From Clostridia bacterium (GTDB lineage Bacteria > Bacillota > Clostridia > Oscillospirales > CAG-272), in the NCBI GenBank assembly GCA_017453305.1, contig JAFTKJ010000022.1, positions 1-40,930 of the forward strand: a stretch of 40,930 bases of DNA, given 5' to 3'. The position numbers and the translations under genes are program-made. The notes beneath the pieces are model-generated. The model was not told the DNA's origin. It ran no database searches and saw only the letters and a program-made list of their open reading frames with translations. Position 1 is the first letter of the stretch. Each line of letters starts with the position of its first letter. Positions 1 through 40,930 of the stretch are shown piece after piece.

Positions 1-68
1 AATGAGACAGGATAAGGTTGAATTTCTTCGAAATTCTCCAAATATTTACGGGCTTTTTCTATCGCCGC

Positions 69-110
69 TTTTGGGGCTCGACGTACCCTCGTACGCCTCA
101 CGCCCCAAAA
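69..110. repeat. imperfect palindrome, probable intergenic repeat unit
   Basis: The outer arms TTTTGGGGC (69-77) and GCCCCAAAA (102-110) are complementary, and the interior has a second dyad of CGTA (82-85) and TACG (92-95). No convincing gene covers bases 1-195: the open frame there has no ribosome site and runs through two palindromes. The stretch looks like an intergenic repeat, but no second copy of this part is in the window, so the repeat status is inference. Confidence 0.35.
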
Positions 111-144
111 TCGACGATTCTCGCCTAAATCTGACTAGCCCTTT

Positions 145-192
145 GGGGGTGTCTCAAATTTTGCATTTGAGACACCCCCTTGTTTGTTTTTG
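145..192 (+). terminator. 15-bp perfect stem-loop with T-rich tail
   Basis: Arms GGGGGTGTCTCAAAT (145-159) and ATTTGAGACACCCCC (165-179) flank the loop TTTGC. On the plus strand the stem is followed by TTGTTTGTTTTTG, so it should terminate transcripts coming from the left. On the minus strand it lies just behind the SGNH gene but lacks a T tract there. A homologous stem with compensating base changes occurs at 33688-33724. Confidence 0.6.
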
Positions 193-195
193 AAA

Positions 196-3177
196 TTACT
201 TCAAGGAGTTCATGTACTGAACAAGTTGCCACAGGTAAGGCAACATGTTCTGTGCCATCAACTTCATACCCTCGTCATTGAGGTGGAATGAATCGTATGC
301 ATAGGTTGCTCTGAAGGAGCTATCTCTCATGTTGACGCCGGAGATCTCAGGAGAACCGGAGTCGATGATGTATACGCGCTCTTCCTCTGCGTAGTATGCC
401 TTGTACAGATCGATGACGCTGGTGGTGTATTCAATTGCGTTTGCACCGTCGGGACGGCTTTGGTTGTTGTTCTCCCAAGCGGTCATAAAGACGACGATTG
501 CGTTGGGGTAGATCTCCAACAGCTCGTCGGTCATCTTTGCCCATGCACCAAGGAACGTGGAGGGATCGGTAGAATCAACGGTACCAACGGGAGCACCAAC
601 CTTGGGTCCGTAGTCGTTGCTACCGCCCTGCAAGATGACGATATCAACGTCCTCGGGATCGCCGGAGGGGTTGCCGCAGTTGTAGAAGGTTGCGTTGCTC
701 TTGCTGCCGTAGCAGAAGCCCTTGTCGGTCATCAGGTGTTGATACATGGAATAGTTGGACTGTCCTGCCTTGTAGGAGATGGTTGCACCACCAATACCGA
801 GGTTGGTCAAGTTCCAGCCGTACTTATTGCCCAAAAGGTTGATCCACTGCTTAGCACCGACAGTTGTTGAAGAACCGGAGTAAAGGCTATCACCGATAGC
901 GAGAACGTTCAAGCCGGTCAGATCTCTTTCGTATGCGGCTTCCATATCCTCTTCGTACGCATCTGCAAAGGGCTTGAGAGCCTCTTTTTGCAGGTCGCTC
1001 AGTTTATTATTTTCTTCCATTTCAGTCTTTGCTGCCTCGGCAAGCGTACCGCCGACGGCATTCTCCTTGGTTGCGGAATAAACAGTATAAACGGTACCGT
1101 CCTTCATGGTAACGTTCAGGTAACCGATACCGATGAATTCTCTGTTGTAGTTGTGCTCGTACAGATCGACGATAGAGCCTGCGAACAGGTAGCAGTCGGC
1201 ATTGATGCCGTACCACTTATCGGGGGTTGCGGGAACGTCAAGATAGAAGCCCTCGCCAAATCCCTCGGGGGTGAGGTCGTCAGCCATAACGACGTACTCC
1301 TTGGGAGCGATAATGGTACCAAGCTTCAGCTCTGCCACGTTCTCGTTTGCCTTGAGTGCGCTGTATTCGCTCTTATCGATTCCGGTAACGAAGCGCAAGC
1401 CCAAAGGAGTCTTGACGCGTGCGGAAATTTCTACGGGGGTCAGGCTAACGTTTCTGCGTACGATCTTCATGCCGTTCACGGCAGGGATCGACGATGCGGT
1501 GGTGGTGTAGGTCTCCTCGCCAACGGTGATCTCGCTCCAAAGAGGAGCAACGCCGTTTACGGTCAGGTCGATGATGTCGCCCGTCATTACTTTTTTCGAT
1601 TCACCGTCTACGGTAACCTTTGCTTCACGAGTTTCGTAGATCTTGATGTTATCAACGTCCACGTAGCTGGTGCCCTCGCCAAGGTCGGTTGCCGTGTAAG
1701 CTGCTTCAACCTTGTTGCACTTTGCCGCGATGAACATGTTTTCACCGATGGTAACGTCCTTGCAACCTGCAAGATTTACCCAAGCAGAGGTAGTAAACGT
1801 CGGGGAGTTGTTGTATGCGTACAGTGCGCCGTTGACGTAAATTCTGTAGTGACCGGTTGCCATATCGAAAATCATCGTCAGCTTGTTCCATTCGTCAAGC
1901 TTCATACCTTCGGCACCGTCTACCACGGTTCCACAGTTGGTAAGTTCACCCGTTGCAAGGTTGATCTTATACAGGTTCATGAAAATGCAGCCCGTTTCGG
2001 GATACACCGTGCCGTCGGGACCGGTACAACCGTATTTGCGGAACTGTGCCTCAAGGGTGACGTTTGCGGAATTGTTATAGTGAGGACGGTAGTCGACCTC
2101 AACGGTAAAGGAGGTACTGCCGGTAAGCGCCTTGTGCTTAACCTGAAGGGACTTATCCCAGTTGCCGCTGTCTTTGCCGCCTACGAAGGGAATGCGTACG
2201 AACTTGTTGCCTTCCTCTTCCTTTACGGTAGAGGTGGGGTGAACAGCCTCAAAACCGTCGGTGGTGGCAAGCGCTGCGCCTGCGGTCAGAGCGTCAAAAT
2301 TCTGCTCGCCGTAAACGGCGTTCTTGGAGGCATCAACCATGGTGTAGATCTCAACGTTATCGATGCGGATGGCACCCTTGTCGAGGTTCTGGGTGGTTCT
2401 GTTGTTGGTGGTCTTGTAAATCGTCCAGTCATTTTCCGCGATGTTGATGTTGGTGATCTTGGAGCCGCTCTTGTAAAGCTGTGCGGTAACGCAGAGCTCG
2501 CCGTTGGCGTAGAGCTTCATTGCACCGGTGACCAGGTTGATCTCCATTGCGATGGTGATCCAACCGCCGGTGGTGATTTCTGCCTTATCGTAAGTAGCGT
2601 TCGTATCACCGTGTACCTTAAAGGTTGCCTTGCCTGCAGTCTGGTAATCGAGCGTGTAAAGGTCGAACCAGGTCAGCGCCGCAGGTGCCGCGCCGTTGAG
2701 GCTGACGGTCGAGCGCTGGCGGAACTGAACGGTCATATGTCCGTGTGCGTCCGCAGGGATGTAGTAGTCTGCCGCAAAGGTAACAACCTCGTAATCCTGA
2801 TTAGACACAGCAGGGTTGTTGATAATGAGGTTCTTGTTGATGTTGCCACATTTGCACTTTTTGACCTCGACACCTTCCTCGGTGCATTGGAAAGCCTTGG
2901 GGTTGCCGTTTTCGTCATAGCCGAATACGGGGATCTCCCAATACTTGTTGGTGCCGTCTTCTTTGATTTTTGCCTGATAGCCGGAGTCGCCTTTGGCAAT
3001 GTAGTCGCCAACCGTTTGTTCCTGGAAGTTTTCGGACCAGATAACTTCCTTGACGGTTTCTGCAGCGGTATTTTCACCCTCTGTAGCTTCGCCGTCTGCG
3101 AACATTGTGATTGCGAGTGAGGGAACTGCCAAAAGAACTGCCAGAATCATTGCAAGAATTCGCGTTGCTTTTTTCAT
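196..3177 (-). CDS. secreted multidomain SGNH/GDSL hydrolase
   Basis: This 993-residue exported protein starts with a signal peptide (MKK..., hydrophobic core to about residue 25, then a Thr/Glu-rich linker). Two successive regions (about 45-280 and 285-520) look like concanavalin/LamG-type carbohydrate-binding folds. A middle part (about 590-720) contains a module with RFVTGIDKSEY. The C-terminal 235 residues are an SGNH hydrolase: GDS with Ser764, GGSND with Asn854, and D962-S-F-H965. Such enzymes de-esterify polysaccharides or peptidoglycan; the substrate is unknown. AAGGAGA precedes the ATG, and a consensus promoter lies upstream. No sorting motif or SLH domain is evident at the C terminus, which ends right after the hydrolase, so the protein is probably released. 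The domain names other than SGNH are my reading of sequence character. Confidence 0.85.
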   Translation of the reverse strand: MKKATRILAMILAVLLAVPSLAITMFADGEATEGENTAAETVKEVIWSENFQEQTVGDYIAKGDSGYQAKIKEDGTNKYWEIPVFGYDENGNPKAFQCTEEGVEVKKCKCGNINKNLIINNPAVSNQDYEVVTFAADYYIPADAHGHMTVQFRQRSTVSLNGAAPAALTWFDLYTLDYQTAGKATFKVHGDTNATYDKAEITTGGWITIAMEINLVTGAMKLYANGELCVTAQLYKSGSKITNINIAENDWTIYKTTNNRTTQNLDKGAIRIDNVEIYTMVDASKNAVYGEQNFDALTAGAALATTDGFEAVHPTSTVKEEEGNKFVRIPFVGGKDSGNWDKSLQVKHKALTGSTSFTVEVDYRPHYNNSANVTLEAQFRKYGCTGPDGTVYPETGCIFMNLYKINLATGELTNCGTVVDGAEGMKLDEWNKLTMIFDMATGHYRIYVNGALYAYNNSPTFTTSAWVNLAGCKDVTIGENMFIAAKCNKVEAAYTATDLGEGTSYVDVDNIKIYETREAKVTVDGESKKVMTGDIIDLTVNGVAPLWSEITVGEETYTTTASSIPAVNGMKIVRRNVSLTPVEISARVKTPLGLRFVTGIDKSEYSALKANENVAELKLGTIIAPKEYVVMADDLTPEGFGEGFYLDVPATPDKWYGINADCYLFAGSIVDLYEHNYNREFIGIGYLNVTMKDGTVYTVYSATKENAVGGTLAEAAKTEMEENNKLSDLQKEALKPFADAYEEDMEAAYERDLTGLNVLAIGDSLYSGSSTTVGAKQWINLLGNKYGWNLTNLGIGGATISYKAGQSNYSMYQHLMTDKGFCYGSKSNATFYNCGNPSGDPEDVDIVILQGGSNDYGPKVGAPVGTVDSTDPSTFLGAWAKMTDELLEIYPNAIVVFMTAWENNNQSRPDGANAIEYTTSVIDLYKAYYAEEERVYIIDSGSPEISGVNMRDSSFRATYAYDSFHLNDEGMKLMAQNMLPYLWQLVQYMNSLK

Positions 3178-3227
3178 TTCTCTTTCTCCTTGTCGTTTGT
3201 TTTTCCGCGTGGCGGATTACATATTTG

Positions 3228-3256
3228 ATTATAGCATACTTTTTTATGGGTGTCAA
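3228..3256 (-). promoter_or_regulatory. consensus vegetative promoter for the SGNH gene
   Basis: On the minus strand TTGACA (3256-3251) and TATAAT (3233-3228) are separated by exactly 17 bases. Both hexamers match the sigma-A consensus perfectly, which suggests strong expression. A 9-bp inverted repeat (GGGGGATTT 3299-3307, AAATCCCCC 3324-3332) sits between this promoter and the divergent one and could be an operator. Confidence 0.8.
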
Positions 3257-3332
3257 TAGTATTTTTGGGGAAAGTCCAACTTTTTTCCTCTTGTCACAGG
3301 GGGATTTCTTTGTTAAAAAAGTAAAATCCCCC

Positions 3333-3361
3333 TTGCATTTGCGCGCGTTTTTTGCTATAAT
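3333..3361 (+). promoter_or_regulatory. promoter of the aldolase/BNR/araB operon
   Basis: TTGCAT (3333-3338) and TATAAT (3356-3361) have a 17-base spacer. The first gene begins 36 bases downstream with AAAGGAG at 3384-3390. The palindrome at 3299-3332 lies directly upstream of the -35 box. Confidence 0.75.
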
Positions 3362-3396
3362 GAAAGCAACGCCAAAAAAACAAAAAGGAGCTATCT

Positions 3397-4326
3397 ATGG
3401 ATATTTTTACTACGATGATCACCCCCTACACCGCCGAGGGGAAGGTGGACTACGATACCGCGCTCAAATACGTGGATTGGTACTTTGAAAACGGACTCGG
3501 CGGCATTTTTGCGGTCTGTCAATCCAGCGAGATCTTTTATCTCTCCCTGGAAGAGCGCGTAGAGCTGAACAAGCGTGTTTACGCGCGTGCCAAGGAGCTG
3601 GAGCGCCTGCACGGTCGCCCCTTTACCGTCGTTTCCTCGGGACATGTCAGCGACAGTCTTGAGGATCAGATCACCGAGCTGAATGCCATTTACGAGAGCG
3701 GCACCGACGCCCTGATTATGATCACCAACCGCCTGGATCCCAACAACGAGGGCGACGACGTCTTTATTGCAAACGCCGAGCGCATCATTGCCGCGCTGCC
3801 ACGCGAGGCAAAGCTCGGTCTTTACGAGTGCCCCCACCCCTACAAGCGTCTCGTTACACCCAAGATTCTTCGGTGGTGCCTCTCCACGGGCAGATTTTAC
3901 TACATGAAGGACACCTGCTGTGACGCCGCTGTGATGAAGGAGCGCTGTAAGATCCTGGATGGCTCGCACTTCAAGCTCCTCAACGCCAACTGCCAGACCT
4001 TCCTGGAATCGATGCAGAACGGCGGCGACGGCTACTGCGGCATTATGTGCAATTTCCATCCCTCTCTGTACGCATGGATGGGCGAAAACTTTGAAAAAGA
4101 GCCCGAAAAAGCAGCGCTGGTGCAATCGGTCATCGGCACGTTCGGCTTTACCGAGGTAGGACTCCCCTACCCCTTGACGGCAAAGTACCACATGAATCTT
4201 TGCGGCATTCCCACCGAGAACCTCGCACGCAACCGAAAGAGCGAGGAACTGACCGACTACGGTCGCAGCTGCATGCAACAAATGAAGCTGGCAACCGATG
4301 CTTTGGAGACATATTTAAAGCAATAA
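3397..4326 (+). CDS. DapA/NanA-superfamily class I aldolase
   Basis: A 309-residue (beta/alpha)8-barrel protein of the dihydrodipicolinate synthase/N-acetylneuraminate lyase superfamily. The Schiff-base lysine is Lys171 in YYMKDTCCD and the partner tyrosine is Tyr143 in LGLYECPHPYKR. The usual GxTGE substrate motif near residue 45 is replaced by CQSSE. This argues against true DapA and against classical NanA, so the substrate is probably another 2-oxo sugar acid. It is the first gene of an operon with two sialidase-fold proteins and ribulokinase. AAAGGAG sits six bases before the ATG. Cytoplasmic, no signal peptide. The family call is firm; the reaction is unknown. Confidence 0.85.
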   Translation: MDIFTTMITPYTAEGKVDYDTALKYVDWYFENGLGGIFAVCQSSEIFYLSLEERVELNKRVYARAKELERLHGRPFTVVSSGHVSDSLEDQITELNAIYESGTDALIMITNRLDPNNEGDDVFIANAERIIAALPREAKLGLYECPHPYKRLVTPKILRWCLSTGRFYYMKDTCCDAAVMKERCKILDGSHFKLLNANCQTFLESMQNGGDGYCGIMCNFHPSLYAWMGENFEKEPEKAALVQSVIGTFGFTEVGLPYPLTAKYHMNLCGIPTENLARNRKSEELTDYGRSCMQQMKLATDALETYLKQ

Positions 4327-4336
4327 GGAGAGTGCC

Positions 4337-5713
4337 ATGAAAGGGATAAACACCTGGAGTCATACCCCCTACCGTCCGTTTTTGACAAACGTGGGAGAGC
4401 CTTACATTTGTCGCATCGCTCCCTCCAATACCGCTATTCATTTCGAATGGTTGGATACCGGGGATACAAGCTATTCCATCTTTTATCGGGTGCGCGGCAA
4501 GGAGCCGTTCTTACACGCAAGCACGGTAACAGAAACCTCGTATGATCTCACGGAGCTGGCTCCCGACACCGATTATGAATTTTTTGTCACCGCAGGCGAA
4601 AAGAAAAGCCGCGTGCGTCTTGCCCGTTGCGGTAAAAGCATTGGAACCGTGGTCAACTATCTGCATCCGGACGACGAGGCATACGCCTTTTCCGGGCGCT
4701 ACTTGTGTTCCCCCTCGTTGGTGCGCCATCCCGACGGATATCTGCTTGCCTCGATGGATCTGTACGCCGCCGGGTATCCGCAAAATCTGACGCTTATTTT
4801 CCGCTCGGATGACAACGGTGCATCCTGGCACTACATCAGCGAGCTGATGCCGTGCTTTTGGGGAAAGCTGTTTTTACACCGCGGCGATTTGTATATGCTC
4901 GCCTGCTCCACCGAATACGGCGACCTTCTGATTGGAAAAAGCACAGACGGCGGTAAGACGTTTTCCGCCCCCGTAACACTTCTGCGCGGTGCCAATGGAA
5001 AAAACGGTAGCAGCGGCGTGCATAAAAACCCACAGAATATCTTTCGTCACAATGGACGGATTTATGAAACCTTGGAGTGGGGCTCTTGGTCAAACAAAGA
5101 ATACTGTCATGCGGCAATGGTCATGTCCTGCGACGAAAATGACGATCTGCTGTGCCCCGAAAATTGGCATTTTTCAAAACCCCTCCCATTTTCGCAGTTT
5201 GATACAACCCTTTCAGAGCTCCCAAATACGACGATGACGATTGAGGGAACATTGGCTCTTTCCCCCGATGGAACAATTCTCAATATCATGCGATTCGGGA
5301 AATACCACCACGCAATCGCCTATGAAGTAAATTCGCAAGACCCCGACGCACCCTTGGAATATTCGCATTGCATCCGCTTTCCTGCGAATTATTCCAAGTT
5401 TATGATCAAATACGACGAGATTTCACAGCGTTACTATTCCATTGGCACCATAGCATACAACGAGGACAATACTTCTGCACGAGACTACCTTGCGCTCTTG
5501 GTCTCACAAGATCTGGAGCACTGGGAGGTCACCTGCGATCTGCACGATTACCGCGGAATTGACCCCGAGCACATTGGATTTCAGTACGTGGATTTTGAGT
5601 TTGACGGTGAGGATCTGATCTACCTTTGCCGTACGGCATTGAACGGTGCACATAATTTTCACGACGCAAATTATTCCACCTTTCACCGAATCCGCAAATT
5701 CCGCAATCGGTGA
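4337..5713 (+). CDS. fibronectin-III plus sialidase-fold (BNR) protein
   Basis: A 458-residue protein with no signal peptide. Residues about 20-95 look like a fibronectin type III domain (ending TELAPDTDYEFFVTAG). The remainder is a beta-propeller with Asp-box repeats: SDDNGASW at about 157-164 and STDGGKTF at about 202-209. It may be a cytoplasmic glycoside hydrolase or lyase of the sialidase superfamily, or a binding propeller. I could not identify the arginine triad of true sialidases. It begins 10 bases after the aldolase stop, with AAGGAG in the gap, so it is co-transcribed. A small hairpin (GCGTGT 5731-5736, ACACGC 5741-5746) separates it from araB and may adjust relative expression. 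Confidence 0.7.
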   Translation: MKGINTWSHTPYRPFLTNVGEPYICRIAPSNTAIHFEWLDTGDTSYSIFYRVRGKEPFLHASTVTETSYDLTELAPDTDYEFFVTAGEKKSRVRLARCGKSIGTVVNYLHPDDEAYAFSGRYLCSPSLVRHPDGYLLASMDLYAAGYPQNLTLIFRSDDNGASWHYISELMPCFWGKLFLHRGDLYMLACSTEYGDLLIGKSTDGGKTFSAPVTLLRGANGKNGSSGVHKNPQNIFRHNGRIYETLEWGSWSNKEYCHAAMVMSCDENDDLLCPENWHFSKPLPFSQFDTTLSELPNTTMTIEGTLALSPDGTILNIMRFGKYHHAIAYEVNSQDPDAPLEYSHCIRFPANYSKFMIKYDEISQRYYSIGTIAYNEDNTSARDYLALLVSQDLEHWEVTCDLHDYRGIDPEHIGFQYVDFEFDGEDLIYLCRTALNGAHNFHDANYSTFHRIRKFRNR

Positions 5714-5767
5714 GCGGTGCGCATCTGCATGCGTGTATTCACACGCCTTGTCAGAAAGGAGAACGAT

Positions 5768-7408
5768 ATGAGCAAATATTCCCTGGGACTTGATTTCGGA
5801 ACGCTGTCGGTCAGAGCGATTCTGCTCGACTCGGAGAGCGGCGAGATCAAAGCCACCTCTGTTTCCGAATACGCACACGGCATCATGTCCACGACTTTTT
5901 TGGATGGCTCTCCCCTCCCCGACGCTACGGCGCTCCAGCATCCGCGTGACTATCTGGAGTCCATGCTCGCCGTGATCGGTGAATGTCTTTCCTCGTCCGG
6001 CGTAGCCCCCGAGTGCATCACGGGCATCGGCGTCGACTTTACCGCTTCGACCATTCTGCCCGTGTTGGAGGACGGAACACCACTTTGCTTTACAAAAGAA
6101 TTTGAAAACGAACCACACGCCTATGTCAAGCTGTGGAAGCACCACGCCGCGCAGGCAGAGGCAGACGCCATCAACGCCCTTGCCAAGCGCACGGAGGCTC
6201 CGTGGTTGGATCGCTACGGCGGTACGATCTCCTGCGAATTCCTCTTTCCGAAGGTTTTGGAGATCCTCAACAAAGCCCCCGCGGTGTACGACCGCACCTT
6301 CCGCTTTATCGAGGCGGGAGACTGGATCGTTTGGATGCTGACGGGTAAGGAAACGCACTCCGTTTGCACTACGGGCTTTAAGGCGATGTGGAACGAAGAG
6401 AGCGGATACCCCGACGACGCCTTCTTTACAGCGCTCCACCCCGCACTCCACGGGATCATTGGAACCAAAATCTCCACCGAAGTCATCAAGCTCTCGCAAA
6501 GGGCAGGCACCGTCACAAAGGAAATGGCGGCGCAAACGGGACTGTTGGAGGGCACACCCGTCGCTCCCGCCTTCATCGACGCACACGCCGCGCTCCCCGC
6601 GCTTGGCATTACGCAGGCGGGTGAGCTTTTGATGATCATCGGAACGTCAAGCTGTCACATTCTTTTGGGGGACAAAAAAACAAACGTTCCCGGAATTTCG
6701 GGCTATGTCAAGGACGGTATCATCGACGGCTTGTATGCCTTTGAGGCAGGACAGACCTCGGTGGGCGACAGCTTTGAGTGGTTTGTGAGCAACTGCCTCC
6801 CCGCCGCCTACGCGGAGGACGCCCGTGAACAAGGCATAAACGTGCACAAGTATTTGCGCAAGAAGGCGTCGCTCCTGCCGCCGGGTGCAGGCGGACTTTT
6901 GGCGCTGGATTGGTTCAACGGCAACCGCACGCCCTACGTCAACGGCGATCTTAGCGGTGTGATCTTAGGGCTGAATCTAAATACCCGACCCGAGCAGATC
7001 TACCGTGCCCTGATCGAATCCACCGCCTACGGAACAAAGCGCATCCTTGATCTGTACGAGCAGAACGGGATTGTGATCGACAAGATCTACGCCGCAGGCG
7101 GCATTGCCGAAAAGGATGAAATGCTGATGCAGATCTACGCCGACGTGCTTGGACGTGAGATCCGTCTTTCGGGAACGGCGCAGGCGTGCGCCTACGGCAG
7201 CGCCCTGCTGGGAGCGGTCAATGAAAACGGCTTCCCCTCGCTTGCCGATGCCGCGTGCAAGCTCAAGCAGATCAGCGCACGCTCCTATCAGCCCAACCCC
7301 CAAAATACCAAAGCCTACGCAAAACTCTATCGGGAGTATGTGGTGCTCTCCGAGTTTTTTGCCAACAGCGAAAACAAAACGATGACATTCTTGAGGGAAT
7401 TGAAATGA
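5768..7408 (+). CDS. araB: L-ribulokinase (FGGY family)
   Basis: A 546-residue sugar kinase that phosphorylates L-ribulose to L-ribulose 5-phosphate in L-arabinose breakdown. The N terminus YSLGLDFGTLSVRA is the FGGY ATP-binding start. Typical AraB blocks follow: GIGVDFTAS, HAYVKLWKHHAAQ, WLDRYGGTISCEF, EAGDWIVWMLTG, MIIGTSSCH, GLLALDWFNGNR and IYRALIESTAYGTKR. The length matches the family (about 550). The ATG at 5768 is chosen because AAAGGAG ends six bases before it; an in-frame ATG at 5717 lacks a site. No araA or araD lies in the window, so either they are elsewhere or the enzyme acts on a related ketose. The stop overlaps the next start (ATGA), which implies translational coupling. Confidence 0.92.
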   Translation: MSKYSLGLDFGTLSVRAILLDSESGEIKATSVSEYAHGIMSTTFLDGSPLPDATALQHPRDYLESMLAVIGECLSSSGVAPECITGIGVDFTASTILPVLEDGTPLCFTKEFENEPHAYVKLWKHHAAQAEADAINALAKRTEAPWLDRYGGTISCEFLFPKVLEILNKAPAVYDRTFRFIEAGDWIVWMLTGKETHSVCTTGFKAMWNEESGYPDDAFFTALHPALHGIIGTKISTEVIKLSQRAGTVTKEMAAQTGLLEGTPVAPAFIDAHAALPALGITQAGELLMIIGTSSCHILLGDKKTNVPGISGYVKDGIIDGLYAFEAGQTSVGDSFEWFVSNCLPAAYAEDAREQGINVHKYLRKKASLLPPGAGGLLALDWFNGNRTPYVNGDLSGVILGLNLNTRPEQIYRALIESTAYGTKRILDLYEQNGIVIDKIYAAGGIAEKDEMLMQIYADVLGREIRLSGTAQACAYGSALLGAVNENGFPSLADAACKLKQISARSYQPNPQNTKAYAKLYREYVVLSEFFANSENKTMTFLRELK

Positions 7409-8343
7409 AGCTGTTAAAAAAAGAATTTGTTTTCACGGGAACACCATCCGTCCCCTCCTGCCACGCCTCCACACTGGTTCGGTTGGCAGATGGAACGGTG
7501 ATATGCGCATGGTTTGCAGGCACGCACGAAAAGCACCCCGACGTTGGCATTTGGTACACTGTCGGCAAGGACGGGGTGTGGAGTGATGCGCGGCGCATTC
7601 CGTCAAAAAAGCAGATTGCACATTGGAATCCCGTTCTGTTTGTGCAAAAGGACGGCACCGTTCACCTTTGCTACAAGGTGGGGGAAACGATCCCCGATTG
7701 GAAAACGATGACGGTCACGCTTGACGCCACCTTTGAACCAAGTACTCCGCACGAATTCATTCCGGGCGATCGATCGGGAGGACGCGGTCCGGTCAAGAAT
7801 AAGCCAATCTATACCTCAAGCGGCACGCTTTTGGCACCCGCCTCTACAGAGCGCGGTGTATGGAAGCCCTTTGTGGACCTCTATGACGCGTCGCACGGTT
7901 GGCAAAAGATCGATATTCCTACCAACGGGCGCGTCAATCTGATCCAACCCACACTTTGGGAGGCGAAAGACGGCTCTGTACACGCCCTGATGCGCAGCAA
8001 CGACGGTCACATCTACCGAAGCGATTCATGCGACGGAGGAAAAAGCTGGTGCGAGGCGTATCCGACGGACCTCCCCAACAACAACAGCGGCATTGACTGC
8101 GTTATGACGGCAGACGGGCGCCTTGCCTTGGTCTGCAACCCCGTAAAGGATGATTGGGGAAAACGCACGCCTCTCTCCGTTCTGCTTTCCTCCGACGGCG
8201 GAAACAGCTTTTTTGAGGCACTGCAGCTGGAAAACGATGAGGGTGAGTACTCCTATCCTGCGGTGATCTCCCACGGCGATCGACTTTTTATCACCTACAC
8301 GTGGCGTCGCACTGCCATTGCCTATTGCGAAATCCAGCTGTAA
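7405..8343 (+). CDS. sialidase-like BNR_2-type beta-propeller protein
   Basis: A 312-residue cytoplasmic protein resembling the BNR_2 group of the sialidase superfamily. Characteristic blocks are CHASTLVRLADGTVICAWF, HPDVGIWY, QPTLWEAKDGSVHALMRS, the Asp boxes SCDGGKSW and SSDGGNSF, and a C-terminal YSYPAVI...TYTWRR. Relatives are usually annotated as exo-sialidases, though many act on other sugars or are uncharacterised. The ATG lies inside the araB stop (ATGA, 7405-7408) with GAGGGA upstream, so translation is coupled to araB. It closes the operon; a strong terminator follows 18 bases later. A glycan-debranching role upstream of AraB is an inference. Confidence 0.75.
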   Translation: MKLLKKEFVFTGTPSVPSCHASTLVRLADGTVICAWFAGTHEKHPDVGIWYTVGKDGVWSDARRIPSKKQIAHWNPVLFVQKDGTVHLCYKVGETIPDWKTMTVTLDATFEPSTPHEFIPGDRSGGRGPVKNKPIYTSSGTLLAPASTERGVWKPFVDLYDASHGWQKIDIPTNGRVNLIQPTLWEAKDGSVHALMRSNDGHIYRSDSCDGGKSWCEAYPTDLPNNNSGIDCVMTADGRLALVCNPVKDDWGKRTPLSVLLSSDGGNSFFEALQLENDEGEYSYPAVISHGDRLFITYTWRRTAIAYCEIQL

Positions 8344-8361
8344 GCGATTGCGCGATCCCAT

Positions 8362-8403
8362 AAAAAAGAACGTTTGTCAGCAGATGACAAACGTTCTTTT
8401 TTT
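8362..8403. terminator. bidirectional rho-independent terminator
   Basis: Stem GAACGTTTGTCA (8368-8379) and TGACAAACGTTC (8385-8396) with loop GCAGA. It is flanked by six A on the left and seven T on the right, so it works in both directions. It ends the araB operon and the convergent YgjV-like gene, whose stop codon overlaps the T tract. Confidence 0.9.
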
Positions 8404-8956
8404 ACGTTGTTTCTTTTCCTGTTCGGCGTTCCACCCACTCGCGGATGAGAGCGATAAGGATAGAGGTGATGGAAATTGCATTCACGATGATGCTTGGAAT
8501 TGCACCGACAGCGATGGAATAAACCTCCCACAACGTTTGCGCAGGGAGGGAGACCAGGCGCAATCTGGTGGGGTTGCTGCACCAAAGCCCCAGCACGTTG
8601 AGAGAGGAACCCAGCATGGGGAGCAGGCTGAGCCAGCCCTGCCATGAAAGTGCCGTACATCCTGCATTTAAAACAAGAAACAGGATCGGCCATACAATGC
8701 TCCGTGCCCACGCGCGGTGCTCCTTATGATAAAACACACCCTCTCTTGCCGTATTGACCGCATTGATCAAGCTCCCTGACCACGCGCCCAGGAGTCCGTA
8801 ATGCGCCACCCACAAAAGGTCGGCAAGCATTTTTGCAAGCAGGATCCTGCGTCGATCCCGAAAGGTATAAATAAACAGTGCCACGCCCATGGCAACAAAG
8901 CCGATGCATTGCGCAACGACTGCCTGCGGCGTTGAAAACAGCTCCGCCCAATTCAT
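8402..8956 (-). CDS. YgjV-family inner-membrane protein
   Basis: A 184-residue membrane protein with about six hydrophobic segments. It has the YgjV pattern: a Gln/Gly-rich first helix, FRDRRRILLAKMLADLLWVAHYGLLGAWSGSL split over the first loop and helix, then a Asn/Arg pair (NTAREGVFY). The family's biochemical role is unknown. The start has a weakly spaced GGAG upstream, so it could shift by a few residues. It follows the DUF4830-like gene by 69 bases with no terminator seen and may be the tail of the same transcript. Confidence 0.7.
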   Translation of the reverse strand: MNWAELFSTPQAVVAQCIGFVAMGVALFIYTFRDRRRILLAKMLADLLWVAHYGLLGAWSGSLINAVNTAREGVFYHKEHRAWARSIVWPILFLVLNAGCTALSWQGWLSLLPMLGSSLNVLGLWCSNPTRLRLVSLPAQTLWEVYSIAVGAIPSIIVNAISITSILIALIREWVERRTGKETT

Positions 8957-9025
8957 CTTTCATTTCTCCATCCGTTGTTTTTTTGTATCCTTGCGTCGAC
9001 AACGCCCAAGCGTCGCTTCCGCCCG

Positions 9026-9514
9026 TTATTGCTTCTCGAAGCCGTGCACAAAGCCTGCCACGTCTGCCGAGCAGATATCCCCACCGATGACGCGGTTGCG
9101 GTAGACCAGCACGTTTGCGTACACCGTCCCCTCGTAGCCCTCGTAATTGGTTACGGAGAAGGTATAGCGCGTCACGTCCTTGTTTTTGTATTTTAAAAGA
9201 TTACACCCCTGCGCCTTTTGCATTTCATTGTATGCGGAAAAGATCTTATCGAATTCTGCAGGAATGGTGACCGCTTTTTCCTCCACGGGGGTGGCGTCCA
9301 CGGTCCAGCCGAATTGCGTCAGGAATTTTGCCGCGTCCTCGGCAGTTTTGACCTTATCATAGGAATAGTGCACGTCGGCATCCGCATCTGCGGACGGCGG
9401 TGCGGAAAATGCGTAGGTTGGAACAAAGGCGATCAGAGTGATGAGCACCGTGAGCGCAACGCAAATGACGCCAACCAGCTTTACGGTGCTTGCGCGCAAA
9501 GAATAAACGAACAT
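9026..9514 (-). CDS. DUF4830-like membrane-anchored protein
   Basis: A 162-residue protein with one N-terminal membrane segment (about residues 12-35) and an extracytoplasmic domain. Patterns include AAKFLTQFGWTVD, VTIPAEFDKIFSAYN, and the conserved end VYANVLVYRNRVIGGDICS, which I recognise as DUF4830 of Firmicutes. Function unknown. The ATG at 9514 is preferred because GGGAGG lies ten bases before it; an upstream in-frame ATG at 9556 has no ribosome site. It follows the shikimate kinase gene by 77 bases. Confidence 0.7.
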   Translation of the reverse strand: MFVYSLRASTVKLVGVICVALTVLITLIAFVPTYAFSAPPSADADADVHYSYDKVKTAEDAAKFLTQFGWTVDATPVEEKAVTIPAEFDKIFSAYNEMQKAQGCNLLKYKNKDVTRYTFSVTNYEGYEGTVYANVLVYRNRVIGGDICSADVAGFVHGFEKQ

Positions 9515-9591
9515 AATAAAAGCCTCCCGCTGTTCAATTAGTTTGTGATAAAACATATGAACGCCGTTCCGCTTTTATTCCATTCTCCGTC

Positions 9592-10092
9592 CTATTGTCC
9601 AAGTGCTTTGCAAATTTGCTCAAGCACCGCGCCAAGCTCTGTTCGCGCTCCGGTATCCACCGTCACGTCCGCGTACCGCTCGTACAGCGCGGCGCGTTCG
9701 TCATACATCATTTGCAACGTGTACCCCTTTGGCATTACGACGCCGCGGTGCACGTAATCGCCAAGGCGAGCACGCAGCGTTGCATAGTCAATGCGCAAAT
9801 ACACCACGGTACCCATGCACTTCAAATGCTCCATCGCCTCCTTGCCGTACACGGCACTGCCGCCCGTGGCAATGACGGTACGTGAGGCTTGGATGGAGGC
9901 GTTGACCTCGTTTTCTATTTCAATAAACCCTTCGGCGCCCCGCTCCGCGATCAATTCGTGCAAGAGCTTCCCCTTTTGTTCCTGGATCAAAAGATCCGAG
10001 TCCAGAAAGCGATACCCAAGCATCTTTGCCAAAAGAACGCCAATCGTGCTTTTGCCGCACGTGGGCATACCGATCAATATTACGTTATTCAT
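9592..10092 (-). CDS. aroK: shikimate kinase
   Basis: A 166-residue P-loop kinase that converts shikimate to shikimate 3-phosphate in chorismate synthesis. It has Walker A GMPTCGKST (8-16), the shikimate-binding DSD, R in AERGAEGF, GG in ATGGSAV, and the C-terminal DERAALYERYAD. The lid, normally with an NRPLL-like sequence, reads HRGVVMPKGYTL, which is unusual. It overlaps the ABC ATPase gene by four bases (ATGA), so it is translationally coupled to an iron-type importer. That is an odd place for aroK; it could connect to making chorismate-derived chelators, or be accidental. Confidence 0.8.
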   Translation of the reverse strand: MNNVILIGMPTCGKSTIGVLLAKMLGYRFLDSDLLIQEQKGKLLHELIAERGAEGFIEIENEVNASIQASRTVIATGGSAVYGKEAMEHLKCMGTVVYLRIDYATLRARLGDYVHRGVVMPKGYTLQMMYDERAALYERYADVTVDTGARTELGAVLEQICKALGQ

Positions 10093-10850
10093 TTTTCTTC
10101 ATCCGTTCCTTCAAAAAAGATCCGCCCGTCCGCTTCAAAGCGGCGCACCGAAAAGGCTGCTTCAATCACGCCTTTTTGCAAGCATTCCTCTCGCGTGCCG
10201 AAAAAGGAGAGCCGCCCCTCCTCCAGCACTGCCAAATGATCGGCATAGCGGATCGCCGAATTGAGGTCGTGCATCACCACAAGGATCGTCTTTTTTTCAC
10301 GCTTGCAAAGGCACTTCAAATGCCCTAACATCGTATGCGTAAAGGAGGGATCCATATACGTGGTTGGTTCATCCAGCATCAAAAGCGGCGTTTTTTGCGC
10401 GAGTATCATGGCAAGATATGCCTTTTGCCGCTCTCCGCCGGACAGCAGATCCACGCGGCGCTCGCGCAGCTCCTGCAAGCCCATGGAGGCAATTGCCTCC
10501 TCCACGGATTCCGCATCCTCGCGGGAAGGACGGCGCCCCAACTCCAGATAGGGATTGCGCCCCATGAATACCAGCTCCTCAAGGCTGATAGCGGGAGCGC
10601 GCAAATACTGCGGCAAAAAAGCGATGCGTTTGGCTCTCTCCCTCGCACTCAGGCACGCAAGAGCCACCCCGTCAAGTAAAATTTCACCCGTATGGGCGCG
10701 CTCCCCGTTGACGGCGGAAAGCAGAGTGGTTTTTCCGCTTCCGTTTTTTCCGACCAGAACGGTCAGCGACTCCCCGGGAAGGGAGAACGACACGTCCTTT
10801 AAAACGCGCTTCTTGCCGATGGAAACACCGACGTTGTGCAGTTCAAGCAT
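10089..10850 (-). CDS. iron-siderophore/heme/B12-type ABC importer, ATPase
   Basis: A 253-residue ATP-binding subunit of the FecE/FhuC/BtuD type. Walker A is GKNGSGKTT, the signature is LSGGERQK, Walker B is LLMLDEPTTYMD, and the switch His lies in VVMHDLNS. The order substrate-binding protein, permease, ATPase is that of a complete class II importer. It overlaps the permease gene by eight bases and aroK by four. The substrate cannot be told from sequence; Fe(III)-siderophore, heme and cobalamin are the candidates. Confidence 0.9.
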   Translation of the reverse strand: MLELHNVGVSIGKKRVLKDVSFSLPGESLTVLVGKNGSGKTTLLSAVNGERAHTGEILLDGVALACLSARERAKRIAFLPQYLRAPAISLEELVFMGRNPYLELGRRPSREDAESVEEAIASMGLQELRERRVDLLSGGERQKAYLAMILAQKTPLLMLDEPTTYMDPSFTHTMLGHLKCLCKREKKTILVVMHDLNSAIRYADHLAVLEEGRLSFFGTREECLQKGVIEAAFSVRRFEADGRIFFEGTDEEK

Positions 10851-11832
10851 GCTTCTTCCCTCCCAACAGCAAAATCAAAAAGAAGGGAGCACCGATCAAC
10901 GCCATGACAATTCCCACGGGAACCTCGGTGGGGGCAAACAGCGTGCGCCCTACCAGGTCTGCAAGAACCACCAGAATGCCGCCCGTCATAGCGGAGGCAG
11001 GCAATAAAAAGCGCAGGTCCTCCCCAACCAAACGGCGCGCCAGATGCGGCACGATCAACCCGACAAAGCCAAGCAGACCCGCAAAGCTGACCGCCGCCGC
11101 GGCAGAAGCCGAGGCACACACCAGGGCAAGCAGGCGCATGCGCTTGACGGGAACGCCCAACGACAACGCCATGCCATCCCCCAAGGACAGCACCATCAAG
11201 CGGCGCGAGAAAAGCACCGAAAGCCCCAATGCCAAGCAAATGAACGCAAGCGGCAACCACAGACGATCAAGGCTCACCCCCGAAAGTCCGCCCACCGAAA
11301 AATAGCTGTACGTTGCCAGCACGTCGCTATCCAACAGCGACAAAAAGGAAATGACGGCATTCAGAATGGCAGTCAGCGCCATGCCTGCCAATATCACGCT
11401 TGACCTCCGCATTCCGATGCGGCGTGCCAATGCCACGATCAATAAGGTAGCTGCAAGCGCCCCCAAAAAAGCGGCAAACGGCATTGCCGCCGTTGCACGC
11501 GGAAAGAAAAAAAGCAGGCAGATCACCGCCGCACCCGCACCTGCGTTGACGCCGATGATATTCGGGCTTGCCAAGCCGTTGTCGGTCACACTTTGCAGTA
11601 AGCATCCCGACACCGCAAGTCCCACGCCCGCAAGCACGCCTGCCAGCACACGCGGTAAGCGCACGGCGCGCAGGATCACGCCGCTGACGCCCTCTCCCCC
11701 CAGCAAGCCCGACAGCACCTGGGACGGGGAGAGCTTGCTCCCCCCGAAAAACAGCGCCGCCAAAGCCGTCAGGATCAAAAGGACGCCCAACAGCACAAGC
11801 ATTTGTATTTTTTTACGATGCTTCATCTCCAT
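10843..11832 (-). CDS. FecCD-family ABC importer permease
   Basis: A 329-residue polytopic protein with about ten membrane helices typical of FecCD/BtuC permeases. Landmarks are RLPRVLAGVLAGVGLAVSG near the start, LASPNIIGVNAGAGAA, and the C-terminal FAGLLGFVGLIVPHLARRLVG, which docks on the ATPase. Length is normal for the family. It overlaps the lipoprotein gene by 20 bases and the ATPase gene by eight. Two possible ATGs lie six bases apart (11832, 11826). Confidence 0.9.
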   Translation of the reverse strand: MEMKHRKKIQMLVLLGVLLILTALAALFFGGSKLSPSQVLSGLLGGEGVSGVILRAVRLPRVLAGVLAGVGLAVSGCLLQSVTDNGLASPNIIGVNAGAGAAVICLLFFFPRATAAMPFAAFLGALAATLLIVALARRIGMRRSSVILAGMALTAILNAVISFLSLLDSDVLATYSYFSVGGLSGVSLDRLWLPLAFICLALGLSVLFSRRLMVLSLGDGMALSLGVPVKRMRLLALVCASASAAAAVSFAGLLGFVGLIVPHLARRLVGEDLRFLLPASAMTGGILVVLADLVGRTLFAPTEVPVGIVMALIGAPFFLILLLGGKKHA

Positions 11833-12805
11833 ACACCAAACCGATCAGATATTCATAAGCCTCGTCCCAACGCGCATTCGGCTTGAACTGGAACAAGTCT
11901 TTTGGAAGATAGACGTAATTCTTGTCTTGTACCGCGCGCAAGGTGCTCCATGCCTCACTTTGAAACAGCGCGTCCACGTTCTGCTTTGCCGCATCCGCAT
12001 CCCCCATGGTGGAAATGAAAATATAGTCGGGGTCGGCGCGCAAGATCTCCTCAATGCTCAACCCATCCAGCAAAACGGGTGCCGCCTGAGCGATATTATA
12101 CGTTCCGATCTGCTCGAGCATTGCGGCGGCAAAATGCTGGCTCGGGTTCTTTGCCTTGGTGGAGGAAGAGCTTGAACCTGCGCGTATGAACAGGATCTGC
12201 CCGTGCGTCGGTTCGCGCCCTTCCAGCTGCTCCAGCATGGCATCGATCCGTGCCTGCACCTCGGTACCGTGCGTCTTGTACGCCGTGGGTCGCTCGGTCA
12301 GATCGGTAAAGATCTTCAGCACGCGCAAATACTGATCAAAGCTCTCTACCGTAAAGCATGCGGCAGGAATGCCGTTTTGATTGAGCACGCGTGCCGCTTG
12401 TACCTGCTTTTCGATATCGGCAGAGCAGATGACCAGCTCCGGTGCGGCGGCGATCAGCGCCTCCAGGTTTACGGTCTTTCCGGCACCATCGTCCACAAGA
12501 ATCGCAGACGTATCCGCAAAGCCGCGCTCGACAGCCTCGCCCACCGTGATTGCCACCTCACCGCCTGCGCATACCCAAATATCCGCAAAAGAAGAAAAGA
12601 GAACGGCAACACGCCCCGGTCGCGTGGAGATGCAGATCTCCGTTCCAACGTCATCCACAAAGGTGTATGCATTCGTCGGAGGAGTGCTCCCCTCTCCGTC
12701 GCCGCAGGCAACGAGTGAGAGGAGCATTCCCACTGTCAAGGCACATACGCAAAGACGGAACAGCAAACGGCGCACGCGTTTTGTGTCATTCAGCAAGAAT
12801 TGCAT
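11813..12805 (-). CDS. ABC importer substrate-binding lipoprotein
   Basis: A 330-residue Peripla_BP_2-type binding protein. A hydrophobic signal ends in the lipobox LVAC, with lipidated Cys34, so it is membrane-anchored outside the cell. The mature part has two lobes typical of iron-siderophore/B12 binding proteins, including LEALIAAAPELVIC and the C-terminal DEAYEYLIGLVYG. The start at 12805 is chosen because GGAG lies seven bases upstream; it is inside the end of the reductase gene (20-base overlap), showing tight coupling. An in-frame upstream extension to 12910 would put 35 residues before the signal peptide and is unlikely. Confidence 0.88.
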   Translation of the reverse strand: MQFLLNDTKRVRRLLFRLCVCALTVGMLLSLVACGDGEGSTPPTNAYTFVDDVGTEICISTRPGRVAVLFSSFADIWVCAGGEVAITVGEAVERGFADTSAILVDDGAGKTVNLEALIAAAPELVICSADIEKQVQAARVLNQNGIPAACFTVESFDQYLRVLKIFTDLTERPTAYKTHGTEVQARIDAMLEQLEGREPTHGQILFIRAGSSSSSTKAKNPSQHFAAAMLEQIGTYNIAQAAPVLLDGLSIEEILRADPDYIFISTMGDADAAKQNVDALFQSEAWSTLRAVQDKNYVYLPKDLFQFKPNARWDEAYEYLIGLVYGDEAS

Positions 12806-13721
12806 CGGCACGCTCCAACAGCTCGTTGGAATACAGGATCTTTTGTACCTCATCCATGCCGAGTCTTGCAATCGTATCGCCAAAGCGCTCCCCTGCCACG
12901 CCCTTGTCACGGAAGAGAAGGATGCACTTTTCTACCATCGAGAGCACTTCTGCCTCATCGGTAAAAATGCGATCCAGCGCCTTGCCTCTGGCAACCTTTT
13001 TGCCCCAGCGACCGCCAACGTAGATGCGGTATCCCACCGTCTCCTGCTCTACGGCACCAAAGGGGCATTTGCCGATGCATCTGCCGCAATGATTGCAGGC
13101 GTCGGGATCGATGACCACCTTTCCGTCCACCAGCTTTGCCACCTTGATGGGACAGCCCGCTTCAATTTGACAAAGCTTACAGCCGCGGCACTTTTCCTCA
13201 TTGACGTGCGGCACTCTTTGACCGATGATGCCAAGGTCGTTCAGATCGGGCTTGACGCAGTTGTTGGGACAGCCGCCCACGCCGATCTTGAATTTGTGCG
13301 GCAGCTTGACGCCGTGATAGCCCTTATAAAAGCGCTCGTGGATCTGCTCGGAGAGCGCGAAGGTGTCGATCAGACCGTATTGGCAGGTGGTACCCTTGCA
13401 GGAAACAACGGGACGCACCTTGGGTCCCGTGCCGCCCGTCTCCAAGCCGTGCTCTGCAAGATCGGCGCAGAACGCCTCGATGTTGGCGTACGGAATGCGC
13501 TGTACCTCCATGGTCATACGCGTGGTCATGGCAACCTCACCGTTGCCGTATTTTTTTGCCGCCTCCGCAACTGCAATCAGCGTCTCGGCACTCACCTTTC
13601 CGTTTCGGGTGATGACGCGCGCATTGAAGCAATCGGGAGTGGTCTTATCTCTCAAAAATCCAAGTCCCTTCACACGTGCGATATCCGCATCGGTAGGGAT
13701 GATCATTTTCTGTTCGTTCAT
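12786..13721 (-). CDS. siroheme-type nitrite/sulfite reductase with ferredoxin domain
   Basis: A 311-residue cytoplasmic protein combining the nitrite/sulfite reductase half-domain with two [4Fe-4S] clusters. The siroheme/cluster cysteines are C108 and C113 (SCKGTTC, spacing x4) plus C151 and C155 (GGCPNNC). Ferredoxin-type clusters use C178/C181/C184/C190 and C209/C212/C215/C219. This is the anaerobic Clostridia-type stand-alone reductase; sulfite or nitrite is the probable substrate, electron donor unknown. AGGAGG lies before the ATG at 13721. It heads the transcript with the iron-type importer, and iron demand of its clusters may explain the link. Confidence 0.82.
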   Translation of the reverse strand: MNEQKMIIPTDADIARVKGLGFLRDKTTPDCFNARVITRNGKVSAETLIAVAEAAKKYGNGEVAMTTRMTMEVQRIPYANIEAFCADLAEHGLETGGTGPKVRPVVSCKGTTCQYGLIDTFALSEQIHERFYKGYHGVKLPHKFKIGVGGCPNNCVKPDLNDLGIIGQRVPHVNEEKCRGCKLCQIEAGCPIKVAKLVDGKVVIDPDACNHCGRCIGKCPFGAVEQETVGYRIYVGGRWGKKVARGKALDRIFTDEAEVLSMVEKCILLFRDKGVAGERFGDTIARLGMDEVQKILYSNELLERADAILAE

Positions 13722-13775
13722 TGATGTCCTCCTTTTGTCGCACCGTGCATAATTTTGGTGCGATCTACAACCTTT

Positions 13776-13804
13776 ATTATACAGTACCCCCGTAAAAAAG
13801 TCAA
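13776..13804 (-). promoter_or_regulatory. promoter of the reductase/importer operon
   Basis: On the minus strand TTGACT (13804-13799) and TATAAT (13781-13776) have a 17-base spacer. The -35 box overlaps the base of the terminator stem and T tract of the preceding ABC-exporter operon, so the end of one operon and the start of the next share bases. Confidence 0.8.
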
Positions 13805-13834
13805 GAGCCGATCCGAAATTTGGATCGGCTCTTG
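13795..13834 (-). terminator. terminator of the MarR/ABC exporter operon
   Basis: Thirteen-base stem CAAGAGCCGATCC (13802-13814) and GGATCGGCTCTTG (13822-13834). On the minus strand it is followed by ACTTTTTTA, a proper T tract. It lies 17 bases after the stop of the exporter gene. Confidence 0.88.
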
Positions 13835-13850
13835 CGTTTTTCAAAGGGCT

Positions 13851-15764
13851 TCAGGTCGCAACGCCTGCAAATTGGTTGCTGTAGAGCTGTGCATATTCAC
13901 CGCCTAAGCGCAACAGAGTTTCGTGGTCGCCCATTTCGGCAACGCGGCCGTTTTTGATGACCACGATGGCATCCGCATCCTGAATGGTGGAAAGACGGTG
14001 CGCAATGATCAGCGAGGTGCGATTCTTCATCAGCGCCACCATTGCCTGCTGAATGTGCATTTCGGTACGGGTATCGACGTTGGAGGTCGCCTCGTCCAGA
14101 ATCAGGATCTTGGGATCTGCCAGCACCGCACGCGCAATGGCAAGCAGCTGACGCTGTCCCTGCGAGAGGTTGGAGCCTCCCTCGGCAAGCATCGTCGCGT
14201 AGCCATCGGGCAAGCGATCGATAAAGTGGTCGGCACGTGCCACGCGTGCGGCGTTATGCATCCGCTCGTCGGAGGCATCTGCACGACCGTACTTGACGTT
14301 GTTTGCAATGGTATCCTTAAAGAGCACCGTATCCTGCAGAACGATGGCGATCATACGGCGCAGGTCTGCCTTGGGGATCTCGCGGATATCCACACCGTCC
14401 ACGGTGATGGAGCCGCTGTCGGTCTCGTAAAAGCGCGTGAGCAGATTGACCACGGTGGTCTTGCCCGAGCCCGTTGCACCGACAATGGCGATCTTTTGCC
14501 CCGGACGAACGGTCAGATCCAAGCCCTTGAGCACGGGCTCGTCGGGCAGATATCCAAAATGCACGTCACGGAACACGATCTCGCCGCACACTTCATCTGT
14601 ACAGATCTTTCGCGTGCCCTCGTCGATCTCGTCTGCCTGATCCATGATCTCAAAGATGCGCTCCGCGCCTGCAAGCGCTGTCAGAATGCCGGAATATTGA
14701 TTTGCGATCTGATTGATGGGGTGCGTGAACTTTTTGGAATACTGCAGCATTGCCTGCACGCTACCCACCGAGATCAGCTGACCCGTAAGGTGATTGACAA
14801 CACCGTTGATGACCATCCAACCGCCCGTTGCAGCAATCAGCACGTATTGCAGATTTCCCACAAAGTTCATGATCGGCCCCATGATGGAGCCCCACACGCG
14901 TGCGCGGATGGCGCAGGAGCGAAGCTCGTGCGAGATGGCACCAAACTTTTCGACCGATTCCTCCTCCTTTCCGTATGCAACCACGGTCTTATAGGAGGTC
15001 ACGGTCTCCTCCACCTGCCCGTTGAGCTGTCCGAGCAGCTTTTGACGGCGCACGAAATGCTTGCGCATCAGCTTGCCGAGTGCCGAGGAGATGAAAATGG
15101 AAAGCGGAATGGTGACGATTGCGATCAACGTCATCTGCCAGCTGTAGTACATCATCATGACGAGTGCCCCCACCAGCATGATGACGCAGGAGAAGAGCGT
15201 GGTGACCGACTGCGAGATCGCGTTGGAAACGTTTTCAACGTCGTTTGTCATGCGTGACATGATGTCACCGTGACGGTGGCGGTCGGTGTAGCTGATGGGC
15301 AGGCGCGAGATCTTACGGAACAGGTCGCTCCTCATCACCTGCACGGTCTGCTGTGCCAATCTTGCAGAGAGGATGCCCTGGAAGAAGGAGAGTGCCGAGC
15401 TGAAAATAAAAACGACTGCCATAACGACAAGATAGACCTGCAAGCTTTGCATATCCACCGTCAACCAACCCGTAACGGGATCGACCGAAAAGGTGTCGAT
15501 CGCCTTTGCCTGAAAGAAGGGTCCCAACAGATCCGCCGCCGTGACCGCCAGCATGATGCCCAGAAGCACCAACACAACGGCTTTGCTCTTGCCTATATAT
15601 TGCAACAGACGCACCAGAGTCTTTTTGGTGTTTTTGGGCTTTTCGGCGTTCATGCGCGCCGCCATCGGTCCGCCCCCACCGGGGCCGCCTCTTCCCCCGG
15701 GACCGCCAAAGCGAATGACGGGGGGATTATCGGGGGTGCTTGCTCTGTTTTCCTGCTTGCTCAT
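13851..15764 (-). CDS. ABC exporter half-transporter (second subunit)
   Basis: A 637-residue type IV exporter subunit: a Gly/Pro-rich N terminus (FGGPGGRGGPGGGGP, about residues 20-34), six membrane helices, then a nucleotide-binding domain with Walker A GATGSGKTT (about residue 430), signature NLSQGQRQLL, Walker B ILILDEATSN and switch His in IIAHRLST. The catalytic Glu after Walker B is present. With its neighbour it should form a heterodimer that exports drugs, lipids or peptides. The ATG at 15764 has AGGAGGT just upstream and overlaps the stop of the partner gene (ATGA). The glycine-rich leader is frequent in Firmicutes partners of this type. Confidence 0.9.
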   Translation of the reverse strand: MSKQENRASTPDNPPVIRFGGPGGRGGPGGGGPMAARMNAEKPKNTKKTLVRLLQYIGKSKAVVLVLLGIMLAVTAADLLGPFFQAKAIDTFSVDPVTGWLTVDMQSLQVYLVVMAVVFIFSSALSFFQGILSARLAQQTVQVMRSDLFRKISRLPISYTDRHRHGDIMSRMTNDVENVSNAISQSVTTLFSCVIMLVGALVMMMYYSWQMTLIAIVTIPLSIFISSALGKLMRKHFVRRQKLLGQLNGQVEETVTSYKTVVAYGKEEESVEKFGAISHELRSCAIRARVWGSIMGPIMNFVGNLQYVLIAATGGWMVINGVVNHLTGQLISVGSVQAMLQYSKKFTHPINQIANQYSGILTALAGAERIFEIMDQADEIDEGTRKICTDEVCGEIVFRDVHFGYLPDEPVLKGLDLTVRPGQKIAIVGATGSGKTTVVNLLTRFYETDSGSITVDGVDIREIPKADLRRMIAIVLQDTVLFKDTIANNVKYGRADASDERMHNAARVARADHFIDRLPDGYATMLAEGGSNLSQGQRQLLAIARAVLADPKILILDEATSNVDTRTEMHIQQAMVALMKNRTSLIIAHRLSTIQDADAIVVIKNGRVAEMGDHETLLRLGGEYAQLYSNQFAGVAT

Positions 15765-17578
15765 ACCGCACCTCCTTCCTCGGTCTGCTTCATCTGCGAC
15801 CGATAAATATCGCGGTAGGTCTCGCTGGTGCGCATCAATTCCTCGTGCGGTGCGCAATCCACGATCCTGCCGTTTTCAATGACTGCAATGCGGTCGGCGT
15901 GCTTGACGCTTGCAATGCGTTGCGCGATCATGATGACCGTGGTATCCTTCAGATACTCGCGCATCGCCTTTTGCAGCTTTGCCTCGGTGGCAAGGTCGAG
16001 TGCCGAGGTGGCGTCGTCCAGAATCAGGATCTCGGGGCGGCGCGTCAAGGCGCGCGCAATGGAAAGGCGTTGCTTCTGCCCTCCCGACAGGGACGCGCCC
16101 TTTTCGGCAACGAAGGTATCGTACCCCTCGGCAAAGCCCGTAATGAAGTCGTCTGCCTGCGCGATCCTTGCCGCTGTGCGGATCTGCTCCATGTCGGCGT
16201 TCTCGTCTCCCCAGCGGATATTGTTTGCCACGGTATCCGAAAAGAGCTCGCTCTTTTGCAATACGTAGCCCATTTTTTTGCGCAACGCCGTCAGGTCGTA
16301 TTCCCGGATCGGCACGCCGTCGATCTCTACCACGCCCTCGGTGGCATCGTAATAACGCGGGATCAAGCCCACAAGCGAGCTCTTTCCGCAGCCCGTGGCA
16401 CCAATGACGGCAAGCGTTTCCCCACGGCGCACGTCAAGATCGACGTGCTTCAAAATCGGCTCGCCAACCGTGCCGGGATAGCGGAAGGAAACGTCCTTGA
16501 AGGAGATCGCGATCGGCGTCTGCTCTCCCGTACGCGTGCCGCTGACGATAACAGGCTCGGTATCCATGACCTCGCGCACGCGCTTTGCCGACGCCATGGC
16601 GCGGGAGATGGATTGAAACATATTGGTTGCCATCATCAACGAGTGCACCACCTGCGTCACGTAGGTCACACCTGCCATGACCGTACCCGTGCTCATGCCC
16701 GCAAAGCCGTTTTGCAGGTCGATGGCTCCGATGTAGATCAGCGCGATGACCGCTCCGTTTTGAATGACGTTGAGCATGGGCGTGACGATTGCCATGAGCT
16801 TGAGCACCCGATAATTGACCGAGCAAAGCTCCTCGTTGGCGCGACCGAAGCGTTCGTTTTCAAAATCCTCGCTGACGTACGCCTTGACCACACGCGCGCC
16901 GCTGACGTTCTCCTGAACGACCGAGTTGACGTTATCCAGCTTTTTCTGAATGACGGAATACATCGGCACCGCACGGCGAAGCACCAAAAAGATGGTAATT
17001 GCCAACACGGGCAACGCACACAAAAGCACCGTTCCGAAGTTGACGTTGAGCAACAGCAGCATGACCGTTCCGCCGACAAAGAACATGGGTGCACGCACAA
17101 AGTGACGCGTGATCATCTCCACAAATTCCACCACCATGGAGATGTCGTTGGTCATTCTTGTCACCAAAGAGCCCGTGGTAAAGCGGTCGGTCTGCTCGAT
17201 GGAGAGCGACATAACGCGGCGGTAGGCATCCCTGCGCAGATCGTGTCCAAAGCCCTGCGCCGCACGCGCTGAGGTGTAGGCGCAAAACGTGCCGAAAAAG
17301 CCGCCCACCAGCGTAATGAGCAGCATCATAACGCCAAAGGTGACGATGATCTGAAATTGCGTAAACGCTTCCCCATACAGCGTTTGCATTACCCATAGGG
17401 GAAAGCCGGCCTCCTCGTAAATTGCCTGCAAGCCGTTTTCCAAAATGCCGAAGTCCACAATGTAGGACATCAAAAACGGCAGACAAAGATCGGCAAGCAC
17501 CTCGCACATCATCATAATGGGCGAGATGATGGCAAGGAAGAGGTAGGGCTTGATGTAAGATAACAAGCTTTTTTTCAA
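15761..17578 (-). CDS. ABC exporter half-transporter (first subunit)
   Basis: A 605-residue exporter subunit with six helices and a nucleotide-binding domain: Walker A GATGCGKSS (about residue 398), signature SLSGGQKQRL, Walker B ILILDDATSALD, and IAQRIASV where the switch His is replaced by Gln. The Asp-Asp in Walker B (no catalytic Glu) and the Gln together indicate a degenerate site, as in heterodimeric exporters such as BmrCD. The start is a TTG at 17578 because GGAGG ends seven bases before it; a GTG at 17611 lacks a site. Overlaps its partner by four bases. Confidence 0.9.
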   Translation of the reverse strand: MKKSLLSYIKPYLFLAIISPIMMMCEVLADLCLPFLMSYIVDFGILENGLQAIYEEAGFPLWVMQTLYGEAFTQFQIIVTFGVMMLLITLVGGFFGTFCAYTSARAAQGFGHDLRRDAYRRVMSLSIEQTDRFTTGSLVTRMTNDISMVVEFVEMITRHFVRAPMFFVGGTVMLLLLNVNFGTVLLCALPVLAITIFLVLRRAVPMYSVIQKKLDNVNSVVQENVSGARVVKAYVSEDFENERFGRANEELCSVNYRVLKLMAIVTPMLNVIQNGAVIALIYIGAIDLQNGFAGMSTGTVMAGVTYVTQVVHSLMMATNMFQSISRAMASAKRVREVMDTEPVIVSGTRTGEQTPIAISFKDVSFRYPGTVGEPILKHVDLDVRRGETLAVIGATGCGKSSLVGLIPRYYDATEGVVEIDGVPIREYDLTALRKKMGYVLQKSELFSDTVANNIRWGDENADMEQIRTAARIAQADDFITGFAEGYDTFVAEKGASLSGGQKQRLSIARALTRRPEILILDDATSALDLATEAKLQKAMREYLKDTTVIMIAQRIASVKHADRIAVIENGRIVDCAPHEELMRTSETYRDIYRSQMKQTEEGGAV

Positions 17579-17629
17579 AATTTTTCCTCCCGTGTCGTTT
17601 CTTGTAAACACTTTGTTCGTTTTTCTTCC

Positions 17630-18118
17630 TTAATCACATGCATGCTTTTTGCATTCCTCGGGCAAAATATTGTCACGCATTCTTTCCAGAAGCTTCCGCA
17701 ATACTTCGGTCTCCTCGGGTGAAAAATTTTGCATCAGCTGTGCATCGATTGCATGCAAGGTCTCGTGCACGCGGCGATTGTGCTCCTCGCCAAGCTCGGT
17801 CAGATACACGTGCGTCACGCGCAGATCCATCGCATCCGACTCGCGGCGAACAAGCCCGATCGCCTCCATGCGCTTGAGTGTCACGCTGACGGTTGGCGTT
17901 TTGAGATGCGTCAATTCAGCCAGGCGCAATTGGCTGACGCCGTTGTGACGGCGCAACGCTCGCATGATCAGGCGTGCGCTCTCCTGCGCGATCTCGCATC
18001 CGGGTGCGCTGGTTTTCAGCTTTGCAAAAAACAATCGTGAAATTTCGTTGACGAGCATGGGCGGCGTGGGAACAAAATCCGTTTGTGCGCCCTCTTGACC
18101 GCGCTTCTTTTCTTCCAT
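17630..18118 (-). CDS. MarR-family transcriptional regulator
   Basis: A 162-residue winged-helix protein. The DNA-binding region (about residues 55-115) reads GVSQLRLAELTHLKTPTVSVTLKRMEAIGLVRRESDAMDLR in pieces of the classical MarR pattern, ending with the wing Asp-x-Arg. The ATG at 18118 follows GGAGG by six bases. First gene of the exporter operon (51 bases to the next start), so it likely represses its own operon. Paired inverted repeats around the promoter (18141-18216) are the probable binding sites. The inducing ligand is unknown. Confidence 0.9.
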   Translation of the reverse strand: MEEKKRGQEGAQTDFVPTPPMLVNEISRLFFAKLKTSAPGCEIAQESARLIMRALRRHNGVSQLRLAELTHLKTPTVSVTLKRMEAIGLVRRESDAMDLRVTHVYLTELGEEHNRRVHETLHAIDAQLMQNFSPEETEVLRKLLERMRDNILPEECKKHACD

Positions 18119-18140
18119 CTTCTTCCTCCGGTTCAATTAG

Positions 18141-18216
18141 TTTACAAATAAATTATATTCCCCCCAACCGCGTTTTTCAACACGATTTTGTGAACGGAAA
18201 ATAATTTATTTGTAAA
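18141..18216. promoter_or_regulatory. paired 16-bp inverted repeats, probable MarR operators
   Basis: TTTACAAATAAATTAT (18141-18156) recurs as its exact reverse complement at 18201-18216, with 44 bases between. One copy covers the -10 region and start site; the other lies 20 bases upstream of the -35 box. Each contains TTTA-CAAA-TAAA, a short dyad of the size MarR dimers bind. Two sites flanking a promoter suggest cooperative or looping repression. The outer copy may also control transcription to the right. Confidence 0.75.
18152..18180 (-). promoter_or_regulatory. promoter of the MarR/ABC exporter operon
   Basis: On the minus strand TTGAAA (18180-18175) and TATAAT (18157-18152) are 17 bases apart. 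The -10 box is partly embedded in the downstream half of the MarR-type inverted repeat, so occupancy should block polymerase. Confidence 0.82.
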
Positions 18217-18437
18217 TGAGTCGCTAAAAAAACGGCGAGAATGGTTATCATTGTTACACATGAAAAAGAGGTCGTCCGCACACATTAGTATCAGCAAACG
18301 GGCAACCGGCTACACGTTGTGGGAAAAGCGCATGCGCCGATCCCTTTTATCATGTCACCCACAAGAAAGTGCCGATTGCCGCTCGCAAAACGACGTGTGC
18401 AGAGCCTCTTTGCACCGCAGAAGAAAGGTACAGAAAA

Positions 18438-19601
18438 ATGAAAAAAAGATTTTGGAAGCTCCTGTGCTGCTTTCTGTTGATGCTTGCCGCCGTATTTGCA
18501 AATACGCCGCAGGTGTTGGCTGAACCCCCTCATAAGGAGTCCGTTTTCGCCATGAGCAATCACCTCATCCCATCCCCCGACCTCGCAGATCCCATCCCAT
18601 GCACCACCCTGCTCTCCCCTGCGGTCGCGGCGGACACCGCCACGCCCTTGCCCGAGGACGTTGAGCAGCTCACGCTTTATCCCGGCGGCATGCCGTTTGG
18701 CGTAAAATTTTATACCGATGGGGTCATGATCGTCGGCTTTGGTGCGGTGGAGACCAAAAACGGCTCCGTCAATCCCGCCGCTGAGGCAGGTCTGCACACA
18801 AAGGATCTCATTTTGCAGATCAACGGCGAAAAGCTTGCAAATGCCGCAGACCTGACCCGACGCATTGAAGCCTGCGAGGGCAAATCCCTGCGTCTTTTGT
18901 GCAAGCGCGGCAACCGCGAGTTTGAGACTGTTCTGCAACCGAGCTGGTGCCCGGCAGAATCCCGATACAAGACCGGCATCTGGGTACGCGACAGCGGCGC
19001 CGGGATCGGGACGGTCACCTTTATCTTTCCCGACACGGGCGCCTTTGCAGGGCTTGGGCACGGCATTTGCGATGCCGACACGGGAGCCCTGATCCAAATG
19101 AAACGCGGCACGGTGTCGGACGTGACCATCTCCGCCATTGTCAAGGGGGAGGCAGGAAAGCCCGGAGAGCTGAAGGGCTACTTTAACACGGGCAAGGTGG
19201 GCGCACTCCTGGGCAACTCCTCGTGCGGCGTGTGGGGAATGTTCTCCGACGTGCCGGAATGCCCGAACGAGCCGCTCCCCGTTGGCTTGCGTGAGGACAT
19301 TGAGGAGGGAGACGCCTATATTTTATGCGCTGTAGATCACAACAAGATCTGCAAATACGACATAAAGATCTCAAACGTCAACCGTGATGCAAAGGGCTCA
19401 AAATGCTTTACGGTCACCGTCACCGACCCGGACCTGCTTGCCTTGACGGGCGGCATCGTGCAAGGAATGTCTGGCTCCCCGATCATCCAGAACGGCAAGC
19501 TCGTCGGCGCGGTAACACATGTTCTCATCAACGATCCCACCACGGGGTACGGCATCTTTCTGGAAAACATGCTTGTCAATATGCCGATGATGGCGAGATA
19601 A
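18438..19601 (+). CDS. spoIVB: SpoIVB serine peptidase, sporulation
   Basis: A 387-residue S55-family protease that is made in the forespore, crosses into the intermembrane space and triggers pro-sigma-K processing. An N-terminal signal/anchor (about residues 1-30) is followed by a PDZ domain (about 78-160, with AGLHTKDLILQINGEKL) and the peptidase domain. His208 in GLGHGI and Ser345 in GMSGSP are the expected catalytic residues. AAAGGT precedes the ATG at 18438; the open frame upstream to 18369 lacks a site. The 3' end from Ser345 onward is duplicated at 23473 and 25796 and in decayed form further right. The present 3' end may therefore have been supplied by an inserted element. Confidence 0.92.
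   Translation: MKKRFWKLLCCFLLMLAAVFANTPQVLAEPPHKESVFAMSNHLIPSPDLADPIPCTTLLSPAVAADTATPLPEDVEQLTLYPGGMPFGVKFYTDGVMIVGFGAVETKNGSVNPAAEAGLHTKDLILQINGEKLANAADLTRRIEACEGKSLRLLCKRGNREFETVLQPSWCPAESRYKTGIWVRDSGAGIGTVTFIFPDTGAFAGLGHGICDADTGALIQMKRGTVSDVTISAIVKGEAGKPGELKGYFNTGKVGALLGNSSCGVWGMFSDVPECPNEPLPVGLREDIEEGDAYILCAVDHNKICKYDIKISNVNRDAKGSKCFTVTVTDPDLLALTGGIVQGMSGSPIIQNGKLVGAVTHVLINDPTTGYGIFLENMLVNMPMMAR
19461..19480 (+). other. probable insertion target within spoIVB (catalytic Ser codon)
   Basis: Bases 19468-19471 (TGTC), followed by GGCTCCCC, are the point where downstream copies of spoIVB stop matching: to the right of TGTCN all copies match spoIVB, to the left they carry the shared 29-bp junction sequence instead. 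TCT here encodes Ser345; in the copies the equivalent codon reads TCA or TCG/TCC, still Ser. This is what a site-specific recombinase crossover at a conserved codon would leave. Inferred from comparison of copies only. Confidence 0.55.
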
Positions 19602-19740
19602 TAAAAACATTGTCCCTTATAGAACATGCACCATGTGTGAGTTCAATAAGGGACAACAGTCTTTTGTCCGATTTTTATGTGAAATTTATTAATGATATGT
19701 TGTCCCTATTATATCACACTGGTATCCCTTGGATGATGCC
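19602..19740. repeat. conserved left-end module of segment 1
   Basis: Directly behind the spoIVB stop lies an inverted repeat TTGTCCCTTAT (19610-19620) and ATAAGGGACAA (19646-19656), extended by GAAC/GTTC after a one-base mismatch. A third TTGTCCCT occurs at 19700-19707. Bases 19575-19671 equal 23575-23671 without a change; 19698-19720 and 19725-19740 also recur, separated by short variable stretches. The stem could terminate spoIVB transcripts or bind a recombinase. Confidence 0.75.
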
Positions 19741-19754
19741 CCCTATGAGTGATA

Positions 19755-20138
19755 CTACGTTCCCTCGTATTTACCACCGATGTTTTTAGCAAATTTAAAG
19801 AAGATCGAACGCATTGATTCAACATTATCATCATCGGCAGAAAATTGAATGTACGAGTGCTTTTCGCTACCGTAATTTGAACGCTCATACGATATATAAT
19901 TACCAACAGGGGAATCAAAACCATTAGAAGAGGATGTTATTTTACATATTTGATCTGTATTTGCATCAAAGCGAATCCCATTAAATATTATCTCTAAATC
20001 ATTTACAGCGTATGGTCTCGGTATTTTTTCGGAGATTGCCTTGATAAGTGGACATTCCACCTTACCGCATAGTGAATATGATAGGCGAAATTCCGACTCG
20101 TTGGAAATTTTCTCTTGAAAAATGACATGGCACAGCAT
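19755..20138 (-). CDS. hypothetical protein, possibly truncated
   Basis: I do not recognise this 127-residue open frame. It is hydrophilic and without motif, signal peptide or membrane helix; it has CGKVECP with two cysteines near residue 25. There is no ribosome site before the ATG, so the gene may be the remnant of a longer one cut at its 5' end, or not expressed. It ends 15 bases from the conserved end module of segment 1, the same place and orientation as the membrane-protein gene in segment 2. Confidence 0.4.
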   Translation of the reverse strand: MLCHVIFQEKISNESEFRLSYSLCGKVECPLIKAISEKIPRPYAVNDLEIIFNGIRFDANTDQICKITSSSNGFDSPVGNYISYERSNYGSEKHSYIQFSADDDNVESMRSIFFKFAKNIGGKYEGT

Positions 20139-20221
20139 AACAGCAGAGCACGCTGACCTCTGATACCGAAAAATCTCCCGATAATATAATAACGCTCTTG
20201 TCGAGCAAAGCTTATTTTATA

Positions 20222-21247
20222 TTAACATTTCTTGAGAAGCTCGTGGATTATAGGCCATACCTCGTCGGGATAGAACTGATGTCCGCCGTCGCCAACAACA
20301 TGATAAACGTTATCGCCGTTTCCAATGTGGTTGAATACACCCTTCGCTATTTCAAAGCTTTCCTTTGCTCCGTTTATTGGGAAAATTCTGTCAATTTTTC
20401 CGGAAACTATAACGAGCTTACGTTCAGCCATAAGTCCTGCGATATCACCCATATCAAAATATTTTCTGATGCCGGGAACATAGTTGCAATAGCAGTGGTA
20501 CATCCCCATTATAGAGTCCTCAAAAGTACAAACAGCGCAGGAAGGAACACCGATAGAAATTCTCTCGTCAATGCAAGCAGCATAGAATGTTGCCGTTCCT
20601 CCGCCCGAGTTACCAATGCCGATAATCTTGTTTTCGTCTATTATGTCGGCGAAATTAATAAGCGCCACATCTATGGTTCTCATAACGTCAAATACTCTCT
20701 CACCGATAGCACATCTTCCGATAAGAAGCGTTCCGTTTGCGTGACCTGCATCATCGTTTCCGTGAAGACAGGCAGGTCTGCCGTCAGTTCCGCCAAAGCC
20801 TGAAACACCCATATATCTTTGCTCTATTGCAATTGCAACGCAGCCCTCGTGCGCCGCTCTGACTGCAAAATCTCGTCCGCCCTCTATTACGTCACCCGGA
20901 TATTTTGTTTCACCAAGGGATATATGCATACCCGTGCTGTGCCCCTGGAGGCATATAACGAGAGGGACTTTTCCGACATGGTCGGTTTTCTTAACGAGGC
21001 AGGCGGGAACCTCGTATCCATCCTCGCTCTCAAAGGTAAATCTTATGTATGTGAGGTCGCCCTTAATTTCCGGCGCTTCGGCTTTAAAATTATCGCATTT
21101 TGCCTTTTCAAGCGGAAGTCCGAGAAGGTCCTCAAGCTTTTCCTTTGCGCGCTCCTTCCAAGCCTTATAATCCTCTTTGAAGTCATAACGAAACTTTGGT
21201 GTCATATTCTTTGTTAGATTAAGTATAAACTCTCTTGAAGTTATCAT
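20222..21247 (-). CDS. alpha/beta-hydrolase, acetyl-esterase-like
   Basis: A 341-residue cytoplasmic serine hydrolase. The nucleophile is Ser214 in GIGNSGGG, the acid probably the Asp in VSGKID, and the base the His in GDGGHQFYPDE. The large N-terminal extension and the oxyanion loop LQGHSTGMH resemble the acetyl-xylan-esterase/abhydrolase group. It follows the aminotransferase gene directly. The ATG at 21247 is preferred because GGAG is eight bases upstream; the ATG six bases earlier is almost inside the ribosome site. The substrate may be an acylated sugar or an amino-acid-derived ester; the operon with aminotransferase and an M20 remnant favours a nitrogenous compound. Confidence 0.8.
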   Translation of the reverse strand: MITSREFILNLTKNMTPKFRYDFKEDYKAWKERAKEKLEDLLGLPLEKAKCDNFKAEAPEIKGDLTYIRFTFESEDGYEVPACLVKKTDHVGKVPLVICLQGHSTGMHISLGETKYPGDVIEGGRDFAVRAAHEGCVAIAIEQRYMGVSGFGGTDGRPACLHGNDDAGHANGTLLIGRCAIGERVFDVMRTIDVALINFADIIDENKIIGIGNSGGGTATFYAACIDERISIGVPSCAVCTFEDSIMGMYHCYCNYVPGIRKYFDMGDIAGLMAERKLVIVSGKIDRIFPINGAKESFEIAKGVFNHIGNGDNVYHVVGDGGHQFYPDEVWPIIHELLKKC

Positions 21248-21249
21248 TT

Positions 21250-22428
21250 TCATATCTCCTTTTTTCCAAACGCTGCTTCCATACGGTCAAGCGCTTCTTT
21301 AATCTTTTCGTATTTTGAGGCGTAGCATATTCTGATAAAACCTTCGCCCCCATCTCCAAATGCGCTTCCCGGGGCAGTAACTACATGAGTCTTTTCGAGG
21401 ATATATTCGGCAGTTTCCACAGAGTTCATACCGAAGCCCGTAATATTGGGAAATACGTAAAACGCACCTTTGGGGTTGTAACAGGAGAAGCCGTTGATAC
21501 GATTAAGTCCATTCACGATCAAACTGCGGTTGCGTTCGTAATATGCGACCATTTCATCTACATCCTTCTGACCGTTGTAAAGAGCTTCGGTCGCCGCCAT
21601 CTGCATCGGTTCGGGAATGCTTGCAATCATAAATTCCTGGAGCTTTATCATCTCTTGCATAATTCTCTCGTTGGCGCAGATGTATCCTACACGAAATCCT
21701 GTCATCGCATAGGTTTTTGAAAGGCTGTTAATGGTGATGACATACTCCTCAAGTCCATCGTCTACAGCTGCAAGGCTCTTTTGCTCAAAACCGTCGTAAA
21801 CCAGCTTTTCATAAGGCTCGTCGGAAATGGTAAATATTTTGTACTTTTTTACAATTGCAGCAATTGCCTTCAAATCCTGCTCATCCAGCACACCGCCTGT
21901 AGGGTTAGAGGGCGAATTGATAATTATCAGCTTTGTTTTATCCGTAATCAGTGGCTCAATGATATCAGCAGTCATCTTAAAACCGTTTTCTTCACTCACA
22001 CACGCATAAACTGTTTTTCCGCCAACCGTGTCAATCTGTCCCTTATAATCCGGCCAGTTGGGTCCTTGAATAATGACCTCGTCACCTTTATCAACGACTG
22101 TTGCTATAGCGAGCATCAATCCCTGTGTCGCACCTGCTGTGACAATAAGATTCTTGTCGGGATCACACTTAATACCATTCTCAACCCAAAGCTTATGAGC
22201 AATAGCGTTGCGAAGAGGTTTGATACCCGCATTAGGCGTATATTTGGTCTTTCCCGCGCGGAGCGATTCTATCGCCGCCTCAATCATATGCGTCGGCGTA
22301 GTAAACCCGGGCTCTCCAAGCGTTAAATTGATAGAATCATCATAATTCTTTGCCAGCTCGAACATTCTTCTGACACCGGAAGGCATTGCATTCCGCGCTG
22401 CATCACTTAAGCTCTGTCTATTTATCAT
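21250..22428 (-). CDS. PLP-dependent aminotransferase, class I/II
   Basis: A 392-residue fold-type I enzyme that transfers amino groups between amino and 2-oxo acids. It has SNPTGG for the cofactor phosphate region, Asp-Glu-Pro-Tyr (SDEPYEKL) and the Schiff-base Lys238 in SLSKTYAMTGFRVGY; the C-terminal Arg lies in GFIRICYA. It resembles aspartate/aromatic aminotransferases of Firmicutes. The ATG at 22428 is chosen because GAGG ends six bases before it. It sits behind the M20 remnant and before the esterase, and is divergent from an Lrp regulator that likely senses an amino acid. Confidence 0.88.
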   Translation of the reverse strand: MINRQSLSDAARNAMPSGVRRMFELAKNYDDSINLTLGEPGFTTPTHMIEAAIESLRAGKTKYTPNAGIKPLRNAIAHKLWVENGIKCDPDKNLIVTAGATQGLMLAIATVVDKGDEVIIQGPNWPDYKGQIDTVGGKTVYACVSEENGFKMTADIIEPLITDKTKLIIINSPSNPTGGVLDEQDLKAIAAIVKKYKIFTISDEPYEKLVYDGFEQKSLAAVDDGLEEYVITINSLSKTYAMTGFRVGYICANERIMQEMIKLQEFMIASIPEPMQMAATEALYNGQKDVDEMVAYYERNRSLIVNGLNRINGFSCYNPKGAFYVFPNITGFGMNSVETAEYILEKTHVVTAPGSAFGDGGEGFIRICYASKYEKIKEALDRMEAAFGKKEI

Positions 22429-22467
22429 ATTTAACCTCATTTACATTCTAAGACATAATCCCAAGGC

Positions 22468-22590
22468 TTAAAGTTCTTCCTTGACAATTGCAACAGTGCT
22501 GTCAAGCTCAAATCCAACCTCAGCACATTTGTGCAAGTCGCGGTAAAGCTCGACTGCCCTCGTGTAATATTTATCGTAATCAAATATCAT
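22468..22590 (-). pseudogene. N-terminal remnant of an M20-family amidohydrolase
   Basis: A 40-residue frame with a strong GGAGG site eight bases before its ATG. It reads like the first residues of M20 amidohydrolases: YDKYYTRAVELYRDLHK, AEVGFELDSTVAIVKEEL, then a stop. The metal-binding and catalytic parts are gone. The body of the gene was probably deleted when the aminotransferase was joined behind it, leaving the promoter and leader to drive the aminotransferase. It could now act as a short leader peptide. Confidence 0.6.
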
Positions 22591-22619
22591 AATTTGTCCT
22601 CCAAGCATTTTTGTAATTA

Positions 22620-22648
22620 ATTATACAACCATAAATCGCATATGTCAA
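22620..22648 (-). promoter_or_regulatory. promoter of the aminotransferase/esterase operon
   Basis: On the minus strand TTGACA (22648-22643) and TATAAT (22625-22620) have a 17-base spacer and perfect hexamers. The region to the Lrp promoter (22649-22779) is very AT-rich and probably carries the Lrp binding sites. Confidence 0.82.
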
Positions 22649-22779
22649 AAATCGTTTTTTATTTCATATTATCTTTTGCTAAAATATAAAACCGGATTGC
22701 ACAAAATATACATTTTCCGAAAATCGAATTTTAACTTTTTTATATATTTACTTAAATTTTTGTCATTTTCTATATAATA

Positions 22780-22808
22780 TTGACTTTTTATAAACATTAC
22801 TGTATAAT
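22780..22808 (+). promoter_or_regulatory. promoter of the Lrp-family regulator
   Basis: TTGACT (22780-22785) and TATAAT (22803-22808) with a 17-base spacer, 28 bases before the start codon. Confidence 0.8.
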
Positions 22809-22836
22809 ATAGTTAAAATATTTCGAGGTGCAAAAA

Positions 22837-23280
22837 ATGGATAAAACAGATGCTAAAATTATTGAAATGCTATCAAAAGGTTCCGACATTACCGCAACGG
22901 AGCTATCACGAGAGCTTTGTTATTCAATTCCTGCTATCAACAAACGCATACGCACGCTAAAAAAGGATGGAATAATAAAACATTTTACAATAATTACAGA
23001 TAATAAAAAGATAGGCAAGCCGATACTTTCATTTGTGCTTATTACACTAAAATCAATAGAGCACACCGAGCCGTTTTTCAGCTATGTGGAAGGAGATTGC
23101 GATATTCTCGAGTGCTATGCGATAACGGGGGAATATGACTGTCTGCTCAAAATTTGCGCCGCCTCAATGGAAGAACTTGACAAAAAACTCGCAATCTTGA
23201 AAATGCGCAACGGTGTGGCAAAAAGCTATACTATGCTTTCGCTGACAACGCATAAATACGCTCCCACTATTTTGCCATAA
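22837..23280 (+). CDS. Lrp/AsnC-family transcriptional regulator
   Basis: A 147-residue regulator: N-terminal helix-turn-helix (DAKIIEMLSKGSDITATELSRELCYSIPAINKRIRTL in pieces, about residues 4-42) and a C-terminal ligand-sensing RAM domain with ITGEYDCLLKICAASMEELD. The ATG at 22837 has GAGGTG six bases before it; a GTG nine bases earlier is part of that site. Divergent from the aminotransferase operon, so it probably controls that operon in response to an amino acid. Codon use is AT-rich, like the rest of segment 1. Confidence 0.88.
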   Translation: MDKTDAKIIEMLSKGSDITATELSRELCYSIPAINKRIRTLKKDGIIKHFTIITDNKKIGKPILSFVLITLKSIEHTEPFFSYVEGDCDILECYAITGEYDCLLKICAASMEELDKKLAILKMRNGVAKSYTMLSLTTHKYAPTILP

Positions 23281-23442
23281 ACAAAGGAATCATCCAAGAG
23301 ATGAATTAGATAATAAATATTAAAAAACAAGAAAAAGAACTGTATGTCACACGTTCAAGTCACAAAATATATTTAGAAAACAAGACAAAAAAGCGATTTT
23401 CTTAACAAACAGTGTCGAAACAGTACATAATCTGTAAAAATG

Positions 23443-23471
23443 TGTTGTCCCTACTTGACCACACTCGTGTC
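23443..23471 (+). repeat. 29-bp junction sequence, copy 1
   Basis: Starts TGTTGTCCCTACTTGACC and ends GTGTC, where it is fused to a spoIVB 3' end. Identical in all 29 bases to copy 2 at 25766-25794. The preceding bases 23281-23442 hold no recognisable gene. Confidence 0.9.
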
Positions 23472-23472
23472 A

Positions 23473-23601
23473 GGCTCCCCGATCATCCAGAACGGCAAGC
23501 TGGTCGGCGCGGTCACGCACGTGCTGATCAACGATCCCACCACGGGCTACGGCATCTTTCTGGAAAACATGCTGGTCAATATGCCGATGATGGCGAGATA
23601 A
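23473..23601 (+). pseudogene. spoIVB 3'-end duplicate, copy 1
   Basis: Forty-three codons matching spoIVB from Gly346 to the stop. There are eight base differences from the intact gene and all are synonymous third-position changes; the protein fragment is identical. It lacks any start and is not a gene by itself. Such a pattern means the copy was under protein-level selection until recently, for example as the end of a working spoIVB in another lineage. Confidence 0.9.
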
Positions 23602-23739
23602 TAAAAACATTGTCCCTTATAGAACATGCACCATGTGTGAGTTCAATAAGGGACAACAGTCTTTTGTCCGAAAATATTAAATTTTGTGTGTAAATGTGTT
23701 GTCCCTATTATATCACACTACTCTCCCTTGGATGATGCC
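23602..23739. repeat. conserved left-end module of segment 2
   Basis: Second copy of the module at 19602-19740: TTGTCCCTTAT (23610-23620) with ATAAGGGACAA (23646-23656), a spacer of different sequence, then TGTTGTCCCTATT from 23697 and TCCCTTGGATGATGCC at 23724-23739. The inverted repeat and both outer blocks are unchanged, while the spacer between them differs. Confidence 0.8.
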
Positions 23740-23751
23740 GCTTGTTACAAA

Positions 23752-24276
23752 TCAATTTCCTCCAAGAAACTGCTTCGTTCTCCTTGAATAAACTACCGTT
23801 CCATAGGTATCGTGTTCATCAAAATCACCAATTCCCCAAACGACAGTACCGTCTTCAAGCTCTATGCGTGAACTCCTCATTTGCTGATAAACGGTAATTT
23901 CCCCTTTGTAAACAACATAATCTTTCCGAATATAATCTGTCCACCCCGGAATGATACCCCAAGCCAAGATAGCGACACCCACACAAACAGATATGCTCCA
24001 AATAAAAATGTCTGTAATGATGTTTTCTTTCTCTCGCTTATTTCTGCGCTTGTTTCTACGTTCAAGCTTTTCAAGCTGTTTTTTTGCAAGCTCGTCGCTT
24101 TGCGCTTTTTCTTTGAGCTTTCGTAGGTGTTCTTTTTCTTTTGGGTTCTTCATTGTCAAAGAAGTATATACCCAAAAGCCTATGACAACCACCAATCCTA
24201 GAAGCAATATCGTAAAAATGGTGCTATGAACTATCAATCTTAATTCTGATATTTGAATTCCATTTATATATTTCAT
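23752..24276 (-). CDS. two-helix membrane protein of unknown function
   Basis: Not recognised. The 174-residue protein has a membrane helix at about 14-38 (IVHSTIFTILLLGLVVVIGF), a highly charged, probably coiled-coil stretch at about 43-85 rich in Lys/Glu/Arg, a second helix at about 90-108 and a C-terminal domain of about 60 residues with DGTVVWGIGDFD. Both ends may face outward with the charged stretch in the cytoplasm. It is carried with the AAA ATPase in segment 2; no functional tie is proven. Ribosome site is weak. Confidence 0.6.
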   Translation of the reverse strand: MKYINGIQISELRLIVHSTIFTILLLGLVVVIGFWVYTSLTMKNPKEKEHLRKLKEKAQSDELAKKQLEKLERRNKRRNKREKENIITDIFIWSISVCVGVAILAWGIIPGWTDYIRKDYVVYKGEITVYQQMRSSRIELEDGTVVWGIGDFDEHDTYGTVVYSRRTKQFLGGN

Positions 24277-24305
24277 CTTACCACAATCTCACTTTTATCA
24301 TTAAA

Positions 24306-25595
24306 TTACATAATGTTATCATCCAGTAAAAAGTCTATCACTTCGATATTAAGGATTCCGTTATCGTCATAAAAGCGCTTGCCGATATCATGCCGAACAA
24401 CAATTTTAGGGAAAGAATCTCCTGTCAACGAGAAAGGCTTCAATTCACTTTCTTGCTTTTCCTCGGTCAGCATTGCATACGCTGATTGGATATAGACCTT
24501 TTTCCCCCCTTTAGTTGCGATAAAATCGATCTCACGCGGAACGCTGATCTGCTTCCCCTCTTTGTTACGCTCCCTTGTGGTTATCACGCCAACGTCAACC
24601 GAATATCCGCGAATAACAAGCTCATTATATATGATGTTTTCCATAATATGCGTCATTTCGGGCTGGCGGAATCCGATTCGCGCGTTGCGGAGTCCAACGT
24701 CCTCGCAGTAATATTTATTTGGATAGTTAAAATATGCGCGCCCTTTTACGTCGTAGCGTTTGCTTTCGGCAAACAAAAAGGAATCGATCAAATGATCAAT
24801 ATATGCCTTGACGGTATTTTGTGCAACGTCGATATGCTGAACGGTTTTCAAGGTATCTGCAATTTTAGTTGGATTTGAAAGTGAGCCAACCGACGAGCAA
24901 AGCAAATCTAGCGTAAGAGACAGCACGTCCTCACGCTCTACCTTTTTTCTGTCAACAATATCTTTTAGATACACCTCGGCAAAAAGCGAAGAAAGGTATT
25001 TCATTTTTGCGGCATCATCGGGGCGTGAAATCACAAGTGGCATTCCGCCGTAAAAGGCGTATTCGTCAAAAGCGTCTCGCTTATCTCCACCAACTGCGGA
25101 ATAATACTCTGCAAACGAAAGGGGATGAACGCGAATTTCGTCACTTCTCCCACGAAACTCGGTTAAGATATCCGAAGAAAGCATTTTTGAATTGCTTCCG
25201 GTTACGTAGATATCTAAATTTTCAAGGCTGTTAAGTCCGTTGAGCACGTCGTAGAAAGTAACTTTTTTACCACTTGGGTTATAGGGATTGTCCACGGCAT
25301 CCGACATTTGGATTTCGTCCACAAACAGATAATATTGATCTTCACTGTTTTCAACAAGTCCTCTAACGAACGCAGAAAGCTCAAGCGGGTTTCTGTATTT
25401 CAGATATTTGTCATTATCAAGCGCAAAGAACAGAATATGATCTTCCCCCACGCCATGCTCTTTCAAATAATTCCTAAATAAAACGTTCAAAAGATAGGAC
25501 TTTCCCGAGCGTCTGATTCCCGTTACGACCTTTACCATTCCATCCCATTTGAACTGTATGAGCTGACTTAAATATCGTTCTCTTTTTATTTCCAT
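24306..25595 (-). CDS. ATPase with AAA_14 and DUF4143-type domains
   Basis: A 429-residue protein of a family common in gut anaerobes. Walker A is GIRRSGKS with Lys32, Walker B is YLFVDEIQM, sensor 1 is YVTGSNSKML, and an arginine-rich FRGRSDEIRVHPLSF follows, as typical of AAA_14. The C-terminal third (GLRNARIGFRQPEMTHIMENIIYNEL in part, then REIDFIATKGGKKVYIQSAY) is DUF4143, related to restriction-endonuclease-fold nucleases. The role of the family is unknown; genome-defence or mobile-element functions are often suspected. A consensus promoter lies upstream. Confidence 0.85.
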   Translation of the reverse strand: MEIKRERYLSQLIQFKWDGMVKVVTGIRRSGKSYLLNVLFRNYLKEHGVGEDHILFFALDNDKYLKYRNPLELSAFVRGLVENSEDQYYLFVDEIQMSDAVDNPYNPSGKKVTFYDVLNGLNSLENLDIYVTGSNSKMLSSDILTEFRGRSDEIRVHPLSFAEYYSAVGGDKRDAFDEYAFYGGMPLVISRPDDAAKMKYLSSLFAEVYLKDIVDRKKVEREDVLSLTLDLLCSSVGSLSNPTKIADTLKTVQHIDVAQNTVKAYIDHLIDSFLFAESKRYDVKGRAYFNYPNKYYCEDVGLRNARIGFRQPEMTHIMENIIYNELVIRGYSVDVGVITTRERNKEGKQISVPREIDFIATKGGKKVYIQSAYAMLTEEKQESELKPFSLTGDSFPKIVVRHDIGKRFYDDNGILNIEVIDFLLDDNIM

Positions 25596-25647
25596 ATAGT
25601 CTCCTTAATGATTTATTGATGATTTTGTGCATATACTTTTCAATGAA

Positions 25648-25676
25648 ATTATAACATAATTATTGTTTCTTGTCAA
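25648..25676 (-). promoter_or_regulatory. promoter of the AAA_14 ATPase gene
   Basis: On the minus strand TTGACA (25676-25671) and TATAAT (25653-25648) with a 17-base spacer, both perfect. Confidence 0.82.
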
Positions 25677-25765
25677 TATTATATTGAAAACTTGCTGCAC
25701 AAATACATCTTTTCTTCAAACAATCCTCATTAAATTCTTGTAAATATAGACTTTTCGTTAAAAAC

Positions 25766-25794
25766 TGTTGTCCCTACTTGACCACACTCGTGTC
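25766..25794 (+). repeat. 29-bp junction sequence, copy 2
   Basis: Identical to copy 1 (23443-23471) over the full 29 bases and again fused to a spoIVB 3' end. Confidence 0.9.
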
Positions 25795-25795
25795 A

Positions 25796-25936
25796 GGCTC
25801 GCCCATCATCCAGAACGGCAAGCTCGTCGGCGCGGTTACCCACGTTCTCATCAACGATCCCACCACGGGGTACGGAATTTTCATTGAGAATATGCTCGCC
25901 AATATTCCAACACCGCTGGTGGCAAGAGCGTCGTAA
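25796..25936 (+). pseudogene. spoIVB 3'-end duplicate, copy 2
   Basis: Forty-seven codons in the spoIVB frame: [20 protein letters not shown] and DPTTGYGIF as in the intact gene, then a different C terminus ([17 protein letters not shown], stop). It is followed by a good terminator at 25941-25988. It may be the end of the original host spoIVB, displaced here by later insertions, or the end brought by an older element. Confidence 0.85.
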
Positions 25937-25940
25937 AACC

Positions 25941-25988
25941 AAAAGGCAATATCATTCCGATGCAAAAATCGGTTTGATATTGCCTTTT
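25941..25988. terminator. terminator behind spoIVB copy 2 and araC-type gene
   Basis: Stem AAAAGGCAATATCA (25941-25954) and TGATATTGCCTTTT (25975-25988) with an inner CCGAT/ATCGG stem. Serves both directions between convergent ends. A near-identical terminator occurs at 36910-36953 and a half copy at 33583-33600. Confidence 0.88.
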
Positions 25989-25990
25989 CT

Positions 25991-26806
25991 TTATCGCGTT
26001 TTAAGTGCGCTTTTCCTATATTCACTTGGCGTAATTTTACAGTTTCTTTTAAACAGCTCAAGGAAGTTTGAAAGTGAGCCAAAACCTGACCCGAAACATG
26101 CATCCGAGACCGAAAAACCGTTTGCCAACATACTTTTAGCATGCCCCAACCGAAGTCTTGTCAGCATATCGATATAGGTTTCTCCCGTAACCTTTTTGAA
26201 TAATTCGCTGAAATACGTTGGATGATATCCCGCCTCTGCGGCAACGTCATCAAGGGTTATTTTTTCAGCAAAGTGCATCTCCATATAAACAACAGCTCTC
26301 CTGATGCCTCTGTTCTGCTCACCACGGCTTGCATCCTCTTGGAATATCGTGTTTTTTCTCAAAAGATACTTGACAACGTACTGTAAAATCTGTTTTTGAC
26401 AATCCCCGGACGTTTGACATTCATCAAGCAGTATGTCAGCCGCATTCAGAAGTCTGTCACGTTCCGTACCATCAAACGCGTATGCTCTTTTCATCCTTTC
26501 GAAAACCAGAAGAGCCATATCCTTATCATCAAGGATACTGTTATCAAAAGAAATATTGATAAGTTCAGTCACCTCATTCACATCCAGATAATGAAAGTCG
26601 GTAGGGTTGAGAAAAAAAGCATCGTTTACCGAAATATCGTATTCTACATCGTTGATAATATATTTTCCGGAACCCGACAAAATGATCTCTATCTCAAAAT
26701 AGCTGTGCCAATGCAGAGGATGGCCTCCTACGATTGTGTGCTTTTCTACCGCCAGATTACGACCGTTCGGAAGTCGACGTCTTTCGCATCTTTCTATTTC
26801 ATACAT
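25991..26806 (-). CDS. AraC-family regulator with cupin domain
   Basis: A 271-residue regulator: an N-terminal cupin (about 15-100, with GGHPLHWHSYFEIEIILSG) for sugar sensing and two helix-turn-helix motifs at the C terminus (about 170-265; ITLDDVAAEAGYHPTYFSELF and GFSVSDACFGSGFG with FLELFKR). AGGAG precedes the ATG. Divergent from the beta-mannosidase operon 160 bases away, which it most likely activates. Confidence 0.9.
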   Translation of the reverse strand: MYEIERCERRRLPNGRNLAVEKHTIVGGHPLHWHSYFEIEIILSGSGKYIINDVEYDISVNDAFFLNPTDFHYLDVNEVTELINISFDNSILDDKDMALLVFERMKRAYAFDGTERDRLLNAADILLDECQTSGDCQKQILQYVVKYLLRKNTIFQEDASRGEQNRGIRRAVVYMEMHFAEKITLDDVAAEAGYHPTYFSELFKKVTGETYIDMLTRLRLGHAKSMLANGFSVSDACFGSGFGSLSNFLELFKRNCKITPSEYRKSALKTR

Positions 26807-26840
26807 ATCGTTACTCCTAACAACAATCTATCATAATACA

Positions 26841-26869
26841 ATTATACACGATATTTTTGTTTTTGTAAA
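26841..26869 (-). promoter_or_regulatory. promoter of the araC-type gene
   Basis: On the minus strand TTTACA (26869-26864) and TATAAT (26846-26841), spacer 17. Confidence 0.65.
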
Positions 26870-26910
26870 CAAAAATCATAAAAAACCGTTGATTATCCAT
26901 AGAATATTGT

Positions 26911-26939
26911 TTGAAATTTTAGAATAATGCGGGTATAAT
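26911..26939 (+). promoter_or_regulatory. promoter of the beta-mannosidase operon
   Basis: TTGAAA (26911-26916) and TATAAT (26934-26939), spacer 17. The 40 bases between this and the divergent promoter are the likely site of AraC-type control. Confidence 0.78.
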
Positions 26940-26968
26940 GAAATCAAAAAAGGCAAAAGAGGTGCAAA

Positions 26969-29191
26969 ATGGAAAACATCGTATTGAACGGAACGTGGTC
27001 TCTGAAAGGAAAAAGCCAATGCCGAGAGCCAGAAAACATCATATCCATCGACGCGCAGGTTCCCGGATGCGTACAGCTTGATCTCTCAAAGGCAGGATCC
27101 CTTCCCGAGGATCTTTTTATGGGGCAAAACATACTCGAGGCTGAAAAGTATGAAGAATACGAATGGTGGTATGAACGAAAATTCATTGCGCCAAAGCAAA
27201 GAAGAAACGTGTATCTTGTGTTTGAAGGTGTTGATTGTCTTGCGGAATACTTTTTAAACGGTGTGAAGCTTGGAGAGAGCAAAAACATGTTGATTGCACA
27301 CGAATTCAGAGTGGATGATGCTTTGTGCGACGGAGAAAACGTACTCACCGTTCACCTAAGCTCTGCGATGCTTTCCGCAAGCAAGGAGGATTATCCCATA
27401 AGACTTCTGCACAGCCACAATATTGACGGCTGTTATCTGAGAAAGCCACCGCATTCCTTCGGCTGGGATATTATGCCGCGTGCAGTAACGGCAGGAATAT
27501 GGAGAGATGTTCGGCTGGAAGTCCGCGACCGTATCTACTTTGAACAGTCGTTTATCAGTACAAATAACAACAACGGCACTTTTTTCTACGTTCTTAAATC
27601 CGACAGCTTTGATTTTAGCCGTGTGGAGATTGAATTGGAAGGCTCTTGCGGTGACAGCAAAATAAATGCAAGAAGCGGTTGTAAATGGAAATGCGGAAAG
27701 CTGAATTTTACAGTGAAAGATCCAAAGCTTTGGTTCCCTTACGGGTACGGCGATGCCAACGTTTACGATTGCAAGGCGCGCATTTATGAAAACGGAGTAT
27801 TGGTTCACGAGGATGATATCAGCTTCGGTATACGCGACGTTCAGTTGGATCGCAGAGATCCCGACGGTTCAGATAAAGGTCAATTTAGATTCTTAATTAA
27901 CGGCATTGAGATCATGTGTAAAGGATCAAACTGGGTACCGCTTGATGCCTTCCACTGTCGAGAAGCCGAACGCTACGACCGTGCGCTTGATCTTGTTCGT
28001 GATATTGGCTGTAATATCCTTCGCTGCTGGGGCGGCAACGTCTACGAGGATCACAAGTTTTTTGATTTTTGCGATCGCAACGGAATTATGGTATGGCAGG
28101 ATTTTGCTATGGCATGCGGACTGTACCCCGAGACCGACGAATTTATGCAAAACATGAAGGATGAGGTAACGGCGGTAATCAGAAAACTAAGGAATCATCC
28201 TTCCATCGTTCTTTGGGCGGGCGACAATGAGGTGGACGCCTGCTTCCCACAATACGACCCTAATGCCAATCGGATCACCAGACAGCTGATCTCTGACTGC
28301 GTCCGCGATAACGACCTCGGCAGGCCATATCTTCCAAGCTCCCCGTACATCTCCGAAACGATGTATTCACGAGGTGTCCGATCGCAGGTCTACGGCTCTA
28401 TTCTGCCCGAGGATCATCTTTGGGGACCGCGCGATTATTTCAAAAGCGATTTTTACAAAAACAATTCGGCACATTTTGTCAGCGAAACAGGGTATCATGG
28501 GTGTCCATCACTTGAGTCCATAAAGAAATTTATCACGCCTGACCGAGTGTGGCCATACAGTAATAATTCGGAATGGATTCTTCATTCAAGCGACCAAAAC
28601 GGCAACGACAGTCGTGTCATGTTGATGGAAAAACAGGTTCGGCAGCTTTTTGGAAACGTCCCTACCGACCCCGAAGAATACATTCTGGCATCCCAAATCT
28701 CGCAAGCTGAGGCAAAGAAGTATTTTATTGAGCGCATACGCGTGGGGCGTCCGGAAAAAACGGGCGTTATATGGTGGAATTTGTTAGATGGCTGGCCCCA
28801 AATGTCGGATGCGGTAGTGGACTACTATTTTACAAAAAAAATTGCATACGACTATATAAAACGTTCACAGGCCCCTTTTGCCGTTATTGCTGATGAAATT
28901 TCAAATTGGGGATTCACATTGTATGCTTGTAATGATACGTTAGAGGAAAAACGAGGTAGCTTGACAGTCAAAGACGCTTTCACGGATCAAATAATATACA
29001 AGGGCGACTTCACGGCTGCGGTTAATACCGGCACCCCGATTGCAAAGCTTTCTGCATATTATTCAGAACAAAAAATTCTCATATTTGAATGGGAAGTCGG
29101 CGACAAACGCGGATATAACCACTACCTGTGCGGATATCCTCCGATTTCGCTTGAAATGTACAAGTCGGTGATGAAAAAATACCATTTTTGA
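26969..29191 (+). CDS. beta-mannosidase, glycoside hydrolase family 2
   Basis: A 740-residue cytoplasmic retaining exo-glycosidase that releases mannose from beta-mannosides. Sugar-binding jelly-roll (about 1-170, PGCVQLDLSKAG, WWYERKF), immunoglobulin-like domain (about 185-290), TIM barrel (about 300-600) with NILRCWGGNVYED. Acid/base Glu421 in WAGDNEVD and nucleophile Glu506 in SETGYHG. It is shorter than the usual 800-850 residues, mainly at the C terminus. GAGGTG precedes the ATG. First gene of an operon with a ROK kinase and SIS isomerase. Confidence 0.9.
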   Translation: MENIVLNGTWSLKGKSQCREPENIISIDAQVPGCVQLDLSKAGSLPEDLFMGQNILEAEKYEEYEWWYERKFIAPKQRRNVYLVFEGVDCLAEYFLNGVKLGESKNMLIAHEFRVDDALCDGENVLTVHLSSAMLSASKEDYPIRLLHSHNIDGCYLRKPPHSFGWDIMPRAVTAGIWRDVRLEVRDRIYFEQSFISTNNNNGTFFYVLKSDSFDFSRVEIELEGSCGDSKINARSGCKWKCGKLNFTVKDPKLWFPYGYGDANVYDCKARIYENGVLVHEDDISFGIRDVQLDRRDPDGSDKGQFRFLINGIEIMCKGSNWVPLDAFHCREAERYDRALDLVRDIGCNILRCWGGNVYEDHKFFDFCDRNGIMVWQDFAMACGLYPETDEFMQNMKDEVTAVIRKLRNHPSIVLWAGDNEVDACFPQYDPNANRITRQLISDCVRDNDLGRPYLPSSPYISETMYSRGVRSQVYGSILPEDHLWGPRDYFKSDFYKNNSAHFVSETGYHGCPSLESIKKFITPDRVWPYSNNSEWILHSSDQNGNDSRVMLMEKQVRQLFGNVPTDPEEYILASQISQAEAKKYFIERIRVGRPEKTGVIWWNLLDGWPQMSDAVVDYYFTKKIAYDYIKRSQAPFAVIADEISNWGFTLYACNDTLEEKRGSLTVKDAFTDQIIYKGDFTAAVNTGTPIAKLSAYYSEQKILIFEWEVGDKRGYNHYLCGYPPISLEMYKSVMKKYHF

Positions 29192-29199
29192 GGAAGGTT

Positions 29200-30147
29200 A
29201 TGTACATACTTGGATTTGATATAGGCGGGACAAAGTGCGCCGTTGTCACTGCTCTGTGGGACGGTAAAACGATTGATATTTTAAAAAAGAAGTCGATCCC
29301 TACAGATCACGGCATAAGCGCATATCAGATGTTAGACCGTCTTTTCGAGCTTGCAGACAGCCTGATCGATCAGACTCCCGATAAAATCGGTATCTCCTGC
29401 GGAGGTCCGCTTGATTCCGCACGTGGCATCATCATGAGTCCCCCGAATCTACCCGGCTGGGATAATATTGAAATAGTCAGATACATTGAAAAGCATTACA
29501 ACGCCCCGGCAAAACTACAGAACGATGCAAATGCTTGTGCGCTCGCGGAGTGGAAATTCGGTGCAGGTATCGGATGTAAAAATATGATTTTTTTAACCTT
29601 CGGAACAGGCTTAGGCGCGGGATTGATCCTGAATGGAACATTATACGAGGGCGCAAACGGAAATGCAGGCGAGATCGGTCATATACGTCTCGAAAAGGAT
29701 GGACCGATCGGATATTGCAAGCGCGGATCGTTCGAAGGCTTTTGCAGCGGTGGGGGGATTGCTCAGCTCGGCTACACTATGGGTTTGAAATGCATCAAAG
29801 ACGGCACGTATCCCTTATATTTTAAAGAAGGAATGTCCGTAAATGATATAAATGCAAAGTCGATAGCAGATGCTGCGGCAAAAGGCGACCCCACGGCACT
29901 CGAGGTCTATCGTCTATCCGGGGAATACTTAGGGAAGGGATTATCTCTGCTGATCGATATTTTAAATCCCGAGAAAATTGTCATAGGAAGCATTTTTACC
30001 AGAAACAAATCACTGTTTTTTGATGCTATGACATCCGAAATAGAGAAAGAAGCATTGTTGCCATCTGCAAACTGTTGTAAAATAGTTTCTTCCGGTCTCG
30101 GAGAAGAGATTGGTGATTATGCGTCTGTCGCCACAGCGCTTTTATAA
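29200..30147 (+). CDS. ROK-family sugar kinase
   Basis: A 315-residue kinase with the ROK start LGFDIGGTKCAVV, the LTFGTGLGAGLILNG phosphate loop and GNAGEIGHIRL with the catalytic-region His. The zinc motif C-x-C-G-x-x-G-C is nearly lost: only Cys173 in GYCKRGSFEG remains. It probably phosphorylates glucose, mannose or an N-acetylhexosamine released by the mannosidase. The ATG at 29200 has GGAAGG just before it; a TTG at 29188 overlapping the previous stop is the alternative. Eight bases separate it from the mannosidase stop. Confidence 0.86.
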   Translation: MYILGFDIGGTKCAVVTALWDGKTIDILKKKSIPTDHGISAYQMLDRLFELADSLIDQTPDKIGISCGGPLDSARGIIMSPPNLPGWDNIEIVRYIEKHYNAPAKLQNDANACALAEWKFGAGIGCKNMIFLTFGTGLGAGLILNGTLYEGANGNAGEIGHIRLEKDGPIGYCKRGSFEGFCSGGGIAQLGYTMGLKCIKDGTYPLYFKEGMSVNDINAKSIADAAAKGDPTALEVYRLSGEYLGKGLSLLIDILNPEKIVIGSIFTRNKSLFFDAMTSEIEKEALLPSANCCKIVSSGLGEEIGDYASVATALL

Positions 30148-30157
30148 GGAGAAAAAT

Positions 30158-30751
30158 ATGTTCACTGAACTACTTGAGAGATACCCGAAATTGATTTCTT
30201 GCAAGGACGATATCCTGCGCGCAAGAGAAGCCCTCATACGGTGCTACGAGAAAAAAGGAAAGCTGTTGCTCTGCGGCAACGGCGGAAGCTCTGCTGACTG
30301 CGACCACATCGTCGGAGAGCTTATGAAAGGTTTTTTGCTCAAACGAAAAATAGATGACGATAGAATCCCCAAGGATATCCGTCAATATTTGCAACACTCT
30401 TTACCGGCAATCTCTCTTTCGTCTCAAACAGCCGCTATGAGCGCATTCATCAACGACGCAGAGCCTTCGATGGTTTATGCGCAAATGCTTTACGGTTATG
30501 CCCAACCCAACGACGTATTTATCGGACTGTCCACCTCCGGGAATTCCGCCAACGTAGTAAATGCCGCTACGGTTGCAAAAGCAATCGGGCTTGGAACGAT
30601 TGCACTGACGGGAAAGAACGGTGGTACTCTGTCAGAAATATGCGACGTTGCCATTCGCGTACCCGAAACCGAAACCTACAAGATCCAGGAGCTTCATTTA
30701 CCCGTTTATCACTACCTTTGCGCAGAAATTGAGAAACATTTTTTTGATTGA
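30158..30751 (+). CDS. SIS-domain phosphosugar isomerase (GmhA-like)
   Basis: A 197-residue sugar isomerase domain protein similar to phosphoheptose isomerase: LLCGNGGSSADCDHI (about 37-51) and GLSTSGNSANVVNA bind the sugar phosphate, with a C-terminal ETYKIQELHLPVYH. True GmhA makes heptose for lipopolysaccharide; in a Clostridia operon with a mannosidase and a ROK kinase a hexose-phosphate isomerase or a regulatory SIS role is as likely. Overlapping AAGGAG covers the ROK stop. The stop is three bases before junction copy 3. Confidence 0.8.
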   Translation: MFTELLERYPKLISCKDDILRAREALIRCYEKKGKLLLCGNGGSSADCDHIVGELMKGFLLKRKIDDDRIPKDIRQYLQHSLPAISLSSQTAAMSAFINDAEPSMVYAQMLYGYAQPNDVFIGLSTSGNSANVVNAATVAKAIGLGTIALTGKNGGTLSEICDVAIRVPETETYKIQELHLPVYHYLCAEIEKHFFD

Positions 30752-30754
30752 TTT

Positions 30755-30783
30755 TGTTGTCCTATTTTGACCACACTCCTGTC
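30755..30783 (+). repeat. 29-bp junction sequence, copy 3 (diverged)
   Basis: 24 of 29 bases match copies 1 and 2, with the changes clustered at positions 9-12; TTGACCACACTC is kept. Fused at the same point to GGGCTCTCC of spoIVB type. Confidence 0.75.
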
Positions 30784-30784
30784 G

Positions 30785-30822
30785 GGCTCTCCGCGGGCTA
30801 CGGCATTTTTTTGGAGAACATG
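30785..30822 (+). pseudogene. spoIVB 3'-end duplicate, copy 3 (internally deleted)
   Basis: GGCTCTCC is joined directly to GGGCTACGGCATTTTTTTGG, that is, the Gly-Ser-Pro codons run straight into Gly-Tyr-Gly-Ile-Phe-Leu-Glu-Asn-Met, with about 65 bases of the usual sequence missing. The normal stop is lost. A decayed relic. Confidence 0.65.
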
Positions 30823-30861
30823 CCGAGTGTTCGCATACGTAACGCATATCAAAAAGCCAAA

Positions 30862-30888
30862 CGGCGGCACGATATCCTCGTGCCGCCG
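30862..30888 (-). terminator. GC-rich stem-loop behind the acetyltransferase gene
   Basis: Stem CGGCGGCACGA (30862-30872) and TCGTGCCGCCG (30878-30888), loop TATCC. On the minus strand it is followed by TTTGGCTTTTT, a broken T tract. Confidence 0.7.
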
Positions 30889-30904
30889 CTTGTCAGATCT
30901 ACGT

Positions 30905-31372
30905 TTATTCTTCGGTTTTAAATGCCAGCAGATAGAAGATCTCAATGCCGTTGACGTACTGTCCCATGCGCTGGAATCCGCGGCTTTCGTAAAGCGTCTG
31001 TCCGCGCAAATTTGCAAACTGCGTGGTCAGGCTGATGCCGCCCTTGCCTGCCGCCTTTGCTTCGGCAATGGCATAATCGATCAGCTTTCCGCCAAGACCC
31101 TTGCCTCGAATGCCGTCACGAACGGCAATGCCCAGCACGGGAATGCCCGTACTCCACTGCATAAAGAACACAAGTCCGACCATTTTGCCATCCAGCACTG
31201 CCATCCAATAGCGGTGATTGGTATCCTGCTCGGCGCAAAAACGAAGTGCACCGTTGCGGTTACAATCCTGACGATTAAACAGCGCGCGCGTTTCCGGCCC
31301 CATCGCATCAAAAAAATCGTTGACTAAAGCCACGTCCTCCGGCTTCATGTCGCGAATCAAAATTTCATCCAT
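30905..31372 (-). CDS. GNAT-family N-acetyltransferase
   Basis: A 155-residue acetyl-CoA-dependent acetyltransferase. Motif A is VRDGIRGKGLGGKLIDYA with the R-G-x-G-x-G/A pyrophosphate loop, followed by LYESRGF typical of motif B. Substrate unknown (amine, peptide N terminus or antibiotic). GGAG precedes the ATG and a consensus promoter lies upstream. Its GC-rich codon use resembles the flanking chromosome, unlike segments 1-3, although it lies between junction copies 3 and 4. Confidence 0.85.
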   Translation of the reverse strand: MDEILIRDMKPEDVALVNDFFDAMGPETRALFNRQDCNRNGALRFCAEQDTNHRYWMAVLDGKMVGLVFFMQWSTGIPVLGIAVRDGIRGKGLGGKLIDYAIAEAKAAGKGGISLTTQFANLRGQTLYESRGFQRMGQYVNGIEIFYLLAFKTEE

Positions 31373-31418
31373 TGCAGTATCTCCTTTTTGAAAAGTGGTA
31401 TTCGATAACCGTATTTAC

Positions 31419-31447
31419 ATTATAACATGTCCCGCAAGCAAAGTCAA
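31419..31447 (-). promoter_or_regulatory. promoter of the GNAT gene
   Basis: On the minus strand TTGACT (31447-31442) and TATAAT (31424-31419), spacer 17. Confidence 0.78.
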
Positions 31448-31472
31448 TACGCCACTCAAATTTTTTCAAAAA

Positions 31473-31541
31473 TGTTGTCCCTTCTTGACCACTCCCGTGT
31501 CCGGCTCCCAATCATTCGGGACAAACGGCTCATGGGGCGGT
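31473..31541 (+). repeat. junction sequence copy 4 with decayed spoIVB end
   Basis: Bases 31473-31501 match the 29-bp junction at 26 positions. They are followed by GGCTCCCAATCATTCGGG and, further on, GGGGCGGTCACCCACGT, a frame-shifted relic of the spoIVB 3' end (compare GGCTCCCCGATCATCC and GGCGCGGTCACGCACGT in copy 1). The most degraded copy. Confidence 0.7.
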
Positions 31542-31620
31542 CACCCACGTACGTATCTTCCTTGCTTGAGGGGAATAAAAAACGATTTCTTCGGGAGCAA
31601 TACAAAGTAAAAAATAAGGC

Positions 31621-31648
31621 TTGCTTTTTTGCAAAAACGTGATATAAT
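31621..31648 (+). promoter_or_regulatory. promoter of the serine hydrolase gene
   Basis: TTGCTT (31621-31626) and TATAAT (31643-31648) with a 16-base spacer. Confidence 0.6.
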
Positions 31649-31685
31649 GATACTGTAATTTACAGTGGCATGGAGGCGCACGTTT

Positions 31686-32807
31686 ATGTTTTCGAACACA
31701 AGAGCTTTGTTGGATGAATTTGAACGCCTGGGCATTCCCGGCTTTGATCTTTCGGTTTGGCACAAGGGACGCGAGGTCTTTCGCAAGAATCGCGGCGTGT
31801 CGGACGAAAACGGCACACCCATGAGGGGCACGGAGCACTACAATATTTATTCCTGCTCCAAGGTCATTACCTGCACCGCCGCCATGATGCTGGTGGAGGC
31901 GGGGAAATTGCGCCTTGAGGACGAGGTCGCGCTCTATCTCCCCGCATTTGGCGATATGCGCGTCAAGCAGGCAGGTTCCATCGTCAAGGCAGAGCGCCGC
32001 ATGACCGTTTTCCACCTGTTTACCATGACCGCAGGACTGAACTACGATTGCGGCAATGAGGCAATCGTTCGCGGACGTCAGCAAACCGACGGACGCTCCC
32101 CCACCGTGGAAATGATGAAGTACGTCGCGCAGATCCCTTTGGAGTTTGAACCCGGCGCAAGCTGGAATTACTCGCTTTGTCACGACGTGTTGGCTGCTGT
32201 GGTCGAGGTGGTCAGCGGTATGCGCTTTGGCGAATTTGTCAAAACGCGTATTCTCGATCCCATGGGCATGACAAACACCACCTTCCTTTTGCCCGAGGAG
32301 GAAGTTCCCTCCCTTGCGGCGCAGTACCGCTTTAACGGCAAGGAGTTTGAAAACGTGGGGCGTCAGATCCAAAGCTATAAACTCGGCTCCCTCTATGAAA
32401 GCGGTGGCGCGGGAGCGATCAGCACCGTAGACGATTATATCCGCTTTTTGGAGGGGCTCCGTACGGGCAAGCTGTTGAATGAGGAATCGATGGAACGGAT
32501 GACGCACGACTACCTGAACGAGGAACAAAGAGCCGCATGCTGGGTTCCCGATGGCTACGGCTACGGTCTTGGCGTACGCGTGCCGCGCGCAGGATATCCG
32601 CGCACCGACTACGGTTGGGGTGGCGCGGCAGGCGCGTATCTTGCCATTGATCCCACACATGAGATCAGCATCTATTACGCACAGCACGTCTTGGGCTCCC
32701 CCAACGGAAATTTGCGCAAGGATCTGACCGAGGCTGTCAAGCTGGATCTCGGTTATTCCGCATTCAAGGAAAGCATGTGGCGTGGCGCAGGCAGTACGCT
32801 GGCATGA
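31686..32807 (+). CDS. beta-lactamase-fold serine hydrolase (class C-like)
   Basis: A 373-residue penicillin-binding-protein-like hydrolase or esterase. The Ser-x-x-Lys motif is Ser56-Cys-Ser-Lys59; the second motif is Tyr162 in WNYSLCHDV (Leu replaces the usual Asn of Y-x-N); the third region is GWGGAAGAYL. No signal peptide, so it is not a classical beta-lactamase; intracellular esterase or peptidase is likelier. The ATG at 31686 has GGAGG nine bases before it. Followed after 33 bases by an SGNH gene in the same direction. Confidence 0.85.
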   Translation: MFSNTRALLDEFERLGIPGFDLSVWHKGREVFRKNRGVSDENGTPMRGTEHYNIYSCSKVITCTAAMMLVEAGKLRLEDEVALYLPAFGDMRVKQAGSIVKAERRMTVFHLFTMTAGLNYDCGNEAIVRGRQQTDGRSPTVEMMKYVAQIPLEFEPGASWNYSLCHDVLAAVVEVVSGMRFGEFVKTRILDPMGMTNTTFLLPEEEVPSLAAQYRFNGKEFENVGRQIQSYKLGSLYESGGAGAISTVDDYIRFLEGLRTGKLLNEESMERMTHDYLNEEQRAACWVPDGYGYGLGVRVPRAGYPRTDYGWGGAAGAYLAIDPTHEISIYYAQHVLGSPNGNLRKDLTEAVKLDLGYSAFKESMWRGAGSTLA

Positions 32808-32840
32808 ATTGAAAAAATGGAGGATTGGAGAACAGCAGAA

Positions 32841-33569
32841 ATGAGCAATTCCATAACCAAAAACGATCCTTACCTGCAAATGGCAAAAAATACCGTCAAC
32901 GCCAACGGACAGCTCGCGGAGAGTGAGTACGTCAAATTTGACAATCCCGACGGCATGGGTGTACGCATCCTCTTTGTTGGCAACTCGATCACTCTGCACG
33001 GCGTACGCCCCGAGATCGGCTGGCACCACGCGTGGGGGATGGCGGCATCCGCCAAGGAGCTGGATTACGTGCACCGCGTGAAGCGTGCCGTGCGCGAAAA
33101 AGATCCCGACGCCGCCTTTTGCATCTGCCAGGTGGCAGATTGGGAGCGTCAATATCAAAACGGCAGTCAGACACTGCACTTGTACCAAGCCGCACGCGCA
33201 TTTGAAGCCGACATCATCGTCCTGCGTTGCATTGAAAACTGCCCTGCACAAGCCTTTGACGGCAAGGTCTTTCAAAAGGAGTTGGATGCCCTGCTCCGCT
33301 ATCTTTCCAACCAAAAAACGCCGCACGTTCTGGTCACCACGGGCTTTTGGCGTCACCCCGGCGATGATGCCCTGTGCGCGTATGCGCAAGCGAACGGGTA
33401 CCCTCTCATTCCCCTTGGAGATCTTGGTGAGGACAACGCCATGAAGGCGATTGGTCTGTTTGCGCACGAGGGCGTTGCAAACCACCCGGGAGATCTTGGC
33501 ATGCAACGGATCTCCGAGCGCATTGCCGCGCATCTTATGCCACTGATGAAGGAATATCAGCACTCTTAA
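32841..33569 (+). CDS. SGNH/GDSL-type hydrolase, atypical
   Basis: A 242-residue cytoplasmic protein with the SGNH nucleophile Ser49 in FVGNSITLHG, and a C-terminal His215 in GVANHPGDLGM. The Asp normally three residues before that His is Val212, so it may use a Ser-His dyad or have changed role. Asp/Asn contacts in the middle (VLRCIENCPAQ) resemble the block with conserved Asn. Start at 32841 is preferred over 32817 because of GGAG ten bases upstream. Probably co-transcribed with the serine hydrolase gene; carbohydrate de-acylation is a reasonable guess. Confidence 0.78.
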   Translation: MSNSITKNDPYLQMAKNTVNANGQLAESEYVKFDNPDGMGVRILFVGNSITLHGVRPEIGWHHAWGMAASAKELDYVHRVKRAVREKDPDAAFCICQVADWERQYQNGSQTLHLYQAARAFEADIIVLRCIENCPAQAFDGKVFQKELDALLRYLSNQKTPHVLVTTGFWRHPGDDALCAYAQANGYPLIPLGDLGEDNAMKAIGLFAHEGVANHPGDLGMQRISERIAAHLMPLMKEYQHS

Positions 33570-33582
33570 CTCACTATAAAAC

Positions 33583-33600
33583 AAAAAGGCAATATCATTC
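33583..33600 (+). repeat. half copy of the GGCAATATCATTC terminator
   Basis: AAAAAGGCAATATCATTC matches the left arm of the terminators at 25941 and 36910, but no complementary right arm follows. It lies just behind the SGNH gene, where a terminator would be expected, and appears cut by a rearrangement. Confidence 0.6.
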
Positions 33601-33649
33601 TACGCTGAATTTTTATTTGCTTTCTGCTCATCGGCAAAGCCTTTATGGA

Positions 33650-33673
33650 ACCCCACCACTATGGCGGGGTTTT
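33650..33673 (+). terminator. short terminator hairpin
   Basis: ACCCCACC (33650-33657) pairs with GGCGGGGT (33663-33670) with one mismatch, followed by TTTT. Confidence 0.6.
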
Positions 33674-33687
33674 CGTGATACAAAAAA
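33657..33687 (+). repeat. 31-bp direct repeat, copy A
   Basis: Begins CACTATGGCGGGG and ends GATACAAAAAA. Matches 36883-36913 at 30 of 31 bases. The pair brackets the AraC/esterase/EamA module and the IS remnant. Confidence 0.8.
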
Positions 33688-33724
33688 CGGGGGTACCTCA
33701 AATGTAAAATTTGAGGTACCCCCG
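33682..33724 (-). terminator. 16-bp stem terminator of the araC-type gene
   Basis: CGGGGGTACCTCAAAT (33688-33703) and ATTTGAGGTACCCCCG (33709-33724). On the minus strand the stem is followed by six T (33687-33682). Homologous to 145-179: same loop class (TTTAC against TTTGC) and compensating changes in the stem. Confidence 0.88.
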
Positions 33725-33743
33725 AATGTGACAGCCCGTTCAT

Positions 33744-34604
33744 TTATATGTTTTCGGATATTTTGCGATATTGGCAGGGCGAGCATCCCATGATCCTTTT
33801 GAAATTGCGGTAAAACGTGGAAAAGTCATTATATCCGCAAAGCGCATAAAGAGAGGAGATGCTGTAATTCTTTTGAATGAGCGCAACGGCGTGTTTGATA
33901 CGGGCTGTGTGCAAATACTTTTGAAACGTGGTGCCGCTCAAATCTAAAAAATGTCTGCAAAATTCGGATTTTGACATAGCAGACCACTTTGCCATATCGT
34001 TTAAGGTGAGCGATTCTGTGAAGTTGGCATCGATGAATTTTATGCAAGAAAGAATGCGGGCGCGGTTGTTTGCTTGGGGGATGGATAGGGGAGCGCTTTC
34101 AAAATGGTATCTTGCCAGGTGCGTGAGCAATATTACGGCGCTTGCACGTATGACCTCAATATAACCGATTTGCTTTTCTTGAAATTCGCAGTGCATTTTG
34201 TCTATTAAGGATTCCACAAACAAAAGCGCTTCGTTGGGGACAGATATTTTGTCGGGCAGGCTTTTTCCCTCGCCAAGATCCTTTAAAAATTGTGCCGCCA
34301 ACGGAAAGGAATGACGGTTGGAATCCAAGCTTTCCTCGGTAAAGGAAAAGGTGTAAAAAAGGGAATCGCTTTCGGTGTGTATGCTGTGCGTTTTTTTGGG
34401 GGGAATGATGAAGGCATCGCCCTTTGCCAAGCGGTATTGACTTTTCTCGGTGATATGCAAAAGCGAGCCTTGAAGAACGTAATAAATTTGAAAATACTCG
34501 TGCGAGTGCGGTTTTTGCGCATCGACCGAGTTTTTTATTTTTTGTATATGGATGCCCGAATCGGCATTTTTGTAATAATTTATAATAAACCGTTTTTCTT
34601 CCAT
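33744..34604 (-). CDS. AraC-family regulator
   Basis: A 286-residue regulator with an N-terminal cupin-like sensing domain (about 15-120; KPHSHEYFQIYYVLQGS) and a C-terminal double helix-turn-helix (about 185-285; LTLNDMAKWSAMSKSEFCRHF and YSISSLYALCGYNDFSTFYRNFKR). The ATG at 34604 follows GGGAG; the longer frame to 34697 adds a Leu-rich stretch without ribosome site and runs through the promoter. Divergent from the CE7 esterase gene, which it probably activates. Confidence 0.9.
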   Translation of the reverse strand: MEEKRFIINYYKNADSGIHIQKIKNSVDAQKPHSHEYFQIYYVLQGSLLHITEKSQYRLAKGDAFIIPPKKTHSIHTESDSLFYTFSFTEESLDSNRHSFPLAAQFLKDLGEGKSLPDKISVPNEALLFVESLIDKMHCEFQEKQIGYIEVIRASAVILLTHLARYHFESAPLSIPQANNRARILSCIKFIDANFTESLTLNDMAKWSAMSKSEFCRHFLDLSGTTFQKYLHTARIKHAVALIQKNYSISSLYALCGYNDFSTFYRNFKRIMGCSPCQYRKISENI

Positions 34605-34629
34605 AAAAGCTCCCGTTGCATTTTTTGAA

Positions 34630-34658
34630 ATTATAACATAAAATCGGAATAATTGCAA
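34630..34658 (-). promoter_or_regulatory. promoter of the second araC-type gene
   Basis: On the minus strand TTGCAA (34658-34653) and TATAAT (34635-34630), spacer 17. Confidence 0.7.
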
Positions 34659-34701
34659 TAATAAAAGCAATAAATGCCATAAAAAATGAAGCTGCACGTG
34701 T

Positions 34702-34707
34702 TATAAT
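34702..34707 (+). promoter_or_regulatory. -10 box without a -35 box, activator-type
   Basis: TATAAT at 34702-34707 before the esterase gene has no recognisable -35 hexamer at the right distance. Such promoters usually need an activator, here probably the divergent AraC protein. Short GCAATAA repeats upstream could be part of its site. Confidence 0.5.
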
Positions 34708-34734
34708 AAAGAAAAAACAATAGGGAGGGCACAA

Positions 34735-35676
34735 ATGAATTACATTGAGCAAAAAGAGGAGCTTTTAAAAACTCAAATCATTCCTCAAACGAAGGAGGCT
34801 GATTTTGAAGCGTTTTGGGAGGGGGAGATCCGCGCTTTGCGAGAGGTTCCCCTGTCGGTCAAGAGACGTGAATTGGCGCTTCCGTACAAAACCTTTTCAA
34901 GCTATGAAATTGTTTTTAATGCGCATGACGGTACAGAGGTGACTGCTTATTTTTGCGTGCCGAATACTTATCGCGGTGAAAAGCTGCCGTGTGTAGCCCT
35001 TTATCACGGCGGCGGAGGAATGTTTGGGATCCAACCCGAATTTGTGGCAACGGGCGTTTGCACCTTTAGTATGGATTGTCGCACGCAAGGCGGCAAAACC
35101 TCCGATCAAGCCTCCTATGAATATATGGACGATTATCACGGCGGTATTATGTCGCACGGGCTTCTTGATGAGCACAATTTTTATATGAGAAATTTGTATT
35201 TGGATGCAGTTCGCGCAATTGACGTAATTGCTACCTTACCCGAGGTGGATGCAGAGCGAATCGTTGCGCACGGTCAATCCCAAGGAGGCGCGCTTTCCAT
35301 TGTTGCCGCGGCTTTTTCGGGTAAGGTGAAAAAGGCTTATCCGACAGTACCGAGTTATTCTTGCTTGCAACAGCGCGTAGAGAATGGGTCAGGCGTTTTC
35401 GCCTCGGTAAAGTCGTACCTTACGCTTTATCCCTCGCATACAGACCGCGCTTTGAAAACGGTCAGTTATTTTGATATTAACAATATTGTGTCTTTTTTGA
35501 AGGTCCCGGTCGACTTTTTCCTTGGGTTGACCGATCCCGCTTGTTTGCCGCCGTTTGTATATTCTCCCTACGCGCACACCGATTCTCCAAAAAAAATCAC
35601 CATTGCCCCCTTTACACCGCATACGATCTCACGCGAGTACAAGCTGGAGCTGTTAAAAGAGCTTTCGGAGCTTTAA
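34735..35676 (+). CDS. acetyl xylan esterase/cephalosporin-C deacetylase family (CE7-like)
   Basis: A 313-residue cytoplasmic alpha/beta-hydrolase. CE7 landmarks: MDCRTQGGKTSD in place of the R-G-Q motif, nucleophile Ser182 in AHGQSQGGALS, Asp267 in LGLTDPAC, and His296 in FTPHTIS. Such enzymes remove acetyl groups from short xylo-oligosaccharides inside the cell. GGGAGG precedes the ATG. Twelve bases after its stop an EamA transporter begins, and the two are probably co-expressed under AraC control. Confidence 0.88.
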   Translation: MNYIEQKEELLKTQIIPQTKEADFEAFWEGEIRALREVPLSVKRRELALPYKTFSSYEIVFNAHDGTEVTAYFCVPNTYRGEKLPCVALYHGGGGMFGIQPEFVATGVCTFSMDCRTQGGKTSDQASYEYMDDYHGGIMSHGLLDEHNFYMRNLYLDAVRAIDVIATLPEVDAERIVAHGQSQGGALSIVAAAFSGKVKKAYPTVPSYSCLQQRVENGSGVFASVKSYLTLYPSHTDRALKTVSYFDINNIVSFLKVPVDFFLGLTDPACLPPFVYSPYAHTDSPKKITIAPFTPHTISREYKLELLKELSEL

Positions 35677-35688
35677 CGCTTTGATCTT

Positions 35689-36543
35689 ATGAAATACTTA
35701 TTGGTTCTTTTAACCTCATCGCTGTCAACGGCGAAGGTGACCTTTCAAAGTCAATTGGCAAAAAAAGAAAGCCGCTCGGTTGCCGACAATATATTTTTTA
35801 ATACGCTGATCTTTTTTGCTGCCTCGCTGTTGTTTCTTCCGTATCTTTTTTCGGCATCCTTAAAAATTTGGGCGTATGCCGCTGTGTATGCTTTTTGCAA
35901 CGTTTTATTCCAAATTGTGTATAGCGTTGCTCTTTCGCGCGGAAACGTTTCGGTAGCGGTGATGTTTGCCAATTTCGGCATGCTTGTCCCCGTTGCGTTT
36001 TCGGTTGCGCTGTTTGGGGATACGCCCTCGGTATTCAGGATTGTCGGTATATGCTTGATTATGGTTGCCCTGGTCTTTACTTTGAAAAAAGGGGGCATTT
36101 CCCAAAAGGGATACCGTTGGTTGGTTCTTTTTTGCATGCTGGCAAACGGCTGCGGTTTGACCGTGCAAAAACTTTTTGCGCTTTCGGGAGAAGGGGGAAG
36201 CATTTTTTCCTTCGTAAGTGCGGGATATTTACTGAGTGCGCTTATGTGTGCCGTCTCATACGGCGGAGCGGTTGTCATCACAAAGCCGCAAAAAAAGATG
36301 CGGCTTCACGGTCGGCTTTTCGTTTTTGCGATTGCGGCGGGTGTTTCCCTCGGTGCTTTTCTGGCGCTGAACACCTATGCCGGAAAAACGGTGGACGGCA
36401 GCTTTCATTATCCCGCCCATTCGGGATGTGCGATCTTGCTTTCGTCGTTGGCGGGGACTGTCATATTCCGTGAAAAGCTTTCGAGGCAGCAGTGTATTGC
36501 GTGCATCATTGGCGGCGTTGCGATCGTACTGATGAATTTTTAA
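35689..36543 (+). CDS. EamA/DMT-superfamily transporter
   Basis: A 284-residue polytopic protein with about ten membrane helices in two halves, the second half ending with TVIFREKLSRQQCIACIIGG, typical of EamA permeases of the drug/metabolite superfamily. Substrate unknown; its link with an esterase suggests a sugar or deacylation product. No good ribosome site is visible before the ATG, so translation may depend on coupling with the esterase gene. Confidence 0.8.
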   Translation: MKYLLVLLTSSLSTAKVTFQSQLAKKESRSVADNIFFNTLIFFAASLLFLPYLFSASLKIWAYAAVYAFCNVLFQIVYSVALSRGNVSVAVMFANFGMLVPVAFSVALFGDTPSVFRIVGICLIMVALVFTLKKGGISQKGYRWLVLFCMLANGCGLTVQKLFALSGEGGSIFSFVSAGYLLSALMCAVSYGGAVVITKPQKKMRLHGRLFVFAIAAGVSLGAFLALNTYAGKTVDGSFHYPAHSGCAILLSSLAGTVIFREKLSRQQCIACIIGGVAIVLMNF

Positions 36544-36647
36544 AAAGTGATATGATCAAAAAACAGCAAGGGTGTCCCGCCCATAAGGTAATGTGCTCCC
36601 ATGTCAAGTAGACAGCTGAAAAAACAAAAAGAATTTACAAATTGAAT

Positions 36648-36803
36648 TTACAATCTGTGTATCCATGTTTTTATAGTGCCTTTTGGAATACTATATTCTT
36701 TTGAAAGTGCGCCTGCACTTATTCCTTCTTCTATGTACTTGCGTACAATCTCCTCTTTGGTTTCTTTTTTGTGACTGTTTGATTGTTGTCCCTTGTTTGC
36801 CAT
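36648..36803 (-). pseudogene. truncated transposase orfA (helix-turn-helix fragment)
   Basis: A 51-residue frame with AGGAGG upstream of its ATG. It starts MANKGQQSNSHKK and contains EEIVRKYIEEGISAGALSK and YSIPKGTIKTWIHRL before the stop, a helix-turn-helix as in IS3-type OrfA. Full OrfA is about 90-100 residues and continues in OrfB; both continuations are missing. Confidence 0.65.
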
Positions 36804-36812
36804 AACAAAACA

Positions 36813-36842
36813 CCTCCTATGGCTTTATTATACCATAGGAGG
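36813..36842. promoter_or_regulatory. palindrome with a -10 box in its loop
   Basis: CCTCCTATGG (36813-36822) and CCATAGGAGG (36833-36842) are perfect inverted copies around ten bases that read TATAATAAAG on the minus strand. The downstream arm doubles as the AGGAGG ribosome site of the orfA fragment. Confidence 0.7.
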
Positions 36843-36882
36843 GTGTGGTTTTCTATTCTTGCGAACTAAATGGGGTTCACTT

Positions 36883-36913
36883 CACTATGGCGGGGCTTTC
36901 GTGATACAAAAAA
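36883..36913 (+). repeat. 31-bp direct repeat, copy B
   Basis: Differs from copy A (33657-33687) by one base (C for T). It runs straight into the full terminator at 36910-36953. Confidence 0.8.
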
Positions 36914-36953
36914 GGCAATATCATTCCGAGAGATCGGTTTGATATTGCCTTTT
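36910..36953. terminator. bidirectional terminator, copy of the one at 25941
   Basis: AAAAGGCAATATCA (36910-36923) and TGATATTGCCTTTT (36940-36953) with an inner ATTCCGA...TCGGTT part. Arms are identical to those at 25941-25988; only the loop differs (GAGA against TGCAAAAA). Confidence 0.85.
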
Positions 36954-37020
36954 GCTTTTTATTCGATTGACGTATGCATCTTTCCGCGGTGCCTCGCGCA
37001 AATACAAAGGACTGTCACCG

Positions 37021-38895
37021 TTATCGCAAAACGATGATCGCACCGTCGGTCACGTTCTCCACCGTCAGCTCGTTGCCACAAACGTGCACCTCTTTTTTGC
37101 CATCCATTGCATAGCATTGTGCCGTTTGGAAGGAAAGCGCCACACGCACGCGTGCGCAGATCGAATTCTTTGCCACGGCAAGATTGGTCAGAACGATCAG
37201 ATGGTAGCCATCCCCTTTCAGCAGCTGTACCCCAAGCTGTGGGTGCATAGGGGAAACCATAGGTGTCACACCTGTTAAATCAGCCACGTCGTACACCGAG
37301 CACATGCTGTCCAACGTCAGTCCCTCTCGCGACTCCACCTTGCCCTCGTACTTGGCGTAACCGATGCAGGCACCGTCCCAACAAGGGTAGGAGATCATGT
37401 ACACCTCTCCGCCACTTTCGGCAAAACGGTCAACCTCCGCTCTCTCCTCGGGTGCAAGCAGATCCACGTGCGGTACGTAAAGCACTTTGATGCCAAACGG
37501 ATTGTGTGCAAGAAGCTCTGCGTCAACTACGCTGACGTTATAGCCTGCCTGCCGCAATTGCTTGTGCACCTCGGTGTATTCAAGCAGATAGGAGTTGCGA
37601 ATATCACCGCAACGTGCCTGCTGATCGCCGTTCTCGCGTGCGTCGCAAAGATAGATGGCATAATCGGAGTGTAACAGCCCCACGCCCTCGTGTACGCGCT
37701 CCGCTCCCATGATCCAATCGTTCATGGACATAATGTAGCGGTTGACGTTTGCGGCGTTTTCAAAGTTTTGCGTTTTGGTACCGTCGTAATTGAGAATACC
37801 ACAGCTGTTGGGATGCGGTACACCGGGCACGGGGCAATCACCTCTCCATTGGTAGTAAACGATTCCCTTCGCTCCCGAGCCGATGACCGTATAGGTCGTG
37901 CGGTTGTAAAGGGAAATCGGAATGTAGGTGCGGCTATCCAGCTCGATGCACCAGGACGCCTTTCCTTCTGCCTCTGCCGCGCATTGCGCAACGTCGGTAA
38001 ACAGACAAAGCGGATAGTAATCGATGCCTCTGCCGTGATAATAGCAGGTGTATCCCACAAGATCCATTTCCTTGGCACTTGCAAACATGTCACAGCCGCG
38101 GTACGCCGCGCGCTTGGCAAGCTGATCGTTGGTCAGGCACGTGTAGGTGGGAAGCTCCAAGCCGTCGTGCGAGCCCTTGGATGCATTGTTCAAAAACTCG
38201 GTCAGGCTATCCCTCGCGAACAGTCTCCAAAGCGCCCACATATGCGCGCTCTGCTCCTGTCGGGAGCGAGGCGGCTGATAGTCCTTTGCCTCTGCCTCAC
38301 TCATGTATCCCTTTTCCGCAAGCCATCTGCGATATGCCGCAACCGTGGCTTCATGATAATCGTACACCTGCGTACCGGGATAGTGCGGCTCGTTGTAGAT
38401 CTGGTATGCCACCACGTTTGGGTATTTTCCAAAGTGCTCTGCCAACGCCTTGGCATGCACACGGTTATCCTCAAGAATTCCATCGTGGCAAAGCGTGGTA
38501 CGGATAAAATCCGACCACACCGTTTCTTGCTTTTTTCCAAGCCAATCCACCATTTCAACGTTTTCAAAATTGCGCAGATTGACCGCGTACCCCTGCTGGC
38601 GGATCGACACCGAGATGCCGTTTTTTGCCGCTTCCTCGGTCATGGCATCGATCAGAGAGGTATCCACCTTGACCGAACCGTCCCCCTGCAAGGAAACCTC
38701 CCCCAGCGCCGCAAAACGCACGTGGTTAAAGCCGAGCTCTGCCATCATGGCAAGATCCTTTTTCATTTCTCCGATGCGATCGCCGTCGGGCGGCACCGGG
38801 AATTTGCTGGGATGGAAGGAGGGATAGTAGGATTCTCCCAAGCCAAAGCTCTTTTTTCCGTCCTTGTAAAGAATACCTTTTTTCAGCTGATACAT
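37021..38895 (-). CDS. GH42-type beta-galactosidase family protein
   Basis: A 624-residue cytoplasmic glycosidase. TIM barrel first (residues about 1-370) with GESYYPSFHP, MAELGFNHVRFA, the acid/base Glu169 in YQIYNEPHYPG and nucleophile Glu318 in WCIELDSRT. Then a trimerisation-like alpha/beta domain (about 390-560; VGLLHSDYAIYL, VLYVPHVDLL) and a small C-terminal beta domain. It hydrolyses beta-galactosides or, given the GH42/GH5-like divergence of the N terminus, a related sugar. AAAGGAG precedes the ATG. Co-transcribed with the EamA transporter upstream. Confidence 0.82.
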   Translation of the reverse strand: MYQLKKGILYKDGKKSFGLGESYYPSFHPSKFPVPPDGDRIGEMKKDLAMMAELGFNHVRFAALGEVSLQGDGSVKVDTSLIDAMTEEAAKNGISVSIRQQGYAVNLRNFENVEMVDWLGKKQETVWSDFIRTTLCHDGILEDNRVHAKALAEHFGKYPNVVAYQIYNEPHYPGTQVYDYHEATVAAYRRWLAEKGYMSEAEAKDYQPPRSRQEQSAHMWALWRLFARDSLTEFLNNASKGSHDGLELPTYTCLTNDQLAKRAAYRGCDMFASAKEMDLVGYTCYYHGRGIDYYPLCLFTDVAQCAAEAEGKASWCIELDSRTYIPISLYNRTTYTVIGSGAKGIVYYQWRGDCPVPGVPHPNSCGILNYDGTKTQNFENAANVNRYIMSMNDWIMGAERVHEGVGLLHSDYAIYLCDARENGDQQARCGDIRNSYLLEYTEVHKQLRQAGYNVSVVDAELLAHNPFGIKVLYVPHVDLLAPEERAEVDRFAESGGEVYMISYPCWDGACIGYAKYEGKVESREGLTLDSMCSVYDVADLTGVTPMVSPMHPQLGVQLLKGDGYHLIVLTNLAVAKNSICARVRVALSFQTAQCYAMDGKKEVHVCGNELTVENVTDGAIIVLR

Positions 38896-38916
38896 TTTTT
38901 GTTCTCCTTTGCTTGA

Positions 38917-39795
38917 TTATTTCAAGAGGATAATGGCTGCAAAAGCCAGCACCATTCCAATCATACATCGCGGCGTGATCTTCTCCTTGAAAAAGACCGC
39001 TGCCATCAAAGCACTGAGGATCAATCCCCCTGCCTGGTAGATTGGATACAGCTGCACGGGGGTAAAATAGTTATTTGCCAGGGCTTTGAAATAGGAATTG
39101 AGGAAGAGGCACGCCGACATGATAATCAAAGGGAGCCACGTTGCGCGCAACAGCGGCTTGACCTCAAAGCGCTCCTCCCCCGTGGGAATCAGAAACACGA
39201 TGCCCAATGCGATTGCCGCGATAACGTAGGAGATCAGGTTTAAGGCAGAAATGCTTGATGCGGAGTAATGCGTAAACAGCTTTAACGAAAAATCGTACAA
39301 GCCGCTGGAAACACCGCACAGCAGCAGCAAAATGACTGCGCTCCAACCAAGCCCGCCCTTGAGCGCGGCACTGTAAGAGCCCATAATCAGCACTGCGACG
39401 ATCAGGATCCCCACTGCGATGATCTGCCGCGGCAGAATTGGACTTTGAAATACGATGCGACTGCAAACCAGTGTGACAACGACACCGAACATTTGCGCTA
39501 CGCTGATCAGCATGAACGCGCCTTGGCGCACCGATAGTAGCCATGTGACCATAAATACGGACACCGTAACACCCGCCAAAGCGCCCGTCCACCATGCCGC
39601 TCCGTCAAGCAGAACACCACTTTGCAAGCCCTCTAAGGCGATCATTCCTGCGCTGATGAAGACGCAGATCAGCATTCTGACCGCGTTAACCAGCACGGAT
39701 TGGCGATGTGTGCTCACAATTCCGCTGATGCGCTTTCCAAAATACCCCTTCGTGCTACCCGCCAACAGGGCGATAACTACAAATATATATCCCAT
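38917..39795 (-). CDS. EamA/DMT-superfamily transporter
   Basis: A 292-residue polytopic protein with about ten helices; LYPIYQAGGLILSALMAAVFFKEKITP is the classic final EamA stretch in part. The start at 39795 is chosen because GGAGGGAG lies six bases upstream; the longer frame to 39852 starts upstream of the predicted transcript start. First gene of an operon with the GH42 enzyme (21 bases between), so it probably moves the substrate or product of that enzyme. Confidence 0.82.
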   Translation of the reverse strand: MGYIFVVIALLAGSTKGYFGKRISGIVSTHRQSVLVNAVRMLICVFISAGMIALEGLQSGVLLDGAAWWTGALAGVTVSVFMVTWLLSVRQGAFMLISVAQMFGVVVTLVCSRIVFQSPILPRQIIAVGILIVAVLIMGSYSAALKGGLGWSAVILLLLCGVSSGLYDFSLKLFTHYSASSISALNLISYVIAAIALGIVFLIPTGEERFEVKPLLRATWLPLIIMSACLFLNSYFKALANNYFTPVQLYPIYQAGGLILSALMAAVFFKEKITPRCMIGMVLAFAAIILLK

Positions 39796-39834
39796 AAGCT
39801 CCCTCCGCGTCACTTTCAACATTGCTTCATCCAC

Positions 39835-39864
39835 ATTATAACGCAACTCCATTGACTTTTACAA
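39835..39864 (-). promoter_or_regulatory. promoter of the EamA/GH42 operon
   Basis: On the minus strand TTGTAA (39864-39859) and TATAAT (39840-39835), spacer 18. It overlaps the divergent promoter at 39852-39880 by 13 bases. Confidence 0.65.
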
Positions 39865-39880
39865 TACACTCTGTTATAAT
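39852..39880 (+). promoter_or_regulatory. promoter of the third araC-type gene
   Basis: TTGACT (39852-39857) and TATAAT (39875-39880), spacer 17. Polymerase cannot sit on this and the opposing promoter at once, so the two directions should compete. Confidence 0.78.
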
Positions 39881-39912
39881 TAGGATATAATATTTTATCA
39901 TGGAGGCACGCA

Positions 39913-40650
39913 ATGAAAACACGCTTGACAATCGCTCTGCGCGTATTTCGCGAGGAGTTTATTATGGAGCATTTTATCGGCTCAGACGATATTTTTGCCA
40001 TGGTTGGTAATGGGAGCTTTTGGGTTCAAAGAGGAGATAAATCCTTTACCGTACACCGCGGCGAGGGTTTCCTTTTTCGAAAGAACGAGCTGTACCACCG
40101 CCGCGTACTCTCCCCCGTGACCTTGTATCTGTTCCGCTACAAATCTGAGGGGCACGCCTTTGAGGACGAGCACGTAATCTTTCGCGACAAGGAGCGCGTG
40201 AACAGCACGATCGCCATGCTGGAGCAATTGGAAGAGGAGGAGCTTGGCAATAACTTTGAATACCGGTGCCATTTGTTTGATGACCTGATCCTGCAGGATG
40301 CAATGAAGACAAGACGGGGAAAAAGCACGGATATGCTGATAGACACAGCCTTGCAACAGATTCGCGCTTCCCTTCACCTCGGGGTGGATCTGAAATCGAT
40401 TGCCGTGCAGAGCGGACTTTCTTATGTGCAGTTTTTACGCCGCTTCAAGCAGGCAACAGGCATTCCCCCCACCGAGTACATCATTGAACTCCGATTGAAA
40501 AAGGCAAAAGCGCTCCTGATCGATACCGACCTTTTGGTCAAGGAGATTGCAATCGCTTGTGGCTTTGAAAACGAATACTATTTCAGTAACTTTTTCAAAA
40601 AGCACACTTCTCTTTCTCCCAGCGCGTTTCGCTCCGGTGCGCGCATGTGA
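39913..40650 (+). CDS. AraC-family regulator
   Basis: A 245-residue regulator with a short N-terminal cupin-like part (about 20-90; FTVHRGEGFLFRKNELYHRR) and a C-terminal double helix-turn-helix (about 140-240; DLKSIAVQSGLSYVQFLRRFKQ and LLVKEIAIACGFENEYYFSNFFKK). GGAGG precedes the ATG. Divergent from the EamA/GH42 operon with overlapping promoters, so that operon is its probable target. A near-upstream, 13-base-overlapping pair of promoters suggests the regulator also represses itself. Confidence 0.9.
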   Translation: MKTRLTIALRVFREEFIMEHFIGSDDIFAMVGNGSFWVQRGDKSFTVHRGEGFLFRKNELYHRRVLSPVTLYLFRYKSEGHAFEDEHVIFRDKERVNSTIAMLEQLEEEELGNNFEYRCHLFDDLILQDAMKTRRGKSTDMLIDTALQQIRASLHLGVDLKSIAVQSGLSYVQFLRRFKQATGIPPTEYIIELRLKKAKALLIDTDLLVKEIAIACGFENEYYFSNFFKKHTSLSPSAFRSGARM

Positions 40651-40700
40651 GGCATGGGGCTGATTCATTTAGCGCGGCTAAAAAACACACATAAAATATG

Positions 40701-40754
40701 AAATCCGTAAGGATTTCTACCTTAATAAAAATCCCCCCGTATAACGGGGGGTAT
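40701..40754 (+). terminator. tandem hairpins behind the last araC-type gene
   Basis: AAATCC-GTAA-GGATTT (40701-40716), then CCCCCCGT (40733-40740) with ACGGGGGG (40744-40751) followed by TATTT. The second is a plausible terminator with a weak T tract. Confidence 0.6.
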
Positions 40755-40930
40755 TTCAGTTTCGGGCATAGCCCTAATACTACTGGCTGCGCACAAGTGC
40801 GCTTTAGATTGGCCTGCCAGCCATGCAATTGCTACTTGCTACCCGTAAACGGGTTGCGTAAAAAGCCTTCCTCCGGGAGGAAGGGGGACCGCTTGCGGTG
40901 GAAGGAGCCCGCGAAACTTTAGCTTTTTCT
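40755..40930. repeat. palindrome-rich stretch, probable intergenic repeat
   Basis: No gene is recognisable. The stretch is a chain of small dyads: GGGCATAGCCC, GCGCACAAGTGCGC, ACCCGTAAACGGGT, CCTTCCTCCGGGAGGAAGG, ACCGCTTGCGGT. It looks like a REP/MITE-type repeat or a structured RNA and continues beyond the window edge. No second copy is in the window. Confidence 0.45.

What the first reader, a model, noticed from the sequence alone, without database searches (positions are those of the whole stretch)
19461..31541. Ladder of spoIVB 3'-end copies: an integron-like cassette array on a sporulation gene
The spoIVB 3' end is followed, over 12 kb, by four further copies of that end (23473, 25796, 30785, 31502). 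Each is preceded by the same 29-bp junction sequence, and between junctions lie unrelated AT-rich metabolic or hypothetical cargo genes. The arrangement fits serial site-specific insertion at spoIVB, each element restoring the gene end as it enters. Gene-end-restoring integration is known for islands in tRNA and protein genes, and sporulation genes are known prophage targets. An array of small recombinase-free cargo cassettes at spoIVB is not something I know to be described.
Basis: partly seen in the sequence, partly recalled or inferred. Interest (0 to 1): 0.88.

Follow-up and report, generated by a model that had tools for sequence, protein, structure and literature searches.

The report
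Serine-recombinase cassette array at spoIVB
A sporulation gene of a gut clostridium carries a stack of small foreign gene packages, each joined at the same exact point of the gene and each followed by a spare copy of the gene's end, and the best-supported source is a family of mobile elements with three serine recombinases that attack this very spot.

Summary
The ladder is real. spoIVB (18438-19601) is intact and followed by four further copies of its 3' end (23470, 25793, 30782, 31500), two of them degenerate. Each starts at the serine codon of GM|SGSP, behind TTGTCC-N4-TTGACCAC-NCNCNTG. The exact motif occurs nowhere else in the 2.63-Mb draft genome. In 18 other clostridial MAGs all 19 exact matches lead into the same spoIVB codon, with varying cargo upstream. 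The cassettes carry no recombinase. I found the likely enzyme elsewhere: a clade of large-serine-recombinase (LSR) triplets whose elements end in the same half-site fused to the same spoIVB codon. One such element, identical over 6,586 bp, is fused to two different spoIVB ends. In two near-complete genomes the only spoIVB is in two pieces (on separate contigs) cut exactly there, which gives a 50-bp near-palindromic attP with a TG core. The window is best read as an accretion array of recombinase-less cassettes, close in logic to staphylococcal SCC and Dehalococcoides ssrA islands; it is not an integron. Target, dedicated triplet clade, split/intact duality and cassette sharing between divergent hosts appear undescribed in the papers I could search. 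Not shown: present-day mobility, and how arrays keep spoIVB intact.

The parts
18438..19601 (+). spoIVB, intact (387 aa; PDZ + peptidase S55); the target gene
   Evidence: PF05580 E 2.5e-79; single full copy in own genome
19450..19492 (+). attB-type site in spoIVB (GGIVQGM|SGSPI); inferred TG core at 19468-19469, just before the Ser codon at 19470
   Evidence: position fixed by the junctions and by the split genes in G363 and G328
19610..19656 (.). palindrome of two inverted half-sites (P.P'-like) after the intact gene end
19700..19741 (+). half-site followed by reverse complement of the spoIVB left half (attL-like remnant)
   Evidence: 14 of 18 bases match, no shuffle as good in 1000
19742..23430 (.). 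cassette 1 cargo: small hypothetical, abhydrolase-7 esterase, class I/II aminotransferase, Lrp/AsnC regulator
23445..23469 (+). junction 1 (P half-site + TG)
23470..23601 (+). spoIVB 3'-end copy 2 (complete, ends in stop)
23610..23656 (.). second palindrome of half-sites
23699..23740 (+). second half-site + reverse-complement spoIVB left-half remnant
   Evidence: p 0.004
23752..25595 (-). cassette 2 cargo: 174-aa protein without Pfam match and AAA_14/DUF4143 ATPase; 24285-25797 is 93.3% identical to part of an array of another lineage (G069)
25768..25792 (+). junction 2
25793..25936 (+). spoIVB 3'-end copy 3, followed by a native-type spoIVB terminator (about 25940-25985)
25991..30751 (.). cassette 3 cargo: AraC regulator, GH2-type glycoside hydrolase, ROK kinase, SIS isomerase
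30757..30781 (+). junction 3
30782..30831 (+). spoIVB 3'-end copy 4, internally deleted
30905..31372 (-). cassette 4 cargo: GNAT acetyltransferase
31475..31499 (+). junction 4
31500..31560 (+). spoIVB 3'-end copy 5, frameshifted and truncated (most decayed)
37021..39852 (-). right chromosomal flank (GH42-like enzyme and EamA transporter), also found downstream of spoIVB or a junction in three relatives

Best explanation
The locus is a tandem accretion array at a site-specific integration site inside spoIVB. The recombinase that fits is a triplet of large serine recombinases carried by ICE- or prophage-like elements elsewhere. It joins the element half-site P (GTTGTCC...CACACTC-N) to the target at the TG of the Met codon just before the active-site serine codon of spoIVB. 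The autonomous element integrates as B.P' ... P.B' and splits spoIVB (both ends read in two genomes, but on separate contigs, so that they belong to one element is inferred). Array cassettes are recombinase-less derivatives. A circle with site P.B' plus a spoIVB 3' end, recombining with B.B' in spoIVB, gives back B.B' (spoIVB whole, with the incoming 3' end) and leaves P.B' behind it. Because B.B' is regenerated, insertions can stack, the newest next to spoIVB. Shown: junctions, target position, variable and shared cargo, triplet elements at the same site, split genes. Inferred: that the triplet acts in trans on the cassettes, the circle intermediate, the order of events, and present-day mobility.
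For: (1) 19 of 19 exact junction matches in genome contigs lead directly into the SpoIVB Ser codon; 35 P.B' junctions in 22 of 26 records scanned, 21 genomes (the records were chosen because earlier searches had hit them). (2) The half-site pattern (up to 1 mismatch) is in 20 of 24 genomes, reversed-pattern control 0; its places are on contigs that hold spoIVB or a spoIVB end, except G060:C3 and G070:C7 (contigs not read) and one 1-mismatch place in G076:C32. (3) A viral-contig scan with the SpoIVB C-terminus gave 4 loci; three carry an LSR triplet that ends 23, 83 and 140 bp before the same half-site and a 3' copy starting at the same residue; the fourth is an intact gene. (4) Of 394 order genomes only two have strong orthologues of the third LSR (E 4e-238, 1e-231; next 2e-111), and both contigs carry the same junction next to the triplet, in G363 about 1 kb beyond it. 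(5) L159 and L203 are identical over 6,586 bp up to ...CGTG, then 48 of 71 bases match: one element, two targets. (6) G363 and G328 have spoIVB only in two pieces, profile 2-175 and 175-210, on separate contigs, joined to P' and P; the attP deduced is 24+TG+24, near-palindromic. (7) LSR3 tree of 26: one clade of 15 (support 100/100) holds the 10 rows with a spoIVB end or left half (L342 was found linked in the same call and is labelled unlinked in its tree); 0 of 11 outside are linked within the DNA held. (8) Window cassette 2 shares 93.3% of 1,514 bp with G069, whose SpoIVB is 45.6% identical, and the likeness ends in the half-site. (9) Some 3' copies are foreign: G069 copy 4 is 67% like its own intact end and 87% like G009 of the window genus.
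Against: No orthologue of the third LSR in any of 25 array/genus genomes searched (7 have some LSR; best E 6e-82, background level); these are draft genomes (the window's is 80% complete). 5 of 15 clade members show no spoIVB sequence in view (L205, L207, L208, L211, L279), nor do the fragments L204, L206 and L209 left out of the tree. P.B' x B.B' exchange is not the standard attP x attB reaction of serine integrases. In several genomes the 3' copies resemble the host's own end or each other (G071 96-97%, G068 95%, G070 copies 94%, window copy 2 91%, G072 90%), which homologous recombination would also give. Shared toxin-antitoxin cargo does not bring the same left 3' end. The palindrome plus reversed left-half remnant is not explained by the model. 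No exact empty site with the window's own flank was found. Loosened to 3 mismatches the junction pattern also hits places away from spoIVB ends in G001, G024, G028 and G034.
Confidence: 0.8

Rival explanations
1. Homologous recombination model: one founding LSR event made P.B'; later cassettes spread and multiplied by homologous recombination between the 130-bp spoIVB ends (or by unequal crossing-over), without further site-specific recombination.
For: Ends are 90-97% alike within five array genomes; likeness between intact end and copy 2 in the window is highest in the distal part and the non-coding stretch behind it; no triplet orthologue in array genomes.
Against: New cargo must still be joined exactly at P many times; triplet elements use the same junction; foreign 3' ends in G069; half-site combinations P.P', P.B' and B.P' all occur.
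Confidence: 0.25
2. Fossil array: accretion by the LSR triplet happened in ancestors, and the cassettes are now fixed and immobile in this genome.
For: No triplet orthologue found in the window genome; distal copies 4 and 5 are decayed.
Against: Junctions 1 and 2 and copies 2 and 3 are intact; part of one cassette is 93% identical in a distant array.
Confidence: 0.4
3. Integron-type or other tyrosine-recombinase cassette array.
For: Serial cassettes at one site, palindromic elements, a toxin-antitoxin cassette.
Against: Tyrosine recombinases occur in 19 of 19 genomes but on a junction contig in only 2, 22 and 108 kb away; the same half-sites end LSR elements; window cassettes 1 and 3 have their own regulators.
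Confidence: 0.03
4. Assembly artefact of a metagenome bin.
For: The window is from a draft genome of 119 contigs, and several relatives' contigs end at spoIVB ends.
Against: The same structure in 21 genomes, one on a 71-kb contig with spoIVB and six further end pieces.
Confidence: 0.02

Closest known systems
Dehalococcoides ssrA genomic islands (PMC3146451, passages read)
   Same: Tandem islands bounded by repeats of the target gene's 3' end; a short conserved motif just upstream of each repeat; serine recombinase; 15 of 31 islands lack the integration module; cargo includes niche metabolism.
   Different: Target is a tmRNA gene, repeat 20 bp, recombinase pair DsiB/DsiA inside about half the islands. 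Here a protein gene cut at its active-site codon, ~130-bp ends, an LSR triplet not seen in the arrays searched, cassettes of about 0.7-7 kb, cassette sharing between hosts whose SpoIVBs are 41-55% identical.
Staphylococcal SCC / composite SCC islands (recalled; listing only)
   Same: Serine-recombinase elements stacking at a conserved protein-gene end, with recombinase-less members.
   Different: Target rlmH and CcrAB/C enzymes; here spoIVB and a triplet from ICE- or prophage-like elements.
gin element in Bacillus cereus gerE (PMC5595907, passages read)
   Same: Non-phage element with three serine recombinases that splits a sporulation gene; excised in sporulation.
   Different: gin is a single element with excision shown; one of its three recombinases is apart from the other two. 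Here the triplet is one block of adjacent genes, and recombinase-less arrays keep the gene whole.
Streptococcal ICEs with serine-integrase triplets (PMC4701971, passages read)
   Same: Three serine integrases together at one element end, 2-8 bp repeats, target gene disrupted.
   Different: Targets mutT, traG, hsdM; no spoIVB and no cassette arrays in the passages read.

Membership tests
LSR-triplet integrative elements | Three tandem large serine recombinases (Resolvase + Recombinase + zinc ribbon) | tested here: met
   For autonomous elements, not the window: domains scanned for L159 only; L157 and L158 align to it at 44-61%; L200, L201, L277, L281 by reading frames and LSR3 likeness. The window array has none
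LSR-triplet integrative elements | attP about 50 bp with 2-bp core; target split by integration | tested here: met
   G363 and G328: both junctions read, TG shared, spoIVB in two pieces only, on separate contigs; the reaction itself not tested
CIME / SCC-like accretion array | Tandem recombinase-less elements bounded by att-type repeats | tested here: met
   Junctions in the window and 20 further genomes; PF00239 absent from junction contigs in 19 of 19 genomes
CIME / SCC-like accretion array | Excision or transfer in trans by a related element | not testable with these tools
   No reads or isolates; only cross-host sharing
Integron | IntI tyrosine recombinase at the array | tested here: not met
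   PF00589 on a junction contig in 2 of 19 genomes only, 22 and 108 kb away
Integron | attC sites with R''/R' boxes between cassettes | tested here: inconclusive
   Junctions read as half-site + spoIVB codons; no attC search was run, and the integron box consensus is recalled
skin-type gene-intervening element | Sporulation gene split, element encodes recombinase | tested here: met
   Only for the autonomous element in G363 and G328; not for the window
skin-type gene-intervening element | Excision during sporulation restores the gene | not testable with these tools
   Needs culture

The most novel reading that the evidence does not exclude
spoIVB is a dedicated cassette platform of gut Clostridia, the serine-recombinase counterpart of an integron: a clade of LSR triplets carried by roaming elements that split spoIVB acts in trans on small recombinase-less cassettes. 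These regenerate the target on entry, stack, circulate between divergent hosts, and each time exchange the C-terminal 44 residues, active-site serine included, of a sporulation protease.
Probability: 0.4. Interest if true: 0.85.

Novelty: new variant of a known kind. Interest (0 to 1): 0.72.

Why it matters
It names a new, sharply defined integration hotspot at the active-site codon of a key sporulation protease, gives the enzyme family that most likely uses it, and shows two forms of one system: an autonomous element that breaks the gene and recombinase-free arrays that keep it whole. It offers a route by which uncultured ruminant-gut Clostridia gain and share carbohydrate, glycyl-radical-enzyme and toxin-antitoxin modules. 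A triplet of LSRs with a short, deduced attB in a conserved gene is also testable in vitro and could answer why such elements carry three recombinases.

Tried and rejected
Integron / tyrosine recombinase: PF00589 hits in 19 of 19 genomes but on a junction contig in only 2, far away. Search for the exact array junction in viral contigs: 0; the enzyme was found only when the SpoIVB C-terminus was used as query. Chance repeats: rejected. Palindromes as functional attP: undecided, because their centres vary (CGC, CTC, CAG, CTA, ATG, GTT). L279 as a non-spoIVB insertion: flanks were joined to look for an empty site, no open gene was found, and my first reading of a half-site at each end was wrong, both lie near one end (the wrong reading stands in notebook entry 7). 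Exact empty site in the genus: the right-flank gene is in 7 of 35 genomes, on the same contig as spoIVB or a junction in G000, G012, G015 and G024 only, at very different distances. G004 was at first counted as an array genome; its second end piece starts at a contig edge and equals its own spoIVB end, so it may be the same locus, and I dropped it. Papers: 'spoIVB' with serine recombinase + integration site 0, with prophage 6, with genomic island 3, with serine integrase 1 (passages unrelated); titles and abstract starts only for the others; open-licence library only.

Rows dropped before counts: G073 (99.96% like G061 over 18.6 kb) and the overlapping second piece of G069 were left out of the 35-junction census. 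G002, G015 and G026 are the same records as G075, G077 and G066 and were counted once.
Full report
WHAT IS THERE. spoIVB (18438-19601, peptidase S55, E 2.5e-79) is intact and is the only full copy found in the draft genome. Downstream lie four further copies of its 3' end, starting at 23470, 25793, 30782 and 31500, each at the serine codon of GM|SGSP and each behind TTGTCC-N4-TTGACCAC-NCNCN-TG. The exact motif occurs at these 4 places only in 2.63 Mb. Copies decay with distance from spoIVB, as expected if the newest entry is proximal. Cargo: esterase, aminotransferase and AsnC regulator; DUF4143 ATPase; AraC, GH2, ROK and SIS; GNAT. Cassettes 1-3 are AT-rich. S378 of Bacillus subtilis SpoIVB is the active-site serine (PMC12502668, passages read); that the serine of GM|SGSP is its equivalent is recalled, not tested.

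RELATIVES. An exact scan of the species-genome collection found the junction in 19 stretches from 18 MAGs titled Clostridia or Oscillospiraceae; those whose title names a source are from sheep, goat, deer or yak gut; all 19 run into the same spoIVB codon. Counting weaker sites, 35 junctions in 21 genomes do so. The longest array seen (G069, one 71-kb contig) has spoIVB plus six further end pieces. Cargo differs between genomes: PFL-like glycyl radical enzyme with radical-SAM activase, a MerR regulator and a toxin-antitoxin pair among the proteins scanned, AraC-like and other families by likeness. The Phd/YefM-Doc pair recurs: antitoxin 90-99% identical among six genomes, toxin 90-97% among five, while the complete SpoIVBs of four of them are 41-55% identical to each other; at DNA level the pair is 76-88% alike. 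Part of window cassette 2 is 93.3% identical over 1,514 bp to the G069 array (SpoIVB 45.6%), and the likeness ends inside the half-site, where the window goes on with spoIVB and G069 with the palindrome. In the window's genus 8 of 35 genomes show a junction or an extra end piece (G000, G002, G012, G015, G020, G023, G024, G026), three of them (G012, G020, G023) by weak or degenerate sites only; G004 is doubtful. The right-flank gene 37021-38895 lies downstream of spoIVB or of a junction also in G012, G015 and G024, with inserts of different size.

THE ENZYME. No resolvase-type recombinase lies on the junction contigs of 19 of 19 genomes, and tyrosine recombinases only in 2, at 22 and 108 kb. 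A viral-contig search with SpoIVB C-termini gave four loci. One is an intact gene (L156). The other three (L157, L158, L159) each carry three tandem large serine recombinases and, 140, 23 and 83 bp after the third, a GTTGTCC half-site, TG and the spoIVB serine codon (Pfam domains checked for L159). In 394 genomes of the order, 76 have an LSR hit at 1e-80, but only two exceed 1e-200, and both end in the same junction, G363 about 1 kb beyond the triplet. None of 38 other fetched LSR loci has a SpoIVB end within the roughly 1.5 kb held on each side. Further cases: L203, L277, L280, L281, L342 from a human faecal phage-labelled record; L210 ends in a half-site and a short stretch like the reversed spoIVB left half (likeness not tested). 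In the LSR3 tree a clade of 15 (100/100) holds the linked elements; L205, L207, L208, L211 and L279 of the clade show no spoIVB sequence in the DNA held; 0 of 11 outside are linked.

TWO FORMS. L159 and L203, from two metagenomes, hold one element (6,586 identical bases) fused after ...CACACTCGTG to two different spoIVB ends, so the breakpoint is at TG. In G363 (99% complete) and G328 (98%) spoIVB exists only as two pieces, profile 2-175 and 175-210, on separate contigs, one joined to P' and the other to P beside the triplet. From these the attP is 24 bp + TG + 24 bp, near-palindromic, as expected of a serine integrase site. So the autonomous element appears to break spoIVB at the codon before the active-site serine. 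On the triplet's contig in G363 lie ParA, ParB, an actin-like protein, a YqaJ exonuclease and a sigma-70-like factor; whether all belong to the element is unknown, and conjugation or virion genes were not sought. In L203 another LSR gene starts about 140 bp after the 3' end, so elements seem to stack too.

MODEL. A circle carrying P.B' and a spoIVB end, exchanged at TG with B.B', yields B.B' and P.B': the target is regenerated and the array grows at spoIVB. In favour of imported ends, G069 copy 4 is 67% like its own intact end but 87% like a genome of the window's genus. Against a simple version, ends in G071, G068 and G070 are host-like or like each other (94-97%), and shared toxin-antitoxin cargo does not bring its left end along. 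Homologous recombination between ends may act as well.

UNEXPLAINED. After several ends, the first two in the window among them, lies a palindrome of two half-sites (47 bp in the window) and, some 20-80 bp on, a half-site followed by the left spoIVB half, reversed in 11 of 13 cases and direct in 2; 12 of 13 match it better than at least 99% of shuffles (sites picked by a pattern, three palindromes set aside). They look like attP and attL remnants, but I have no step-by-step account.

KNOWN AND NEW. Tandem serine-recombinase islands at a gene end are known (Dehalococcoides ssrA islands; SCC, recalled). Serine triplets are known in streptococcal ICEs, and a three-recombinase element splits gerE. 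New, as far as the held papers show, are the spoIVB target, the triplet clade tied to it, recombinase-free multi-cassette arrays there, and the split/intact duality. I call it a new variant of a known kind.

Noticed in passing
19610-19656, 23610-23656, and left ends in G002, G004, G067, G068, G069, G009: Palindromes of two inverted half-sites with a variable 3-nt centre behind spoIVB ends; may act as terminators, as variant attP sites, or both.
   Followed up: partly
33577-33600: A 24-bp near-copy (96%) of the spoIVB end/terminator stretch at 25934-25957, beyond the last junction: possible remnant of an older cassette boundary.
   Followed up: no
G069 contig C12, about 51468-51650: A gene fragment related to window 32841-33569 (SGNH-like by eye, no Pfam match) runs into a truncated spoIVB 3' end.
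   Followed up: no
L071:5347-6127 and homologues in G004, G061, G062, G066, G067, G070, G071: Phd/YefM-Doc type toxin-antitoxin pair recurring at spoIVB arrays, like toxin-antitoxin cassettes of large integrons (that comparison is recalled).
   Followed up: partly
G363:C59 with G363:C22; G328:C1 with G328:C26: Near-complete genomes whose only spoIVB is in two pieces at the triplet element's ends: either they do not sporulate or the element must leave.
   Followed up: partly
L203:6843-7871: A second LSR gene (like type 2 of the triplet) starts soon after the spoIVB end copy, suggesting stacked autonomous elements.
   Followed up: no
L342 (MT836038.1): Human faecal record labelled Bacteriophage sp. 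carries the triplet-type LSR and the spoIVB junction, so the system is not confined to ruminants.
   Followed up: partly
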